DNA from: Christiangramia gaetbulicola
Lineage (GTDB): Bacteria; Bacteroidota; Bacteroidia; Flavobacteriales; Flavobacteriaceae
Direction: 5' to 3'
DNA length: 64,000 nt
Assembly (NCBI RefSeq): GCF_003054225.1
Contig: NZ_QBKQ01000002.1
Location: 558,001-622,000 of the forward strand
Shown: positions 1 through 64,000 of the stretch, one piece after another
Position numbering within the stretch: position 1 is the first letter of the stretch
Layout of the letters: every line of letters starts with the position of its first letter
The notes under the pieces: generated by a model
What the model was told of the DNA's origin: nothing
What the model saw: the letters and a program-made list of their open reading frames with translations, nothing else
The model's database searches: none
Program-made: the position numbers and the translations under genes

Positions 1-1511
1 CTATGGGAATAGATTACAAGAAATTTGAACAGGCGGCACTGGATCATTTTGAAAGTACCACGGCAGATCAGTCTGAATTGCAAAGAAGACTGGACCATCA
101 TCTTGAAGCTACCCCAGATGCTAAAATGATCTTGAGTATAGACAGGCTTGATTATACCAAGGGAATTGCTCACCGTATAAGAGCTTATGAATATTTCCTG
201 GATAAGAACCCGGAATATATTGAAAAGGTGAGGCTGGTCATGTTAGCGGTTCCATCACGATCCAATGTCCCACAATATAGAAGACTTAAAAGAGAGATTG
301 ATGAACTTGTTGGTAGGATCAATGGTAAGTTCTCTACCGTAAGCTGGACTCCTATCTGGTATTTTTATCGCTCCATGCCTTTCAATAACCTTATAGACCT
401 TTATACTACCTGTGATATTGCCCTGCTCACCCCTATTCGTGATGGAATGAATCTGGTGGCCAAAGAATATATCGCTACACGAACAAATCATACCGGAGTT
501 CTTATTTTAAGCGAAATGGCGGGTGCGGCACACGAAATGAACGAGGCCCTTATCATTAATCCGAATAATTTCGAGCAGGTTTCAGAAGCTCTTAAAACGG
601 CTTTTGAAATGCCGAAAGAAGAACAGATCGAACGAAATAAAATGCTTCAAAAGAGGCTTAGAAGATACAGCGTTGAAAAATGGGCGAATGATTTCATGAA
701 AGCCCTTAGGGCCACCAAAGAGAATCGTGATTCATTTAAGTCTATCAGGATCACTCCAGATATTTCTGAAGATATCATGGAACAATTCAGAAAAGCGAAA
801 AGAAGGATCCTCTTTATAGATTATGATGGCACATTGGTGAATTTTGTAGATAAACCCGAAAATGCACGTCCAGACCAGGAATTAAAAGAATTAATAAGAT
901 CACTTAATGCTGAAGAGAATACAGATGTCATCTTAATTAGTGGTAGAGACAAGCATACGCTAGGCAGCTGGTGGAAAGATGTTCCGGTGGAACTTATTTC
1001 TGAACACGGGGTTTGGATGAGACAGATAGATGGTGAATGGGAACTTTCTGAAAATGTAAAGAACGAATGGATGGATGCGGTAAGACCTGTGATCGAAAAC
1101 TTCGTAGACAGGACTCCCGGTACATTCATCGAAGAAAAGAACTATTCCCTGGCCTGGCACTATAGAAAAGCAGATCCTGAATTAGGAGAGATAAGAGCCA
1201 ACGAATTAAGTACGGTACTCAAAGAATTGATCTCCAACCGCGGCCTTAGCGTTCTGGAAGGAAATAAGGTTCTCGAGATAAAGAGTAGTGATGTGAATAA
1301 AGGAAAGGCATCCTCCAAAAAGCTAATTGGAAAGAACTATGATTTCATCTTTGCGATTGGTGATGATTGGACAGATGAATATATGTTCCAGGAATTGCCT
1401 GAATCTTCATATACGGTTAAAGTAGGTATCAAAAAAACCAGCGCCAGATATTACGTGGAAGGTACGCCGAAGGTTAGAAGTTTACTGGAAAAATTCAGGG
1501 ATAACCTGTAG
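1..1511 (+). CDS. otsA-otsB: Bifunctional trehalose-6-phosphate synthase/phosphatase, C-terminal part
   Basis: Makes trehalose in the cytoplasm in two steps: UDP-glucose plus glucose 6-phosphate to trehalose 6-phosphate, then dephosphorylation. Seen: 502 residues, open at the left edge; the ATG at 3 is an internal Met (the MGIDY motif of GT20 enzymes), so the N-terminal part of the synthase lies outside. Synthase signatures DRLDYTKGI (47-55) and RDGMNLVAKEY (146-156) are present. From about residue 262 a HAD-type phosphatase follows with DYDGT (273-277) as nucleophile motif and a late GDDWTDE acidic motif. Synthase-phosphatase fusions are usual in Bacteroidota. Both active-site sets visible here look intact. 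A role in osmotic or desiccation protection is family knowledge; the neighbouring YtxH protein fits a stress setting. Confidence 0.95.
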   Translation, partial: MGIDYKKFEQAALDHFESTTADQSELQRRLDHHLEATPDAKMILSIDRLDYTKGIAHRIRAYEYFLDKNPEYIEKVRLVMLAVPSRSNVPQYRRLKREIDELVGRINGKFSTVSWTPIWYFYRSMPFNNLIDLYTTCDIALLTPIRDGMNLVAKEYIATRTNHTGVLILSEMAGAAHEMNEALIINPNNFEQVSEALKTAFEMPKEEQIERNKMLQKRLRRYSVEKWANDFMKALRATKENRDSFKSIRITPDISEDIMEQFRKAKRRILFIDYDGTLVNFVDKPENARPDQELKELIRSLNAEENTDVILISGRDKHTLGSWWKDVPVELISEHGVWMRQIDGEWELSENVKNEWMDAVRPVIENFVDRTPGTFIEEKNYSLAWHYRKADPELGEIRANELSTVLKELISNRGLSVLEGNKVLEIKSSDVNKGKASSKKLIGKNYDFIFAIGDDWTDEYMFQELPESSYTVKVGIKKTSARYYVEGTPKVRSLLEKFRDNL

Positions 1512-1649
1512 AGAAATTCCAATGTTAAATTAATTAGCAATTAACCTGAAAGTTTAATTATACATTAACTCATAGACTATGGTATCGACCTGTTTTCTAC
1601 TTAATTTTACCATATGAATTTAAATCAAACCAATTTAAAACCAAATACT

Positions 1650-1934
1650 ATGAAATCAGGAAAGTTGTTATTAGGATTAGTTTCCGGAGCAGTTGCAGGA
1701 GCAGTTGTGGGACTTTTATATGCACCTAAAAAAGGAAAAGATACGCGTAAAGCTATCACTGAAAAAGGAGATGATTACATCAAAGGCGCAAATAAAAGCA
1801 TTCACGACTTTACAGATTCAATAAATCATAAAGTTGAAGCTCTTAAAGCTAGAACGAAAGCTAATTTGGCAAGCTCAAAATCTGAAGAGAAAATTAACCA
1901 GGCCAAAGCAGAATTGCATGATGTGGCAAGTTAA
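1650..1934 (+). CDS. YtxH domain-containing small protein
   Basis: Short protein of about 94 residues with one N-terminal glycine/alanine-rich membrane segment (KLLLGLVSGAVAGAVVG) followed by the LLYAPKKGKDTR motif typical of YtxH proteins, then a basic, helical, coiled-coil-like tail. Known family members are general-stress proteins of unknown mechanism. Start choice: an in-frame ATG at 1614 would add 12 residues (MNLNQTNLKPNT), but that stretch reads like an untranslated AT-rich leader and the ATG at 1650 directly precedes the membrane segment, so 1650 is preferred. A strong terminator follows at 1958. Confidence 0.85.
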   Translation: MKSGKLLLGLVSGAVAGAVVGLLYAPKKGKDTRKAITEKGDDYIKGANKSIHDFTDSINHKVEALKARTKANLASSKSEEKINQAKAELHDVAS

Positions 1935-1957
1935 TTTGTAGGAAATAATATATTTCT

Positions 1958-1993
1958 AAGCCCCGGGGAGTCTTCCTCGGGGCTTTCTTTTTT
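1958..1993 (+). terminator. Rho-independent terminator after the YtxH gene
   Basis: Inverted repeat AGCCCCGGGGA / TCCTCGGGGCT (1959-1969 and 1974-1984, one G-T pair) with a short loop, followed by a run of T. It ends the YtxH transcript and isolates it from the peptidase gene at 2042. Confidence 0.9.
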
Positions 1994-2041
1994 TAAATCT
2001 TCAAAACTTCTGTATTTTAGAAGGCTCATAAAAAGAAAAAC

Positions 2042-3394
2042 ATGAAATTATCCCCTCGAAAGATCTTAACCTTTATTGCCCTAAGCGGACTAACCTTTTA
2101 TTCGAATGCCCAGGAAACCGATCAACGATTATATGAAATCATAGATGAAGTATCGGCAGACAGCATTGAACACGATATTAGAAAACTGGCTGGTTTTGGC
2201 ACGAGAAACACCTTTAGTGATACCGTTTCTGATACCAGAGGCATCGGTGCCGCCAGAAGATGGATAAAATCTGAATTCGAGAACATTTCTTCTAAATGTG
2301 ATAATTGCCTGGATGTATTTTATCAAAAGGATTATGTAACCCCAGAAGATGGCGAACGCATCCCTAAGGAAGCCTGGGTGGTAAACGTGGTCGCTATTCA
2401 AAAAGGAACTAAATATCCCAATCGCTACGTCATCATGAGTGGTGATATAGATTCCAGGGCAAGTAATACTATGGATTTCACTACAGATGCTCCTGGCGCC
2501 AATGATAATGCCAGTGGAATGGCCGGTACAATTGAGGCTGCCCGTGTATTGTCTAAATACGATTTTGAAAGCAGTATCATTTATGTAGGCCTGTCTGGTG
2601 AGGAACAGGGGCTTTTTGGTGGTAAAGGTCTTGCTGAATATGCAAAGAAGAATAACTGGGATGTTATTGGAATTCTGAATAACGATATGATCGGGAATAT
2701 TGAAGGTGTTGACGGAGTTATCGATAATAGAAGTTTCAGAATCTTTTCTGAACCCATCCCTCCTACCGAAACTGAGCGTGAAAGAAGAATGAGAAGGTTT
2801 TATGGTGGCGAAGTTGATGGTATTTCCAGACAATTGGCCAGATATATTCATGATCATGTAGAAACCTATATGCCAGAAATGAACCCTATGATGATCTATC
2901 GTCTGGACAGGTTTGGCCGAGGAGGTCATCACAGGCCTTTTAATGACCTTGGTTTCGCCGGAGTCAGAATTATGGAGGCACATGAGAACTACAACCGTCA
3001 GCACCAGGATATACGCACTGAGAACGGAATTAAGTACGGCGATGTGGTAGAAGGTGTGAATTTTGACTACGCAAAGAAATTAACTGCGGTAAATGCTATT
3101 AATCTAGCCAGCCTGGCCTGGGCTCCACCCGCGCCGGCCAAAGTGGAAATTGGAGGAATTGTTGAGCCCAGTACAAAATTAAGATGGGATGCTGTAGAAG
3201 GAGATGTTGCTGGTTTTAAGATATACTGGAGAGATACTACCGCGCCGCAATGGCAAAATTCCAGGTTCGTTGGAAATGTTACTGAATTTACCTTAGAAGG
3301 AATTGTAATAGATAACTATTTGTTTGGAGTTGCCGCTGTAGGTAAAAATGGCCATGAAAGTCTGGTTGTTTTTCCTTCAGGTACCTTTAGATAG
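2042..3394 (+). CDS. Secreted M28 family metallopeptidase with C-terminal fibronectin III-like domain
   Basis: 450 residues. N-terminal signal peptide ending near residue 23 (SNAQ). The M28 core carries PGANDNASG (151-159, bridging zinc ligand D155), GEEQG (186-190, catalytic E187/E188), NNDMIG (213-218, D215) and a late MEAHENYNRQH with the last His ligand. The first ligand position, normally His in a GHxDS motif, reads GDIDS (134-138), so D135 replaces His. Residues from about 360 to the end form a beta-rich fibronectin III-like domain (PAKVEIGG to the C-terminus). Likely an exported aminopeptidase for protein scavenging. Gap of 15 bp to the next gene suggests co-transcription. Whether the His-to-Asp change alters metal binding cannot be told from sequence alone. 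Confidence 0.88.
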   Translation: MKLSPRKILTFIALSGLTFYSNAQETDQRLYEIIDEVSADSIEHDIRKLAGFGTRNTFSDTVSDTRGIGAARRWIKSEFENISSKCDNCLDVFYQKDYVTPEDGERIPKEAWVVNVVAIQKGTKYPNRYVIMSGDIDSRASNTMDFTTDAPGANDNASGMAGTIEAARVLSKYDFESSIIYVGLSGEEQGLFGGKGLAEYAKKNNWDVIGILNNDMIGNIEGVDGVIDNRSFRIFSEPIPPTETERERRMRRFYGGEVDGISRQLARYIHDHVETYMPEMNPMMIYRLDRFGRGGHHRPFNDLGFAGVRIMEAHENYNRQHQDIRTENGIKYGDVVEGVNFDYAKKLTAVNAINLASLAWAPPAPAKVEIGGIVEPSTKLRWDAVEGDVAGFKIYWRDTTAPQWQNSRFVGNVTEFTLEGIVIDNYLFGVAAVGKNGHESLVVFPSGTFR

Positions 3395-3409
3395 AAAACA
3401 ACCAATATT

Positions 3410-4237
3410 ATGAAATACTTTAGATCTGGGATCGTCCTAATGCTCTTTGCTGCTTTACTATTTTCATGTAAGAATAAGAGCGAAAAGAGTGAGATGAGTA
3501 GTGAAAATTCTGAGACAGGTGAACTTTCTAGTTCATCCAGACATCATGAATGGGTAACTCTTTCCCATGGTAATCGCGAGTTTCAGGCATTCGTAGTTTA
3601 TCCTGAGGTAAAGGAAAAAGCGAAACCCGTGATCGTTATTCATGAGAACCGGGGACTTAATGACTGGGCCAGGCTATTCGCTGATATACTTGCAGAAAAA
3701 GGTTACCTCGTAATCGCGCCAGATCTTATTTCGAATACAGTAGAAGGAAAAAAGAAAACTACAGATTTTGAAAATCCTGATGCAGCAAGGGAAGCGATCT
3801 ATGACCTGGATAAAGATCAGGTGACGGCAGATCTGAATGCAGCATATGAATACATTAAAAATGATCCTGCTTCTACCGGTGAGGTAGCCGTTGTTGGTTT
3901 CTGCTGGGGAGGTTCCCAGACCTTCAGGTATGCCACCAGTAATCCTGATATAACTTCGGCGCATGTATTTTATGGGACTGCACCAAAAGATGAAGAAGTA
4001 TTCTCAAATATCAACGCACCCGTTTACGGATATTATGGAGGAAACGACAACAGGGTCAACTCAACTATTGAGGAAACTGAAAAGTATATGAAAGCAGCCG
4101 GAAAAACATACGAGTACGAGATCTATGATAATGCGGGTCATGCTTTTATGAGAAGCGGTCACCAACCTGAAGGTGAGCCGGGAAACAAAAAAGCTCATGA
4201 CCAGGCCTGGGAAAGATTATTGAAAAACTTGAAGTAA
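3410..4237 (+). CDS. Dienelactone hydrolase family lipoprotein
   Basis: 275 residues, alpha/beta hydrolase. Lipobox LLFSC with Cys20, so probably anchored in the envelope. The Cys-Asp-His triad of dienelactone hydrolases is visible: GFCWGG (C165), GGNDNR (D213) and NAGHAF (H244); the HENRGL oxyanion segment is at 78-83. Charged, Ser/Glu-rich linker at 21-45. The natural substrate is unknown; family members cleave cyclic lactones and various esters. It follows the peptidase gene closely on the same strand. Confidence 0.88.
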   Translation: MKYFRSGIVLMLFAALLFSCKNKSEKSEMSSENSETGELSSSSRHHEWVTLSHGNREFQAFVVYPEVKEKAKPVIVIHENRGLNDWARLFADILAEKGYLVIAPDLISNTVEGKKKTTDFENPDAAREAIYDLDKDQVTADLNAAYEYIKNDPASTGEVAVVGFCWGGSQTFRYATSNPDITSAHVFYGTAPKDEEVFSNINAPVYGYYGGNDNRVNSTIEETEKYMKAAGKTYEYEIYDNAGHAFMRSGHQPEGEPGNKKAHDQAWERLLKNLK

Positions 4238-4266
4238 TTCTGTAAGCGAATATTAAAGAAAAGAGA

Positions 4267-5232
4267 TCAGATTATTTTTTCTCTTTCAGAATGATGGATG
4301 GCTTTTTCACTATCCCTGAAATAACAGGTACTTACATCCATTGTCTCGAGATTCGATAAAACTTTCTGCACCTTCCCATTTTGCTTGCTGGTAGTTTGCC
4401 GTATATAAACCGCCTTGATATTCATGGGAAAGGTTTTACAGATTCTCTCATATAAATAGGGATCATGCTGCGAATCATCACCCATAAGCACATATTTAAG
4501 GTTGGGATAGAATGAAATAATATCCTTGATCTTAATGAATTTATGATCGTGGTTCCCCCTGCCGGTACTTACAAAATCGCGCAATCCCGTTTTGATCTTT
4601 TTAAGCTTAATTACTGCCTTTGGAAGTTCATGCATATCGGCGAATTCAGATATGAAATCATATAAATTCCATTCGCTACTGGAAACATAGAAAAAGGAGT
4701 TGGTCGCCTCTTTACTATTCTGTCCAGCCTGACTAAGCCGGGTATAGTGCTTCACCACATCGTCAAAAACCTTTCTTTTATTGATGTTTTTGGAAAGCAT
4801 CACGTAAAGCTTTTTAAAAAGGCTATTACTATGGGAAATCAGGAAAGTATCATCTATATCTGAAATTATGGCCAGTTTGCTGGGATATGGTTTTAAAAGC
4901 TCTCCCTTTTCTATCATCCCAAACTCATACATCTTGCAGGTCACTTCATATTCATGCCAGCCTGGCTCTAGAGGAGTATTATACGGAATAGTAAATCTAA
5001 AATAGCCATCTTTCTGGGTCTTCGTAGTTACATCCAGATCCCTGAATTTTAACCTGACCTTAAAATTTTCCAGAGGTTTGATCCTGAATTTATGAAGGAT
5101 AGCGTGGGCATGCTTGATACCTTTCTTTTCAATACTGAATTTATCTGGTGCCCAGGATTCAAATAAATGCCCGAAAACTACGAGTTCTTCATCATTCACA
5201 TATCCACGGTACAACTTAAGGTCTAGTTTCAA
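4267..5232 (-). CDS. App1-like phosphatidate phosphatase domain protein (DUF2183)
   Basis: 321 residues. The C-terminal half is a HAD-type phosphatase of the App1/DUF2183 family: SDIDDT motif at 124-129 and a later GDDSQHDPYLYE acidic motif. The N-terminal 100 residues form a beta-rich domain typical of these proteins. Eukaryotic App1 dephosphorylates phosphatidate to diacylglycerol; bacterial substrates are not established. It is divergent from a diacylglycerol-kinase-like gene with only 71 bp between the starts, which suggests a paired role in lipid phosphate turnover (inference). No signal peptide seen. Confidence 0.88.
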   Translation of the reverse strand: MKLDLKLYRGYVNDEELVVFGHLFESWAPDKFSIEKKGIKHAHAILHKFRIKPLENFKVRLKFRDLDVTTKTQKDGYFRFTIPYNTPLEPGWHEYEVTCKMYEFGMIEKGELLKPYPSKLAIISDIDDTFLISHSNSLFKKLYVMLSKNINKRKVFDDVVKHYTRLSQAGQNSKEATNSFFYVSSSEWNLYDFISEFADMHELPKAVIKLKKIKTGLRDFVSTGRGNHDHKFIKIKDIISFYPNLKYVLMGDDSQHDPYLYERICKTFPMNIKAVYIRQTTSKQNGKVQKVLSNLETMDVSTCYFRDSEKAIHHSEREKII

Positions 5233-5303
5233 AATATTGGCCTTTTTTTAAAATTCCTTCAATCCAAAATACTTAATTTTAGGCGTTTCATAAAGATTAC
5301 AGA

Positions 5304-6176
5304 ATGAATTTTAAGGAAGTTTTATTGATTGTAAATCCTATTGCGGGGCACACAGATAAAAAAAAGATCATCTCCACGGTTCACGATCATTTAGAACAAA
5401 TAAAGGCTGGTTATCATTTATACATGACCACCGGAGAAAATGATAAGGATAAAATTCAATCAGAGATAGAGGACCATAATATAGACCGGGTGCTGGTTGC
5501 CGGTGGTGATGGTACCATTAATCTAGTTGCTGAAGCCATCAAGGATTATGACCTTACTCTGGGCATTATTCCCTCTGGATCTGCTAATGGTCTTGCGGTG
5601 AATTTTGATCTGCCAGAAGAACTGGACTCACAAATCGAGGTTGCCCTGGGTGAAAATTACAAGGATATCGATCTGCTTTGTTTGAATGATATCATCTGTC
5701 TGCATATGAGTGATCTTGGCATAAATGCAGAACTCATCAGGAATTATGAGAACTCTTCTTTCAGAGGGAAATTTGGCTATTTGATACAGTCCATTCCTAC
5801 CCTCATCCAAAGTGAATATCCTTTCGATTTTCTTATCGAGACAGAAGATTTTTTTCAGGAAGCAAAGGCCGTATTACTTGGTTTCGCTAATGTCAAAAAA
5901 TATGGCACCGGTGCGAATGTAAATCCCAATGGTATTCCCGATGATGGCATTTTCGAGATCCTTATCTTTAAAAAACTAAGCTTAGGTGAAATACTCAAGA
6001 CCCTTAGAAATGAAACCGATCTTGATCCAGATTTTGTAGAGATCATTCCCGCGAAAAAAGCAAAGATCACCTGTAGAAAACCAGTATCCTTTCAGATAGA
6101 TGGTGAGTATATCGGCAAGAAAACTGAGATAAATATTAAAATACTTCCTCAAAAATTAAGGCTGGCAATTCCTTAG
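5304..6176 (+). CDS. YegS/diacylglycerol kinase family lipid kinase
   Basis: 290 residues with the diacylglycerol kinase catalytic fold: VNPIAG near 10-15, GGDGT at 67-71 and PSGSANGLA at 90-98, then the beta-sandwich C-terminal domain ending in QIDGEYIG. Cytoplasmic, ATP-dependent phosphorylation of a lipid (diacylglycerol or related). Divergent from the App1-like phosphatase, so kinase and phosphatase of opposite action share a 71 bp promoter region. The exact lipid substrate cannot be assigned. Confidence 0.9.
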   Translation: MNFKEVLLIVNPIAGHTDKKKIISTVHDHLEQIKAGYHLYMTTGENDKDKIQSEIEDHNIDRVLVAGGDGTINLVAEAIKDYDLTLGIIPSGSANGLAVNFDLPEELDSQIEVALGENYKDIDLLCLNDIICLHMSDLGINAELIRNYENSSFRGKFGYLIQSIPTLIQSEYPFDFLIETEDFFQEAKAVLLGFANVKKYGTGANVNPNGIPDDGIFEILIFKKLSLGEILKTLRNETDLDPDFVEIIPAKKAKITCRKPVSFQIDGEYIGKKTEINIKILPQKLRLAIP

Positions 6177-6188
6177 CCGGAGATAAAA

Positions 6189-7115
6189 CTATTCAGCAAC
6201 AGGTAAATAAATTTCTGCTACCCAGTTCATATGGTCACTATCGATCTTTGGATTGTCATGGTAAATTTCCATAGGTCCTTCTTCTACTTCGATACCACGA
6301 TCCTGAGCCATATAGACCAGGTCGAACCAGCTAACATGTGAAAGCCGATAATTACCATTAAATACAAGTTTTAGCGCCTTTTGAGAAGGATATTTCTTAA
6401 GGCTGATTTTACCGGTTTCTTCCAACTTACTTATATCCTCTACCGGAAAACAAAAGTCAAAATCTACGAGATCCTTTTCCCTGTTCCATTTAGTAACCTT
6501 CAAAAATGGAAAGCCATTTAGGTTGATCTTATTCCTAAGCACATAATTTTCCAATAATGAAATTGTACTCATCATTTCAGTAGCTTTCCCGGTAAGCGGT
6601 ATATTTTTAGAAGTACTGCAAATACATTCCAATTCAGGAGTTTCTACGACAGACTTTTCAGGAGTTATTTTATATTGATTTTGATGCTCTATTAATGATC
6701 TTTTAAAAGAAAGCACTTGTTCTTTAAGTGTATCGATATATACGCTTTCCTGAAAAGGATTTACGATATCTATACGATTAGCTAATTTATTTTTCTGAGA
6801 TAACACATTTAGAGTGATCGCAGTAGCACTATCATTGATTCTTTCCAACTCCCATTTAAACTCAATTGAGTTGGTGCTGTCTAATTTTATTCGTTGGGTA
6901 AGTGAATTAAAGTCACTTCTATCCGTTATCTCTATTTCTTTTGAATTCCCATTTGCATCAAGGGTTTTCCATTCCGACAGCTCATAAGAAACAGCGCCAG
7001 GGCCAAACCTGGCTGTAGTTTCGAATTGATAATCATATTTTTTAATAAAAAGATACCAGCCAAGACCGGCAACACAAAGTGCCAGAACTACGATTAAAAT
7101 TTTCTTCATGATCAA
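6189..7115 (-). CDS. Membrane-anchored SRPBCC plus GyrI-like effector-binding domain protein
   Basis: 308 residues. One N-terminal membrane segment (KILIVVLALCVAGLGWYLF) then a polyketide-cyclase/SRPBCC-like region to about 150 and a GyrI-like (AraC effector-binding) region from about 160 to the end, finishing in WVAEIYLPV, a typical ending of that fold. Such proteins lack a DNA-binding domain and are thought to bind small molecules; no function is established. The start codon overlaps the stop of the haloperoxidase-like gene by 4 bp (7112-7115, ATGA), so it is the last gene of the long minus-strand operon. A start two codons further in is equally possible. Confidence 0.8.
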   Translation of the reverse strand: MIMKKILIVVLALCVAGLGWYLFIKKYDYQFETTARFGPGAVSYELSEWKTLDANGNSKEIEITDRSDFNSLTQRIKLDSTNSIEFKWELERINDSATAITLNVLSQKNKLANRIDIVNPFQESVYIDTLKEQVLSFKRSLIEHQNQYKITPEKSVVETPELECICSTSKNIPLTGKATEMMSTISLLENYVLRNKINLNGFPFLKVTKWNREKDLVDFDFCFPVEDISKLEETGKISLKKYPSQKALKLVFNGNYRLSHVSWFDLVYMAQDRGIEVEEGPMEIYHDNPKIDSDHMNWVAEIYLPVAE

Positions 7116-8473
7116 TTGGAAACCAGGCTCTGGTCTTCGCCTTTTAGTTTTAAATTCTCTACTACGAAAGCACCAAGTTCGCGCCCTTGTTTTAAACCAA
7201 CTTCAATAGCCGCTCGGTAATGTATACCACCAAATAACCTGCTATTTGCAGCTTCTCTGGAAGCTTCATTAAAAGAATTGAATGATCTTACCGGCAAACC
7301 ATAATTCGTCTCGGTATCATCTTCAAAAGCGAAATTATCACCAAAAATATCGGTCAGCACCACCGCAGCAGCACCAGAAACTACAGAATGTCCACTGGTA
7401 TATTCAGGAAACGGAGGAGTTTGTAACACCGGTGACCAGTTCTCATCTATATATTTATTAATAAGCGTTTCTGGTCTAACCAGGCTGCTTCTGTACTTCT
7501 CATCCCAACAACTAATAAAAGCATCGGCCATGGCGATAGAAGTCCTGGTATAGGCATAAACCGTTTTATCAAAATCTGAATTCGATTTTCTACAGGCGAT
7601 CTTGGTGATCCCAATCCAGTGTCCTCCAGGAGTGATCTTTTTAGTGGCGAACATCAAATGCCCCTTCTGTGTAGATACATAAGGATTACAATCCCAGAAT
7701 TTAGCAATTTCGAGTTTTTCATTATCATCACTGTCTCCAATTTCATCCATTTCCTTTTTCACTTCATACACTTCCATCAATTCCTGATAGAATTTAGAGT
7801 CAGGTTTCATGGAAAATTCCGGTGGAGGAGCTGGTTTAAACTGCCCCGCAGAATCGATCACGAAAGGTCTTATTTTCATCCAGTGAGGTTCGATCCCATC
7901 CATATATGAAGGAGGTGTTGGCTGCCATCTGCTTTCGTCATCGGTATATAAAGAAAACTTAGGCATGGTTCGGGTCGCGGCATAATTATCATTTTTCATC
8001 CATGCTTTTATATGGTCTGCAACCTGTAGCCCGTATTCCTTAGATTTCCTGAAACTTTCCGGGTTCTTACTTTCCCAGTTCTTATAGATACTATCCCTGA
8101 ACTTCTCAATGCTTTCTTCCGAAAAAATAAGGCTCTTCCCTATTTCATAAAAAGCGACGATAGATGAGATCCTTGGGTTCAAGCCAGTGGTGTCTTGAGG
8201 AGCAGGCACTGGGGTAAGTTCATTTAGCTGCCCGGCCAAACTGGTATATTCAGTCTCGCCTGCCTGTAAAGCCTCGTAAGCCGCAATGTTCGAATAGGCA
8301 TAGATCCTGCTTGCTACCGGCGGAGAGAAAATATCATGCACCTGTACTTCAGTTAATTTATCAACTGCCGTATGATAATCTTCTGTAGATACCACGATAG
8401 GTTCGTCCTTTTTACAAGCAATAAAACTTAAAAAGGATAAAGCAAGAATAAATGTATACTTCAAAAACTTCAT
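7112..8473 (-). CDS. Vanadium-dependent haloperoxidase / PAP2 superfamily lipoprotein
   Basis: 453 residues. Lipobox FIAC, Cys20. The vanadate-binding signature shared by vanadium haloperoxidases and PAP2 phosphatases is complete: K-x6-RP (K326, R333), YTSGH (H362) and SR-x5-H (R412, H418). The Asp often found four residues after the last His is Ala here. Enzymes of this group either oxidise halides with hydrogen peroxide or remove phosphate; sequence alone does not decide. It is translationally coupled to both neighbours (4 bp overlaps at 7112-7115 and 8470-8473) and belongs to the SusC/SusD operon, so it probably acts outside the inner membrane on an imported compound or a product of it. 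Confidence 0.85.
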   Translation of the reverse strand: MKFLKYTFILALSFLSFIACKKDEPIVVSTEDYHTAVDKLTEVQVHDIFSPPVASRIYAYSNIAAYEALQAGETEYTSLAGQLNELTPVPAPQDTTGLNPRISSIVAFYEIGKSLIFSEESIEKFRDSIYKNWESKNPESFRKSKEYGLQVADHIKAWMKNDNYAATRTMPKFSLYTDDESRWQPTPPSYMDGIEPHWMKIRPFVIDSAGQFKPAPPPEFSMKPDSKFYQELMEVYEVKKEMDEIGDSDDNEKLEIAKFWDCNPYVSTQKGHLMFATKKITPGGHWIGITKIACRKSNSDFDKTVYAYTRTSIAMADAFISCWDEKYRSSLVRPETLINKYIDENWSPVLQTPPFPEYTSGHSVVSGAAAVVLTDIFGDNFAFEDDTETNYGLPVRSFNSFNEASREAANSRLFGGIHYRAAIEVGLKQGRELGAFVVENLKLKGEDQSLVSN

Positions 8474-11400
8474 TTAGAATACTGATATTTATAGATGACC
8501 GGTTTAGAATCGTTCAAAAACCCGATCACGTATCTTTTATTATTAATTTCAATTTCAATCAGGCTGTTTACAGGTTTACCTGTAAAATCTATCCCGCTAT
8601 TAATTGTAGCAATTTTCCCAGCAGAATTTATAACTGCCCCGGGAAAAGCTCCAAAGGCTCCATGATAAGGCGTTACCCCGAAATAGTTCCCAGCAAGTAT
8701 CGCCATTTTATCATCTAGACTCGCGTCCTGAAGCACTAATATAGCATTTATAGGCGCAAATTGTAAATTTTTGTTAAAAGGAATGAAAACCAATTTTCCA
8801 TCATCATTTCTCAGGTAACCAGACTCTGTTGTTTTGATCTCTCTGATGGTCATTTTAGACAGGGATTCACCGTAAATCTCCCCTACATTTTTACCGGCAA
8901 ACTTTTTATAATTGGGGAATTTCTTCTTTAAAAAATTCATTTGCCCGGTAAGTTCATCCAGGCCGGCAAAAGTAAAATATTCACCATTTATATTCCGGGC
9001 GAGGATGGTCTCAGAATTGCCATTTCCATCTATATCACCATAGTACATGCGTAAAGGTGCCCCGGCCGAAGCTTTGAATTTTGAATTTAATCCCCAGTTT
9101 CCAAGAAGATAATCAAGATCTCCGTCTGCATCGATATCAAATGCTTCGATGCTTTGCCACAGTCCTGATAATTGATCTAAACCAATATCATTTAAAAGAT
9201 TCAACTTACCCTCATTATTTTCGAAGATCTTTGGCGCCATCCACTCTCCTACCAGGATCAGTTCTGGAAATTCATCCCCGTTAACGTCACTCCAGATTGC
9301 GTCGGTGATCAGGCCGGCATTTTTGATCTCTTCACTAGTGACCAGTTGAAATTTCCCACCGATATTTTCCAGTAAAAATGATTCAGGAATTTTACCAAAA
9401 TCACCTGCGATGGCACGACCTCCAACAAATATATCAAGATCACCATCTCTATCCATATCTGCAGATACAACCACCCCGGCATCTGAATAATATACCGGAA
9501 GCTCGATCTTTTTCCAGTTCCCATAAACCTGAGTCCAGTAGCTATCCTTTAGTACGTCAAATTTTCCATTGAACTCTCCACCTCCGGTAACAAAAAACAG
9601 ATCATCCTTGCCATCATTATTAAAATCGGCGATCTCAACTCCTCGCACTTCAGCATTCGTAGTTTCCTCGAGAAAAGGGAAATCTATCTTAATAAGACCG
9701 GTACCAGTTTGTAAATAAACTTCAGATTTAACTCCCCGGGAATTTCCAATAAAAATATCCTCCAGCCCATCATTATTAAGATCCCCGGTAGCCGCAACAG
9801 GCATTTCATCTGAAATTCTATAAGGAATAAGCTTTTGCCTATCGAAATCATTATAAGAGTTCTCTTTATGAATATATTTAAATCCAGGAATGCTATCTAC
9901 AGGTTCAAACATTTTTGCTGTTACTAAATCCTTAATTGCATATGGTCTATTATCTGAATTTTCAGGTGGGGTTAATACAAGTTTCTGATTTGTCTCAACC
10001 TTATATAATTTTTGAACTGTCCCTGCTGGCCAAATAATATGTAAAGAATCTATGATTTTCGTATTTCCATATCCAAAATGGATCAAAGGCTCAGAGGATG
10101 ATTCAAATCCTTTACTATTAAAGAGCTGCTGGAACTGTAATTTTCCATTATGAAATGAATATACCTTTGTCCCGATCCCAAAGGTGTTTTTATCATTGCC
10201 TTCGAATTGGATTCTAAGGTAATTATTCTTTTCAGAAGCTGAATTCTTATAAATAAAGGCCTCTGCGTTAATATTATTGGTCACCAGGTCCAGATCACCA
10301 TCATTATCCAGATCACCATAGGCACTTCCGTTGGAAAATGAAGCTTCTGGAGTTACCCATTTAGAAGAAAGGTCCTGAAAAGCGAGATCATTTGTTCCCC
10401 TGAAAAAATAATTATTCACCTTGCCTTCAGGCATAAGATTCAATGACTCCTTATCCATAAATTTAGAGTCATCATTTTTCTTATTAATCTGGGAATTCGA
10501 GATGAATTTTATATAATCCAGGTTATTCGGCCTGCGCACGATTCCATTGGAAATGAACAGGTCTTTTTCGCCGTCCATATCATAATCTGCAAATAAGGGA
10601 GACCAGCTCCAATCTGTTGCTTCAATTCCGCTCAAAAGAGCAATTTCCTGGAAATTTTCGCCACGATTGTTTAATTGCAGCATATTTCGGCTGAACTGAC
10701 GGTGATAGCCGTATTTCATCCTCAGGTTCAGAATATTGATATCTTCATCTCCCACAGAAGCCTTTAAAGCAGTCTCATCTTCGGGCAACATATCTACTGA
10801 AAGGATGTCTGGATAGCCATCATGATTTATATCTGCTACATCGCTACCCATGGAAAACCGACTCACCTGGGTCATTTTGTTCTTGATCTGCTCAGTGAAA
10901 GTCCCGTCACCATTGTTTATGTAGAGATAATCATCCTCATGAAAATCGTTACTCACGTAAATATCTGTAAATCCGTCGTTATTAAGATCGGCAGTGGCAA
11001 CTCCCAGGCCATAGCCATTAGGACCACCAAAAATCCCTGCCTGTTCACTTACATCATGGAATTTTCCATTTCGGAATTCGAAAAGTTTATCTCCGCTAGG
11101 CTCTGAACGTCGTTTCCTGATATCTGCGGGGCTAAAAGATTCATCTGTATGTACCGCATGATTCAAGACATAAAGATCCAGATCTCCATCATTATCATAA
11201 TCGAAGAAGCTAGCCGAAGTTCCATAATTCTTCAATCCTATACCATATTTTTCAGCAGCCTCGGTAAAGGTATTGTCACCGTTATTTATGAATAATTCAT
11301 TTCTTCCTTTTAAGCCATGAATTCCACTTACAGCCAGCACATAAATATCCAGCAATCCGTCTGCATTCACATCGGCCATGGTCACCCCGGTATTCCAGTC

Positions 11401-11751
11401 TGAATTACCCGAGATTCCTGCGGATTTCGAAATATCCTGAAATTTCATATTTCCCTGGTTCAGGAACAAACGGTTCTTATCCTGGTTCGAGGTAAAGAAT
11501 ATATCCTGCAGCCCATCATTATTGATGTCACCAATCGCGACTCCTCCTCCATTGTAATAATAGAGGTATTCCAGGATGTTTAAAGAATCGGTTTCGGTAA
11601 GGTCGTTTCGAAAATCAACGCCAGTTTCTTCAGAACTAAGTTTAGTAAAAAGATGATCTGTATCCTTCTCCAAATCTTCATTTTTTTCCTTTGCACAGGA
11701 ATAAAGAAGGATAAAAATCGATAAAAGAAAGCCCCATGAAATTCTACTCAT
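8470..11751 (-). CDS. FG-GAP/VCBS repeat lipoprotein with ASPIC/UnbV domain (CRTAC1 family), paralogue 1
   Basis: About 1,093 residues from the ATG at 11751; this start gives a clean lipoprotein signal (LLYSC, Cys19) and overlaps the upstream stop by 8 bp. A more distal in-frame start at 11811 adds 20 residues with no signal features and is rejected. N-terminal half: beta-propeller of FG-GAP repeats with calcium-loop motifs such as DINNDGLQD and DYDNDGDLD. Middle: ASPIC/UnbV domain ending in IIWPAGTVQKL. C-terminal: a second propeller-like repeat set (DIDADGDLD, DIDGNGNSE). The family is surface-exposed in Bacteroidota; binding to glycans or proteins is inferred, not shown. It is one of three tandem paralogues. 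Confidence 0.88.
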   Translation of the reverse strand: MSRISWGFLLSIFILLYSCAKEKNEDLEKDTDHLFTKLSSEETGVDFRNDLTETDSLNILEYLYYYNGGGVAIGDINNDGLQDIFFTSNQDKNRLFLNQGNMKFQDISKSAGISGNSDWNTGVTMADVNADGLLDIYVLAVSGIHGLKGRNELFINNGDNTFTEAAEKYGIGLKNYGTSASFFDYDNDGDLDLYVLNHAVHTDESFSPADIRKRRSEPSGDKLFEFRNGKFHDVSEQAGIFGGPNGYGLGVATADLNNDGFTDIYVSNDFHEDDYLYINNGDGTFTEQIKNKMTQVSRFSMGSDVADINHDGYPDILSVDMLPEDETALKASVGDEDINILNLRMKYGYHRQFSRNMLQLNNRGENFQEIALLSGIEATDWSWSPLFADYDMDGEKDLFISNGIVRRPNNLDYIKFISNSQINKKNDDSKFMDKESLNLMPEGKVNNYFFRGTNDLAFQDLSSKWVTPEASFSNGSAYGDLDNDGDLDLVTNNINAEAFIYKNSASEKNNYLRIQFEGNDKNTFGIGTKVYSFHNGKLQFQQLFNSKGFESSSEPLIHFGYGNTKIIDSLHIIWPAGTVQKLYKVETNQKLVLTPPENSDNRPYAIKDLVTAKMFEPVDSIPGFKYIHKENSYNDFDRQKLIPYRISDEMPVAATGDLNNDGLEDIFIGNSRGVKSEVYLQTGTGLIKIDFPFLEETTNAEVRGVEIADFNNDGKDDLFFVTGGGEFNGKFDVLKDSYWTQVYGNWKKIELPVYYSDAGVVVSADMDRDGDLDIFVGGRAIAGDFGKIPESFLLENIGGKFQLVTSEEIKNAGLITDAIWSDVNGDEFPELILVGEWMAPKIFENNEGKLNLLNDIGLDQLSGLWQSIEAFDIDADGDLDYLLGNWGLNSKFKASAGAPLRMYYGDIDGNGNSETILARNINGEYFTFAGLDELTGQMNFLKKKFPNYKKFAGKNVGEIYGESLSKMTIREIKTTESGYLRNDDGKLVFIPFNKNLQFAPINAILVLQDASLDDKMAILAGNYFGVTPYHGAFGAFPGAVINSAGKIATINSGIDFTGKPVNSLIEIEINNKRYVIGFLNDSKPVIYKYQYSK

Positions 11752-14700
11752 TGCGCTTAAATAATTTGGGTTTGGCATTGGTAATACCCGCAAGCAGATA
11801 TTCGTTACCATTCTTGTCTTTCAGCCATTTCATGGCCTTAACTTCACCTTTTAAAAGCAATCCGGAATCTTCAGATTCTGCTACTTTAAAACCATTCTGA
11901 TCATTTAGTAGTATTGTGCCAAAACTGGCATCCAGCCTGCCAAACTGAGGTTTTAAGGAGTAATTGTTCCCAGCGAGGATAAGGTCTTGTTTCCCATCCT
12001 TATTAAAATCACCAGTATTTATACTACAGATGCAGGAATATTGAGCCTGGGCAGGCAAGGCTTCTATTCTGAAATTAGCGTTCCCGTCATTATATGCGAC
12101 GATACTTTTAAAATTATGGATCACACTTACTTCAGCTTTTTCAAGTATATCAGCACCAAAAAGTTCCTGGATAGATTTGTTGGAATACTCACTGAACTTC
12201 ATATTCTGTTTCTTAATAGAAACAATTTGCCCGGCCAGCTCCCTTTTAGTGTGTAAAGGAATATCCCTGCCATTTATGGTTTTAGTAAAAACCTGTTCTG
12301 TAGTACCATTCAAGTCAAAATCTGTCACGAACATTTTAGCAGGTTCGGTCTTAGAAGCCTGATAACTAGCATTAGATCCCCTATTCCCGAGAACCAGGTC
12401 TGGAAACCCATCATTGTTAAGATCTTGCGCCAGGACGCTGTTATACAAGCCTGAATATTCAGATAATTCATTTTCCTTCAGGATAAAATTCCCTTTCTCG
12501 TTCAGGAAGATCTTAGGGCTCATCCATTCTCCTACCACGGTAAGGTCTTTCTGCCCATCTCCATTAAGATCTTCAAAAACCGCAGCTTTCACCATTCCGA
12601 TATTCTTCAATCCCGGAGCAGCAGATTCAGTAATATCTTTAAATTCTCCTTTTCCATCATTTTCCAGCAGAACACTGGAAACCTTAAGTCCATAGATCCC
12701 TGGAACGGTATATACTCCGAGGAAAATATCCATATCTCCATCGTTGTCGATATCGGCTGTTTCTACATTAGAGGTATTATTAGGAGAATATGACACGATC
12801 CTGTAATCGCTGAATTCTAAATTTCCATTATTAATATAAACGCGAAGACCTGTTCTGGCATTCTTGAAATTTCCTCCGGAGCTTACCAGTAAATCAAGGT
12901 CATTATCTCCGTCTATATCCACAAATTCAGCATCTGTATCTTCAAAATTCACTCCGGCATCAAAAGCTATCTGTTTTAATTCTCCAGCTTTTTTCTGAAG
13001 ATAGATCCTTCCAGAAGTCCCAAAAGAACCTCCAAGATAAACATCATCATTACCATCGTTATCGATGTCGGCAACAGCCATGGCCGGACCTTCCTGGGAT
13101 TGCATTTTAGGAATAAGACCTTCATAATCAAAATCCACGTGCCTGTCTTCCGACTGAGGCTCGAAATTGGTCGCGACTTCCTGAAACCAGGTAGTTTTAT
13201 CTTCTTTGCTTTTTGACCATTCCATGTTCGCTTTAGATTGATCAAGAACCAAAGTGGAATTTAATTCAGGGTCTTTTACTAGCATTCGTTTTTTATCTGG
13301 AAAAATGATCTGTACGGAATCTATCTTTTCTTTATCACCAAGACCTATGGTTTGCACATAATCTACCGAAGACTGAAAACCTCTGGTTGGAATCAATTCC
13401 TGTCTTATGATCTCTCCATTAGCGTATAGATCGATTATACTCCCTACAGCCATAGTATTTTTGCCTTCACCTTTTACCTTTAGCTTTATAAAATTCTTAT
13501 CATACCTTTCGCTGTTGTTTTTATAAACGAAAGCAGGCATATTGAAGTTATTTACAATAAGATCAAGGTCTCCGTCATTATCCAGATCGGCATAAGCAGC
13601 GCCATTGGAAAAACCTGGATCGTCCAGCCCCCACTCCTCGGCCTTATTTTCAAATACCAGGTCCTGGCCATTTTTAAACGCATAATTAGGTATTGGCGTA
13701 GAAGGCATTTTATTTATGACCTTATCGATATCTTCTTTTTTTCCAGTGATGCTCATTTTTTGAATGATATCGTTGGCAAAAAAGTCCATGAAATCATTAT
13801 TGGTCAGATCATGAAAAATACCATTGCTCACAAAAATATCGCGATAGCCATCATTATCCATATCAAATAACAAAGCACCCCAACTCCAGTCGGTTTTTGC
13901 CACCCCGCTAAAATGGGCGATTTCAGAAAACGTACCATCACCATTATTCAACTGCAGGGTATTTTGCATATACTGATTATAGAAATCCCTGCTTTTCTTA
14001 AGCTGAAAAAGATCATATCTTTCATAATCCCCGGTTTCCTTGAGGCGGGCGTCGTCCTCGGGAAGCATATCGGTCACGAATATTTCAGGCAATCCGTCAT
14101 TATTCAGGTCGGCCATATCAGCACCCATAGAAGAAAGACTTAGATGCTGCATGTAATCCTTAATTTGCTCCTTAAAAGTGCCGTCTCCCTGATTTATATA
14201 CAGGTAATCGCGCTCATAAAAATCGTTGGAAACGTAGATATCTGGCAAAATATCTCCGTTGATATCTCCTATGGTCACACCTAATCCAAAACCAATCAAA
14301 CTCCCGTAGATTCCAGCTTCCTCGCTTACATCGGTAAACCGGCCATCATCGTTTCGTAATAATTTATCCCCTCCTCCTTTTAATGGCTCAGGTATATCCC
14401 AGTCTTCACTGCGTGTTTCTCTTTTATTCACATAACCAAGACTGCTTACCGGTATAAAACTATTATTAAGTATGTATACATCCAGGTCCCCATCTGCATC
14501 ATAATCAAAAAAAGCTGCATGGGTTCCAAAACCGCTATCGTCAAGATTATATTCAGCAGCCTTTTCGGTAAAGGTCAGGTCACCATTATTAATAAATAGT
14601 TCGTTCTTTTTATCGTCACCTTCCAGGTTACCGGCATTGCACACGTAGATATCCAAAAATCCGTCGGCATTAATATCTACCATAGTCACCCCGGTAGACC

Positions 14701-15052
14701 ATGACCTGCTCCCCTCTGCTCCAGAGGATTCAGTAATATCTTCAAACTTGAAATTCCCTTTATTGAGATAAAGCTTGTTCTTCTTTCTATTCGCCGTCAA
14801 ATAAACATCTGGCAAGCCATCATTATTTAGATCACCAATTCCTACTCCTCCCCCGTTGTAAAAATTTCTATAATTGAAAATATTGAAATCCTTCTCGTTT
14901 TCAACCTTATTGATGAAATCTATTCCTGTAGAGTCTGAAGGCATTTCAGTGAAAAGTAAGTCTTCAGCCGGCTGCGCCTCTGTTTGCTCCTTATCCTTTC
15001 CGCAGGAAACTGCTAAAAGAACCAATAATATTTTAAAAGTCTTTTTAATCAT
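11744..15052 (-). CDS. FG-GAP/VCBS repeat lipoprotein with ASPIC/UnbV domain (CRTAC1 family), paralogue 2
   Basis: 1,102 residues, collinear with its two neighbours over the whole length. Lipobox LAVSC, Cys17. Two sets of FG-GAP repeats (for example DLNNDGLPD, DYDADGDLD, DIDNDGDMD) flank an ASPIC/UnbV domain (GRF-like GSIIDLYANG and QIIFPDKKR). Start ATG at 15052 overlaps the stop of the upstream paralogue by 8 bp (ATGATTAA). Probably anchored in the outer membrane and displayed with the SusC/SusD pair. No catalytic residues recognised. Confidence 0.88.
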   Translation of the reverse strand: MIKKTFKILLVLLAVSCGKDKEQTEAQPAEDLLFTEMPSDSTGIDFINKVENEKDFNIFNYRNFYNGGGVGIGDLNNDGLPDVYLTANRKKNKLYLNKGNFKFEDITESSGAEGSRSWSTGVTMVDINADGFLDIYVCNAGNLEGDDKKNELFINNGDLTFTEKAAEYNLDDSGFGTHAAFFDYDADGDLDVYILNNSFIPVSSLGYVNKRETRSEDWDIPEPLKGGGDKLLRNDDGRFTDVSEEAGIYGSLIGFGLGVTIGDINGDILPDIYVSNDFYERDYLYINQGDGTFKEQIKDYMQHLSLSSMGADMADLNNDGLPEIFVTDMLPEDDARLKETGDYERYDLFQLKKSRDFYNQYMQNTLQLNNGDGTFSEIAHFSGVAKTDWSWGALLFDMDNDGYRDIFVSNGIFHDLTNNDFMDFFANDIIQKMSITGKKEDIDKVINKMPSTPIPNYAFKNGQDLVFENKAEEWGLDDPGFSNGAAYADLDNDGDLDLIVNNFNMPAFVYKNNSERYDKNFIKLKVKGEGKNTMAVGSIIDLYANGEIIRQELIPTRGFQSSVDYVQTIGLGDKEKIDSVQIIFPDKKRMLVKDPELNSTLVLDQSKANMEWSKSKEDKTTWFQEVATNFEPQSEDRHVDFDYEGLIPKMQSQEGPAMAVADIDNDGNDDVYLGGSFGTSGRIYLQKKAGELKQIAFDAGVNFEDTDAEFVDIDGDNDLDLLVSSGGNFKNARTGLRVYINNGNLEFSDYRIVSYSPNNTSNVETADIDNDGDMDIFLGVYTVPGIYGLKVSSVLLENDGKGEFKDITESAAPGLKNIGMVKAAVFEDLNGDGQKDLTVVGEWMSPKIFLNEKGNFILKENELSEYSGLYNSVLAQDLNNDGFPDLVLGNRGSNASYQASKTEPAKMFVTDFDLNGTTEQVFTKTINGRDIPLHTKRELAGQIVSIKKQNMKFSEYSNKSIQELFGADILEKAEVSVIHNFKSIVAYNDGNANFRIEALPAQAQYSCICSINTGDFNKDGKQDLILAGNNYSLKPQFGRLDASFGTILLNDQNGFKVAESEDSGLLLKGEVKAMKWLKDKNGNEYLLAGITNAKPKLFKRNE

Positions 15053-18000
15053 TGAATTTGGGGTATTTCACGAACTGTGTACGATCATTGTTTATTCCGA
15101 AAATGAGATAATTCTCATCTAAAACTTTTACTTTATTTATAGACTTAACCGGTCCATTAATGTAGAGTTTGTTCCTTATAAGTTCAAAATTCAAGTTGCC
15201 TTTATTTCGAAGTATTACGCCTTTACTTGCGTCCAGCCTGCCCAGTTGGGTGTTCACATGATAATTATTACCTCCCAGAACAAGGTCTGTTAAACCGTCG
15301 TTATCCATATCGGTTAGCAGAATATCATGAACCGAAGAAAATTGTACTTCCCTCGGCAGGGTTCTTTTTGAAAATTGAAGATCTCCTGTATTTTCAAATA
15401 AAGTAGTTTCCAGGGTTACGACCTTTTTCTTTATTGCGTTATCAATTTTCCCTTCCGAAAAATAATCATTAAAATCTGCTTCTGCGAAATCTGTATAGGA
15501 TAAAAAAGATTTATTCAATTGCGGAATCTGCTTGGTAATTTCGTCTTTCGTAACCAGCGGAGTTTCTCGGTCCTGGTAAAAATAAGTAAGTATAGGATCA
15601 ACCTTCCCGTTATCGTCAAAATCATTCAGGTAAAGCTGTAAAGGACTATCAGAACTGGCTTTTAACCTGCTGTTGAGACCCCAGTTACCAGCAATGATAT
15701 CCATATCCCCGTCTGAATCAAAATCCTCTATCGCTACAGAGTTCCACCAACCTTCAGTATCAGGTATTTCTTTTTTGATAAAACCTCCTTCCCCATTATT
15801 TATAAGAAGAGTTATTGGCATATAATGTCCTCCGATGACTATATCTGGTAGACCATCTGCATTCATATCTATAATTTTAGCGTCATAGACCATTCCCAGA
15901 TCTTTCAAAGATCTTGAAGAAGCTTCAGATTTGCTGAAACCAGATCCATTTTCATTGAGCAATATTATAGCATCCTGGCTTTTTCCATAACTTCCATAAT
16001 CTGAATTGCTCCCGATAAAAATATCTTCAAAGCCATCATTATTAAAATCTGCCGATCTTATCACCGAAGCATTGATCTCAACATCTTTCAGAAGTTGTGT
16101 TTTTTCTAAAGTCCCATTCTTATTTAAATACAGCTCCGGGTGATTTTTATTGATATTATTAGGATCTGTACCTCCATAAGCAATTATTAGATCCAGAGCA
16201 GCATCATTATTCATATCTAAGAATACCTGGTCTACCGGCTCCAGGGAATTTGAACTCAGTTGAATTTCCTTTACAATACCAAAACTGCCGTCAGCATTTT
16301 GCTGCCACATTTTCCCAGGATTAAATTGATCTCCTGAAATAAAAATATCGTCCCTGCCGTCCTTATTGAAGTCTATAACAGAAACCGACGGACCAAGGTT
16401 GGACTGAGAATAGGGAATCAAAGGTTCGTAAGAGAAATCTTTAAATGAGTATTCCTTATGGGTTTTGTTTACCAAAAACTTTTCTGTTTCGGGCCTTAGA
16501 TTATCTAAACTTTCAGAGGATTTATTAGCATACTCAAACTTGATCTGCAATTTTTGATCTGGCTTAACATTCCGAAGGCGTTGCTGAAAACCTCCTGGCC
16601 AAGAGATATCAATTGAATCTATATTATTTAGCTTACCAAGTCCAAAATGAAGTTCTGGAGCAACCGCAGACATGAAACCACGAGTTGGATAATTCTCCGC
16701 GATCTGAATTTTATCTCCGTGATATAATGTCACTTTTGCTCCTATTCCAAATTTGTTAGTTTCAGGACCATTGAATTTTATCTGTAAATAATGCGAACTA
16801 TCCTTATCACGACTTAGGTTTTCATATACAGAGGCTTTAGAATTCACATTATTGGTAACAAGGTCCAGGTCACCATCATTATCTAGATCTGCATAAACAG
16901 CCCCGTTACTAAAGGATTCCTCGCTATTGATCCACTTCGAGTCCATATTTTCGAATTGGAGTTCCCCGGCATTTCTGAAAAAATAATTGGCAGTTCTTTT
17001 CTCAGGGATCTCATCGATGATCTTTAGATCCTGATCGTTCATTCCCTTACTGAGACGTTTCTGAATATTCTCATTGGCTATAAAGCTTATATAGTCCATA
17101 TCGTTGGTAGCTCCAAGAATTCCGTTGGAGATAAAAAGATCCTTTACCCCATCATTATCAAGATCTGCGAATAATGGCGCCCAACTCCATTCTGTTGCCG
17201 CTATCCCTGAAAGATGTGCTATTTCACTGAAATTGAAATTCCCCTGATTCAGCTGCAGCGCATTCTGCATATACTGGTTGGCATATCCCTTATTCAGATA
17301 ATTATGGTAGATCTGGTAAGAGTAATCTGTGCCCGAAGCCTTGTAAGTGGTAAGATCTTCAGGAAGCATGTCCAGACTTATTATATCCTGTAATCCATCA
17401 TTATTAAAATCGGCAATATCAACACCCATGGAATAATGCGAAGTATGTGCTATCCCACTATTCTCTAATGAAATATGGTCTTTAAAGGTTCCATCCTTCT
17501 GATTGATATACAGGTAATCATTTTCAAAGAAATCATTCCCTACATAAATATCTGGATAACCATCATTATTTAGATCACCTATCGCCAGACCAAGCCCATA
17601 ACCAATTTTACTGCTATAGATGCCACTTTCTTTAGAAACATCGGTAAAGCTACCGTTATCATTTCTAAATAGCCGGTCACCGGAAATGCTGTCTGTTTCT
17701 TTCCTGGTTTCGCCAATGCCATAATTTGAGTTTGGATGAACGGAATGGTTCATAATAAAAACATCCAGGTCACCATCCAGGTCATAATCGAAAAACGCCG
17801 ATTGGGTGGACATTCCACTAAAATCTAAATTATATTTTGCAGCTTCCTCCTTAAAAATGGGTGTACCGTCTGCATCCTGACCCTGGTTGATATATAATTT
17901 ATTACGTCCTTTTAAGCTCTTATAATTGCCTACTTCACAAACATAAATATCCAGAAGCCCATCGTTATTGATATCTACCGTGGTTACCCCGTTAGACCAT

Positions 18001-18341
18001 GAAGTTTTTTGAAGAATTCCGGCAGTTTTAGAAACTTCGTTGAACTTAAAATCACCCTGGTTGAGATACAGTTTATCGCTATCCATATTAGCTGCGAAAT
18101 AAAGATCTGTAAGTCCATCATTATTAAAATCGGCCGCGGCTACACCAGCGCCATTATAGAAATAAAGGTAATTCAGGATATTGAGATCTTTAGAAGAAGT
18201 GATCTCATTCCTGAAATCTATGCCGCTTACTTCTGAAGGGAGCATTTGAAACCTGAAATTCTCATCTTTTGGAGTTTCCTTTGAACAGGAGAAAATTAGG
18301 AATAGAAAACACAATAATAAAACCAGTCTTTTCAATATCAA
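15045..18341 (-). CDS. FG-GAP/VCBS repeat lipoprotein with ASPIC/UnbV domain (CRTAC1 family), paralogue 3
   Basis: 1,098 residues. Lipobox LIFSC, Cys19. Same order of domains as the two following paralogues: N-terminal FG-GAP propeller with Asp-rich calcium loops (DFNNDGLTD, DYDLDGDLD, DLNNDGYPD), ASPIC/UnbV domain (ISWPGGFQQRL) near the middle, second repeat set at the C-terminus (DFDSDGDMD, DMDNDGLTD). It is the first of the three in transcription order, 80 bp after susD-like; a terminator hairpin sits in that gap, so expression may be lower than that of SusC/SusD. Confidence 0.88.
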   Translation of the reverse strand: MILKRLVLLLCFLFLIFSCSKETPKDENFRFQMLPSEVSGIDFRNEITSSKDLNILNYLYFYNGAGVAAADFNNDGLTDLYFAANMDSDKLYLNQGDFKFNEVSKTAGILQKTSWSNGVTTVDINNDGLLDIYVCEVGNYKSLKGRNKLYINQGQDADGTPIFKEEAAKYNLDFSGMSTQSAFFDYDLDGDLDVFIMNHSVHPNSNYGIGETRKETDSISGDRLFRNDNGSFTDVSKESGIYSSKIGYGLGLAIGDLNNDGYPDIYVGNDFFENDYLYINQKDGTFKDHISLENSGIAHTSHYSMGVDIADFNNDGLQDIISLDMLPEDLTTYKASGTDYSYQIYHNYLNKGYANQYMQNALQLNQGNFNFSEIAHLSGIAATEWSWAPLFADLDNDGVKDLFISNGILGATNDMDYISFIANENIQKRLSKGMNDQDLKIIDEIPEKRTANYFFRNAGELQFENMDSKWINSEESFSNGAVYADLDNDGDLDLVTNNVNSKASVYENLSRDKDSSHYLQIKFNGPETNKFGIGAKVTLYHGDKIQIAENYPTRGFMSAVAPELHFGLGKLNNIDSIDISWPGGFQQRLRNVKPDQKLQIKFEYANKSSESLDNLRPETEKFLVNKTHKEYSFKDFSYEPLIPYSQSNLGPSVSVIDFNKDGRDDIFISGDQFNPGKMWQQNADGSFGIVKEIQLSSNSLEPVDQVFLDMNNDAALDLIIAYGGTDPNNINKNHPELYLNKNGTLEKTQLLKDVEINASVIRSADFNNDGFEDIFIGSNSDYGSYGKSQDAIILLNENGSGFSKSEASSRSLKDLGMVYDAKIIDMNADGLPDIVIGGHYMPITLLINNGEGGFIKKEIPDTEGWWNSVAIEDFDSDGDMDIIAGNWGLNSRLKASSDSPLQLYLNDFDDNGKVDPILTYFYQDRETPLVTKDEITKQIPQLNKSFLSYTDFAEADFNDYFSEGKIDNAIKKKVVTLETTLFENTGDLQFSKRTLPREVQFSSVHDILLTDMDNDGLTDLVLGGNNYHVNTQLGRLDASKGVILRNKGNLNFELIRNKLYINGPVKSINKVKVLDENYLIFGINNDRTQFVKYPKFND

Positions 18342-18368
18342 CTATTTGGGGTTATGCTGTTATAAATT

Positions 18369-18402
18369 AAAAGCCTTTCCAAATTACGGAAAGGCTTTTA
18401 TT
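18369..18402 (-). terminator. Terminator or attenuator between SusD and the FG-GAP genes
   Basis: Near-perfect inverted repeat AAAAGCCTTTCC / GGAAAGGCTTTT (18369-18380 and 18389-18400) with an 8-nt loop; on the minus strand it is followed by a T-rich stretch. It lies within an otherwise tightly packed operon and could lower transcription of the downstream genes. Confidence 0.8.
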
Positions 18403-18421
18403 TATGAAATACAAAAGCTAA

Positions 18422-19954
18422 TTAATATCCAGGATTCTGGGTTAAATTAGGATTGGTAGACAATGCTGCCGGCGGAATCGGAAACAGTAAATACTGTTCT
18501 GAAGATGCTGGTTTTTCATGATGCGCATCAAGGAATGTAGAGAAACGAATTTGATCATTTCTTCTCCATCCTTCCCAGTACAATTCTCTGGCTCTTTCAT
18601 CAAGGATATCATCTAAGGTTATTCCAGTAAGATCTGAAGTTCCTCTTAAAGTTCTTATAGAATTAACCAAAGATTCCGGAGTATCTCCCATTGTAGCTGA
18701 TCCACCTCTTAAGATCGCTTCAGCCTTCATTAATAAAGCATCAGCTAATCTAAAATGAACATAATCGTTACCTACAGAACCTATGCTAGTAAAGTCAACA
18801 GGATATTTAATTACCCTGATCCCTGCAACCTCGCTAGAGGCAGTAAGAGAAAAGTCTTTAGTAAAGGCTAATGGATCACCGTTTCTATCTTCAAGCGGAG
18901 TACCGTCTGCAGCATATTGCTGACCTAATAAGAATCCTGCATTCATACCAGTATTTCCTTCGAAATAATCTGGAGTGAATTCTCTTCTCATATCTCCATC
19001 TTCATAAAGGTCATATATTTCTGCAAGCGTAACAAAACCATTCCATCCATCAGGCTGGCTATTGTAATGCAGGGTCATATGCCATCTTGAGTGCGTATTG
19101 GCAGGGTTATTACCTCTAACATTCTCACTCACGAATATATTTTCAGAACTATCATCTGTATTCGTTGGAGAGAAATTATCAAAATACATGGTTTCCAATT
19201 CATAATCTCCAGAGCTAACTATCGCATCAACATGAGAGATAACGGTATTCATGTCTCCAGCGTCAAAACTAAATGGACCTGCTGAGGCAGCATTTGTACT
19301 TGGATCTGTTGCCATATATACCGCCTTGTTCAAATAAGCTTTCGCCAGTAAGAAGTGAGCTGCATTTCTATTTGCTACGGTAGCATCTCCAGTATCTGGC
19401 AGATCATCAATGATCTCTTCCAGTTCTGCGATCACGAAATTAATACCTTCAGGTCTGTTTAGAGTAATAGATGGAGGTGCCGTAAGGTCTTCTCCAGGCT
19501 CTCTACCTAAAACCAATCCAAAGTTATCTACTAAGTGAAAAGCGAAAAATGCTCTTAAAAATCTTGCCTGCGCAGCCTGTGCAGGAGTTGGATCAAATTC
19601 CAATACCTGTGTTGAGCGGAATATCCCACTCAATAAACCGGTATAGGCACTATTTATAAAGTTATTAGAACTCGCCCAGTTGTGAGTATGCAGGTTTCTC
19701 CATACACCACCATCATCCCAGTCTGGTCCACGTGTTGGTCCAGCCAACTCATCAGACGTATGCTCTTGCAATGCAAATATATTATCCTGAGTATCAAAGA
19801 TTCTCATTGCCTGGTAGGCCGATATGAGCAGTGACTCTGTATCTGCAGTAGTAGCAGCAACTTCGCTGCCAACTGTATCGTTCAATTCTTCATCCAGGGT
19901 AGTACACCCGAATGCAAGAACGCTAACGAATAAAATTAATACTATTTTTTTCAT
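18422..19954 (-). CDS. SusD/RagB family nutrient-binding outer-membrane lipoprotein
   Basis: 510 residues. Lipobox LAFGC with Cys17. The SusD pattern is clear: helical TPR-like N-terminal part (TADTESLLISAYQAMR), mid region RFLRAFFAFHLVDNFG typical of SusD, and C-terminal RARELYWEGWRRNDQIRFSTF followed by LLFPIPPAALSTNPNLTQNPGY, a hallmark ending. SusD proteins bind ligand on the cell surface and form a lid on the SusC barrel. It lies 12 bp after the SusC gene. Substrate cannot be read from the sequence; no glycoside hydrolase gene is in the operon. Confidence 0.95.
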   Translation of the reverse strand: MKKIVLILFVSVLAFGCTTLDEELNDTVGSEVAATTADTESLLISAYQAMRIFDTQDNIFALQEHTSDELAGPTRGPDWDDGGVWRNLHTHNWASSNNFINSAYTGLLSGIFRSTQVLEFDPTPAQAAQARFLRAFFAFHLVDNFGLVLGREPGEDLTAPPSITLNRPEGINFVIAELEEIIDDLPDTGDATVANRNAAHFLLAKAYLNKAVYMATDPSTNAASAGPFSFDAGDMNTVISHVDAIVSSGDYELETMYFDNFSPTNTDDSSENIFVSENVRGNNPANTHSRWHMTLHYNSQPDGWNGFVTLAEIYDLYEDGDMRREFTPDYFEGNTGMNAGFLLGQQYAADGTPLEDRNGDPLAFTKDFSLTASSEVAGIRVIKYPVDFTSIGSVGNDYVHFRLADALLMKAEAILRGGSATMGDTPESLVNSIRTLRGTSDLTGITLDDILDERARELYWEGWRRNDQIRFSTFLDAHHEKPASSEQYLLFPIPPAALSTNPNLTQNPGY

Positions 19955-19966
19955 AAGAATATTTTA

Positions 19967-22900
19967 TTAAAAGTTTGCATTTATCCCTACCGTAAAGCTT
20001 CTGCTTCTTGGATAGGAAGTATAATCTATACCAAAAGATGGAACCCCGTCAATAGCTTTATTCACATTCACCTCTGGGTCAAATCCATCATAAGGTGTAA
20101 TTACAAAAAGGTTCTGTCCCGCAACATATATACGTAAAGATTTCATCCATTCCAGAGAAAAGTCTTCCTGCCCCATAAAGGTATAACCAATAGAAGCACT
20201 ATTAAGTCTCAAGAAGTCCCCGCTTTGTAGATCTTTCGTAGATAGGAATGGTCCTCCATTTGCAGCATCGGCATTCGAATTAACCTCTGCGTAAGTGGCA
20301 TTATCTCCATTGGCAACTGCTGCTTTATAGAATAATGCTGCATTGGTGTTATCGTATACCTGATGACCATATGCACCGTTTAGATTTGCACTGAAATCGA
20401 AATTTCTAAAAGTTGCATTCAAACCAATACCTAAAGTAATATCAGGGTTTGGATCACCTACGAAATCCCTATCTGATGTTCTTCCAGGACCATCAAAGTT
20501 AGGATTTACCGTGCCATCACCATTTACATCTACGTAAGTTGGTGCCCCGTTCGCGTCATATCCATTAAATACTGGAAGGTAAAAAGCATATAGAGGTTGG
20601 TTGTCATAAAGTAACTGTGATCTTTGTCCAGTTAAACTTCTACCATTAACCTCCCCGGTTGGTATACCAATAGGGAACTGATTACTTACATTACTAATGG
20701 TGTTATCAAGAAATGCCATGTTATATGACACATCAAATGTCCAGTCTTCACTTTGAATAACATTAGCATTTAAAGAGATCTCAAAACCTTCGTTCTCAAT
20801 TTCGATATCATCAAAGTTTGTCCAGTAATTTACGTTTGGAGCCGGCTGAATCGCTGGCAATCTAAATAAAAGATCATTAGTTTTTCTATTGAAGTAATCT
20901 AAAGATCCTGTAATTCTATCACTAGCAAATCCAAAATCTATACCTACACCAAATTGCTCGGTAGTTTCCCATTGTAGATCAGGGTTTGCTACGTTAACCT
21001 GTTGTACTGCTGAACCATCATCTGTAGGACCAAACTGAGTTTGTGCAGAACCAGCAGGGAATTCCTGGTTACCAGTGATACCCCAGCTACCTCTTAACTT
21101 AAGATCTGAAATAGCAACAGGTAAGAATCCTTCTTCAACAATTCTCCAGGCAGCACCTACAGAAGGGAAATAACCATATCTGTTGTTACTACCAAACTTA
21201 CTGGAACCATCGGCTCTTAAAGTAGCTGTTAATAAATATTTGCTGTTATAATTGAAGTTCGCTCTACCAAAGAAAGACTGTAACTCTGAAGATGGATTAT
21301 AGTATGCCAGCACATCGGTTGGCTGGATAGTAGCTGCATAACCAATATCCTTAATATACTTATCCTGATCTGCAATACTGAAGTCACGAGCAATTAAACT
21401 ATTCCCTTTAGCTTCGAAACTCTGATAAGAATAACCAACAACAGCATCCAGTTTTAGGTTTGCTGCGATATCTGAATTGTAGCTTAAGGTATGCTCGAAT
21501 AATTTATTGAAGTTATAGTTATCCTCGTAAGAAGCTACTCCTCGTCCTAAAATGTTATTAGCATTAAAATCACTAGAAATAGAAGTTCTTCTGGTAGACT
21601 CACTTCTGTCTAGACCAATATTGAATTTATAATCCAGTCCTTCCGTAATATTTATTGTAGTAGAAAGGTTTGCAAGAATCCTTGATGTTTCTGTTTTATC
21701 TTCAAAATAATCAAGGAAAGCCTGAGGGTTTCTCTGGTTATCACTTGGCTGGTTATAAGTGCCGTCCTCATTAAAGAATGGTCTGGTTGGATTCCATCTT
21801 AGAGTTGAAGACATTAAATCCCCCTCTGCAGAAGCATTCTCAAAGATCGCTTCTCCATCATCCTTAATATAGGAATAGATGATATTAGACTTAAAAGTAA
21901 CCACATCATCAAAAGCACGTTGAGTAATATTGATATTACCAGTATACTTTTCCTGACCTGTACCTTTTACAATACCTTCCTGATCAAGGATACCAAGGGA
22001 AATTCTATAATTCCCGGTCTCTCCTCCAGAACCATATGAAAAATCATGTTGTTGAGTAAAGGCAGTTCTTAAAATTGAACCTAATGGATCTAAACGAGCT
22101 CCAAGGTCCGGATTCGGGTTACCAACGCTGTTGGCTATCCCTGGATAGTCATCTGCCGAAATCAGATCATATTCATTAGAGATTGTGCTGGACTGGAAAG
22201 ATGAATTAAAACTCACCTGCGGCTTACCGCTTCTTCCACCACGAGTTGTGATCAAAACAACACCATTAGCACCACGGGAACCATAGATTGCCGTCGCCGA
22301 TGCATCTTTCAAAATATCGATACTGGCGATATCACTAGAGTTTATAAACGCCAAAGGGTTGGTAGAACCTCTTCTCCCAAGCCCGGTATCACTTCCTGGA
22401 CTAACATTTCCTCCACTTAAAGGAACACCATCAACAACGATCAAAGGATCGTTTCCGGCCCTTATCGAGGAGGTACCTCTTACTCTAATATTGGCACCAG
22501 CTCCAGGTTCACCACTGGCCTGGGTGATCTGAACACCTGCTACCCTACCTTGTAATAACTGGTCTGGGGAAGTGTTTATACCCTTGTTAAATTCTTCAGA
22601 TTTAACTGACGATACAGCTCCGGTTGCATCCCGCACTGTTGTTTGACCATAACCAATCAATACAACTTCATCAAGTTCAGAAGCATCGGTTGCCAGGTTT
22701 ACGTCAATTGTAGTTCTGCCTTCAACAGGGACTTCCTGGGTTTCGTAACCTACGAAACTAAATACAAGAGTTCCATCTGCCGGTACATCGTTAAGTGTGT
22801 AATTTCCGTCAAAATCTGTTGTAGTTCCTGTCGAGGTTCCTTTAATTGCCACGGTCGCGCCGGGTAGCGGACCAGTCTCATCGGTCACCGTCCCGGTCAC

Positions 22901-22978
22901 CGTCTGCTGTGCATTTACCATCCCATAAAAAAGGAAGACCGAAATAAACAATAGGCCCCTAAAGATAATTTGTTTCAT
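19967..22978 (-). CDS. SusC/RagA family TonB-linked outer-membrane transporter
   Basis: 1,003 residues. Signal peptide ending near residue 24 (MVNAQQ). A carboxypeptidase-regulatory-like domain (TVTGTVTDETGPLPGATV) at about 25-100, then a plug domain (LLQGRVAGVQITQASGEPGAGANIRVRG), then a long barrel ending in an aromatic residue (VGINANF). It imports a ligand of medium size across the outer membrane using TonB energy, with SusD as partner. First gene of the long minus-strand operon; 304 bp of non-coding DNA precede it. No adjacent hybrid two-component system or sigma/anti-sigma pair was seen, so its regulator is likely elsewhere. Confidence 0.95.
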   Translation of the reverse strand: MKQIIFRGLLFISVFLFYGMVNAQQTVTGTVTDETGPLPGATVAIKGTSTGTTTDFDGNYTLNDVPADGTLVFSFVGYETQEVPVEGRTTIDVNLATDASELDEVVLIGYGQTTVRDATGAVSSVKSEEFNKGINTSPDQLLQGRVAGVQITQASGEPGAGANIRVRGTSSIRAGNDPLIVVDGVPLSGGNVSPGSDTGLGRRGSTNPLAFINSSDIASIDILKDASATAIYGSRGANGVVLITTRGGRSGKPQVSFNSSFQSSTISNEYDLISADDYPGIANSVGNPNPDLGARLDPLGSILRTAFTQQHDFSYGSGGETGNYRISLGILDQEGIVKGTGQEKYTGNINITQRAFDDVVTFKSNIIYSYIKDDGEAIFENASAEGDLMSSTLRWNPTRPFFNEDGTYNQPSDNQRNPQAFLDYFEDKTETSRILANLSTTINITEGLDYKFNIGLDRSESTRRTSISSDFNANNILGRGVASYEDNYNFNKLFEHTLSYNSDIAANLKLDAVVGYSYQSFEAKGNSLIARDFSIADQDKYIKDIGYAATIQPTDVLAYYNPSSELQSFFGRANFNYNSKYLLTATLRADGSSKFGSNNRYGYFPSVGAAWRIVEEGFLPVAISDLKLRGSWGITGNQEFPAGSAQTQFGPTDDGSAVQQVNVANPDLQWETTEQFGVGIDFGFASDRITGSLDYFNRKTNDLLFRLPAIQPAPNVNYWTNFDDIEIENEGFEISLNANVIQSEDWTFDVSYNMAFLDNTISNVSNQFPIGIPTGEVNGRSLTGQRSQLLYDNQPLYAFYLPVFNGYDANGAPTYVDVNGDGTVNPNFDGPGRTSDRDFVGDPNPDITLGIGLNATFRNFDFSANLNGAYGHQVYDNTNAALFYKAAVANGDNATYAEVNSNADAANGGPFLSTKDLQSGDFLRLNSASIGYTFMGQEDFSLEWMKSLRIYVAGQNLFVITPYDGFDPEVNVNKAIDGVPSFGIDYTSYPRSRSFTVGINANF

Positions 22979-23282
22979 AAAAAATACGTTTTAGTTGGAA
23001 AACGCTCAGAAAAATTTCTGAACTGCCCTCAATTTATATAAAAAATTGTTAATAAAGTTATTAAACTACAAAAATTAAAGAATTTTAAAATCTGTTGAAT
23101 CTTCTGAATCCTTAATTAACCCGACAAAAATTTCAATATTTGATTATTTTCTGGAAAGAATTAAGCTTAGAATATCATATTCCTAATTGAGAATTTTCCA
23201 CCAATAACTAACCCTTTACTATAAATATTATATATCGAGAATTGCCGATTCTGGCTTATGTCAATAAATATTCTTCCCGTTC
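22979..23282. other. Non-coding leader region upstream of the SusC-like gene
   Basis: 304 bp, very AT-rich, with no supportable gene. On the minus strand it must hold the promoter and 5' leader of the SusC/SusD operon, but no convincing TAnnTTTG box was found. A short inverted repeat TCAGAAA-AA-TTTCTGA lies at 23006-23021, 28-43 bp before the SusC start codon, where a hairpin could touch translation. No terminator was seen for the upstream gene ending at 23283. Confidence 0.45.
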
Positions 23283-23924
23283 CTACAATGACATTGCTTT
23301 TCCCTGCCCAAGTTCATCTACAGGCCCACAAGGGATGTACTGCCCGGGAATAGGATCATACCACATCACATTTTCACCAACTTCTTCGCTATTCTTCCAC
23401 GCCCATATGCCCATATTCCTTACAGTTGTTAGGTAAGCATAAGCTCCTTTATCATTATTCATAACATATTCAGGATCCCTAATAGCATCCTGTGTTTCAG
23501 TATTTCTTCGTACGAATTTTTCTCTCTGTGCAGGTGTAGCCTTCAGGTATTTCTTTATAAGATTTTCAAAATCTTCATCCTTTCCTTCCTCTTGCTCTTT
23601 ATCAAATTCTTCTTTGAAAGCTCTGGCAAAGGCATCTGCAGATTCCTGAAACTTCTCCCTTCGTTCCAAATCCTCGACCTTATCCATATAAGCGTCTATA
23701 AATTGTGGAATATTAAGGTCTGATGCTCCAGGGGTATCTGAAGAAGGTAAAATAACATTCAGCACCTTTTTAAGAGCATATCCATGAGAAGCGGTTAGAA
23801 AAACCGGTTGCCAGTCATATTCGGGTTCGCTCTTGCAACTTTGCAGTAAACTTAATGTGGATGGACCTATAACGAATAAGCCCGCACCTAATCCTATATT
23901 CTTTAATGCTTGTCTCCTTTTCAT
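23283..23924 (-). CDS. Gluconate 2-dehydrogenase subunit 3 family protein (dehydrogenase small subunit)
   Basis: 213 residues. The N-terminus MKRRQALKNIG is a twin-arginine (Tat) signal followed by a hydrophobic stretch and LLQSC (Cys30), so it may be a Tat-exported lipoprotein. The rest is the helical subunit-3 domain. In FAD-dependent glucose and gluconate dehydrogenases of other bacteria this small subunit binds the GMC catalytic subunit and carries it through the Tat pathway. The catalytic partner is directly upstream (12 bp gap) and lacks its own signal, which fits that model. No cytochrome c subunit gene is nearby. Confidence 0.88.
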   Translation of the reverse strand: MKRRQALKNIGLGAGLFVIGPSTLSLLQSCKSEPEYDWQPVFLTASHGYALKKVLNVILPSSDTPGASDLNIPQFIDAYMDKVEDLERREKFQESADAFARAFKEEFDKEQEEGKDEDFENLIKKYLKATPAQREKFVRRNTETQDAIRDPEYVMNNDKGAYAYLTTVRNMGIWAWKNSEEVGENVMWYDPIPGQYIPCGPVDELGQGKAMSL

Positions 23925-23936
23925 TATCCTAATTAT

Positions 23937-25640
23937 TTATGCATTAGATTTTTTAAAATTCTTGGAGGCATGATCTGCAGCTCTTGCTGTCATCGCCATA
24001 TATGTTAGAGATGGGTTCTGGCATCCGGCAGAGGTCATAAAGGCTCCGTCTGTTACATATACATTCGGCACCCCATGAACCTGGTTATTGCCGTTAAGCA
24101 CAGAAGTTTTTGGATCACGTCCCATTCTGGCCATTCCCATTTCATGGATACCTAGCCCGGGAGCTCCAATATCGTCGTAACCTCTTACATCCTTGAACCC
24201 GGCTTTTTCAAGCATCTCTACGGCTTGAGAAACCATATCTTCCCGCATTTTCAATTCGTTTTCCTTGAATTCAGCATCAAAGGTTACCGTAGGCAGTCCC
24301 CATTCATCTAGTTTATCATAATCCAGGGTCATTTTATTTTCGTGATAAGGCAGAGTTTCCCCGAAGCCCATAAGTCCCATGTTCCAGCCTCCCGGTTCTG
24401 TGATCGCTTTTTTAAGATCTTCACCATAAGCGGCCTCAGCAATACTATCAGACCAATTAGTCCTGCTTGCGCCTCCCTGGTATCCATAACCACGAATAAA
24501 GCCCAGGTTCTTATCGTTCCCGTTCAGGTTTCTGAATCTTGGCAGGTAAATACCATTGGGTTTTCTTCCTTTATAATATTTATCCTCAAAACCTTCATAA
24601 TTTCCTGAAGCACCAGCTTTAAAATGATGGTCCATTACATTATGTCCTAATTCTCCAGAATCATTCCCCATTCCGTTAGGGAAACGATCAGATTTAGATT
24701 GCATGAGAATACTCGTAGAAGCTACGGCAGAAGCGCATAAGAAGATCACATTTGCTTTGAACTCCATTACTTCCTTTGTATTGGCATCTATCACTTTTAC
24801 CCCGGTAGCCTTTTTTGTTTCGGGATCATAAATAACTTCACTCGCAATAGAATGAGGTCTCAAGGTCATATTTCCAGTTCTCTCAGCTGCCGGCAAGGTT
24901 GATGAATTACTACTGAAATAGCCTCCATAAGGACAACCTCTAATACAGCGGTTTCTAAACTGACACTTAGACCTGCCTTCAAATTTTTTATCTCCGGTTA
25001 TATGAGCGACCCTACCTGAGGTCATTACGCGACCATCAAAATTTTTAGCGATACTTTCTCTAAAATAGTCTTCAACACAATTAAGATCCATTGGCGGTAG
25101 AAACTCTCCATCGGGTAACTGGCTTAAACCAAGTTTTTCACCACAAACACCTATATAGGATTCTACGTAATCATACCATGGCGCCACATCTTTATATCTA
25201 ACCGGCCAGTCGACTCCTATTCCATCTTTCTTATTGGCTTCGAAATCCATTTCACTTAGCCTGTAACTATGGCGTCCCCACATAATAGATCTACCACCAA
25301 CGTGGTAACCACGCATCCAGTCGAATCTTTTCACTTCATTATAGGGGTGTTTTATATCATCTACGAACCAGTGCTTACTAGGTTCAGAAACCGTATATCC
25401 AGTCCTGTTCTGCTTAAACTGTCTTTTTACTTCTTCCCTTGGAACATCTCCCTTGAACTTATAATCCCAAGGATCGTCATTCATTGTTGGATAATCCTTT
25501 ACATGCTCTACCATGCGTCCACGTTCCAAAACCAGGGTCTTGAAACCTTTTTCACACAGTTCTTTGGCTGCCCAACCACCACTAATTCCTGTACCAACAA
25601 CTATTGCATCATAATTGTCATTTTCGTAATATACACTCAC
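23937..25640 (-). CDS. GMC family FAD-dependent oxidoreductase (sugar dehydrogenase catalytic subunit)
   Basis: 567 residues. Rossmann FAD motif VVGTGISGG at 14-22 and the GMC C-terminal block (GVPNVYVTDGAFMTSAGCQNP). Cys226, Cys232 and Cys236 form C-x5-C-x3-C, the same spacing as the cysteines reported to hold a 3Fe-4S cluster in FAD-glucose dehydrogenase of Burkholderia cepacia, so an iron-sulfur relay is likely. No signal peptide; export is probably by hitch-hiking on the Tat-signal subunit encoded next. Relatives oxidise the C3 or C1 hydroxyl of sugars; with the DUF1080 and isomerase genes across the divergent promoter, formation of 3-keto sugars is the favoured role (inference). Confidence 0.9.
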   Translation of the reverse strand: MSVYYENDNYDAIVVGTGISGGWAAKELCEKGFKTLVLERGRMVEHVKDYPTMNDDPWDYKFKGDVPREEVKRQFKQNRTGYTVSEPSKHWFVDDIKHPYNEVKRFDWMRGYHVGGRSIMWGRHSYRLSEMDFEANKKDGIGVDWPVRYKDVAPWYDYVESYIGVCGEKLGLSQLPDGEFLPPMDLNCVEDYFRESIAKNFDGRVMTSGRVAHITGDKKFEGRSKCQFRNRCIRGCPYGGYFSSNSSTLPAAERTGNMTLRPHSIASEVIYDPETKKATGVKVIDANTKEVMEFKANVIFLCASAVASTSILMQSKSDRFPNGMGNDSGELGHNVMDHHFKAGASGNYEGFEDKYYKGRKPNGIYLPRFRNLNGNDKNLGFIRGYGYQGGASRTNWSDSIAEAAYGEDLKKAITEPGGWNMGLMGFGETLPYHENKMTLDYDKLDEWGLPTVTFDAEFKENELKMREDMVSQAVEMLEKAGFKDVRGYDDIGAPGLGIHEMGMARMGRDPKTSVLNGNNQVHGVPNVYVTDGAFMTSAGCQNPSLTYMAMTARAADHASKNFKKSNA

Positions 25641-25681
25641 AATCTCCTGTTTTATTGATAAATTTTTATATCGAAGTCTAC

Positions 25682-25689
25682 CAAATATA
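25682..25689 (-). promoter_or_regulatory. Predicted -7 box for the GMC dehydrogenase operon
   Basis: On the minus strand the bases read TATATTTG, a full match to the Bacteroidota consensus TAnnTTTG, about 40 bp before the ATG at 25640. The -33 element is weak. The 147 bp gap (25641-25787) also has to hold the promoter of the divergent sugar operon; TACATTTA near 25731 is a candidate. Confidence 0.55.
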
Positions 25690-25787
25690 TAAATTTAAGC
25701 CCATAATTTTACAGCTTTAAAAAAAAGGTTACATTTATTTTTCATTTTTCATAAAAACCCTAACTCAATCATTATATCCAGATAACA

Positions 25788-26786
25788 ATGAAAATCAACC
25801 CGCTTAAAGTATCTCTTCTAATACTGCTATGCCCGCTTTTATTTTTGCATGTTTCCTGCAAACAAAAGTCTGACAACAATGCTGAAACTGTATCTCAGGA
25901 AAAAGACACAACTACTTCAAACCCGCTATGGTTCAAACTTTCTCTGGCAGAATGGTCTTTACATAAACCTATTTATGACGGTGAATTAGATCCTATGGAT
26001 TTTGCTCAAAAAGCAAGCGAAATGGGATTTGAGGGCATTGAATATGTAAGTGGTTTTTATGCTGAAAGGATCAAAAATGCTGAAGATCCTGAAGCTGAAA
26101 TGCAGATCGTGCTTGATAGTTTAAAAGCAAAAAGTACCGAATACGGTATGAAAAATTTGATCATCATGATAGATGGTGAGGGCGATCTTGCTGCCAATGA
26201 GGCTGCAGAGCGAAATAAAGCCGTAGAAAATCACAAAAAATGGGTGGATGCAGCCAGTTTTCTAGGGTGCCACTCCATTCGAGTAAACCTTTTTGGCAGT
26301 GAAGTGCCTGAAGAATGGAAAACGAACTCTATTGATGCCCTTTCAAAATTAGCTGAATACGCTAAGTCTAAAAATGTAAATATACTTGTAGAGAACCATG
26401 GATACCTGTCATCTAACGCAGATCTGTTAGTAGAAGTGATGCAAGGTGTAAATATGGAAAATTGTGGTACTCTACCCGATTTTGGTAATTTCTGCCTGAA
26501 ACGTGAAGGTGGCCAGAGATGGGACGCAGATTGTGTTGAAGAATTCCCGAGATATGAAGGTGTTAAGAAAATGATGCCATACGCCAAAGCTGTAAGTGCC
26601 AAATCCTATACTTTCGATAAAGACGGTAATGAAGACCTGATCGACTACAAAAAAATGCTGAAGATCATTAAGGATAGTGGTTACGATGGTTTCATTGGAG
26701 TTGAATTTGAAGGTGAAGACATTTCAGCCGAAAAAGGAATCATGGCCACAAAAGATCTATTAATCAAAGCCGGTAAGCAACTATAA
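25788..26786 (+). CDS. Sugar phosphate isomerase/epimerase family lipoprotein (TIM barrel)
   Basis: 332 residues. Lipobox HVSC, Cys24, so placed in the envelope. The remainder is an AP-endonuclease-2-type TIM barrel: FKLSLAEWSLH at the start of the barrel, LVENHG (metal-binding Glu) in the middle, PDFGNFC and the final GYDGFIGVEFEGE motif. Enzymes of this fold isomerise or epimerise sugars, or cleave 3-keto sugars, with a divalent metal. As first gene of the plus-strand sugar operon, and extracytoplasmic, it could act on the product of the exported GMC dehydrogenase. Exact reaction unknown. Confidence 0.88.
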   Translation: MKINPLKVSLLILLCPLLFLHVSCKQKSDNNAETVSQEKDTTTSNPLWFKLSLAEWSLHKPIYDGELDPMDFAQKASEMGFEGIEYVSGFYAERIKNAEDPEAEMQIVLDSLKAKSTEYGMKNLIIMIDGEGDLAANEAAERNKAVENHKKWVDAASFLGCHSIRVNLFGSEVPEEWKTNSIDALSKLAEYAKSKNVNILVENHGYLSSNADLLVEVMQGVNMENCGTLPDFGNFCLKREGGQRWDADCVEEFPRYEGVKKMMPYAKAVSAKSYTFDKDGNEDLIDYKKMLKIIKDSGYDGFIGVEFEGEDISAEKGIMATKDLLIKAGKQL

Positions 26787-26803
26787 AAACCAATCTCTAG
26801 ATC

Positions 26804-28042
26804 ATGAATAAACTTATTCGATTTCAACTTTCCCTGATGATGTTCCTTGAATTCTTCATTTGGGGAGGATGGTTCGTTACTCTCGGAACTTTTCTTGGTT
26901 ACAATCTTAATGCTTCTGATGTACAGATCTCGACAGCATTTTCTACACAATCCTGGGGCGCCATCATCGCTCCTTTTATTATAGGTCTCATCGCAGACCG
27001 GTTCTTTAATGCGGAAAGGATTCTTGGAATTCTGCATATTACAGGTGCAATCTTATTATACATGATGTATATAAGTACAGATTTCGCTGAATTCTATCCC
27101 CTGGTCCTTGCCTATATGATCGCATATATGCCTACGCTGGCACTGGTAAATTCTGTAAGTTTCAACCAGATGAAAGATCCAGCCAAGGAATTTTCATTCA
27201 TCAGGGTATTTGGAACTATAGGATGGATCGTAGCCGGGCTGGTAATAAGTTATTTATTTTACTGGGATGCTCCAGAGGCGAGGCAGGATGGAATGCTTAA
27301 GTATACTTTCTTAATGGTTAGTATCGCTTCCGCCTTTCTTGGTCTTTTCAGTTTTACTTTACCAAAAACGCCTCCAACTGCAGACAGGTCCAAAAAAGTA
27401 AGCATCGTGGAAACTTTAGGTCTGGACGCCTTGAGTTTGCTTAAAGACAGGAACTTCCTGATGTTCTTCCTGGCTTCAGTACTTATCTGTATCCCGCTGG
27501 CGTTCTATTATCAAAACACCAACCCCTTTTTATCCGAAATAGGAGTTGAGAACCCAACGGGGCTTATGACCATTGGTCAGGTTTCAGAAGTGCTGTTTAT
27601 GCTTCTTCTTCCCTTTTTCTTCAAAAGATTCGGTTTTAAAATGACCATTATAGCCGGGATGCTAGCCTGGACGGTTAGGTATTTTTTATTCGCCTATGGA
27701 AATTCTGGCGAACTTATCTTTATGCTGTTAACCGGTATTGCCTTGCACGGGATCTGTTATGACTTCTTCTTTGTATCTGGACAGATCTATACCGATTTTA
27801 AAGCAGGTTCAAAATATAAGAGTTCAGCACAGGGATTAATTACCCTGGCTACTTATGGTGTAGGAATGTTAATTGGATTCTATGTTGCCGGTCTTATCAC
27901 CAACGCTTACCTTACTGGAGATAAAATGCACGATTGGGAAACGATCTGGATCTATCCCGCCGTATTTGCGTTTGGAATAATGCTGCTTTTTGCATTATTT
28001 TTTAAGAACGAAAAGATCGACAAAAAGGATATCGAAATATAA
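26804..28042 (+). CDS. MFS transporter of the nucleoside:H+ symporter (NupG-like) family
   Basis: 412 residues with about 12 hydrophobic segments. N-terminal FQLSLMMFLEFFIWGGWFV and FSTQSWGAIIAPFIIGLIADRF are typical of the nucleoside-symporter family. In Bacteroidota these carriers are often found within sugar-isomerase and oxidoreductase clusters rather than nucleoside clusters, so here import of an oxidised or free sugar across the inner membrane is more likely than nucleoside uptake (inference from context). Lies 17 bp after the isomerase gene and 12 bp before the Gfo/Idh/MocA gene. Confidence 0.9.
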   Translation: MNKLIRFQLSLMMFLEFFIWGGWFVTLGTFLGYNLNASDVQISTAFSTQSWGAIIAPFIIGLIADRFFNAERILGILHITGAILLYMMYISTDFAEFYPLVLAYMIAYMPTLALVNSVSFNQMKDPAKEFSFIRVFGTIGWIVAGLVISYLFYWDAPEARQDGMLKYTFLMVSIASAFLGLFSFTLPKTPPTADRSKKVSIVETLGLDALSLLKDRNFLMFFLASVLICIPLAFYYQNTNPFLSEIGVENPTGLMTIGQVSEVLFMLLLPFFFKRFGFKMTIIAGMLAWTVRYFLFAYGNSGELIFMLLTGIALHGICYDFFFVSGQIYTDFKAGSKYKSSAQGLITLATYGVGMLIGFYVAGLITNAYLTGDKMHDWETIWIYPAVFAFGIMLLFALFFKNEKIDKKDIEI

Positions 28043-28054
28043 AAGATTTAGATT

Positions 28055-29191
28055 ATGGCAAAGATAAAACTGGGTATACTTGGTGGCGGAGAAGACTCTC
28101 TTATAGGTATACTTCACAGAGTGGCGGCTAATATGTTCGACCAATTTGAGATCGTAGGCGGAGCCTTCGATGTAAAGCACGAGAAGAGCCTTAAGTTCGG
28201 GGAAAAACTTCAGCTAGATAGTTCAAGGGTTTATAAAGACCTTGATGACCTTATTGCAAAGGAAAATTCTTTACCTGAGGATCAGAGAATGCAAGCCGTG
28301 TCTGTGCTTACCCCGAATTTCCTGCATTTCCCCATGGCCAAAAAGTTACTGAAAAACGGGTTTAATGTCATCTGTGAAAAACCATTAACAACTACCTACG
28401 AGGAGGCTAAAATTCTGAATGAAATTCAGCAGAAAACAAAGGTGATCTTCGCGGTCACCTATACCTATACCGGTTACCCCATGATCAGGCAAATGAAGAC
28501 CATGATCAAAAACGGGGAGATAGGGAAAATTCAAAAAGTAGATGTGCAATATTACCAGGGATGGATCAATCCTTTGATACACGATAAGGAGAAAAGATCG
28601 GCCACCTGGAGACTGGATCCTGAAAAATCTGGGATTAGCTGCTGTATTGGCGATATAGGAACTCATGCCTTTAATATGGCGGAGTATGTAACCGGAATGA
28701 AAGTAGAAAATATACTCGCAGACCTCAATTACCTGTACGAAGATAACCCGATGGATATTGACGGAACGGTGCTTATGAGGTTTCCGGGTAAGGCAAAAGG
28801 AGTGCTTAGAGCCAGCCAGATCGCAACCGGTGAAGAAAATAATTTCACGGTGCAGGTATATGGCGATAAAGGAGGATTGAAATGGGAACAGGAAAACCCG
28901 AATTACCTCTATTTACTGAAAGAAGATAAACCGTTGCAGGTAATAAAACCTGGTCATGGCTTCCTGAGCGAATTTTCCCTGGAAGGAACAAAATTACCAC
29001 CGGGTCATCCCGAAGGTATTTTCGATTCTATGGGTAACATATACTACGGCGTGGCAATGGCGATAAAAGACAATTCAAAATTTGATGGTGCATATCCAAA
29101 ATTGAATGATGGTTTACGCGGAATGAACTTTATAGAAAAAACCGTCTCTTCCCACAAAAAAGGGAATGTCTGGATAAAAATGGAAGACTAA
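28055..29191 (+). CDS. Gfo/Idh/MocA family oxidoreductase
   Basis: 378 residues, no signal peptide, so cytoplasmic. N-terminal Rossmann domain with GILGGGEDSLIG, the conserved CEKPLTTTYEEA segment with the catalytic Lys, and a C-terminal alpha/beta domain containing the DIGTHAFNMAEYVTG motif typical of the family. NAD(P)-dependent oxidation or reduction of a sugar or keto sugar. Placed between the carrier and a second isomerase, it is well suited to reduce an imported 3-keto sugar. Substrate not established. Confidence 0.92.
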   Translation: MAKIKLGILGGGEDSLIGILHRVAANMFDQFEIVGGAFDVKHEKSLKFGEKLQLDSSRVYKDLDDLIAKENSLPEDQRMQAVSVLTPNFLHFPMAKKLLKNGFNVICEKPLTTTYEEAKILNEIQQKTKVIFAVTYTYTGYPMIRQMKTMIKNGEIGKIQKVDVQYYQGWINPLIHDKEKRSATWRLDPEKSGISCCIGDIGTHAFNMAEYVTGMKVENILADLNYLYEDNPMDIDGTVLMRFPGKAKGVLRASQIATGEENNFTVQVYGDKGGLKWEQENPNYLYLLKEDKPLQVIKPGHGFLSEFSLEGTKLPPGHPEGIFDSMGNIYYGVAMAIKDNSKFDGAYPKLNDGLRGMNFIEKTVSSHKKGNVWIKMED

Positions 29192-29207
29192 TACAAAATA
29201 TTAGAAA

Positions 29208-30269
29208 ATGAAGACTATAAAAGGACCAGCTGTATTTCTGGCTCAGTTCATGGACGACAAGGAACCATTCAATTCTCTGGATGGCTTGTGTAAATGGGCT
29301 TCAGAACTTGGTTTTAAAGGAATTCAGATCCCTACCTGGGAAACCAGGTTGATCGATCTTAAAAAAGCTGCGGAAAGTAAAACCTATTGCGACGAACTTA
29401 AAGGCAAGGTTGAATCCTATGGTCTGCAGATCACAGAACTCAGCTCACATTTGCAAGGACAATTAGTAGCAGTACATCCTGCTTACGATATCATGTTCGA
29501 TAATTTCGCTCCAGACGAATACAAGAATAATCCGGAAAAACGAACTAACTGGGCCATAGATCAGTTAAAATATGCTGCCAAAGCAAGCCGTAATCTTGGC
29601 CTTGATGTCCACGGAACTTTTAGCGGTTCATTTTTATGGCATACGGCGCACCCATGGCCGCAAAGACCAGATGGTCTTGTAGAATTGGGATTCGCAGAAC
29701 TAGCCAAACGCTGGCTGCCTATCCTAAACGAATTTGATGAACAGGGAGTAGATGTTTGTTACGAGATACATCCAGGAGAAGATCTGCACGACGGGGTTAC
29801 CTTTGAAAGGTTTCTTGATGCCACCCATAATCACAAAAGGGTAAACATACTTTATGACCCGAGTCACTTTGTATTGCAGCAACTTGATTATATAGAATAT
29901 ATAGACCATTACCACGATTACATTAAAATGTTTCACGTCAAGGATGCAGAATTTAATCCTACCGGAAAAAAAGGAATGTTTGGCGGATTTGGTGACTGGA
30001 AAGACCGTGCCGGCAGATACAGACATCCTGGAGATGGCCAGGTAGATTTTAAAACTATTTTTTCAAAATTAACTGAATATGGTTGCGATGTATGGGCGGT
30101 TCTGGAATGGGAATGCTGTATTAAGTCTCCAGATCAGGGTGCAAGAGAAGGCGCTCCTTTTATTCAGTCTCATATTATAGAAGCTACCCAGAAAAGATTT
30201 GACGACTTTTCAGGATCTGAAATAGATAAAAATAAACTACAACGAATTTTAGGAATCAAAACAAACTAA
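29208..30269 (+). CDS. Sugar phosphate isomerase/epimerase family protein (TIM barrel), cytoplasmic
   Basis: 353 residues, no signal peptide. TIM-barrel isomerase with metal-binding segments CYEIHPGEDLHDG, NILYDPSHFVLQQLDYIEYID, MFHVKDAEF and a late VLEWECC. It is longer than, and only distantly related to, the lipoprotein isomerase at 25788, so the operon codes for an envelope and a cytoplasmic version. It probably works with the Gfo/Idh/MocA enzyme on the same sugar; reaction not known. Confidence 0.9.
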   Translation: MKTIKGPAVFLAQFMDDKEPFNSLDGLCKWASELGFKGIQIPTWETRLIDLKKAAESKTYCDELKGKVESYGLQITELSSHLQGQLVAVHPAYDIMFDNFAPDEYKNNPEKRTNWAIDQLKYAAKASRNLGLDVHGTFSGSFLWHTAHPWPQRPDGLVELGFAELAKRWLPILNEFDEQGVDVCYEIHPGEDLHDGVTFERFLDATHNHKRVNILYDPSHFVLQQLDYIEYIDHYHDYIKMFHVKDAEFNPTGKKGMFGGFGDWKDRAGRYRHPGDGQVDFKTIFSKLTEYGCDVWAVLEWECCIKSPDQGAREGAPFIQSHIIEATQKRFDDFSGSEIDKNKLQRILGIKTN

Positions 30270-30271
30270 GC

Positions 30272-31027
30272 ATGAAAAGAATGATTTTAATTGGCTGTTC
30301 TATTGTATTATTTGCGGCCTGCAAGAATGAAAAGAAGGATTCAGAGGAAACCAAACTTACCGAATCTGAAGAAATGCAGCAGACCGAAAATATGCAGGAT
30401 GATGAATGGCAGGTCCTCTTCAGCGGTAATGATCTTGATTCCTGGCAAACCTATAACCGAGATTCCATTTCGAGCCAGTGGAAAATTGAAGATGGCGTAA
30501 TTTCCTTTGCACCGGCAGAAGGAGATAAAAGGATCAAGGAATATTTAATGACCAAAGACAAGTATGAAAGCTTTGAACTGCAAATAGAATGGAAGATTTC
30601 TGAAGGCGGAAACAGCGGGATCCTATGGGCTGTGCAGGAAATGGATAAATATGATGAGCCCTATTATACTGGCCCGGAGATCCAGATCCTGGATAATCAA
30701 AAACATCCTGATGCAAAGAATGGCTTAAACCGTACCGCTGGAGCATTGTATGATATGGTTCCGCCAAGTGAAGATGTAACGAAACCGGCAGGAGAATGGA
30801 ACAAAGAGGTTATTCATATAGATCATAAGAACAATAAAGGCTGGGTGAAATTAAACGGAGTAAAAGTAACTGAATTTCCTGTGCACGGAGAGGGCTGGGA
30901 AAACATGGTCAAGGATTCCAAATTTAGCGATTGGGAAGACTTCGGGACCAACCAGAAAGGATATATCGCTTTGCAGGATCACGATGATAAAGTCTGGTTT
31001 AGAAATATCAAGATCAAAGAACTTTAA
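30272..31027 (+). CDS. DUF1080 (3-keto-disaccharide hydrolase domain) lipoprotein
   Basis: 251 residues. Lipobox LFAAC, Cys17. The remainder is the DUF1080 beta-sandwich: WQVLFSGNDLDSWQTYN, GNSGILWAVQE, TGPEIQILDNQKHPD, GALYDMVPP, and the ending GYIALQDHDDKVWFRNIKIKEL. Some members cleave 3-keto-glycosides by elimination. It starts 2 bp after the stop of the isomerase gene. Together with the GMC dehydrogenase it gives an extracytoplasmic oxidise-then-cleave step. It is the last gene of the operon, with a terminator following. Confidence 0.92.
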   Translation: MKRMILIGCSIVLFAACKNEKKDSEETKLTESEEMQQTENMQDDEWQVLFSGNDLDSWQTYNRDSISSQWKIEDGVISFAPAEGDKRIKEYLMTKDKYESFELQIEWKISEGGNSGILWAVQEMDKYDEPYYTGPEIQILDNQKHPDAKNGLNRTAGALYDMVPPSEDVTKPAGEWNKEVIHIDHKNNKGWVKLNGVKVTEFPVHGEGWENMVKDSKFSDWEDFGTNQKGYIALQDHDDKVWFRNIKIKEL

Positions 31028-31045
31028 GAATAGTTTATCAGAATT

Positions 31046-31073
31046 AAAGCTGCCTTTAAGGCGGCTTTTTTTT
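31046..31073 (+). terminator. Terminator after the sugar operon
   Basis: AAAGCTGCC / GGCGGCTTT stem with one T-G pair and a 5-nt loop (31046-31068), followed by a T run. It closes the 25788-31027 operon. Confidence 0.88.
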
Positions 31074-31117
31074 ATTCTTGAAGATAACCGAAGATGCTTT
31101 ACCAATAAAACGATATT

Positions 31118-32332
31118 ATGAAAAAGCTTGATGTAAGTTTCAAAAATTCTGATTCGAAAACGCTTCAAGGCGTTCTGGAATTACCAACGAATAAGAAGCC
31201 TGAGAATTTTATTCTGTTTGCTCATTGTTTTACCTGCAACAAGAATTTTCATGCTCCCTCTAATATCAGTAAAAGTCTGGCTTCAAAAGGTTATGGAGTT
31301 TTAAGATTCGATTTTACGGGTCTCGGAGAAAGCGACGGCAATTTCGAAGACACTAATTTCTCGGGTAATGTAGATGACCTGGTCTCTGCGGCTAGTTTTT
31401 TGAAAAAAGAGTACAATGCTCCTGCAATTATCGTTGGGCATTCCTTAGGTGGCGCCGCTGCGCTATTCGCGGCAAAAGAGATAGATTCAGTTAAAGCCAT
31501 CGTGACTATTAATGCGCCATCAAACCTGGCTCATGTTCAAAAGCATTTTGAATCCAGCCTTAGCGAGATCGAGAATGAAGGTTCAGCGAAAATTAATATA
31601 GGTGGAAGAAGTTTCCAGATTAAGAAGCAATTCATTGATGATCTAGAAAATAATAATGAATCTAAAACCCTTGAAGAAATAAGAACTCCGTTGCTAATCA
31701 TGCATTCACCGCAGGATAAGATCGTATCTATTAAACATGCCGAAGAACTATATAAATCTGCGCGACATCCTAAGAGTTTTATTTCTCTGGAAAAAGCAGA
31801 TCATATGCTGAGCACCCGGTCTGATTCTGAATACGCCGGAGGCTTAATAGCTGCCTGGGCGAGTAAATATATAGAACAGCCAGAAGTGCCAGAATTAGAT
31901 ACAGACCATGAAGTTATGGCCAATCTGGGGAAACACGGCTATACCACCCAGATCATTGCCGGCAAGCATCATTTTGTCGCAGATGAACCGGAGAAAGCCG
32001 GAGGTAGCGACCTGGGACCTAACCCTTATGAACTGGTTTCCAGCGGACTTGCTGCCTGCACCTCCATGACCATACAGATGTATGCCAGAAGAAAAGAATG
32101 GAAAGTAGAGAATGTAGAAACTCATGTGAGCTATGCAAAAAAACACGCCGAAGACTGCGAGAATTGCGAAAAAGACCAGGCCAAGATAGATAGTTTTGAA
32201 AGAGAGATCTCCATACAGGGAGAGCTAGATGAGAAACAGATAGAGCGCCTTATGCAGATCGCAGATAAATGCCCGGTTCACAAAACGCTTTCTTCAAAAG
32301 CACAGATAGAAACCAAACTAAGAAGTTCGTAA
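31118..32332 (+). CDS. Alpha/beta hydrolase fused to OsmC-family peroxidase domain
   Basis: 404 residues. Residues 1 to about 255 are an alpha/beta hydrolase with nucleophile motif GHSLGG (Ser109) and a late His in KADHML. Residues from about 265 form an OsmC/Ohr-like domain with the two redox cysteines Cys314 (LAACTS) and Cys385 (KCPVHKTL). OsmC proteins reduce organic hydroperoxides; a fused hydrolase may free hydroperoxy-acids from esters first (inference). This fusion is known as an annotated family. The adjacent SodC gene fits an oxidative-stress setting. Confidence 0.93.
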   Translation: MKKLDVSFKNSDSKTLQGVLELPTNKKPENFILFAHCFTCNKNFHAPSNISKSLASKGYGVLRFDFTGLGESDGNFEDTNFSGNVDDLVSAASFLKKEYNAPAIIVGHSLGGAAALFAAKEIDSVKAIVTINAPSNLAHVQKHFESSLSEIENEGSAKINIGGRSFQIKKQFIDDLENNNESKTLEEIRTPLLIMHSPQDKIVSIKHAEELYKSARHPKSFISLEKADHMLSTRSDSEYAGGLIAAWASKYIEQPEVPELDTDHEVMANLGKHGYTTQIIAGKHHFVADEPEKAGGSDLGPNPYELVSSGLAACTSMTIQMYARRKEWKVENVETHVSYAKKHAEDCENCEKDQAKIDSFEREISIQGELDEKQIERLMQIADKCPVHKTLSSKAQIETKLRSS

Positions 32333-32442
32333 GACTTTTAAAGAGCAGCAATCCATTGTTAAGCTATACTTAAATCTTTGGTGATGCCTGCGAATAGGCT
32401 TAATTTAGAAATCTTAATTAAAATTTAACCAATCCAAACTCT

Positions 32443-33033
32443 ATGAAACGTATTAGTTTATCACTTATTCTTTGTGCAGGTTTAGTCTTCACAAGTTGTA
32501 AGAATGACAAAAAAGAAAAAGAAATGGAAAGCCAGTCAGAAACTGAAATGAGTTCTGATATGGAAAAACAGGAAGAAGAAGTTAAAAAGGTAAAAGTAAC
32601 TTTAAATTCGGTTAGCGATTCCAACCTTAGTGGTAACGTAGTTTTCACCGAAGAGAACGGTGAAGTTTCCATGACCGCTATTATTTCAGGACTTGCTGAA
32701 GGTAAGCATGCCATCCATATTCATGAGAACGGAGATTGTTCAGCTGCCGATGGCTCTTCTGCCGGTGGACACTGGAACCCTACAGATGCCAAGCATGGTA
32801 AATGGGGAGATGCAGAGGGTTACCATAAAGGTGACATAGGAAACTTTGAAGTAGACGCTAATGGAAACGGAACTGTAAATTTAACTACAGATGAGTGGTG
32901 TATAGGATGTGGCGACTCTAAAAAAGACCTTTTAGGCAAGGCTGTTATCGTGCATGATGGTGTAGACGATTATACTTCTCAGCCTTCTGGTGCTGCAGGA
33001 ACCCGAGTAGGTTGCGGTGTGATCCAGAAGTAA
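32443..33033 (+). CDS. sodC: Cu/Zn superoxide dismutase family lipoprotein
   Basis: 196 residues. Lipobox VFTSC, Cys19; then an acidic, Glu/Ser/Lys linker to about residue 48. The SodC fold carries the metal-binding HAIHIHENGDC, AGGHWNPTDAKHG, and VIVHDGVDDY motifs, and a final Cys in VGCGVIQK that pairs with the early Cys. Converts superoxide to peroxide and oxygen outside the inner membrane. A second cysteine pair (WCIGCGDS) is an insert in the loop before the last His. A terminator follows at 33058. Confidence 0.94.
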   Translation: MKRISLSLILCAGLVFTSCKNDKKEKEMESQSETEMSSDMEKQEEEVKKVKVTLNSVSDSNLSGNVVFTEENGEVSMTAIISGLAEGKHAIHIHENGDCSAADGSSAGGHWNPTDAKHGKWGDAEGYHKGDIGNFEVDANGNGTVNLTTDEWCIGCGDSKKDLLGKAVIVHDGVDDYTSQPSGAAGTRVGCGVIQK

Positions 33034-33057
33034 TTCAAACCGAAAATAATCAATTAT

Positions 33058-33087
33058 AAAGCGGCTTTTCAGCCGCTTTTTTTATTT
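33058..33087 (+). terminator. Terminator after sodC
   Basis: Perfect stem AAAGCGGCT / AGCCGCTTT with loop TTTC (33058-33079) and a T run. Separates sodC from the sigma factor operon. Confidence 0.92.
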
Positions 33088-33125
33088 GTCAATTAAGACT
33101 ATATTTATTTCCTCAAATAAAATTT

Positions 33126-33656
33126 ATGCAGCAGGACGGACTAATCCTCGAATTACAGAACGGTAATCATAAGGCTTTCGAAAGAATTTATCAGCTGTAT
33201 TCAGAGAGCGTATATGGAATAATTTACAGCATTTTAAAAGATGAAAAGATAGCAGAGGAAATCCTTCAGGATGTATTTATGAAGATCTGGGACAACGCCT
33301 CTTCCTATAATTCTGATAAAGGAAGATTTTTCACCTGGATCCTTAATATTGCGAGGAATGCATCTATAGATCATATAAGGTCTAAAAGCCACAAAAACTC
33401 TCAGAAAAACCTTACAGCAGATAATTTCGTAAATATTCTGGAGAGCAATTCAAACTTTTCAGCAAAAGCAGATGCGATCGGGATCAAAAAATATATAGAT
33501 ATCCTGAAGCCTGTTTGCAAGAAATTAATAGACCTCCTGTTTTTTAAAGGCTTTACGCAAAAAGATGCAGCTGAAGAGCTTGACATGCCATTAGGCACGG
33601 TAAAAACCAGGAACAGAGCTTGTATAAACAAGCTTAGAGAAATGTTAGCAGAATAA
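33126..33656 (+). CDS. ECF-type RNA polymerase sigma factor (SigK-like)
   Basis: 176 residues. Region 2 (AFERIYQLYSESVYGIIYSILKDEKIAEEILQDVF with FFTWILNIARNASIDHIRS) and region 4 (LLFFKGFTQKDAAEELDMPLGTVKTRNR) are complete. The gene for its likely anti-sigma factor begins 3 bp after the stop, which fits the SigK/RskA arrangement. Releases a stress regulon when the anti-sigma factor is inactivated. A box-like sequence TATATTTA lies at 33100, but the spacing to a -33 element is poor. Confidence 0.92.
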   Translation: MQQDGLILELQNGNHKAFERIYQLYSESVYGIIYSILKDEKIAEEILQDVFMKIWDNASSYNSDKGRFFTWILNIARNASIDHIRSKSHKNSQKNLTADNFVNILESNSNFSAKADAIGIKKYIDILKPVCKKLIDLLFFKGFTQKDAAEELDMPLGTVKTRNRACINKLREMLAE

Positions 33657-33659
33657 GAA

Positions 33660-34466
33660 ATGGATATACAAGAATACATATCATCGGGAATCCTGGAACT
33701 TTACGTCTACGGAGCGCTCACAGAAGCTGAGAGTCGCGAAGTGAGCAAAGCCCTGAAGGAGCATCCTGAAATTCGGAAAGAGGTTGAAGAGATCGAGGAT
33801 GCCCTGCAAAGGTTATCGGCCTCGGCAGCCCCGGCATATAATGCTGAAGCAGTATTGGCCAGCATCAGGCAGAAACTGGAGCAGAAGGAAGAGCCAAAAG
33901 TGATCGAGATCGAAAGAGATAAAGAAACAAACTGGGTGTCATATATTGGATGGGCTGCAACCGTCTTACTGCTAGTTGGTCTTTTCTTTGTGTTCGAAGA
34001 TAAGAATGATCTTAGAGAACAACTTAATGCAGAAAGAGCGAAAACAGCCAGAATGGAACAACAGATCGCAGATGCGAGGGATAATGCCGATAAGGCAGAA
34101 GAGTTACTGGCAGTTCTAAGAGATAAGAATGTTTCAAAAGTGCCATTACAGGGTCAGAATGTAGCTCCAGAAGCCTATGCAGCGGTCTACTGGAACAAGG
34201 AGGAGAAAAAGGCATATATAGACGCCAAGGAATTACCGGAGCCTCCTAGAGGCAAGGTATACCAGGTATGGTCGCTTAAACTTGAACCTCTCACCCCTAC
34301 AAGTATAGGTCTGTTGGATGAGTTCTCTTTAGACGATAATAAGATATTCACCCTGGAGAATGCTAACGAGTCGCAGGCATTCGGGATCACGCTTGAACCT
34401 GAAGGAGGTAGCGATTCACCAACTATGGATCAGCTATACGTGTTAGGTGCAGTAGCAGCTCCATAA
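33660..34466 (+). CDS. RskA-type anti-sigma factor
   Basis: 268 residues. Cytoplasmic N-terminal helical domain (GILELYVYGALTEAESREV, residues 1-75), single membrane segment at 92-112, short coiled coil (LNAERAKTARMEQQIADARD) and an outside RskA C-terminal domain (YWNKEEKKAYIDAKELP, GKVYQVWSLKL, FGITLEPEGGS). It should hold the sigma factor encoded 3 bp upstream at the membrane. The inducing signal is unknown. A terminator follows at 34491. Confidence 0.92.
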   Translation: MDIQEYISSGILELYVYGALTEAESREVSKALKEHPEIRKEVEEIEDALQRLSASAAPAYNAEAVLASIRQKLEQKEEPKVIEIERDKETNWVSYIGWAATVLLLVGLFFVFEDKNDLREQLNAERAKTARMEQQIADARDNADKAEELLAVLRDKNVSKVPLQGQNVAPEAYAAVYWNKEEKKAYIDAKELPEPPRGKVYQVWSLKLEPLTPTSIGLLDEFSLDDNKIFTLENANESQAFGITLEPEGGSDSPTMDQLYVLGAVAAP

Positions 34467-34490
34467 AGCTATAAACCCACATAAATAAGA

Positions 34491-34524
34491 TAAGCCCCAC
34501 GTGAAAACGTGGGGCTTACTTTTG
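34491..34524 (+). terminator. Terminator after the sigma/anti-sigma pair
   Basis: Perfect 12-bp stem TAAGCCCCACGT / ACGTGGGGCTTA with a GAAA loop (34491-34518), then ACTTTTG. The remaining bases to 34714 hold no gene or clear signal. Confidence 0.92.
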
Positions 34525-34714
34525 TAAATACTCGGGGAGAAAAGATCCTATTCGCATCTCATCATCCCCAAGCATCTAACCAACCAAAAAAATCAAAAAC
34601 TTAGATCGACATCTTGTTTGAAGCAATAATGCCTAACAAACCTAAAGCTTATATGAATATTTACGGAAGGAGATGCAATACGGTTTTATATAATTGAATT
34701 TTAACATTTCAGGA

Positions 34715-35473
34715 TCATTGATCCAGCCACGTCTTGAAGTCCTTAACCCTTTCCCTGCTTACGATAAGCTGGAATTCGCTAAAGTTTTCTAATTTTATTT
34801 CCAGCCTGGAATTCGTATAAGAAACGATGTCTCGAATCGCATTTATATTAAGGATACACTTTCTATTGATGCGGTAAAATTTTTCCGGATTAAGATCATC
34901 TTCCAATTGTTCCAAAGGAATATCTATGGGATAATTCCGGCCCGAGTAGCAATGAATATAGGTAGCCTTATTTTCAGAATAGAAACAGGCTATATCTGAA
35001 ACTTCTACAAGTTTAAGGTGCTGACCTACCTGGGCGGTGAACCTTGTTTTATAGGCTTTATCGTTAGTACTCTGAGTTAATAAAGACCTTAACTCATTCA
35101 TATTAATATTGTCTTTTTGCTGCTGAGTATTCCTGAATTTGCTAATAGCAGCCTCAAGTTCCTCCTGATCTATAGGCTTCAATAGGTAATCTATACTATT
35201 CAGTTTAAACGCCTTCAGGGCATATTCGTCGTATGCAGTGGTAAAAATGATAGCGCTATTGATCTTTACATGTTCAAAAATTTCAAAAGAAAGACCATCG
35301 CTTAACTGTATATCAAGAAAAATAAGGTCTGGGTGCTTGTTGTTATTAAACCAATCGATGGCTTCAGCAACAGAATGCAGCATGATCTGGGTCTCAATAT
35401 TCATTTTTGTAAGCATGCGCTGTAGTCTTCTTGCCGCAGGCTTTTCGTCTTCAATAATTATAATATCAATCAC
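34715..35473 (-). CDS. LytTR-family response regulator
   Basis: 252 residues. Receiver domain with acidic pair EDE (8-10), phospho-acceptor Asp54 (LIFLDIQL), TTAYDEYAL and YLLKPID Lys. The C-terminal LytTR DNA-binding domain is complete (FTAQVGQHLKLVEVSDIACF, FYRINRKCILNINAI). Last gene of the kinase operon, 22 bp after the 2TM gene. LytTR proteins bind direct repeats about 21 bp apart; such repeats occur in front of this operon, the TonB receptor at 40519 and the DUF2141 gene at 53425, so those are its proposed targets. Confidence 0.94.
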   Translation of the reverse strand: MIDIIIIEDEKPAARRLQRMLTKMNIETQIMLHSVAEAIDWFNNNKHPDLIFLDIQLSDGLSFEIFEHVKINSAIIFTTAYDEYALKAFKLNSIDYLLKPIDQEELEAAISKFRNTQQQKDNINMNELRSLLTQSTNDKAYKTRFTAQVGQHLKLVEVSDIACFYSENKATYIHCYSGRNYPIDIPLEQLEDDLNPEKFYRINRKCILNINAIRDIVSYTNSRLEIKLENFSEFQLIVSRERVKDFKTWLDQ

Positions 35474-35495
35474 TCGTAAACGCTATAAATTAATG

Positions 35496-35810
35496 TTATT
35501 TCCAGATCTGTTTCTTATCCTTATCCATGATCTCTTTGATCTTCTTTTCTTCCCATTTTTTTCCGAAGATAAAATTAGGCCCGAAAACACTCGCCCAGTG
35601 AGCAAAGAGACCTATTCCCCAGAAAAATAAAGTGGAGTAATTTGAAAGATCGCTAAGACCTTCAAAAAAGCCAGTGTTCTGGGTATTTAAAATTAAAATC
35701 GCGGCATTAATAAAAATATAGATGAGCAGGTGTACATAAAATCCCTTAATGTCCTTGATCCTTTTTTGAGCCGTTTTATAGCTCATGCTTTTCTTATAAT
35801 CTGTTTCCAT
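35496..35810 (-). CDS. 2TM domain-containing small membrane protein
   Basis: About 104 residues from the ATG at 35810, which overlaps the kinase stop by 1 bp (TAATG). An in-frame ATG at 35819 would add three residues and is less likely because METDYKK matches METND in the fused copy. Two hydrophobic segments (FYVHLLIYIFINAAILIL, STLFFWGIGLFAHWASVF), then FIFGKKWEEKKIKEIMDKD, the usual ending of the 2TM domain. It is a paralogue of the C-terminal 98 residues of the kinase. Function unknown; may form a membrane sensor with the kinase. Confidence 0.87.
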   Translation of the reverse strand: METDYKKSMSYKTAQKRIKDIKGFYVHLLIYIFINAAILILNTQNTGFFEGLSDLSNYSTLFFWGIGLFAHWASVFGPNFIFGKKWEEKKIKEIMDKDKKQIWK

Positions 35811-37156
35811 TATTTCCATGATCTTTTTTGTTGCTGGTCTTTTTCCATCAGTTCCCTGATCTTACGCTCTTCCCACTCACTTCCATAACCGAATACTGAA
35901 AATCCATGAATGGTAAGTCCTATACCCCATCCAAATAAAGGAAACCAGAACCATTGAAATTCCCAGTAAGTATAGTAATTAATAAAAATAAGAAAAGGTA
36001 TTACCACACAGTAGGAAATAAGATTTCCATAAAATTCCTTGATCTCCTTTACTCTTTGTTTTGCCTTGAAATAGGCATTTTCCTGATTGATGTCGTTCGT
36101 TTCCATAATTGAAATTTGTTTGGTTAAAACGGGTAATTTTACCCGGAATATATCTTTGGTTTGTTCGATGAGTACCTGTCTTTCAGTCACCTCGTGGTAC
36201 CTGTTTACTATATTTTGAAGCCCTACTCCTTTTCTTCCGCTTAAAACCTCCTTCTTCTGAAAATTATTTTCAACCACCAAATAGCCATCAGCTTCATAGA
36301 TCCTTATTTTAAGTGGCTTGGCCTCGCTTACAATATTATGCTTGATGGTATTCTCCAGAAGAAGCTGAAGTGAAAGCGGTACCACCTTGGCTTCCTCATT
36401 AGAAAGTTCTTCAGGAATTTCAAAATAAATACTGTTCTCAAAGCGCATTTTCAGCAGCTTCATATAGGTATTGGCAAAGGCGAGTTCTTCTTTTACACTC
36501 ACCAATACCTTATTTTTTTGCTCCAGAACATACCGGTATATTTTAGATAATGCGGTGGTAAAATTTTGTGCCTGTTCTGGGTTTTCATCAATTAGAGATG
36601 CCAGTACATTCAGGCTGTTAAAAAGAAAGTGTGGATCTAACTGATTTTTTAAGGCGTCGAATTTTGCTGAAGCTGCGCCAGCAATGATCTTCTGCTCCTT
36701 TACTTTTTTATCCTGCCTGTGCTTGTAAAAATTAAAAATATAGAATATACCCCCGGTCACTAAGGTGATCACCAGAGAGACCCAGTAAAAAGAGATCTTC
36801 TCACCCTCAATAAATTGACTTAAGCTCCATCCATTATTTCTGTAAGCCCAGTAATAACGCAGCAGGAAGATGGTAAGTAAACTTAAAAAAACCGAAATTA
36901 TGATCGTGACGGCGAGGTTCTCTGGTTTAAAAAACTCCTTTTTATATTTCTTTGAGAAATAGATGAACATACAAGCGTTAACCAGGTATATTGAAACACT
37001 ATACGAAAGGTTTACAACATAATCTTCCCAAAGCTCTTTGTCAAGCCCTATATCATAGCCCTGAAAAATATATATCAGGAGGAACACCGCAAAAATCGAA
37101 TTTCCAACAATAAATGCTTTGCCAAGCTCCTTTAAAATAACTTTTAATAAGTCCAT
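35810..37156 (-). CDS. LytS-type sensor histidine kinase with fused C-terminal 2TM domain
   Basis: 448 residues. Four membrane segments in the first 145 residues, then the short HisKA domain with LDPHFLFNSLN (His176), a HATPase region with LLLENTIKHNI and GVGLQNIVNRY, ending near 345. Residues 351-448 are a complete 2TM domain (METNDINQ to SWK). The join, just before Met351, looks like a former intergenic leader. Kinase for the LytTR regulator at 34715. Its start overlaps the TPR gene stop by 1 bp. Ligand unknown. Confidence 0.92.
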   Translation of the reverse strand: MDLLKVILKELGKAFIVGNSIFAVFLLIYIFQGYDIGLDKELWEDYVVNLSYSVSIYLVNACMFIYFSKKYKKEFFKPENLAVTIIISVFLSLLTIFLLRYYWAYRNNGWSLSQFIEGEKISFYWVSLVITLVTGGIFYIFNFYKHRQDKKVKEQKIIAGAASAKFDALKNQLDPHFLFNSLNVLASLIDENPEQAQNFTTALSKIYRYVLEQKNKVLVSVKEELAFANTYMKLLKMRFENSIYFEIPEELSNEEAKVVPLSLQLLLENTIKHNIVSEAKPLKIRIYEADGYLVVENNFQKKEVLSGRKGVGLQNIVNRYHEVTERQVLIEQTKDIFRVKLPVLTKQISIMETNDINQENAYFKAKQRVKEIKEFYGNLISYCVVIPFLIFINYYTYWEFQWFWFPLFGWGIGLTIHGFSVFGYGSEWEERKIRELMEKDQQQKRSWK

Positions 37157-37785
37157 TATTTTTTACAATTATTTGCCAGGATCATTTTCGCACGTTCCTG
37201 ACCCCAGTCTGGGAAAAATTCTGCTTCTGGTTTAAAATTAGAGAAAAGTTCCAAACTATGTTCTATTTCTGGACAGTACTTCCCGGGATCCTCTCCAAAG
37301 AACCGAGCAGAACCCATATCCCACTCGGCTTTTGAAAATATTACTCGTGGATTTTCCGGAGCCAGTTCTAAGGCTTTTCGGTAAATTTCGTTGATGGTGC
37401 CGGAGAGTTTCATTCCGTAGACAGATGGATCCAGAGTGATATAAGAAGTATATAACAAGGCCTGTAATACCATAACTTCTGCATTATCCTTTTCTGAATA
37501 CTGTTTTGCTTGGTCCAGTATTTCCTGGGCTTTTTCTAATTTTCGCTCCTTTAAAACCGGGTCTGCCATATCAAAACTTCCTATGATCTGAAGCTGAGCA
37601 GCATAATAATAAGGTAACCAGTTGTTCTTTTCGGCGCTTCCAATTCTTTCAAAGAGATTAGCGGCTTCGGCAGAATCACCCTTACCCCAAAGCTCGAATG
37701 CCTTGTTCATGCCAATTTGATAAGAATTCTGGGCATTTAAACCCATCCCAAGTGTTACTAACAGTAGTGTATAAATTAATTTCAT
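37156..37785 (-). CDS. Exported TPR-like protein
   Basis: 209 residues. Signal peptide ending near AQN (residue 19-21), then helical repeats of TPR character (YQIGMNKAFELWGKGDSAEAANLFERIG, EIYRKALELAPENPRVIFSKAEW). Two cysteines (KYCPEIEHS and NNCKK) could form a disulfide. Lies between DUF2141 and the kinase gene in one operon (gaps 11 bp and a 1-bp overlap). Role unknown; a periplasmic partner of the receptor or the kinase is possible. Confidence 0.8.
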   Translation of the reverse strand: MKLIYTLLLVTLGMGLNAQNSYQIGMNKAFELWGKGDSAEAANLFERIGSAEKNNWLPYYYAAQLQIIGSFDMADPVLKERKLEKAQEILDQAKQYSEKDNAEVMVLQALLYTSYITLDPSVYGMKLSGTINEIYRKALELAPENPRVIFSKAEWDMGSARFFGEDPGKYCPEIEHSLELFSNFKPEAEFFPDWGQERAKMILANNCKK

Positions 37786-37796
37786 TTCAGGCTGAT

Positions 37797-38213
37797 TTAA
37801 TAAATTGTGATATTCTGAATTTCCTTCGACTTATTCTTAAGGATGAATTTAGCGTCCTGCCATTTTGGAGGTCCAAATTTTGCCGGAGCGTTATTGGAAC
37901 TGGCATAATCTTCTGAGGGATAAAACCCTAAGATCATATCGAATTCGCCATCATTATCCTCATCGTGAAATGCTGAAATTGCATATTCCCCGTCTGGAAG
38001 GTCTTCAAAAGTAGCCGTAGCCCTGTTATTAATAATTTCAGATTTATGGCCTTTGTAGATTTGTTTCAGCCAGTTGGTTTCTGAATCATAAAGACCAATT
38101 AAAGCAGCGCCTTTATTTGAGTTGAAACCCGTGATGGTTACTTCCACCGAATTCTGCGCAATTAGAAACTGCGAAAAAAAGCTGACAAGAAGACTAATTA
38201 ATATTGTTTTCAT
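37797..38213 (-). CDS. DUF2141 domain-containing exported protein, copy 1
   Basis: 138 residues. Signal peptide ending near QFLIAQN, then a beta-sandwich DUF2141 domain (VEVTITGFNSNKGAALIGLYDSE, LPDGEYAISAFHDEDNDGEFDMILGFYPSEDYASSNN). About a third identical to the second DUF2141 gene at 53425, with the same length. First gene of the operon that ends with the LytTR regulator, and preceded by the shared repeat operator at 38275-38303. Function unknown. Confidence 0.88.
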   Translation of the reverse strand: MKTILISLLVSFFSQFLIAQNSVEVTITGFNSNKGAALIGLYDSETNWLKQIYKGHKSEIINNRATATFEDLPDGEYAISAFHDEDNDGEFDMILGFYPSEDYASSNNAPAKFGPPKWQDAKFILKNKSKEIQNITIY

Positions 38214-38233
38214 AATTCTGGTATTTGTTATTT

Positions 38234-38303
38234 CAAAAGTGCATCCTTTTATAGCTTTATTAAAAACCTATATACCGAACTGTAATTTTTTATGGATGAA
38301 TTG
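38234..38303 (-). promoter_or_regulatory. Proposed LytTR operator and promoter before the DUF2141 copy 1 operon
   Basis: On the coding (minus) strand: distal half-site CAATTCAT (38303-38296, degenerate), proximal half-site CAGTTCGG (38282-38275), both in phase 21 bp apart, then 33 bp, then CACTTTTG (38241-38234) in the -7 position, 20 bp before the start codon. The arrangement is the same as at 40542-40611 and 53329-53398. Confidence 0.6.
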
Positions 38304-38362
38304 AAGTTTTTGCAGATCAGCTCAGAATAGCGAAGCTTTTTAAAGCTTATGAATTTCAGTTT

Positions 38363-40519
38363 TTAAAGATTATCCAGCTGATTTGTATTCTTGTTGGTAC
38401 TGATAGTCCAGAAAAAACCAACAAAGAAAAACCTGTCTGCAGCCTGACGAATAGCGCGGGAAGAAAAAGTTCCATCGTTACCAGGGGTATTACTGTACTG
38501 GTAGCCAAAAATATTATCTCTTCCCAGAATATTGGAAACAGAGAAATAAAGGATCTTTTGTTGCGATATCAAATAGGCAATATTGAAACTCAAATTATGA
38601 TAATCGGGAGTTTTTTCATTTAAAAAACCAGTGGTATTAGGATCTTCAAAAGGTCGCCCTGAAGCATAATTATAAGAAAAACCTAGCTGGCTCTTTAGAT
38701 CTTCGATCCAGTACTTGGTAACCAGACTAGCCGAATGCGTAGCCACAAAATTGGGCGTGGCTTTTTCAGGAAAATCGCGATAATCCCTTTTTGAATCTAT
38801 ATAGCTGTAAGAAAACCAGTATTCCAGATTTTCGATCGATTTATTGTCACGGTAAAAAAGATCGATCCCTTTAGCATAACCCTCGCCGCTATTTGAAAAA
38901 TCTGAATACACGAAATCTTCGGTATTACTAAATTTGATGAGATCACGATATTCTTTATAATAAACTTCGGTTCTGAAGGTATACCCCGGCCTGGTAAATT
39001 GATAGTTCAATAGATAATGGGAAGCTTTTTCAGGTGCTATATCATTCCTGAACTTTAAATATTCAGGCAGGCCGTTTTGATGAAAATCCCCGTAAGCGGC
39101 AGAAAATTGGCTATGGTCGGCCACTTTCCATGCCATCGCGAGACGTGGAGATAAAATAAAGGATTCACTTGCCTGCAGATATGAAAATCGCAGTCCTGGT
39201 TTCAATGCGAATTTCTTACCGAAATTAATGTCTGATTCCAGGAAACCTGCGGCAATATTATTATTGAACTTACTCTGAATATTAACCATATCTTCAGTAT
39301 AATCTTCCTTAAAATCTGTCGCCAGGTATTCCAGTCCTGAATAGAACTTCAACCTATTATTATACTTTTTAGATACTTTCAGTTTTAAATGAGCTGCTTT
39401 CTCATTATCAACTATGTTAGTTTCATCGATTTCTATATTGTTTTTACTATACGATAAGCTTAACCCAGGCATTATTTGCCAGCCGTTACCAAGATGCCCA
39501 TGATAGGAAGCATTGGAGTAAAGATTGGTGTTCCCCAAATCCAATAAATTTGTATCCTTCAAATTCTCATCTGGCTGGAATAATTCAAAATTCGTATGTT
39601 CAATTGCAGTATAGAATTTAAATAGTCCGTTTTGAAACTGACGGCGATAAACAGTTTCACCGGCAACTGACTCATAGGGTTTCTGAAAGTTATACCCCTC
39701 ATTATTCGGAATGAGTTCCTGGTATGGTTTGAGATTGATATAAGTAAGGTTTAAAGATACAGAGCTGCTATCCCATTTTTTAGTATGGCCTATACCTCCA
39801 CCTACGGTCATTATAGAAATATCGGTCTGGTCCTGTACCGGCTCATTAATGGTATTTAAAGTTAATACACTGGAAAGTGCCTGCCCGTATTCTGCAGAAT
39901 AAGCTCCGGTGGAAAAGGTGATCCCATCGAACAGGAAGGGTGAATATCGCCCACGAGAAGGCAAATTTGCTGCACTGGCCGTATAAGGCTGGAATACCCG
40001 CAGACCATCAATAAAGATCTGGGTTTCTTCGGCAGTACCACCTCGCACGAACAATCTACCATCTTCCCCTACCCTTTGCGTTCCTGGTAAGGTTTGTAGA
40101 GCTCCGATAAAATCACCGGCTACTCCGGCAGTAGTTACCACATCTAAAGGTTTAAGTACCGATACTCTTGAATTCTCGCCTGCAGAAAAACTTCCTGCAA
40201 CCAGGCTTACCGCATCCAAAGAATTTACATCTTCAAAAAGCCTTATTTCAAGGTTATTCATTTCTTCTACCTTGCTTTCCAATTTGTAACTTTCATAGGC
40301 AATAAAACTCACCATGATAGATTGCAATCCTGTAGATAAAGTGGAAAATTCAAATTTCCCATGTTCATCGGTAGTAGCACCATCATAGGTATTCTCTAAA
40401 TAAACGTTCGCACCTTGCAGAGGATTACCTTTTCTATCTGTTACCATTCCAGATATTTCAGTTTGAGAAAAGCAGAGAGTTAATTTTAGGAATAGTAGCA
40501 GGATAAGAAAAGCTTTCAT
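38363..40519 (-). CDS. TonB-dependent receptor with carboxypeptidase-regulatory-like domain
   Basis: 718 residues. Signal peptide ending near CFSQ, N-terminal regulatory-like domain (TEISGMVTDRKGNPLQGANVYLENT), plug domain (VLKPLDVVTTAGVAGDFIGALQTLPGTQRVGEDGRLFVRGG) and a C-terminal barrel ending in TNKNTNQLDNL after the typical ADRFFFVGFFWTIS. Imports an unknown ligand; no siderophore or vitamin genes are adjacent. Shares its promoter design with DUF2141 copy 1 and copy 2, so receptor and DUF2141 proteins are probably induced together. Confidence 0.93.
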   Translation of the reverse strand: MKAFLILLLFLKLTLCFSQTEISGMVTDRKGNPLQGANVYLENTYDGATTDEHGKFEFSTLSTGLQSIMVSFIAYESYKLESKVEEMNNLEIRLFEDVNSLDAVSLVAGSFSAGENSRVSVLKPLDVVTTAGVAGDFIGALQTLPGTQRVGEDGRLFVRGGTAEETQIFIDGLRVFQPYTASAANLPSRGRYSPFLFDGITFSTGAYSAEYGQALSSVLTLNTINEPVQDQTDISIMTVGGGIGHTKKWDSSSVSLNLTYINLKPYQELIPNNEGYNFQKPYESVAGETVYRRQFQNGLFKFYTAIEHTNFELFQPDENLKDTNLLDLGNTNLYSNASYHGHLGNGWQIMPGLSLSYSKNNIEIDETNIVDNEKAAHLKLKVSKKYNNRLKFYSGLEYLATDFKEDYTEDMVNIQSKFNNNIAAGFLESDINFGKKFALKPGLRFSYLQASESFILSPRLAMAWKVADHSQFSAAYGDFHQNGLPEYLKFRNDIAPEKASHYLLNYQFTRPGYTFRTEVYYKEYRDLIKFSNTEDFVYSDFSNSGEGYAKGIDLFYRDNKSIENLEYWFSYSYIDSKRDYRDFPEKATPNFVATHSASLVTKYWIEDLKSQLGFSYNYASGRPFEDPNTTGFLNEKTPDYHNLSFNIAYLISQQKILYFSVSNILGRDNIFGYQYSNTPGNDGTFSSRAIRQAADRFFFVGFFWTISTNKNTNQLDNL

Positions 40520-40541
40520 CTGTTTTAATTTTTAGATGAAG

Positions 40542-40611
40542 CAAATATGTACCGAATGCAAAATTTTAAAAAAATCAATATTCCGAATTGTCATTTTTCA
40601 ATTCCGAATTG
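40542..40611 (-). promoter_or_regulatory. Proposed LytTR operator and promoter before the TonB receptor
   Basis: On the coding (minus) strand two identical copies of CAATTCGGAAT begin at 40611 and 40590, 21 bp apart. The -7-like box CATATTTG (40549-40542) follows the proximal CAATTCGG by exactly 33 bp and lies 22 bp before the start codon. A third, partial site (GCATTCGG, 40559-40552) overlaps the region just before the -7 box. Confidence 0.65.
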
Positions 40612-40705
40612 ATTTCTTATCTCAATTTTGGCTTTTGCATTTGAAAATTAAATAATCTTTAACATTATAATGAATAACTTGAAGTCAAATCCAAAAAATT
40701 AGATA

Positions 40706-41140
40706 ATGACCATTTTTGAAGCCTTAAGACAGGAACACGAAATCCAGAGAGACCTGATTGACAAGTTGATAAAGACCGAAGGAAAAACTGAAGAAAGAAA
40801 GAAGATATTTGAAGATCTTAAACACGAATTAAAGATACACGAGGATGCTGAAGAACGTCATTTTTATGTTCCGTTAATGGAAAAAGACATGACCCAGGAG
40901 AAAGCACGTCATAGTGTGGCAGAACATCATGAAATGGATGAACTTGTAGAAAAGCTGGAAGATACAGAGATGGATGCCTCCAACTGGCTGAAGATCGCCA
41001 AGGACCTGGAACATCAGTTGATCCACCATCTTGATGAAGAGGAACATGAAGTATTCCAGATGGCTGGAAAAGTTCTTACCGAAAAGCAAAAGACAGACCT
41101 TGCTTCAGATTATAATAAAGAGATCAAAAAGAACAGGTAA
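40706..41140 (+). CDS. Hemerythrin domain-containing protein
   Basis: 144 residues, four-helix hemerythrin pattern with di-iron ligands placed as expected: RQEHEIQ, HEDAEERHFY, AEHHEMDE and HHLDEEEHEVF. No signal peptide. Binds oxygen, nitric oxide or iron, or acts as a sensor; the role here is not known. Shares a bidirectional terminator with the convergent NADH dehydrogenase gene. Confidence 0.9.
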   Translation: MTIFEALRQEHEIQRDLIDKLIKTEGKTEERKKIFEDLKHELKIHEDAEERHFYVPLMEKDMTQEKARHSVAEHHEMDELVEKLEDTEMDASNWLKIAKDLEHQLIHHLDEEEHEVFQMAGKVLTEKQKTDLASDYNKEIKKNR

Positions 41141-41143
41141 TTA

Positions 41144-41175
41144 AAAAGCCCCGCTAAGATGCGGGGCTTTTCTTT
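41144..41175. terminator. Bidirectional terminator between hemerythrin and ndh genes
   Basis: Perfect 11-bp stem AAAAGCCCCGC / GCGGGGCTTTT with a 6-nt loop (41144-41171). A- and T-rich flanks on both sides let it serve both converging genes. Confidence 0.92.
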
Positions 41176-42482
41176 TATACTTTTTCTTTATCCATGGTCA
41201 TTTTTTCTTCATGACCCTTGAATGGCCTAATGATAAGCCTTGCAGCTTTATCGTAATTGATATAGTTGTAGATCCAGTTGAAAAAGGTCACGGTCCTGTT
41301 TCGGAAACCTACCAGGAACCATAGATGCACGAACATCCATACGAACCACGCGAAGAATCCTGAGAATTTCCATTTATGAAGGTCTACCACGGCCCTGTTT
41401 CGTCCAACCGTAGCCATAGTTCCTTTATCGAAATAATCGAAAGGTTCCAGGTTCTCTCCTCTTATTAAATGCTTGATATTCTTTGCCAGGTGCCTACCCT
41501 GCTGGATGGCAGGTTGAGCCACCATAGGATGACCTTTTGGGAATTCTTCAGTTTTCATTAGTGCGATATCCCCTATTGCGAATATATTCTCATAACCATT
41601 TACCTGGTTAAAGGCATTTACATCATACCTATTAGCTTTTTCAACCATAGCAGATGCGTTAAGCCCTTTTACAGGAGCACCGGTTACCCCGGCAGACCAG
41701 ATAAAAGTTTCGGTCTTGATGGCGAGATCTGTATTTGTCTCTACCAAATGACCATCATAATTCTTTACCATGGTATTTAAATGGATTTTCACACCTAACT
41801 CCTCAAGCATTTTATGCGCTTTTTTGGAAGCATGTTCACTCATGGGAGGCAGAACTCGGTCCAGGCCTTCCAGCAAGTGGATATGCATTTCATTAGGATT
41901 AAGATCTGGATAATCTTTAGGTACAATATGATTTCTTAGTTCAGCTATCGCCCCGCTTAATTCCACCCCGGTAGGACCTGCGCCCGCTAGAACGAAATTG
42001 AGCAAAGCTTTTCGTTTTTCAGGATCTTCTGTGATCGTTGCCTGTTCCAAATTTTCAAGAATAAGGCTTCTAATATTTAAAGCCTGAGGAACGGTTTTCA
42101 TCCACATTCCATGTTCCTCGATACTGTCATTTCCGAAGAAATTGGTTTTGGAACCGGTAGCGATGACCAGGTAATCATAAATAATTTCCCCAATATTGGT
42201 ATGTACCGTATTATTTTCAGGAGAGATCGAAGTAACTTCAGCAAGCCTGAAAAAGCATTTGTCACTGGATCTGGTAATTTTCCGTAAAGGATAAGCTATA
42301 GAATCGGGTTCCAGACCTGAAGTAGATACCTGGTATAATAAAGGCTGAAAAGTATGATAGTTATGCCTATCGAGCAGCACCATTTGCATATCCTCTTTCA
42401 GGATCTTTCTGGCGAGCGCCATTCCGGCGAAACCACCTCCAATTATTACTACTCTAGGTAAGTCGGTTTTAGGGATGTTCAT
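41175..42482 (-). CDS. ndh: Type II NADH dehydrogenase / FAD-dependent oxidoreductase
   Basis: 435 residues. FAD motif VVIIGGGFAGMALA at 11-24, NAD-binding LAGAGPTGVELSGAIAEL in the middle, FAD motif IFAIGDIALM later, and the C-terminal amphipathic/hydrophobic helices (FAWFVWMFVHLWFLVGFRN) that anchor such enzymes to the membrane. Passes electrons from NADH to quinone without proton pumping. The AQPAIQQG quinone-site motif is present. Confidence 0.93.
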   Translation of the reverse strand: MNIPKTDLPRVVIIGGGFAGMALARKILKEDMQMVLLDRHNYHTFQPLLYQVSTSGLEPDSIAYPLRKITRSSDKCFFRLAEVTSISPENNTVHTNIGEIIYDYLVIATGSKTNFFGNDSIEEHGMWMKTVPQALNIRSLILENLEQATITEDPEKRKALLNFVLAGAGPTGVELSGAIAELRNHIVPKDYPDLNPNEMHIHLLEGLDRVLPPMSEHASKKAHKMLEELGVKIHLNTMVKNYDGHLVETNTDLAIKTETFIWSAGVTGAPVKGLNASAMVEKANRYDVNAFNQVNGYENIFAIGDIALMKTEEFPKGHPMVAQPAIQQGRHLAKNIKHLIRGENLEPFDYFDKGTMATVGRNRAVVDLHKWKFSGFFAWFVWMFVHLWFLVGFRNRTVTFFNWIYNYINYDKAARLIIRPFKGHEEKMTMDKEKV

Positions 42483-42558
42483 AGATTCAGCTGGTTTTAC
42501 CCAAATTTAATATTTATAGAGGGATTGAAGGTTGGATTAACTTTAAATTAAAGTTTTT

Positions 42559-42585
42559 TGTAACATAGGCATTATTTTCACTACC
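42559..42585 (+). promoter_or_regulatory. Possible ECF-type autoregulatory promoter
   Basis: TGTAACA at 42559-42565 and CTACC at 42581-42585 resemble the -35 (GTAAC core) and -10 parts of ECF-sigma promoters, 15 bp apart, just before the sigma factor gene at 42609. This is only a pattern match. Confidence 0.35.
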
Positions 42586-42608
42586 TATTACTTGCTAACC
42601 AAACCATC

Positions 42609-43103
42609 GTGAACAAAGAATTAGAACATCAGTTTGTAACAAATCTGGAGAAACACCAGAATATTGCCCACAAAATCTGCCGTATCTATACTAATGACCA
42701 GGATTCTCATAATGATCTTTTCCAGGAGATCACTATTCAGCTTTGGAAAGCATATCCTAAGTTTCGCGGAGAGTCGAAATTTAGCACCTGGATGTACCGG
42801 GTAGCCCTGAACACTGCGATCACATTATACCGGAAGAAAAAAAGAAATATCAAGACGCAGGATTATGACACTGTTCATTTTAAAATAAAGGCAGAGGAAT
42901 ACGATGATGAAGCAGAACGGCATTTAAAGATCATGTATGATGCTATTAAACAGCTTAATGATATAGACAAGGCGCTTGTTTTTCTATACCTGGAAGATAA
43001 GAATTACGCCGAGATATCATATACGCTTGGGATCACAGAGGTGAATGCCAGAGTGAAAATGAACAGGGTTAAAACAAAATTAAAGAACATTATAAATCCT
43101 TAA
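42609..43103 (+). CDS. ECF-type RNA polymerase sigma factor
   Basis: 164 residues, starting at GTG (no upstream ATG in frame near it). Region 2 (DLFQEITIQLWKAYPKFRGESKFSTWMYRVALNTAI) and region 4 (DKALVFLYLEDKNYAEISYTLGITEVNARVKMNRVKTKL) are present. The next gene, 6 bp on, codes for a small multi-spanning membrane protein and may be its partner or inhibitor. Target genes unknown. Confidence 0.92.
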   Translation: MNKELEHQFVTNLEKHQNIAHKICRIYTNDQDSHNDLFQEITIQLWKAYPKFRGESKFSTWMYRVALNTAITLYRKKKRNIKTQDYDTVHFKIKAEEYDDEAERHLKIMYDAIKQLNDIDKALVFLYLEDKNYAEISYTLGITEVNARVKMNRVKTKLKNIINP

Positions 43104-43109
43104 CTACCT

Positions 43110-43745
43110 ATGGACGATCTGGATCTATTAAAAAAGGATTGGAAAAAGCAGGAAGCAAACCTGCCCCATCTTACGTACGAAGAAATTTATAAAATGATCT
43201 GGAAGAAATCTTCCTCGATCGTGAAATGGATATTTCTAATAAGCATCCTGGAATTCTTACTGGGTGCGGTATTGAATATTTTCCTTGCCGATGAAGAATA
43301 CTGGCAGCAAATGGAACAATATAATCTAACCGAATTTACGGTTCTGGTTTATGTGTTGAGTTACCTCATCACCTTTTATTTCATTTTCAGGTTCTACAAG
43401 AACTACCGCAATATCAATGCTACCGATAGTGCCAAGAAGTTGATGAAGAATATCTTAAAGACACGTAAGACGGTAAAGCATTATATCGCTTTTATATTGA
43501 TCTCTACAGGAGTTGTGTTTTTGATCACTATTTTCCTTATGTTGAGAAACCATGCGGTAACTACTACTTCAACTCAGAATATGGAGTTCGACGCGACGCA
43601 ATGGCTAATATTCATTGGGGGAACACTCCTGGTCCTAGGAATCCTATTGGGTGTGGTATGGCTTATATACCGCGTGATCTACGGAATCTTACTTAGAAGA
43701 CTCTACAAGAACTATAAGGAATTGAAAAGGCTGGAAGTGGAGTAG
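43110..43745 (+). CDS. Membrane protein downstream of sigma factor
   Basis: 211 residues. A soluble N-terminal helix (LDLLKKDWKKQEANLPHLTYEEIYKMIWKKSSS) and four membrane segments (VKWIFLISILEFLLGAVLNIFL; VLSYLITFYFIF; YIAFILISTGVVFLITIFLML; LIFIGGTLLVLGILLGVVWLIY), ending in a basic tail. Similar small proteins often follow this sigma factor type in Flavobacteriia; a regulatory link is assumed from position. No anti-sigma domain recognised. Confidence 0.8.
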   Translation: MDDLDLLKKDWKKQEANLPHLTYEEIYKMIWKKSSSIVKWIFLISILEFLLGAVLNIFLADEEYWQQMEQYNLTEFTVLVYVLSYLITFYFIFRFYKNYRNINATDSAKKLMKNILKTRKTVKHYIAFILISTGVVFLITIFLMLRNHAVTTTSTQNMEFDATQWLIFIGGTLLVLGILLGVVWLIYRVIYGILLRRLYKNYKELKRLEVE

Positions 43746-43780
43746 TTAGAAGTTAGAAGTTAGAAGTTAGAAGTTAGAAA
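43746..43780 (+). repeat. Tandem 7-bp repeat TTAGAAG x5
   Basis: Four exact TTAGAAG units and a fifth ending in A (TTAGAAA), starting on the base after the stop codon of the 43110 gene. Confidence 0.95.
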
Positions 43781-43879
43781 AATTGATATTTCCGTTTTAA
43801 AAACAACGCTTATAATTCAATTTTCTCAAAGTAGTTTCAGCAATAATTTAAAAATAGTTATTTTAAAAAGAATCTCGTT

Positions 43880-43914
43880 GCCGGACTGAGCCTTTCGAAG
43901 GCCGGTGGAGAGTT
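43880..43914 (+). repeat. 35-bp dispersed element, copy 1
   Basis: Begins GCCGGACTGAGCC, ends GGCCGGTGGAGAGTT. CCGG at both ends and CCTTTCGAAGG in the centre give partial dyad symmetry. Differs from copy 2 (44037) at 2 of 35 positions. Confidence 0.9.
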
Positions 43915-44036
43915 GAGTATTGAGAATTGAGTAAACGTAATATTCCTGGTTTAGAAACAATGTTTCCAGATCAACATTTTTTGCAATAAGTTCTGCGATA
44001 ATCTTTCAAACTAGTTATTCTACTTAGAATTTAGCT

Positions 44037-44071
44037 GCCGGACTGAGCCTGTCGAAGGCCGGTTGAGAGTT
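44037..44071 (+). repeat. 35-bp dispersed element, copy 2
   Basis: Begins GCCGGACTGAGCC, ends GGCCGGTTGAGAGTT; 33 of 35 bases equal to copy 1, 157 bp away. The core CTGAGCCTGTCGAAGG resembles intergenic repeats common in flavobacterial genomes (from general knowledge; not checked here). Confidence 0.9.
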
Positions 44072-44122
44072 AATAAAAACTTAGAGCTAAGAGCTTAGAG
44101 CCTACAGCTTAAACCTATTCCC

Positions 44123-44926
44123 CTAATACCCCCAGCGGCGTTGCTCATTAAGATCTTCCATAGCCTGGATCTCTTCAGACGGAATTACTTTAAGGAAAGA
44201 AGGGTGTTGCTCAATGGCATATTCCAGCTTGCTTACGATCTCTTCAATACTTTCGTTCTCATAATCTATTTCCAGAGGCTCTTTGATCTGAAAAGTTTGC
44301 AGTATACCTCGCTTCTTGATTCGAAGTCCTTTTTTATCGAAAGATCTTCTGAAACCATCGATAACGATAGGGATAACAATAGGTTTATGATTTTTGATGA
44401 TATGCGCAGTACCTTTTCTAATTGGTTTAAAAGGTTTGGTTGTTCCCTGTGGAAAAGTGATCACCCAGCCATCATCAAGGGCTAAACCAATATTTTCAGT
44501 ATCATTAGGATTCACTTCCCTCTTTACCTCCTGTCCTTTAGCCCTCCAGGTACGTTCTACAGTGATCGCGCCGGCATAAGCCATGATCCTGGCCAGTAAT
44601 CCTGCCCGCATGGTTTCCTTAGCTGCTACGTAATAGATATTGAGCTTTGGTTGCCAGATATACCCAATATTTTTGATGCTGTCTACCCTGCCACTTAAAC
44701 TGGCATTGAAAACGTGGAACATGGCAGTAACATCTGCGAAATAGGTTTGATGGTTTGAAACGAAAAGTACATTCGTATCTGGCAGGTTTTTAATGATCTC
44801 TGATCCTTCGATCTGAAGTTCATTAAAACCCCTGTATCTTCTATGCGTAAGAACTCCGAAAATGCGGATCAACCACTTCTTCAGAATTAAATAATGCCCG
44901 AATGGATTCTTCTTGAATAATCCCAT
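44123..44926 (-). CDS. 1-acylglycerol-3-phosphate acyltransferase (PlsC-like)
   Basis: 267 residues. The acyltransferase motif SNHQTYFADV (NH-x5-D type), FPQGTTKPF and the later VIPIVIDGFRR motif are in the right order. Transfers an acyl group to lysophosphatidate in phospholipid synthesis, on the inner face of the membrane. The C-terminal 60 residues (FQIKEPLEIDYENES onward) are a charged extension. A -7 box TATATTTG lies upstream on the minus strand (44986-44979). Confidence 0.9.
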   Translation of the reverse strand: MGLFKKNPFGHYLILKKWLIRIFGVLTHRRYRGFNELQIEGSEIIKNLPDTNVLFVSNHQTYFADVTAMFHVFNASLSGRVDSIKNIGYIWQPKLNIYYVAAKETMRAGLLARIMAYAGAITVERTWRAKGQEVKREVNPNDTENIGLALDDGWVITFPQGTTKPFKPIRKGTAHIIKNHKPIVIPIVIDGFRRSFDKKGLRIKKRGILQTFQIKEPLEIDYENESIEEIVSKLEYAIEQHPSFLKVIPSEEIQAMEDLNEQRRWGY

Positions 44927-44978
44927 TGCTGATATCTTTTTTACCTGGTCCTTTATTCAGCTTATTTTGAACCGGCGG

Positions 44979-44986
44979 CAAATATA
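44979..44986 (-). promoter_or_regulatory. Predicted -7 box before the acyltransferase gene
   Basis: Minus-strand TATATTTG, a full match to TAnnTTTG, 52 bp before the start codon; the -33 element is weak. Confidence 0.5.
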
Positions 44987-45067
44987 ATAATTAGTTTAAC
45001 ACTTCTATAACATTAAGCCTACTCCAAATTTGAATAATCTATTCTGTATTAAACTTTAATTTAGCAT

Positions 45068-45706
45068 TCAAATCTTTAAAAGCAACTCTCTTATCTCACT
45101 CAGCATCATTCCCGTCGCTCCCCAGACCACATGGCCATTAAGGCTGTAAGCGGGCACTTCGATCTCTTTGGCATAAGAGGTACTTAAATTCTCGGTGATT
45201 ACATTTTCATCGTTCAGAAAATCACTGAGCTTCACTTCCAGGATCTCTTCCACTTCAGATTCCTGAGGGATCATATTCGGAGTCTTTTGCATTAACCCCA
45301 AATAAGGCTGCACCCAGAAATTGGAAGGAGGAATATATAATCGGGTCAATTTCCTAACCACTTCAATTTCATTTTGAGGGATACCTACTTCTTCTTCCGT
45401 TTCCCTAAGGGCAGTGTCCTCAAGGTTCTTATCAGATTCCTCTACTCTACCTCCAGGAAATCCAACCTGGTTGGAATGAACGCCATTATAGGTCTTTCTA
45501 AGTATAAGGACCAGCCTGGTTTCCATGTCCATATCAGGATAAAAAACGGCCATTACCCCGGCCTCCTGAGGATTCCTTTTAGACATATCTATTTCCTCAA
45601 GTTCATTTATCCTGATGAGAGGGGCCAGTTTCCTGTGTGCAGATTCTCCCGGAAGCTGCAATTTTTTTAACTTTGAAATCCTGTTTTTAAAAATTTCAAA
45701 CTCCAT
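45068..45706 (-). CDS. NUDIX hydrolase, CoA pyrophosphatase type
   Basis: 212 residues. FPGGRVEESDKNLEDTAL followed by RETEEEVG is the NUDIX box as found in the CoA-pyrophosphatase (NudL/YeaB) group, preceded by LILRKTYNGVHSNQVGFPGG, which matches the group's own motif. Splits CoA into phosphopantetheine and adenosine diphosphate. Its start codon (45706-45704) overlaps the divergent start codon of the cyclophilin gene (45705-45707) by two bases, so each promoter must lie inside the other gene. Confidence 0.9.
   Translation of the reverse strand: MEFEIFKNRISKLKKLQLPGESAHRKLAPLIRINELEEIDMSKRNPQEAGVMAVFYPDMDMETRLVLILRKTYNGVHSNQVGFPGGRVEESDKNLEDTALRETEEEVGIPQNEIEVVRKLTRLYIPPSNFWVQPYLGLMQKTPNMIPQESEVEEILEVKLSDFLNDENVITENLSTSYAKEIEVPAYSLNGHVVWGATGMMLSEIRELLLKI
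45668..45675 (+). promoter_or_regulatory. Predicted -7 box of the cyclophilin gene, within the NUDIX gene
   Basis: TAACTTTG matches TAnnTTTG, 29 bp before the ATG at 45705; it lies inside codons 11-13 of the antisense NUDIX gene. The -33 region is weak. Confidence 0.55.
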
Positions 45707-46478
45707 GTTCAGACAGCTTTCTTTAGTAGCAATTTTTTTAATTCTTCTTTTCGCAAGTTGTGAAGATAAGGAAACTTCCTCAAAAAACGGTAAAACACTA
45801 TCTCCTGAAGCTCTAAAAGCTCAGCAAAAAGAGGATTCTATCCAGCGTGCCAGAGACAGTATCTTTGAACTACGAAAGAAGGAACTGGCTGAAGACGATA
45901 AAGAAACAAAGATCGAAAAGAATGATATGTTTCCTATCGCTCAGGAGGAACTCATACCTACGCTTACAGAGTATGGAAAGAACAACCCGGAAACCAGGGT
46001 TCGTATCAAAACGAAATTCGGAAATATAGATGTGCAACTCTACCGGGACACCCCATTACACAGGGCTAATTTTATTATGCTGGTAAAGAATGACTATTTC
46101 AACGATACCTTTTTCCATCGTGTTGCACCAGGTTTTGTTATCCAGGGCGGTAACGCAGATAATCAGATAACCGCCAGCAATCGTGGTGATGTTGGAAATT
46201 ATCTGATCCCAAGTGAATTCGATGCTGGTCATAAACATACCTATGGAGCATTTTCAGCAGCCAAATATGCCGAGCAAAATGTGAGTAAAGCTTCTTCTCC
46301 TTTCGAATTCTTTATTGTAATGGATAAAGGCGGAACTCCACACCTTAATAATGATCATACCGTTTATGGGAGAGTGATAAGCGGCATGGATGTGGCTGAA
46401 AAGATCGCGCAGGTAGAAACCGGAAATTCTGAATGGCCTATAGATAACGTTGAAATGGATATCGAGATCCTGGACTAA
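45705..46478 (+). CDS. Peptidyl-prolyl cis-trans isomerase (cyclophilin) lipoprotein
   Basis: 257 residues from the ATG at 45705, which gives a clean lipoprotein signal (LFASC, Cys19); an upstream in-frame start at 45615 would add 30 residues without a signal and is rejected. Acidic and charged linker at 25-90, then a cyclophilin domain: RIKTKFGNIDVQLYRDTPLHRANF, FFHRVAPGFVIQGG, FEFFIVMDKGGTPHLNNDHTVYGRV. Speeds proline isomerisation of envelope proteins. Its stop touches the stop of the convergent RDD gene with no gap (TAATTA). Confidence 0.93.
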   Translation: MFRQLSLVAIFLILLFASCEDKETSSKNGKTLSPEALKAQQKEDSIQRARDSIFELRKKELAEDDKETKIEKNDMFPIAQEELIPTLTEYGKNNPETRVRIKTKFGNIDVQLYRDTPLHRANFIMLVKNDYFNDTFFHRVAPGFVIQGGNADNQITASNRGDVGNYLIPSEFDAGHKHTYGAFSAAKYAEQNVSKASSPFEFFIVMDKGGTPHLNNDHTVYGRVISGMDVAEKIAQVETGNSEWPIDNVEMDIEILD

Positions 46479-47192
46479 TTATCGCTGGGTGTAATAATTA
46501 TAATCGTTGATCACCCTTTTAACAAATTCAATGGGAGTCTCCTCGAATTTTACATCCATAAGATCGGCCAGTTTTTCGCTTAGTGAAAGAATAACATGAT
46601 GTTGAGCTTCCCTCCTCGCCTGATCATATAGATTTTTGACTTTCTGAATATCCATATCGCTTAGCACGGTCACCTGTGGATATTTAGGCTGGTAATTTTC
46701 CGGTAGGTCCACGGCCAGGGTATTTTCTATACCGATTTTCCTTTTATCGGAGATCACCGTAGTTCCCGCAGCAATATCACCTAATCTTTGTCCCTTACCG
46801 TTAAGAAGAATCGTGACCACGGCACCCCCTCCTGTAGTAAGGCTGATATCGATGATACGCAGTAACCATCTCACCAGGTAATTTGAAAACTGTGGCCGGG
46901 TACCATCCATTTTCACCACCCTTATTTGCGCCAGCGCTTTCCCGGGGGTTCTCCCATCCCAGAAGGTTTCCCATAGCAAATAATATAAGAATGAGGGCAG
47001 TCCCAGAACAAGGTAATACATCATCAAACTACCGTTATCTTCTTTGATCCCTGCGATGATGAGGGATGCGAAGACTATATAAACAACGATAATAGCCAGG
47101 TCTATAATAAAAGCAAGGATACGCTCCCCAATTCCCGCAACATTCTGTTCAATACTAATATTTTGAGCGGTTTCAATTTGAAAGTTATCCAT
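46479..47192 (-). CDS. RDD family membrane protein
   Basis: 237 residues. Three to four membrane segments; the RDD motif is represented by GERILAFIIDLAI and the DGRTPGKALAQIRVVKMDG segment. The soluble C-terminal tail (about 150-237) is charged. RDD proteins are of mixed, mostly unknown function. It is divergent from the SpoIIM operon with only 35 bp between the starts and usually accompanies it in Flavobacteriia. Confidence 0.88.
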   Translation of the reverse strand: MDNFQIETAQNISIEQNVAGIGERILAFIIDLAIIVVYIVFASLIIAGIKEDNGSLMMYYLVLGLPSFLYYLLWETFWDGRTPGKALAQIRVVKMDGTRPQFSNYLVRWLLRIIDISLTTGGGAVVTILLNGKGQRLGDIAAGTTVISDKRKIGIENTLAVDLPENYQPKYPQVTVLSDMDIQKVKNLYDQARREAQHHVILSLSEKLADLMDVKFEETPIEFVKRVINDYNYYTQR

Positions 47193-47208
47193 TAAATATG
47201 TTACTTTG
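47177..47208 (+). promoter_or_regulatory. Predicted promoter of the SpoIIM/MoxR operon
   Basis: TTTG at 47177-47180, 21 bp spacing, then TACTTTG at 47202-47208 (one base shorter than TAnnTTTG). The predicted transcript begins near 47213, which supports the start codon at 47228 and excludes the in-frame ATG at 47198. Confidence 0.5.
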
Positions 47209-47227
47209 GGTTTTATTCAATATTACG

Positions 47228-48208
47228 ATGCGCGAGGCTGCTTTTGTCAGGCAAAATAAAGATAAATGGGTTAAGTACGAAAGCCTCCTGCAAAATAATA
47301 GAGTCCTTTCGCCAGAGCAGCTTTCAGATATTTATGTTGAACTGAGTGATGATCTTAGTTATTCTAAAACATTCTATCCAAAAAGCAATACCACGAAATA
47401 TCTTAACGGTCTCGCCTCTACGGCCCACCAAAAGATATATCGATCCAAAAAGGAATCTGGCAACAGGATCATAAGTTTCTTTACGAAAGAATTTCCTTCA
47501 GAATTTCATAAACATCAGAAGCAGCTATTACTGAGCTTTCTCATATTTCTTGGATTTACCATCATTGGAGCTTTTAGTGCTGCTTCAGATTCCGCATTTG
47601 TAAGATCCATACTTGGCGATGCCTATGTGAACATGACCCTGGAGAATATCGCTAATAATGATCCCATGGCGGTCTATAAAGAAATGACCGAAACAGATAT
47701 GTTCCTGGGGATCACCATTAATAATATACGGGTTTCGCTCATGGCTTTCTCGCTAGGCGTTCTGGCCGGGATCGGAACTATTTTCATGTTGATGCAGAAC
47801 GCCATCATGCTGGGTAGTTTTCAATATTTCTTTTATGACAAAGGCATCCTATGGGAATCTGGGAGGACTATATGGATACACGGTACTATCGAAATTTCTG
47901 TAATAATTGTTGCAGGTTGCGCAGGCCTGGTGGTTGGAAAAAGCATTCTTTTTCCCGGCACTTACTCCAGGTTAAAATCATTCACCATGGGTATTAAAGA
48001 CGGATTAAAGATCGTGGTAAGCACCATTCCTTTCTTTATAATCGCCGGTTTCCTGGAAGGTTTTGTGACCAGGTTAACCGGGATGCCAGATTTCGTCGCG
48101 ATTTTGATCATATTGATCTCCCTGTTAATGATCCTGTTTTATTATGTTTATTATCCTCAATACCTACTAAAAAAATCTAAGAATGAACCCGGAACCAATT
48201 CAATTTAA
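47228..48208 (+). CDS. SpoIIM-like membrane protein
   Basis: 326 residues from ATG 47228 (MREAAFVRQNKDKW, the usual start of this family). A soluble N-terminal helical part to about 95, then five to six membrane segments (LLLSFLIFLGFTIIGAFS, LMAFSLGVLAGIGTIFML, ISVIIVAGCAGLVVG, IVVSTIPFFIIAGFLEGF, VAILIILISLLMILFYYVYY). First gene of the operon that includes DUF4129, DUF4350, MoxR and DUF58 genes. Function outside sporulating bacteria is unknown. Confidence 0.88.
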   Translation: MREAAFVRQNKDKWVKYESLLQNNRVLSPEQLSDIYVELSDDLSYSKTFYPKSNTTKYLNGLASTAHQKIYRSKKESGNRIISFFTKEFPSEFHKHQKQLLLSFLIFLGFTIIGAFSAASDSAFVRSILGDAYVNMTLENIANNDPMAVYKEMTETDMFLGITINNIRVSLMAFSLGVLAGIGTIFMLMQNAIMLGSFQYFFYDKGILWESGRTIWIHGTIEISVIIVAGCAGLVVGKSILFPGTYSRLKSFTMGIKDGLKIVVSTIPFFIIAGFLEGFVTRLTGMPDFVAILIILISLLMILFYYVYYPQYLLKKSKNEPGTNSI

Positions 48209-49040
48209 AAAGCAGCGCGAGCTGGGAGAAATATTAAGTGTCACCTTTAAATTCCTGCGACAGAATTTTAAAGAAGCTGGCAAGATCCTAATTAAGATCG
48301 TTGGCCCCGTATTTCTATTGCTTATAGCCGCGGTCACATATTATTCGTGGTCTACCCTGGGCACCTCATTTTTTGCGGCAGGTCTTGAAGGCTCAGATTT
48401 CATTCTATCTTTCGGTATAATGATGCTGGCCTATTTGCTTTATGTATCAACCATGACCGGGACGGTCTATCACATAATACTTTCCTATATAAATAATCAG
48501 GGAACCATAAACTCTTCCGAAGTAAGCAATGGTATGAAAGCAGACTTCGGAAAACTTCTGCTTTTAACCTTTATTTCCTGGATCCTCATCTTTGCAGGAA
48601 CCATCGCTTTCATCATTCCCGGTATTTATATTGCTATCCCCTTAAGTTTATCTACTGCGATCATGGTTTTTAGAAGAGAAAGCCTGCTTGAAAGTATTTC
48701 ATCATCTTTCAAGCTGGTAAAAGACAACTGGTGGATGACCTTCGCCACCTTATTATGTATTGGCCTTATCGTTTATCTTATAAGCCTTGTTTTCCAGTTA
48801 CCAGCGATCTTTTATATGTTCTTCCGTGCGTTTACCGTGGCGAGTGAAGGATCAGCTTCAGATCCATCAGAACTTTTGGGACCGGGATATATTTACATCA
48901 ATGTTTTTACCTCGACCATTCAGTATATAATTTATACCATTACTCCTATTGGCGTTGCGTTCGTTTATTTTAATCTGAATGAAAAGCAAAACTTTACCGG
49001 GACTTACGAAACCATTCAGAACCTGGGTAATAAAAATTAG
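48183..49040 (+). CDS. Multi-spanning membrane protein
   Basis: 285 residues, overlapping the SpoIIM-like gene by 26 bp. About six membrane segments (IVGPVFLLLIAAVTYY, FGIMMLAYLLYVSTM, LLLLTFISWILIFAGTIAFIIPGIYIAIPLSLSTAIMVF and others). The IPGIYIAIPLSL motif with a following FRRESLLESISSSFKLVKDNWW resembles membrane domains seen in glycerophosphodiesterase-type and DUF975 proteins. No function assigned; position in the MoxR operon is its main clue. Confidence 0.82.
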   Translation: MNPEPIQFKKQRELGEILSVTFKFLRQNFKEAGKILIKIVGPVFLLLIAAVTYYSWSTLGTSFFAAGLEGSDFILSFGIMMLAYLLYVSTMTGTVYHIILSYINNQGTINSSEVSNGMKADFGKLLLLTFISWILIFAGTIAFIIPGIYIAIPLSLSTAIMVFRRESLLESISSSFKLVKDNWWMTFATLLCIGLIVYLISLVFQLPAIFYMFFRAFTVASEGSASDPSELLGPGYIYINVFTSTIQYIIYTITPIGVAFVYFNLNEKQNFTGTYETIQNLGNKN

Positions 49041-49042
49041 TC

Positions 49043-49804
49043 TTGAAAAACCGGATTCTTGTCATACTTCTTTTTCTTTTCTTCGGAAATATCTATCCGC
49101 AGCAAAAGGATTCTATTGCCGAAAAAAAAGAGATAAAATATGACAGAACTGAAGGATTGGTTCCTCTTGAATTTGACGAAGACAAAATTTCAGAATTCAA
49201 GACACAGGAAGATTTTGATTATATAGACGAAGTTGAAAACGAAAGCTGGTGGTCTCGATTTAAAAAGTGGATCAATGCAAAATATAATCAGTTTATCAGC
49301 TGGCTTTTTGGTGATTATGAGCCAAATTCCATACTCGCTTTTTTTATAACCATCCTTCCCTGGTTATTACTGCTCATCCTCCTTGGCCTGGTAATCTGGT
49401 TATTCTCAAGGCTGAATCCCGGAGGAAAAATACTTCAGAAACCTAAACAAAGCGAAGTTTTCCTTACTGAAGAGGAAGAACTGGTTAAGAGTCAGGATCT
49501 TCCCGCACTTATCACAGAAGCTATAAATAACAAGCAATTCCGGCTGGCCGTGCGTTATTACTATCTGAACGAACTGCGTAAGCTGGATGAGTTGAAACTT
49601 ATAGATTACGAATATCAGAAGACCAATAAAGATTATTCTGAAGAGATAAAGGATGCTAAAATACGGGATCATTTTTCTGAGATCACCAAGTTGTATGAAT
49701 TCATCTGGTATGGAAGTTTCCAGGTTTCTGAAACAGATTTCAAACTCGTGGAAAAAGGATTCTCCAGAATGGAACAGGCTCTAAAATCAGTAAGCTATGA
49801 ATAA
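49043..49804 (+). CDS. DUF4129 domain-containing protein
   Basis: 253 residues, apparently starting at TTG (49043), 2 bp after the previous stop; the encoded MKNRILVILLFLFFGNIYPQQ is a good signal peptide. One further membrane segment (FFITILPWLLLLILLGLVIWLF) near 97-125 and the conserved C-terminal DUF4129 region (RLAVRYYYLNELRKLDELKLIDYE). Overlaps the next gene by 8 bp (ATGAATAA). Function unknown; usually encoded with MoxR and DUF58. Confidence 0.87.
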   Translation: MKNRILVILLFLFFGNIYPQQKDSIAEKKEIKYDRTEGLVPLEFDEDKISEFKTQEDFDYIDEVENESWWSRFKKWINAKYNQFISWLFGDYEPNSILAFFITILPWLLLLILLGLVIWLFSRLNPGGKILQKPKQSEVFLTEEEELVKSQDLPALITEAINNKQFRLAVRYYYLNELRKLDELKLIDYEYQKTNKDYSEEIKDAKIRDHFSEITKLYEFIWYGSFQVSETDFKLVEKGFSRMEQALKSVSYE

Positions 49805-50993
49805 GACCTACAAGATTGCATTCGGCCTTTTCCTGCTGCTAATCATCTCGCTAGCCTGGTTGGAGAGTTCTGAACCCGACCCCATCAACTGGACTCCTAG
49901 TTTTACCGCTAAGGATAAAATTCCGCTGGGAGCTTTCGTTTTCTATGAAAGCTGGAAGAACAAACAAGAAGATGCGATTACAGATATCAGGATTCCGCCT
50001 TATGAATTCCTTGCAGATTCTCCTGCTCAGGGCACCTATTTCTTCCTGAACAATTACGTGAATTTCGATGATAATGAACTTAAAAACCTCCTCACCTGGG
50101 TTTCTAATGGCAATAAACTTTTTATTTCCGCCTATGATTTTGGGGAACATTTAACCGACACTTTAGAATTGGAAACGGCTTCCTTCATTAGTGCCGATGA
50201 ATTTAAATCCAGGCCACAATTAAACCTGGTGAATTCTTCACTTAGATTTGAAAAGCCAATGGAATTTGATCAGGATCTGCCGGCAATATTCTTTAAAAAA
50301 TTAGATACCACTAACAATGTGGTGCTGGGAACTGCCAGTTTTGGAGATAAAAATCCTGAAGAAAAGATCAATTTCATAAAAACTAAATTTGGGGAGGGTG
50401 AGATCTATCTGCATTCTACGCCACAGGCCTTCAGCAATTATTTTTTACTGAAAGAAGAAAACTATAAATATGCCGAAGCGGTACTGGCATATATATCTGG
50501 AAACAACATTTTATGGGATGCCTATTATAAATCTGGCAAGAGCTTTTATAGCTCTCCGCTTTATATTTTGTTGAATAACCGGCCACTTAAATGGGCTTAT
50601 TATTTCGTGTTAATTTCGGCAATTCTATTTGTGCTTTTTGAAGGTAAAAGAAAACAAAGATCCATTCCCGTAGTAGATCCTCCCATGAACAAATCTTATG
50701 AGTTCACCGAAACTGTTTCCCAGTTGTACCTCGAGCAAAAGAAATTTCACGAACTTGGACTCAAGAAGATCGCACTTTTCATGGAATATATTAGAACTGA
50801 ATACAGGCTGGATACTTCGCAGATCAACGAGCAGTTCTATAAAGATCTATCTGTGAAAAGCGAAAAAAGCATAGTAGACACAAAAAAGCTTTTCGAAAGG
50901 ATCTATAATTTTCAGGATGAAAGGAAAAATGAAAAAGATGATTTCTTCGAGCTAAGCAAACACATAAATTCATTTAAAAAGAAACATGGATAA
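49797..50993 (+). CDS. DUF4350 domain-containing protein
   Basis: 398 residues. Signal-anchor at the N-terminus, an outside DUF4350 domain ([53 protein letters not shown]), a second membrane segment near 267-283 ([16 protein letters not shown]) and a cytoplasmic helical tail that may contact the MoxR ATPase. Overlaps both neighbours by 8 bp. Function unknown. Confidence 0.87.
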
Positions 50994-51990
50994 TCAGGAA
51001 ATAAATCCTCAGGAAGACGAGATTAAATTTGAAAATAGAATTCCGCTGGAAGGTTTAAAAGACTCGGTCGCTAAGTTGAAAAACCAGCTTTCCAAAGTGA
51101 TCGTGGGCCAGGAAAACTTTGTGGAACTACTCATCGTAGGGATGCTTTCTAACGGTCACGTGCTTATAGAGGGAGTACCCGGAGTTGCCAAGACCATCAC
51201 TGCGAAGTTATTTGCGAAATGCTTAAAAACAGATTTTAGCAGGATACAATTCACGCCAGATCTTATGCCGAGCGACGTATTGGGAACTTCTGTTTTTAAT
51301 ATGAAATCTTCAGAATTTGAATTTAAAAAAGGGCCGATTTTTTCCAATATCATTCTTATTGATGAAATAAACCGTGCCCCGGCGAAAACTCAGGCCGCTC
51401 TTTTTGAGGTAATGGAAGAACGCCAGGTGACCATCGATGGGAAAATGTACACTATGGAAGCTCCTTTTATGGTGCTGGCCACTCAAAATCCTATCGAACA
51501 GGAAGGAACCTATGCCCTGCCCGAAGCCCAATTAGACCGCTTCCTTTTTAAGATCGAAGTTGATTATCCAGATTTCGAAGATGAAGTGAAGATCCTGAAA
51601 ACTCATCATGATCGAAAAGGCAAATTACCTGAAACAGAGATCGAAGCCGTGCTCACCCCTGAAAAGATCTCTGAACTACGAGAACAGATCCACGAAATCA
51701 TCGTAGAGGAAAAACTGCTTAATTATATTGCAGAGATCATTAATAAAACCAGGAATCATCCCCACCTTTATCTGGGAGCCAGTCCCCGGGCATCGATCGC
51801 AGTAATGAATGCTGCTAAGGCCTATGCGGCGGTGAACGGACGCGATTTTGTAATTCCAGAGGATATAAAGAATGTACTTAAACCGGTACTGGCTCACCGT
51901 CTAATTCTATCTCCAGACAGGGAAATGGAAGGTATGACTGCTGGTAGCGTGATAGATATGATCGCTCAATCTGTAGAAATCCCTCGATAG
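50986..51990 (+). CDS. MoxR family AAA ATPase
   Basis: 334 residues. Walker A GVPGVAKT, Walker [25 protein letters not shown], sensor region [22 protein letters not shown] and a C-terminal helical lid. Chaperone-like ATPases of this group work with VWA- or DUF58-containing partners to assemble or activate proteins. The DUF58 gene follows at once (stop and start share one base). Confidence 0.95.
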
Positions 51991-53321
51991 TGCTAAAATT
52001 CATCAGGTCATTATATTTTGGAAGAAGGCTATTTTATGCCCTTTCCGCTATATCTATACTTTTCCTGGTTTCCTTCTGGTTCGAACCGCTGTATCGAATC
52101 ACGTGGACTCTGGCGGCAATTCTATCGGTTTTGTTACTCACAGATCTGGTCACTCTTTTTAAGGGGCCTTCTATAGGTGCTGAACGAAATTTACCTGAGA
52201 AATTCTCGAATTCAGACGAAAATATCGTGAAGGTTAGCATTAAAAATAATTATGGATTCAAGGTGTTTTCAGAAGTGATCGATGAGATCCCGGTACAATT
52301 TCAGAAGAGAGATTTTTTGAGAGCTGCTGAAATTCCAACGCAGGCTAAGATCGATTTTGAATATTATTTGAAGCCTTTGCAAAGAGGAGAATATGTTTTC
52401 GGAAACCTGAATATTTTCATCTCTACTTTCCTGAAACTGGTTAAAAGGAGATTCGTTTTTAATAAAGATCAGGTGGTTAAGGTCTATCCTTCATTCATTC
52501 AAATGAAAAAGCTGGATTTCCTGGCCCTGGATCAGAAGATAAGTTTGCACGGCATTAAACGCATCAGGCGAATTGGTCATACCATGGAGTTTGAGCAGAT
52601 CAAGGAATATGTGCGTGGAGATGATGTAAGGACTATCAACTGGAAAGCAACCGCCAAACATGGCAACCTGATGGTTAACCAGTTCCAGGATGAAAGATCT
52701 CAGCCTGTTTACTCAGTTATTGATTGCGGCAGGATGATGAAAATGCCCTTTGAAGGTCTGAGCCTGCTGGATTATGCCATTAACAGCTCCCTTGCATTTT
52801 CTAACGTAGCTTTAAAAAAGAAGGATAAGGTAGGCATGTTATCCTTTTCGAATAAGATAGATAATGTGCAAAAGGCCAGTTCAAAACTGAGCCAGCTTAA
52901 CAAGATCATGGAAGCCCTTTATAATGTGAACACGGGTTTTTATGATAGCGATTTCAGTCTTTTGTATTCCCGGGTGAAAAAGCACATAAGCCATAGAAGC
53001 CTGTTAATGCTCTATACCAATTTTGAGCATACGTCTGGTTTACAGCGACAACTTCCCTTTCTAAAGGCTTTGGCAAAGCAACACCTTTTAGTGGTGATTT
53101 TCTTTGAGAATACCGAGGTAACCCAACTTATTAAAATGATACCTAAAAATGTGAGTGAAAGTGCCCACCAGACCGTGGCAGAACAATTCTCCCATAATAA
53201 ACAATTAATGGCAAAAGAGCTGCAAAGACACGGCATACAGACCTTGCTTACCCGCCCTTCCGATCTTAGCATCAACACCATCAATAAATATCTGGAGATC
53301 AAATCCAGGGGGCTTTTATAA
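51990..53321 (+). CDS. DUF58 domain-containing protein
   Basis: 443 residues, starting at GTG; the G is also the last base of the MoxR stop. Two N-terminal membrane segments (RLFYALSAISILFLVSFW, ITWTLAAILSVLLLTDLV), then a beta-rich part and the DUF58 core (VRGDDVRTINWKATAKHGNLMVNQFQDERSQPVYSVIDCGRMM) with a VWA-like fold to the end. Partner of MoxR. Last gene of the operon. Confidence 0.93.
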   Translation: MLKFIRSLYFGRRLFYALSAISILFLVSFWFEPLYRITWTLAAILSVLLLTDLVTLFKGPSIGAERNLPEKFSNSDENIVKVSIKNNYGFKVFSEVIDEIPVQFQKRDFLRAAEIPTQAKIDFEYYLKPLQRGEYVFGNLNIFISTFLKLVKRRFVFNKDQVVKVYPSFIQMKKLDFLALDQKISLHGIKRIRRIGHTMEFEQIKEYVRGDDVRTINWKATAKHGNLMVNQFQDERSQPVYSVIDCGRMMKMPFEGLSLLDYAINSSLAFSNVALKKKDKVGMLSFSNKIDNVQKASSKLSQLNKIMEALYNVNTGFYDSDFSLLYSRVKKHISHRSLLMLYTNFEHTSGLQRQLPFLKALAKQHLLVVIFFENTEVTQLIKMIPKNVSESAHQTVAEQFSHNKQLMAKELQRHGIQTLLTRPSDLSINTINKYLEIKSRGLL

Positions 53322-53328
53322 ATAATTA

Positions 53329-53398
53329 CAATTCGGTTTTAAAATTCTACAGTTCGGTTAAAACTTTTTCCGGAAGCTCTCCTTTGAGCCTAAGTTTG
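53329..53398 (+). promoter_or_regulatory. Proposed LytTR operator and promoter before DUF2141 copy 2
   Basis: Half-sites CAATTCGG (53329-53336) and CAGTTCGG (53350-53357), 21 bp apart, each followed by TT. Then 33 bp and a perfect -7 box TAAGTTTG (53391-53398), 26 bp before the ATG at 53425. The -33 region (CTTTTTC) is poor, as expected for a promoter that needs an activator. Confidence 0.68.
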
Positions 53399-53424
53399 TT
53401 TCATAATCAATAAACAATATCATT

Positions 53425-53841
53425 ATGAAAACAATTGCCGTACTAGTAGCCATGTTAATAGGAGCCTTGATGCAGGCCCAGACAGAAAATACCGGAACCA
53501 TCAACGCCACCGTCTCTAATGTCATAGGAACTGAAGGAAATGTAAAATTCGGACTCTATTCTGAAGATACCTTTATGAAAACAGCACCAGAATATTCGGT
53601 AAAGGCTGAGATCAAGGACGGGAAGGCCATCGCGAATTTCGAAAATGTACCAGAAGGCACTTACGCTCTTTTAGTTATGCACGATAAGAATGATAACGGT
53701 AAAATGGATTTCGATGCCAACGGTATGCCTGTAGAAAATTATGGTTCCAGTGGAACCGGTATGAGCTATGGTCCTCCAAGTTGGGACCATTCCAAATTCG
53801 AATTCAATGGTGAACAAAAAGAACTGGAAATTAGATTTTAA
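53425..53841 (+). CDS. DUF2141 domain-containing exported protein, copy 2
   Basis: 138 residues. Signal peptide ending near MQAQ, then a DUF2141 domain (TINATVSNVIGTEGNVKFGLYSE, VPEGTYALLVMHDKNDNGKMDFDANGMPVENYGSSG). Paralogue of the gene at 37797 and of the same length. It stands alone between the MoxR operon and oxyR, with its own operator-type promoter and terminator. Function unknown. Confidence 0.88.
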   Translation: MKTIAVLVAMLIGALMQAQTENTGTINATVSNVIGTEGNVKFGLYSEDTFMKTAPEYSVKAEIKDGKAIANFENVPEGTYALLVMHDKNDNGKMDFDANGMPVENYGSSGTGMSYGPPSWDHSKFEFNGEQKELEIRF

Positions 53842-53888
53842 TAAAACTACCTATCAAAAGATCATTCATCATTCATTTCATCAATAGT

Positions 53889-53915
53889 AAACCCTTCTTC
53901 ATCAGGAAGGGTTTT
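53889..53915 (+). terminator. Terminator after DUF2141 copy 2
   Basis: Stem AAACCCTTC / GAAGGGTTT (53889-53897 and 53906-53914) followed by TTTTG. Confidence 0.82.
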
Positions 53916-53939
53916 GCAATAGATAAATCAAAGTTAAAT

Positions 53940-53971
53940 CTTATTTAAAATAAGAAAAACTTATACCTTTG
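53940..53971 (+). promoter_or_regulatory. oxyR promoter with overlapping inverted repeat
   Basis: Perfect -7 box TACCTTTG at 53964-53971, 20 bp before the ATG. A perfect inverted repeat CTTATTT-A-AAATAAG (53940-53954) covers the place of the -33 element. LysR regulators often bind such repeats at their own promoter. Confidence 0.6.
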
Positions 53972-53990
53972 TAATAGCAAAATTGTTAAG

Positions 53991-54950
53991 ATGACTATTA
54001 CCCAACTCCATTATGTACTTGCGGTCGCAGAACACAAGAATTTCACTAAGGCCGCGCAAAAGGTATTTGTTACCCAGCCTACTTTAAGTATGCAGATCCA
54101 GAAACTGGAGGAGGAACTCGAAGTAACTATTTTTGACCGGACCAAAAAGCCGATCCAGCTTACTGAAGTTGGTGAAAAAATAGTTCAGCAGGCGCGTAAT
54201 ATCGTGAATGAAAGTGACCGCATCCAGGATATCGTAGACCAGCAAAAAGGATTTATAGGAGGTATTTTCAGGCTTGGAGTGATCCCAACGATCATGCCTA
54301 CCTTATTGCCCATGTTCATTGGTAGCTTTATTAAAAAATACCCCAAGGTTAAGCTTAAGATCGAGGAGCTTCACACCGAAGCTATCCTGGAAAAACTCAA
54401 GGAAGGACACCTGGATGCGGCAATTGCAGCTACTCCGCTGGAGGTTGAAGGAATCAAGGAAAATGTGCTTTATTACGAACCATTTGTTCCTTATATCCCA
54501 GGCGACCAGCAAAAGATAGATTCTGAAAAGATAAATGTTGAAGATCTCGACATTAATAAGATCCTTCTTCTTGAAGACGGACATTGTTTCAAAGACGGTA
54601 TCATTAACCTATGCAAGGCTTCCAGGGATTATGGTGATGACCAGCTGCAACTGGAGAGTGGAAGTTTCGAAACGCTTATCAAACTGGCGAACGAAGGGTT
54701 GGGAATGACTCTTCTACCCTATTTGCATACTCTGGATCTAAAAGATTCAGAAAAGAAAAACCTGAAGATGTTCCATGATCCGGTTCCTGCACGCGAAGTA
54801 AGTCTTATTTACAACCGCAGTGAATTGAAAATGCAGATCATTGAAGCCATCAGGAGTACAATCGCCGGAGTGGTTAAAGGAGCGATCACCTTCCAGAATG
54901 TAAAAATTATTAGTCCCCTCAATAAAAAGAAGGAATACGATACAAATTAA
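53991..54950 (+). CDS. oxyR: LysR family hydrogen-peroxide-type regulator OxyR
   Basis: 319 residues. N-terminal winged helix (MTITQLHYVLAVAEHKNFTKAA, TQPTLSMQIQKLEEELEV) and a C-terminal sensor domain. The redox pair is Cys199 and Cys208 within LLLEDGHCFKDGIINLC; both the motif and the numbering equal those of the Escherichia coli protein. It should switch on peroxide defence by forming a disulfide. Its targets are probably elsewhere; no katG or ahpC gene is in the window. Confidence 0.93.
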   Translation: MTITQLHYVLAVAEHKNFTKAAQKVFVTQPTLSMQIQKLEEELEVTIFDRTKKPIQLTEVGEKIVQQARNIVNESDRIQDIVDQQKGFIGGIFRLGVIPTIMPTLLPMFIGSFIKKYPKVKLKIEELHTEAILEKLKEGHLDAAIAATPLEVEGIKENVLYYEPFVPYIPGDQQKIDSEKINVEDLDINKILLLEDGHCFKDGIINLCKASRDYGDDQLQLESGSFETLIKLANEGLGMTLLPYLHTLDLKDSEKKNLKMFHDPVPAREVSLIYNRSELKMQIIEAIRSTIAGVVKGAITFQNVKIISPLNKKKEYDTN

Positions 54951-54951
54951 A

Positions 54952-54974
54952 AAAAGCGGCTAATAGCCGCTTTT
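54952..54974. terminator. Terminator after oxyR
   Basis: AAAAGCGGCT / AGCCGCTTTT with a 3-nt loop; also well placed for the convergent small gene ending at 54980. Confidence 0.9.
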
Positions 54975-54979
54975 ACTTT

Positions 54980-55177
54980 TTATGTATTTAAATAAATTAA
55001 ACATTGATTTAATTCTGGATTCTGTTTGGTTAATGCCACTATCCAAAGTCTTAATTCCTCTATTTCGTGAGGCAGCAAACGTTGAAGTGCTTTCTTAACC
55101 TCCTTACAGAACAAACTAGCATCAAAACTTACTTTATCAAGTACTGTTTTGGTGTATTCAAACATTGCTCTCGCCAT
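54980..55177 (-). CDS. Small conserved-type hypothetical protein
   Basis: 65 residues (MARAMFEYTKTVLDKVSFDA to the end), helical, soluble, with two cysteines and a well-formed amphipathic pattern (LFCKEVKKALQRLLPHEIEELRLWIV). Not recognised by name; similar short proteins seem to be common in Flavobacteriia, but that is recollection. It is convergent with oxyR and shares its terminator. Confidence 0.7.
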   Translation of the reverse strand: MARAMFEYTKTVLDKVSFDASLFCKEVKKALQRLLPHEIEELRLWIVALTKQNPELNQCLIYLNT

Positions 55178-55310
55178 AATTTGAATTTGATTTAGGTTAA
55201 AGTTAGATTGATAAAAAAAGGTAGAATTGTATTATAGGCATTATTTTTTGGTCAGCTAAATATAATAAAACCTATTATATTTTAACAATTGTTTTAGAAG
55301 TTTAACAATA

Positions 55311-56111
55311 TTAGAATCTGTTATCTCCACTTATTACATCGCCTATACCTCCTAAAATACTACCTTCTCCTTTATCCTTTCCACCACCCTGTGGCGCGGC
55401 CTGGTGAATTCTGCTGGCAAGTCTGCTAAACGGTAAAGATTGTATATAAACTGTTCCTGGACCGGTTAAGGTTGCAAAAAATAATCCTTCACCGCCAAAT
55501 AGCGTATTTCGTATCCCTCCAATAAATTCTATATCATAATCCACAGTTTGATCAAACCCAATGATACATCCTGTATCTACTTTCAGCTTTTCACCGGGTT
55601 GTAATTCTTTCCTGGCCATGGTACCGCCAGCGTGAACAAAAGCCATCCCGTCGCCTTCTATTTTTTGCATGATAAAGCCTTCACCTCCAAAGAAACCTCT
55701 TCCAAGTTTTTTACTGAATTCGATACCGATAGAGACTCCCTTTGCGGCGCATAAAAACGCATCTTTCTGGCAGATGAATTTACCATTGAACCTGGTAAGA
55801 TCTATAGGGATCACCTTTCCCGGATAGGGAGAAGCGAAACTTATCTTTTTCTTTCCCTGTACTTCATTAGAAAATATGGTCATGAACAGGCTTTCACCAG
55901 TTAGAAGTCGCTTACCGGCTCCCAGGACTTTTCCCAGAAAACCTTCATTTTGTTTAGATCCGTCTCCAAATATGGTATCCATTTTAATACCATTATCCAT
56001 CATCATAAAGTTCCCTGCTTCAGCAATAACAGCCTCCTGAGGATCCAACTCTAGTTCTACATATTGCATTTCCTCACCAAAGATCTGGTAATCTATTTCG
56101 TGTGCATTCAT
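55311..56111 (-). CDS. AIM24 / TIGR00266 family protein
   Basis: 266 residues, beta-rich. Glycine patterns such as AEAGNFMMMDNGIKMDT, LLTGESLFMTIFSNE, ISFASPYPGKVIPIDL, GGEGFIMQKIEGDG and FGGEGLFFATLTGPG are typical of the family. Cytoplasmic or membrane-associated, function unknown. The last 30 residues form a Gly/Lys-rich tail (HQAAPQGGGKDKGEGSILGG). Confidence 0.9.
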   Translation of the reverse strand: MNAHEIDYQIFGEEMQYVELELDPQEAVIAEAGNFMMMDNGIKMDTIFGDGSKQNEGFLGKVLGAGKRLLTGESLFMTIFSNEVQGKKKISFASPYPGKVIPIDLTRFNGKFICQKDAFLCAAKGVSIGIEFSKKLGRGFFGGEGFIMQKIEGDGMAFVHAGGTMARKELQPGEKLKVDTGCIIGFDQTVDYDIEFIGGIRNTLFGGEGLFFATLTGPGTVYIQSLPFSRLASRIHQAAPQGGGKDKGEGSILGGIGDVISGDNRF

Positions 56112-56183
56112 TTATATAAGTTTTGGCTTAAAGTGGTTAGTTTTAAGCATGGTTAATCTTTATCTAATTTAAAAACTTTAAGC

Positions 56184-56648
56184 TTAACGCTCCGTGTTTT
56201 TTGCTTTTACCGTCCATTCAAATTCGAAAACTGAAACTTCATCGCCATCTTTATTTAGACCAACAGATTTCATCCAGAAGGTTTGACCTTCGCCAGTTTT
56301 CAAGGTTCGCTCTAGAGCTTCATTTACTTTATTCCCATCATAGCAAGTGAATTTGATCTTCCCGGTAGCCTTTTTCGTAAAAACCGATTTGTTCTGGGCA
56401 ACCAGCATAGAGACCTTTTTATCTGACTGCTGAATTTTATTCATAACCAGTGCGCCGGTACTAAGCTCGGCTGCCATGGCCTGTACAGCAAAATACATAG
56501 AGTTGAAAGGATTCTGGTTTATCCAGCGATGTTTAACGCTTACAATACATTCTGTCTGGTCTATATGTTTCACCCTCACCCCACATAACCAGGCACTTGG
56601 TAATTTCAACATTAAAAAGGAATTCAGTTTTGAGGGAGATAGCTTCAT
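56184..56648 (-). CDS. DUF4442 / hotdog-fold thioesterase-like protein
   Basis: 154 residues. Starts MKLSPSKLNSFLMLKLPSAWLCGVRV, then the NPFNSMYFAVQAMAAELSTGAL helix of a hotdog fold and beta strands ending in FEFEWTVKAK. The family resembles acyl-CoA thioesterases; the substrate is unknown. Separate transcription unit from the AIM24 gene (72 bp gap). Confidence 0.85.
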   Translation of the reverse strand: MKLSPSKLNSFLMLKLPSAWLCGVRVKHIDQTECIVSVKHRWINQNPFNSMYFAVQAMAAELSTGALVMNKIQQSDKKVSMLVAQNKSVFTKKATGKIKFTCYDGNKVNEALERTLKTGEGQTFWMKSVGLNKDGDEVSVFEFEWTVKAKNTER

Positions 56649-56739
56649 TTATAAGGTTTTTGGTTGAATTTTCCATAAAAGTAGGAAATATGTTCCAGTA
56701 TCCAATTCTTAATGTTATGTTAAATTTCAGTACTATGTG

Positions 56740-56771
56740 TTGCATAATACCTTCTTTTAAATATATATTTG
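56740..56771 (+). promoter_or_regulatory. Predicted promoter of the small ORF/DUF4870/PadR/PspC operon
   Basis: TTG at 56740-56742, 21 bp spacing, TATATTTG at 56764-56771: both elements match the Bacteroidota consensus. The predicted transcript starts near 56777, 39 bp before the 42-codon ORF at 56816. Confidence 0.7.
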
Positions 56772-56815
56772 TATAAGATTCTAATAGGTTATAAACTTAT
56801 CAATCAAAAAACATC

Positions 56816-56944
56816 ATGAAAAAATCATCTCACACTCAGACAATTGACTTATCGAAAGGAAGTAATTCATCGATAACTAGAACACAGATCTATCTAGCTG
56901 TAACATTTATTTACATCTATTTTATCACAGCTATTTTCTTTTAA
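56816..56944 (+). CDS. Small membrane peptide, 42 residues
   Basis: MKKSSHTQTIDLSKGSNSSI then TRTQIYLAVTFIYIYFITAI and FF. A polar N-terminal half and one C-terminal membrane helix. Lies 38 bp downstream of a good predicted transcription start and 25 bp before the DUF4870 gene, so it would be the first gene of that operon. The start has an AT-rich leader like its neighbours. No known family; it could be a membrane peptide regulating the operon. Confidence 0.65.
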   Translation: MKKSSHTQTIDLSKGSNSSITRTQIYLAVTFIYIYFITAIFF

Positions 56945-56969
56945 CATCAATCAAATTAAAAAACAAAGA

Positions 56970-57509
56970 ATGACCACCGAAACCATCAACAATAATAAAA
57001 CGCTTACAACCGTATTACATCTATCGGTTTTTACGAAATACTTCATACCACTAGGGAATTTTATTTTTCCAATGTTGTTATGGCTGGCACGTAAACAGGA
57101 TCCTTTTGTAGATCATCACGGGAGAAATGCCCTGAACTTTCAGATTAGCATGTTCCTCTACACTATTTTCCTGGTTGCCGTAGGATTTGCCACTTTCGTT
57201 TACTTCGGACTAAGATTTACGGCAAACGAGCCTTTATTTTTCGTGCAGGACTCCTTTGTAATCGAGAATGTTAGCGACGCCATGCCCTTTTTCATCACGT
57301 TGGGCATACTAGGAATCATATTACTAGGTCTTTTTATCCTTGAACTATTCGCCGTCATCAACGCGAGTATCAAGGCAAATGAGGGACAGTTATATAATTA
57401 CCCGCTAACCATCAATTTTTTAGGTTCGGAAAAACCGGACGACACTAATCATCAATTTAATCAATCAAGAAATGAACAGTTTAACGACACCCAAAAACAA
57501 ACACTATGA
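56970..57509 (+). CDS. DUF4870 domain-containing membrane protein
   Basis: 179 residues. Three membrane segments (YFIPLGNFIFPMLLWLARKQDPFVDHHGRNALNFQISM... region; LYTIFLVAVGFATFVYFGL; FFITLGILGIILLGLFIL) with the DUF4870 signature HGRNALNFQ, then a polar tail. Often encoded with PspC and PadR genes. Overlaps padR by 4 bp (ATGA). Function unknown. Confidence 0.9.
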   Translation: MTTETINNNKTLTTVLHLSVFTKYFIPLGNFIFPMLLWLARKQDPFVDHHGRNALNFQISMFLYTIFLVAVGFATFVYFGLRFTANEPLFFVQDSFVIENVSDAMPFFITLGILGIILLGLFILELFAVINASIKANEGQLYNYPLTINFLGSEKPDDTNHQFNQSRNEQFNDTQKQTL

Positions 57510-57850
57510 AGATTGAAAATACAAAAGCCCAGATGCGTAAGGGTGTACTGGAATACTGTATTCTCTCGGTTCTCCGGGATGAAGACGCCTACGTGGCAGA
57601 GATTCTGGATACATTAAAAGACGCAAAACTATTGGTTGTGGAGGGTACAATCTACCCTTTACTTACCAGGCTTAAAAATGCGGGATTACTCAATTATCGT
57701 TGGGAAGAATCCACCAGTGGGCCGCCTAGAAAATATTACGGGCTCACCGAAACAGGAAAAATATTTCTCAGGGAACTTACCGGTACCTGGGAAGAATTGC
57801 AATCTGCAGTTAACATCGTAACCACTCAAAAAAAGAAGAACCATGAATAA
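57506..57850 (+). CDS. PadR family transcriptional regulator
   Basis: 114 residues, winged helix typical of the family: LEYCILSVLRDEDAYVAEILDTLKDAKLLVVEGTIYPLLTRLKNAGLLNYRWEESTSGPPRKYYGLTETGK. PadR proteins mostly repress neighbouring genes and respond to phenolic or envelope-stress signals. Overlaps the PspC gene by 8 bp, so it probably controls this operon itself. Confidence 0.93.
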   Translation: MKIENTKAQMRKGVLEYCILSVLRDEDAYVAEILDTLKDAKLLVVEGTIYPLLTRLKNAGLLNYRWEESTSGPPRKYYGLTETGKIFLRELTGTWEELQSAVNIVTTQKKKNHE

Positions 57851-59606
57851 GACAGTAAATATAAATCTTGCCGGCACATTCTTTCATATAGATGAAGATG
57901 CCTATGCCAGACTACAAAGGTATCTGGAAGCCATAAGGCATTCTTTTTCGAATACGCAGGGTCGTGATGAGATCATCTCAGACATCGAGGCTCGTATTGC
58001 TGAATTATTTAATGAGAAGATCAAGAATGACCGTCAGGTGATCAGCATCAAAGAAGTAGAAGAAGTCATCACTATCATGGGGCAACCCGAAGATTATATG
58101 GTAGACGAAGAGATCTTCGAAGACGAACCTAAGAGGACGAAAACTACAAAAACTGTAGGAAAGCAATTATACAGAGATACCGAGAATGGCCATGTGGGAG
58201 GCGTATCTTCAGGACTGGGACATTACCTTGGCATTGAAGCTATCTGGGTAAGATTATTATGGATCTTACTAACCATATTCTCCAGTGGAGCATTCATCCT
58301 TATCTATATCGCTTTCTGGATCTTTGTTCCTGAAGCAAAAACCACTGCCGATAAACTGGCCATGCGCGGAGAGGAGGTAACCGTCAGCAATATCGAGAAA
58401 AAGATACGTGAGGGTTTTCACGAGGTTTCAGATAGTATAAAAAATGTAGACTATGAGAAATATGGTAAGAAGGCATCTGCCGGAGCCAGCTCTGCGGCTA
58501 CAACTCTTGGTGACATTATCAAGTTCTGTCTGAAACTGATCGTAAAATTCGTTGGAATACTGTTATTATTGATAGCTGGTTCTACCTTAATAGGATTATT
58601 CGTAGGTCTATTTGCAGTAGGAACTTTTGGAATTATAGAAGCTCCATGGACAGATTATATAGACGTGGTAAACAGTGGTGCACCAATTTGGTTAATATCA
58701 CTACTGGCCTTCTTCGCTGTAGGAATTCCATTCTTCTTCCTGTTCGTTTTAGGATTGAAGATCCTGGTGAAGAACCTGAAATCCCTTGGTAGGATTGCTT
58801 TACTTACACTATTAGGAGTATGGCTTATCTCGATCATTGGATTAACAGTAATAGGAATTAGCCAGGCTACGAACCGTGCCTTCGACGGTGAAGTCGCCAG
58901 TACAGAAAAACTGGCGATCACCCCTCAGGATACGCTGTTCCTTAAAATGCGAAATGATGATAAATATACAGGTAAGACCTGGAGAAGCTCAGATTTTAGA
59001 TTAGCCTATGATAATAACAAAAAGATCATTGTTGGTAACGACATCAGGCTTATCGTAAAATCTACTAAAGATTCTCTTGGTAAGATCGAGATCATAAAAA
59101 TGGCTGAAGGCAAGAATTATGAGGATGCTAAAGAAAGAGCAGATAAAATAAACTATTCTACCAGTCTAATGGGAAATCAATTGCTATTGAATAGTTTTTA
59201 TACCTCAGATTCGGGATATGGCTATCGTGACCAGGAGGTTCAGGTAACCCTATACCTGCCGGAAGGAATGACCTTATATGCAGATGATAACGTTTCATCT
59301 TTTCACAGAAACTATGAATCATACGGGGATATTCTGAATAGTGGCGAAGAAGGACATTTTCTAAAAATAATGGAAGATGAAACTCTTTGCGAAGACTGCC
59401 CTGTAGAGACCTGGGACGATGATAATGAAGATTGGGGTGATGAAGACAGGGACTGGGACTCAACTGATGAATTTAACGCCAGGATCAATGTTAACGGAGA
59501 AGAAATGGATATTCGCGTTAATGATGAAGGTGTAGAAGTGAACGACAAAAAGGTTAATCGTGTAAAAATAGACAGCAATGGAATTGAGATAAATACACCA
59601 TCATGA
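57843..59606 (+). CDS. PspC domain-containing membrane protein
   Basis: 587 residues. N-terminal soluble part (1-95: DEDAYARLQRYLEAIRHSF, RDEIISDIEARIAELF) typical of this group, a PspC domain at about 105-165 (LYRDTENGHVGGVSSGLGHYLGIEAIWVRLLWILLTIFSSG), four more membrane segments to about 350 and an outside beta-rich domain that ends in an Asp/Trp-rich stretch (near 515-540) and short repeats (INVNGEEMDIRVNDEGVEVN). Links to phage-shock-type membrane stress are from family knowledge. Confidence 0.92.
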   Translation: MNKTVNINLAGTFFHIDEDAYARLQRYLEAIRHSFSNTQGRDEIISDIEARIAELFNEKIKNDRQVISIKEVEEVITIMGQPEDYMVDEEIFEDEPKRTKTTKTVGKQLYRDTENGHVGGVSSGLGHYLGIEAIWVRLLWILLTIFSSGAFILIYIAFWIFVPEAKTTADKLAMRGEEVTVSNIEKKIREGFHEVSDSIKNVDYEKYGKKASAGASSAATTLGDIIKFCLKLIVKFVGILLLLIAGSTLIGLFVGLFAVGTFGIIEAPWTDYIDVVNSGAPIWLISLLAFFAVGIPFFFLFVLGLKILVKNLKSLGRIALLTLLGVWLISIIGLTVIGISQATNRAFDGEVASTEKLAITPQDTLFLKMRNDDKYTGKTWRSSDFRLAYDNNKKIIVGNDIRLIVKSTKDSLGKIEIIKMAEGKNYEDAKERADKINYSTSLMGNQLLLNSFYTSDSGYGYRDQEVQVTLYLPEGMTLYADDNVSSFHRNYESYGDILNSGEEGHFLKIMEDETLCEDCPVETWDDDNEDWGDEDRDWDSTDEFNARINVNGEEMDIRVNDEGVEVNDKKVNRVKIDSNGIEINTPS

Positions 59607-59758
59607 GTTCTTTAATCAACCTTGTACTAAGTTTTATCATGGGTCTTCTATTTGGACACCAGTTAGAAGAACCCAAAACCGCTCATCACGAGTACCAAAA
59701 AGATACTATTGAAGTATTTAAAAGTCTCGAAGCCCGGCAACAAGTGCTGGAATCCTAA
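59603..59758 (+). CDS. Small membrane peptide, 51 residues
   Basis: Starts MSSLINLVLSFIMGLLFG, one membrane helix with glycines, followed by a charged tail HQLEEPKTAHHEYQ and an amphipathic helix ending in LES. The start overlaps the PspC stop by 4 bp (ATGA), so it is translationally coupled. Followed by a terminator. No family recognised. Confidence 0.7.
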   Translation: MSSLINLVLSFIMGLLFGHQLEEPKTAHHEYQKDTIEVFKSLEARQQVLES

Positions 59759-59770
59759 TCAATCAAGAAC

Positions 59771-59795
59771 AAAAGCCTCTAATCTGAGGCTTTTG
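59771..59795 (+). terminator. Terminator after the PspC operon
   Basis: AAAAGCCTC / GAGGCTTTT (59771-59779 and 59786-59794), 6-nt loop, then TTGTT. The promoter of the next gene begins at once. Confidence 0.88.
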
Positions 59796-59796
59796 T

Positions 59797-59804
59797 TATA
59801 TTTG
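59797..59804 (+). promoter_or_regulatory. Predicted -7 box of the GIN-domain lipoprotein gene
   Basis: TATATTTG, full match, 21 bp before the ATG at 59826. Its -33 element would lie within the terminator stem of the upstream operon. Confidence 0.55.
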
Positions 59805-59825
59805 AGGTAAATCTAAATCTTATAC

Positions 59826-60668
59826 ATGCTAAAGAAACTTCCCCTTCTACTACTTATTATTTTCATTTCCTGTAAAGCCCAGGAAAAAGTCAAAGGCAGC
59901 AGGAATGTAAAAACCGAACAATATGATCTATCCTCTTTTCATTCAATACAGGCTAAAGGCGATTTCAAGATAGGGATATTAAAAGGAAACAGGTCGATGA
60001 TAGAAATCGAAGCAGATGATAACCTGCATGATCTTATTCAATCTGAAGTAAGGGACGGTATTTTGTACATCAAACCTTTTAAGGAATTCAGCAGAACCAA
60101 AAAGCAGGAATTAAGGATCACCTTTTCAGATACATTGAAAGATATACTTATTACCGATGATGTTGAACTTGAATCTCTTCAGGATATTTATGTTGGTGAT
60201 TTTAAGCTGGAAACAAGGAATGATGCTCAGGCTTTTTTAACCATTAAAGCTAAAGACCTTAGGCTTATCCAGAACGATGATGCAAAATCTGAACTCAATA
60301 TCACTGCCACCACGGTAGATTTTCAACTGAATCAATCTTCAGATCTTAAAGCCCTGGTAAACGCACCAGATTTTAATGTGGATATATATGAAAAAGCAAC
60401 GGCCAGAATCGAGGGAGATATTCAGCGATTTAAAATAAGAGCAGATCAATCTGCCAATTTCGATGGAGAGAACCTCACCAGCGTTACTGCTGAACTTCTC
60501 ACCCAGAGAAATGCTGAGATCAAGATCAATGTTACAGATACCCTAAATGTGAGAGCTACCGGTAAAAGTGAGATCGAGGTCTTTAATGAGCCACAGATAA
60601 ATCTTATCGAATTTAAAGATGAAGCTGTGATCTCTAAAAAGGAATTTAGCAAAGGTCTTTTTCAATAA
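59826..60668 (+). CDS. DUF2807 (head GIN domain) lipoprotein
   Basis: 280 residues. Lipobox IFISC, Cys16. The rest is a right-handed beta-helix-like GIN domain: SSFHSIQAKGDFKIGILKGNRSMIEIEADDNL, LRITFSDTLKDILITDDVELESL, ATTVDFQLNQSSDLKALVNAP, NINVTDTLNVRATGKSEIEVF. In Bacteroidota these are envelope proteins of unknown role; presence next to a PspC operon is common. Confidence 0.88.
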   Translation: MLKKLPLLLLIIFISCKAQEKVKGSRNVKTEQYDLSSFHSIQAKGDFKIGILKGNRSMIEIEADDNLHDLIQSEVRDGILYIKPFKEFSRTKKQELRITFSDTLKDILITDDVELESLQDIYVGDFKLETRNDAQAFLTIKAKDLRLIQNDDAKSELNITATTVDFQLNQSSDLKALVNAPDFNVDIYEKATARIEGDIQRFKIRADQSANFDGENLTSVTAELLTQRNAEIKINVTDTLNVRATGKSEIEVFNEPQINLIEFKDEAVISKKEFSKGLFQ

Positions 60669-60670
60669 AT

Positions 60671-60678
60671 TATCTTTG
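60671..60678 (+). promoter_or_regulatory. Predicted -7 box of the small charged lipoprotein gene
   Basis: TATCTTTG, full match to TAnnTTTG, just after the stop codon of the GIN-domain gene; gives a leader of about 73 bases before the ATG at 60756. Confidence 0.5.
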
Positions 60679-60755
60679 CCAAAGTTTTCAAAAATAAAAT
60701 TTTTATAACTCGTTTATAGTATAATTTTACTCGGTTTTTAAAACTATAAATAGAT

Positions 60756-61058
60756 ATGAAACATTTAATTAAAAGTAGCCTTATCCTTCTTGCAATCAGC
60801 CTTTTATTAGTATCCTGTAGAAATACAGATGAAGATACTAAGGAAAAGACCGAAGTGGAGCAAATGATGGAGGATCCAAATAACGAGGTGAAGGTTAAAG
60901 ATGGAGGTGACAAGATCAAAATTGAAACTCCAGAAGGAACCGAAGTTAAGATCAAGAAAGATGATGGGGAATACAAGGAAAAGATAGACAGAGCTGATGG
61001 TAGCGAATCTAAAGTAAAAGTAGACAACGGTGAAGTTAAGGTAAAGACCGATAACTAA
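60756..61058 (+). CDS. Small highly charged lipoprotein
   Basis: 100 residues. Lipobox LLVSC, Cys21. The mature part is made of short alternating Lys/Val and Asp/Glu/Gly stretches (NEVKVKDGGDKIKIETPEG, TEVKIKKDDGEYKEKI, ESKVKVDNGEVKVKTDN), a pattern of repeated two-strand beta units with Gly/Asp turns. No known family. It may be an envelope surface or stress protein. A bidirectional terminator follows. Confidence 0.75.
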   Translation: MKHLIKSSLILLAISLLLVSCRNTDEDTKEKTEVEQMMEDPNNEVKVKDGGDKIKIETPEGTEVKIKKDDGEYKEKIDRADGSESKVKVDNGEVKVKTDN

Positions 61059-61091
61059 TTCCGAAGACTCTACGCTTAATTTCAAAGCATA

Positions 61092-61119
61092 AAAAAGTCC
61101 CGCAAATGCGGGACTTTTT
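61092..61119. terminator. Bidirectional terminator between the charged lipoprotein and trxB
   Basis: Perfect 13-bp stem AAAAAGTCCCGCA / TGCGGGACTTTTT with a 2-base centre (61092-61119). Serves both converging genes. Confidence 0.92.
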
Positions 61120-61140
61120 CATTTTATATACCTACCAGAA

Positions 61141-62133
61141 TTATACTGTTTCCGGTCTTGTTTGTGGTCTTTCAATATCTTCTTCGGTTTCTATCTCTGC
61201 AAGGTAACGCTCAGCATCTAGAGCGGCCATACATCCTGTACCAGCTGCAGTTACAGCCTGGCGATATATTTTATCCTGAACATCTCCTGAAGCGAATACA
61301 CCCGGGATATTTGTTCTGGTAGATTTACTTTCGGTGATCACATAACCGGTCTCATCCATATCTAACCAGCCTTTGAAAATATCGGTATTAGGTTTGTGCC
61401 CAATAGCAACGAAGAATCCGGTAATTTTGATCTCTTCCTTCTCCCCTGTCTGGTTATTCACCATTCTTAATCCTTCTACTACTTGCTCACCAAGGATCTC
61501 ATCTACTTCGGTATTATACCTAAGGTCGATATTCTTAGTATTTTCAACTCTATGCTGCATCGCTTTAGAAGCTTTCATATAGTCTTTACGAACCAGCATG
61601 GTCACTTTATTACAAATATTAGCAAGATAAGTAGCTTCTTCTGCAGCAGTATCTCCACCACCAACGATCGCTACGTCCTGACCTTTGTAGAAGAATCCGT
61701 CGCAAACCGCACAGGCAGATACTCCACCTCCACGCAATTTTTGTTCACTAGGTAATCCTAAATATTTAGCGGTCGCACCAGTAGATATAATTACAGATTC
61801 TGCTTCGATCCATTTTGAGTTATCTACACAAACTCTGTGTATACCACCAACTTCTTTAGAGAAGTCAACTTCAGTGATCATACCTATACGTACCTCGGTT
61901 CCAAATCTTTCAGCCTGTTCCTGAAGATCCATCATCATCTTTGGCCCATCGATTCCCTGAGGATAACCCGGGAAATTATCAACTTCAGTAGTAGTGGTTA
62001 GCTGTCCACCAGGCTCCATACCTGTATACATTACCGGTTTAAGATCTGCCCGGGAAGCATAGATCGCTGCAGTATAACCTGCAGGTCCAGAACCTATTAT
62101 TAAACACTTAACTCTTTCTATAGTATCACTCAT
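61141..62133 (-). CDS. trxB: Thioredoxin-disulfide reductase
   Basis: 330 residues. FAD motif GSGPAG (14-19), redox active site CAVC (Cys141, Cys144), NADPH motif VGGGDTAAEEA and C-terminal FAD motif FASGDVQDKIYRQAVTAAGTGCMAALDAERYL. Reduces thioredoxin with NADPH in the cytoplasm. The C-terminal tail after about 315 (EIETEEDIERPQTRPETV) is a short acidic extension. Confidence 0.96.
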   Translation of the reverse strand: MSDTIERVKCLIIGSGPAGYTAAIYASRADLKPVMYTGMEPGGQLTTTTEVDNFPGYPQGIDGPKMMMDLQEQAERFGTEVRIGMITEVDFSKEVGGIHRVCVDNSKWIEAESVIISTGATAKYLGLPSEQKLRGGGVSACAVCDGFFYKGQDVAIVGGGDTAAEEATYLANICNKVTMLVRKDYMKASKAMQHRVENTKNIDLRYNTEVDEILGEQVVEGLRMVNNQTGEKEEIKITGFFVAIGHKPNTDIFKGWLDMDETGYVITESKSTRTNIPGVFASGDVQDKIYRQAVTAAGTGCMAALDAERYLAEIETEEDIERPQTRPETV

Positions 62134-62275
62134 TTTATTTGTTTTACACGATATAAAAGTAGGTAGTTAAGTAGAAAACTTACACCTTTTGTTATTAAGA
62201 TCGTCTATTTGTTGATAAACCTAAAAAATATGGTCAGAATTCCGCCACAGTTTCAGCAAATTTAAAAGATAAAAT

Positions 62276-62283
62276 TACCTTTG
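62276..62283 (+). promoter_or_regulatory. Predicted -7 box of the TRIC-family gene
   Basis: TACCTTTG, full match, with TTTCAG 19 bp upstream as a possible -33 element. The in-frame TTG at 62281 lies within this box, so translation should begin at 62290 or 62314. Confidence 0.55.
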
Positions 62284-62289
62284 CCAAGC

Positions 62290-62931
62290 ATGGAATTGAG
62301 TTTGTTCAACATAATGGATATATTGGGAACCATCGCATTCGCTATTTCGGGGGCACTTTCTGCTATGAACCGGCGACTGGATATTTTCGGTATTTTTATT
62401 ATTGCCTTTGTTACCGCCATTGGTGGCGGTACCATTCGCGATGTGCTTATTGGAAATACCCCGGTGAGCTGGATGGAAAACATCGTTTATGTATATCTTA
62501 TTGGTGTGGTCACCATCTTTGCGATCGTTTTTAGAAATAAACTGAATTATCTCAAAAAATCCCTGTTCCTTTTTGATACCATTGGTCTGGGTGTATTCAC
62601 CATTACCGGTGTGGAGGTGGGTATACAGAACGGACTTGACCCTATAATTTCGGTGGCGCTGGGCGCAATGACCGGAACATTTGGCGGGGTGATAAGGGAT
62701 ATACTCTGTAATGAGATCCCGGTAATATTTCGAAAAGAGATCTATGCCACGGCCTGCCTAATTGGTGCTTTAGCCTATATAATTCTATATAAACTTGAAG
62801 TAGATGCAGATATTATTTACCTCGTTACCTCTCTTACTGTGATAAGTATAAGGCTTATTGTAGTTAAATATCACCTTACCCTGCCTTCCTTTTATCCTGT
62901 TCAACCTAAGAGCAGTGAACGAAGAATGTGA
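62290..62931 (+). CDS. Trimeric intracellular cation (TRIC) channel family protein (YicG-like, UPF0126)
   Basis: 213 residues from ATG 62290 (a start at 62314 is also possible). Two glycine-rich repeats with the family motif: FAISGALSAMNRRLDIFGIFIIAFVTAIGGGTIRDVLIG and FTITGVEVGIQNG... ALGAMTGTFGGVIRDILC. About seven membrane segments. Related bacterial proteins form potassium-permeable channels; function in the cell is unclear. Last residues are polar. Confidence 0.9.
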   Translation: MELSLFNIMDILGTIAFAISGALSAMNRRLDIFGIFIIAFVTAIGGGTIRDVLIGNTPVSWMENIVYVYLIGVVTIFAIVFRNKLNYLKKSLFLFDTIGLGVFTITGVEVGIQNGLDPIISVALGAMTGTFGGVIRDILCNEIPVIFRKEIYATACLIGALAYIILYKLEVDADIIYLVTSLTVISIRLIVVKYHLTLPSFYPVQPKSSERRM

Positions 62932-62984
62932 GACACATATAATTGATTATCAATAGTTTCAGTATCTTTATAAAAATTTACTGG

Positions 62985-63683
62985 ATGGCCGAGGCGGAAA
63001 AAATAATAATAGTCGAAAATGATATTCCCATGGCTGCGAAGTTGTCTCTGCAACTCAACAGGCTTGGTTATAACATTACCGGTATTTTTTCGCGGGCAAA
63101 AGATGCCTTGCATTTTCTTGAGCAGGAAGTTCCAGATCTTATTCTACTCGACGACCAGTTAAAAGGACAATTAAATGGTTTGGAATCCAAAAGGTCTGAA
63201 AGTAAGATCTGCTCTCCGGTTATTTATTTCAACAAGCGTACCGCTGAAACCCTGGATCGTTTATTACCCCGGTCCCTGAAGAATAAAAAAAAGAAAAATT
63301 CTGAACCCGTTGATCCAATTCAACAAAAGCCGGAAAAAGAGGTCTTGAAGAAAAATGAGCATTGTATCCTCAACGACCGAATCTTTGTGCGGCATCATGA
63401 AAAAATGATACGTATTTCCCTGGACGATATACATTATATTGAAGCAGACCGTAATTACTGCAAGGTCTATCTTAAAGATAGAAAATACTTGCTGGTTACC
63501 ACACTCAAAGAAGTAGATGAAAAATTATCTGATAAAAGGTTTCTTAGAATTCATCGCTCTTATATCGTAAATATCTCCCATATAGATGAAATTGGTGGCA
63601 ATCACGTGGTGATCTGTTCACATTCCCTCCCCCTTAGTAAAAATATGCGTCCAGAACTTTTCAAGCACCTACAGGTGATCTAA
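62985..63683 (+). CDS. LytTR DNA-binding protein with shortened receiver domain
   Basis: 232 residues from ATG 62985; a TTG start at 62943 would add 14 unlikely residues. The N-terminal part is a receiver domain with acidic residues (IVENDI) and phospho-acceptor Asp56 (LILLDDQL), but after beta-4 (PVIYFNKRTAETL) the helix 4 to beta-5 part with the conserved Lys-Pro is missing and replaced by a basic linker (KNKKKKNSE). The LytTR domain is complete (HEKMIRISLDDIHYIEADRNY, FLRIHRSYIVNISHID). No kinase gene is adjacent. Confidence 0.88.
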   Translation: MAEAEKIIIVENDIPMAAKLSLQLNRLGYNITGIFSRAKDALHFLEQEVPDLILLDDQLKGQLNGLESKRSESKICSPVIYFNKRTAETLDRLLPRSLKNKKKKNSEPVDPIQQKPEKEVLKKNEHCILNDRIFVRHHEKMIRISLDDIHYIEADRNYCKVYLKDRKYLLVTTLKEVDEKLSDKRFLRIHRSYIVNISHIDEIGGNHVVICSHSLPLSKNMRPELFKHLQVI

Positions 63684-63849
63684 AAACACATTTAAATTAC
63701 TGTATTTCAGTTCGTTATAATCAAAATTTCCTATTCCGGTAAATAAAAGCATGCCTTCGGTAAGTTTTAAGGCCTTCTCATCCTATAATTAATTTCTATG
63801 CCATTATAACTAACTAAATTCAAGACAATTAACCATAAAAAAGAAACCA

Positions 63850-64000
63850 ATGAGATCAAGCAAGACAACTTTGGTAACCTGTCTATTTCTGTTTATGATG
63901 AGTATTTCCATCTGGGCACAAAAAGATCGTTATCAATTATACGTAGTTCATGAAGACCATGTAAAAAGTGGAATGATGGATAAGCACCATGATGCTGATA
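63850..64000 (+). CDS. Exported protein, N-terminal part
   Basis: 50 codons are visible, open at the right edge. Signal peptide (TTLVTCLFLFMMSISIWAQ) then KDRYQLYVVHEDHVKSGMMD. No family can be assigned from this fragment. The 166 bp before it hold no clear promoter; TTCGG-like sequences are present but not in the spacing of the LytTR operator. Confidence 0.7.
   Translation, partial: MRSSKTTLVTCLFLFMMSISIWAQKDRYQLYVVHEDHVKSGMMDKHHDAD

Follow-up and report, generated by a model that had tools for sequence, protein, structure and literature searches.

The 70-bp control element in front of a TonB-receptor gene of Christiangramia gaetbulicola is a family-wide LytTR-type operator with a small regulon, of a kind already known from other systems. 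Across the Flavobacteriaceae the element recurs with the same fixed spacing, before the same kinds of target gene and in the company of a histidine kinase gene. Very probably it acts as the switch of a single, so far unstudied, sensing system. There is good confidence that the element combines a LytTR operator with a Bacteroidota-type promoter, from which the LytTR regulator of the putative operon would activate a small envelope-protein regulon including itself.

Operators and genes of the window

The window is the whole 64,000-nucleotide stretch of DNA that was analysed, and its features are collected in Table 1. Operators A, B and C show an identical register, namely half-site, 13 bp, half-site, 33 bp and -7-like box. 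A preliminary description had reported two half-site copies with a 21-bp period and a box 33 bp further on in the TonB receptor promoter, and both copies there indeed read CAATTCGGAAT. The half-site, period and gap that it reported upstream of both DUF2141 genes (38234-38303 and 53329-53398) are likewise read directly from the letters. The distal half of operator B has two mismatches; its degenerate form CAATTCAT is not odd, as across relatives the distal half most often ends in T (63% of 157 distinct sites). Operator C lies about 12.7 kb from operator A.

Table 1. Operators, -7-like boxes and associated genes of the window.
Feature	Position	Strand	Description
Operator A	40583..40611	-	CAATTCGG twice (40611-40604 distal, 40590-40583 proximal), 21-bp period; upstream of TonB receptor gene
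-7-like box of operator A	40542..40549	-	CATATTTG, N33 after proximal half-site; first base C, consensus T
Operator B	38275..38303	-	CAATTCAT distal, N13, CAGTTCGG proximal; upstream of operon-internal DUF2141 gene
-7-like box of operator B	38234..38241	-	CACTTTTG, 33 bp past operator B
Operator C	53329..53357	+	CAATTCGG distal, N13, CAGTTCGG proximal; upstream of second DUF2141 gene
-7 box of operator C	53391..53398	+	TAAGTTTG, 33 bp past operator C; canonical first base T
TonB-dependent receptor-like protein, target	38363..40519	-	Pfam: CarboxypepD_reg-like and Plug domains
DUF2141 protein, target	37797..38213	-	Pfam
209-aa TPR-like protein	37156..37785	-	Pfam TPR_19 match below cut-off; name from weak match
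Sensor histidine kinase with C-terminal 2TM domain	35810..37156	-	Pfam: His_kinase PF06580, 86.2 bits
Stand-alone 2TM protein	35496..35819	-	Pfam
LytTR response regulator, proposed binder of operators A-C	34715..35473	-	Pfam: receiver and LytTR domain
Second DUF2141 protein, target	53425..53841	+	Pfam

The TonB receptor, DUF2141, TPR-like, histidine kinase-2TM, 2TM and LytTR regulator genes follow each other in this order on one strand, and ORF order together with Pfam confirms the earlier placing of the regulator in one series with the receptor and the first DUF2141 gene. Both parts of a two-component system, a receiver domain and a histidine kinase, are found in the series by Pfam. The regulator matches LytTR (PF04397) at 79.1 bits (cut-off 22.6) and Response_reg at 57.8 bits (cut-off 30.2). 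The closest named homologues of the kinase (59-75% identity) all come from Christiangramia or Gramella. The predicted model of the second DUF2141 protein consists mostly of strands with a mean pLDDT of 88.7. When the DUF2141 sequence was searched against solved structures, a single match at the level of chance was returned (E 0.38). The best structural matches of the model are 9c7u_B (Z 8.5, 88 residues, rmsd 2.6) and the DUF4876 protein 4q1z (Z 8.1); these Z scores are within the commonly occurring range, and therefore no function is assigned from them.

Among neighbouring genes, a hemerythrin-domain gene (40706-41140, +) is divergent from operator A, and such a gene often adjoins the kinase operon in Christiangramia, across the operator from it. 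Elsewhere in the window, the region 8470-22978 (-) encodes three proteins in tandem, each about 1100 aa long and containing FG-GAP repeats and an UnbV_ASPIC domain, with SusD-like and TonB-receptor (SusC-like) genes after them, and looks like a nutrient-uptake cassette.

Conservation of the site and its targets

Half-site pairs with at most three mismatches number three in the window against 1.35 expected, which 16 of 100 shuffles reach and which is not significant; the whole genome contains 68 such pairs and the backward control 50. Exact pairs occur twice in the 3.64-Mb genome, both in the window, and the backward control has none; the third window site is one of six places in the genome with two mismatches. 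In a family sample of 149 genomes, drawn evenly from 149 genera, 14 genomes contain exact pairs (16 matches against one in the backward control), and 11 of the 16 are upstream of homologues of window genes. Within the genus, a pair with at most one mismatch is present in 16 of 24 genomes (23 matches listed against one in the control), with 18 of the 23 upstream of such homologues. Ten matches to this simple pattern, five in the family and five in the genus, lie elsewhere and are chance-like. Kinship among the genomes inflates all p-values. The genome search and the look at relatives that had been proposed as a check both came out in favour of the pattern: the exact pairs lie only at window targets, and the site is kept upstream of the same genes across the family.

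The comparative set comprises the best 80 kinase loci in named genomes, 1.57 Mb in total. Pairs with at most two mismatches number 70 at spacing 13 and no more than 12 at every other spacing from 0 to 40. With the box included, spacings of 13 and 33 give 67 matches, compared to three summed over 288 other spacing pairs. The half-site columns of a profile alone recover 159 sites at a score of at least 16 and none in backward DNA, and at a laxer score of 10 they recover 162 against four. The NAnnTTTG box, which the half-site scan does not require, lies 33 bp away at 140 sites, and no other distance is seen more than twice, though the seed sites of the profile did carry a -7 box. The architecture of the pattern first put forward, CARTTCGG-N13-CARTTCGG-N33-YAnnTTTG, stands, with SAnnTTTG as the better form of the box family-wide; in addition, the distal half often ends in AT.

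The final profile finds 160 sites, at least one in each of the 80 kinase loci, and 158 of them precede homologues of the TonB receptor (31), DUF2141 (28), TPR (49), kinase (19) or 2TM (31) genes. The following gene was taken from ORFs whose start lies no more than 300 bp before or 420 bp after the proximal half-site, with homologues of window proteins preferred. A coding-strand site lies within 4.5 kb upstream of the kinase in 78 of the 80 loci. Downstream of the kinase, many non-Christiangramia Flavobacteriaceae have extra copies of the small 2TM gene. The count of 160 comes from the loci on which the profile was trained, and further loci were therefore checked with the help of R1, a sequence-only profile made from 59 of the 160 sites, none of them from the window (60 were taken at random and one, lacking an identified target, was dropped). 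In 41 further loci (the 30 best of the family and 11 of the order, found by R1) there are 43 sites, all different from the training sequences, and 41 of the 43 precede such homologues. No site that equals a training sequence occurs in the loci compared from the family (30), the order (11) and a chosen set (20). The genus genomes do overlap with the training set, which shares six of the 29 genus sites in identical form.

The 20 chosen stretches were picked from the listed matches unlinked to the kinase and are not a random sample. Seven of them carry the site before a TonB-receptor gene far from the kinase and nine before an unlinked DUF2141 gene. What decides for a regulon is that the site follows these two kinds of gene away from the kinase. 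Further targets in these stretches are ABC ATPases (two loci), DUF2807/Toastrack proteins (three), an ankyrin protein (one) and, in one locus, two proteins without a Pfam match. Outside the C. gaetbulicola genome, sites also precede TPR, kinase and 2TM genes. Within the genus, DUF2306 membrane proteins are targets in two genomes by Pfam (L187 and L190), a third target (L191) begins like the second of these, and a weaker site in another genome precedes a protein similar to the DUF2306 targets, the Pfam run having covered L187 and L190 only. In one genus locus the TonB-receptor homologue is split into two separate ORFs, possibly by a broken gene or a sequence error, and operators precede both this two-piece homologue and the first DUF2141 gene.

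In the window, R1 matches operator A (E 1.2e-9) and operator B (E 6.0e-11), and operator C by a partial match only (E 0.0023). The R1 search of the C. gaetbulicola genome does not support a regulon beyond the three promoters: the sole other match at E<1e-3, C1:901534, has no profile site at a score of at least 8. No DUF2807 target was seen in this genome, and a search for a homologue of the DUF2306 target gave no match, a result that shows little as the search had no positive control. The suggestion of a small regulon sharing one operator is borne out by these genome-wide and comparative tests.

The site and the kinase occur together. An R1 match at E<=1e-3 is present in 23 of the 24 genus genomes, the exception being a 67% complete genome. 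Among the matches listed, 19 of the 24 contain an R1 pair 12 to 15 kb apart, and in the loci read one member of the pair precedes the kinase or TonB gene and the other the second DUF2141 gene. In the family sample, R1 reaches E<=1e-4 in 118 of 149 genomes and the kinase E<=1e-60 in 116; site and kinase are both found in 114, the site only in four, the kinase only in two and neither in 29. The two kinase-only genomes proved to be threshold misses, as a weaker site precedes either the kinase or the DUF2141 gene next to it. One of the four site-only genomes was inspected: its site lies before DUF2141, and its 14-kb stretch shows no kinase or LytTR gene.

Beyond the family, the site drifts in sequence, and its coupling to the kinase is only partly shown. 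Among 166 genomes from other families of the order, R1 at E<=1e-5 matches nine, the kinase is found in 27 and both in seven; both site-only genomes proved to be threshold misses, since a diverged kinase gene (36% and 43%) is present on the spot together with a LytTR gene (49-50%). In another family of the order, f5, R1 at the same limit missed 20 of 27 kinase-bearing genomes. Thirteen of the 20 were read: eight have a profile site at the lax limit of at least 9 before the kinase or TPR gene, five of these scoring at least 16, three have a drifted pair recognizable by eye (for example CCATTCGG-N13-CCCTTCGG), one has a doubtful pair by eye, and in one the site is absent both at score 9 and by eye. 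The half-sites of f5 have drifted, and most genomes read retain the 21-bp period upstream of the kinase. The f5 LytTR domain differs at positions that are nearly invariant in Flavobacteriaceae.

Regulator and promoter in the light of known LytTR systems

Described LytTR promoters are autoregulated, and their 9-bp direct repeats are separated by 12 bp (11-13) and in most cases end 10 bp ahead of the -35 element (PMC6193735). PlnC and PlnD bind cooperatively to 9-12-9 repeats, of which the promoter-proximal (right) repeat is more conserved (PMC2714321). The assumption that LytTR regulators use direct repeats with a period of about 21 bp agrees with both sources, and the 8-bp cores with N13 correspond to a 12-bp gap between 9-bp repeats when the leading A is included. 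Adjacency, co-occurrence and geometry support the earlier proposal that the LytTR regulator of the operon is the putative binder.

Similar to the sites of PlnC/PlnD from Lactobacillus plantarum and AgrA from Staphylococcus aureus, the operators are direct repeats immediately upstream of a promoter, and a receiver-LytTR regulator adjoins a kinase gene; PlnC/PlnD also share the 9-bp repeats, the 12-bp distance and the stricter proximal repeat. In contrast, the half-site here is ACARTTCGG and that of PlnC/PlnD is TACGTTAAT, and a Bacteroidota-type -7 box, an altered recognition motif, a kinase with a 2TM domain and TonB/DUF2141 targets set this system apart from all three. In LytTR Regulatory Systems (LRS) and the LRS-like operons of Bacteroides, direct repeats likewise precede the operon of the regulator, in most cases with a 12-bp gap and at 10 bp ahead of -35 (PMC6193735). 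The Bacteroides operons have 11-bp repeats with an 11-bp gap, 11 bp upstream of TGTA-19 bp-TATCTTTG, and their repeats differ in sequence from the operators described here. LRS regulators lack a receiver and LRS membrane proteins lack a kinase domain; membership in LRS is rejected because both are present here.

The LytTR orthologues share the conserved stretches SENKxTY, F-F/Y-R-h-N/S-R-K, SYTNSRL and V-S/A-RERV. FhRhHRS is the most conserved LytTR motif, from which AgrA departs with FFRCHNS, and R198, N201 and S202 of AgrA touch DNA (PMC4227749). The window regulator has FYRINRK, in which F, R and R are kept. The motif could be aligned in 77 of the 80 family loci, all 18 f5 loci and five of the nine paralogues of the genome. 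The H position in the 77 family orthologues is S in 44 and N in 32, with one gap, and the S position is K in 71; the 18 f5 orthologues have N and Q at the two positions. The motif is altered, and recognition is therefore not transferable from AgrA. The change is compatible with the changed half-site and the drift in f5, a single family split being weak evidence. A sequence search with the LytTR domain alone against solved structures returned only 3d6w (E 0.11) and did not find an AgrA-type structure.

A different regulator may own the operator, either another of the LytTR proteins, for example that at 62943-63683, or the LysR protein at 53991-54950. The genome encodes ten LytTR domains, and the LysR gene adjoins the second DUF2141 gene in Christiangramia and several other genera, which gives this alternative some footing. 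It is nevertheless improbable. The site occurs with the kinase/LytTR operon and mostly before genes that do not adjoin a LysR gene; LysR proteins usually bind inverted rather than direct repeats, which counts against the LysR protein; and the five alignable paralogues differ from the orthologues by having H and S in the recognition motif. A scan of the window found no operator of the studied type near 62943-63683. This second LytTR regulator and the adjoining gene of a Gly_transporter-family membrane protein together occupy 62281-63683 (+).

The sigma-A -7 consensus in Flavobacterium psychrophilum is TAnnTTTG (PMC9723704). Compared to this, the operator-linked boxes keep AnnTTTG at a fixed distance but have the first-base T in only two of 140; the first base is G in 73, C in 61 and A in four, that is, G or C in 134 of 140. 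Ordinary promoters of the same loci (425 upstream regions, 139 matches) begin with T in 79, A in 34, C in 17 and G in nine. The first bases of boxes A, B and C are C, C and T. Within the genus, T is found in all 14 promoters of the second DUF2141 gene that were examined, while C prevails in the kinase promoters of the genus. T is also the first base at several drifted f5 sites. Since operator C and the 14 genus promoters have T, the off-consensus base is not needed for such sites. The simplest reading of the base counts suggests that most operator-linked promoters are weakened and hence dependent on an activator. Further upstream, all 157 distinct sites have a T at profile position 39, which lies 10 bp beyond the right repeat. 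The T-tract may represent the -33 region, and a fixed -33 element was not seen in ordinary promoters of the same loci.

The positions of these elements bear on a reading in which the LytTR protein of the operon binds the operator as a repressor, so that the genes are on when the regulator leaves. PlnD, itself a LytTR protein, represses from the same type of repeat (PMC2714321). Here both half-sites lie upstream of the promoter region and do not overlap it, and most -7 boxes are off consensus, both of which fit an activator; repression is thus improbable, to the same degree as ownership by another regulator. A resemblance by chance, or common descent of neutral DNA, for which it can be said that a three-mismatch half-site pair alone is not rare in window or genome, is refuted by the spacing grid, the backward controls, the R1 matches in 118 of 149 genera and the unlinked copies before the same genes, chance being excluded once the third spacing and the related genomes are added.

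Proposed mechanism and meaning

Activation by the LytTR regulator of the operon is the preferred explanation, and its steps can be outlined as follows. The 70-bp element has the form A-CARTTCRK, 12-bp gap, A-CARTTSGG, about 10 bp, T-tract (putative -33 region), about 20 bp and SAnnTTTG. Most likely, the sensor of an envelope signal is the 2TM histidine kinase (35810-37156), which would then phosphorylate the LytTR regulator (34715-35473). Two regulator molecules would next occupy the half-site pair, just ahead of RNA polymerase, and the bound regulator would activate the TonB receptor and both DUF2141 genes. Through the gene series, if transcribed as an operon, the TPR-like protein, the kinase and the regulator would also be activated, which would constitute positive feedback. 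With a -7 box starting in G or C, the promoter is probably weak without the activator.

The envelope reading draws on Toastrack domains, which are linked to envelope stress systems (PMC11237479); the DUF2807 targets in three family genomes resemble the Lia/PSP-like Toastrack systems of that source and offer a functional hint and not a result. A wider picture is tentative, possible and somewhat short of probable: an old envelope kinase/LytTR system, present in most sampled genera of Flavobacteriaceae, may control TonB-receptor, DUF2141, TPR-like, 2TM and some Toastrack and ABC genes, with most promoters locked by a first -7 base kept at G or C, so that RNA polymerase would work only with the LytTR dimer, and with an altered recognition motif whose changes track the drift of the half-sites between families.

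No description of a flavobacterial LytTR operator was found in the open-access literature, as far as its available texts go. PMC10197871, PMC5395568 and PMC10057207 mention flavobacterial LytTR proteins, and the operon and site studied here are not described in the available parts of these papers; the word LytTR is absent from PMC9723704 and PMC9478572. As far as these searches reach, neither the operator and its regulon nor the altered recognition motif and the frequent off-consensus -7 box have been described.

If the proposed mechanism is true, the family would possess a testable code that names the regulator, its targets and the bases to mutate, and DUF2141 would gain a regulatory context. 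Genetic tools from other bacteria perform poorly in this group (PMC9723704), and the operators would provide native activator-dependent promoters for a group that such tools serve poorly. The frequent departure from the -7 consensus would also offer a concrete and easily tested idea of how such promoters are kept silent.
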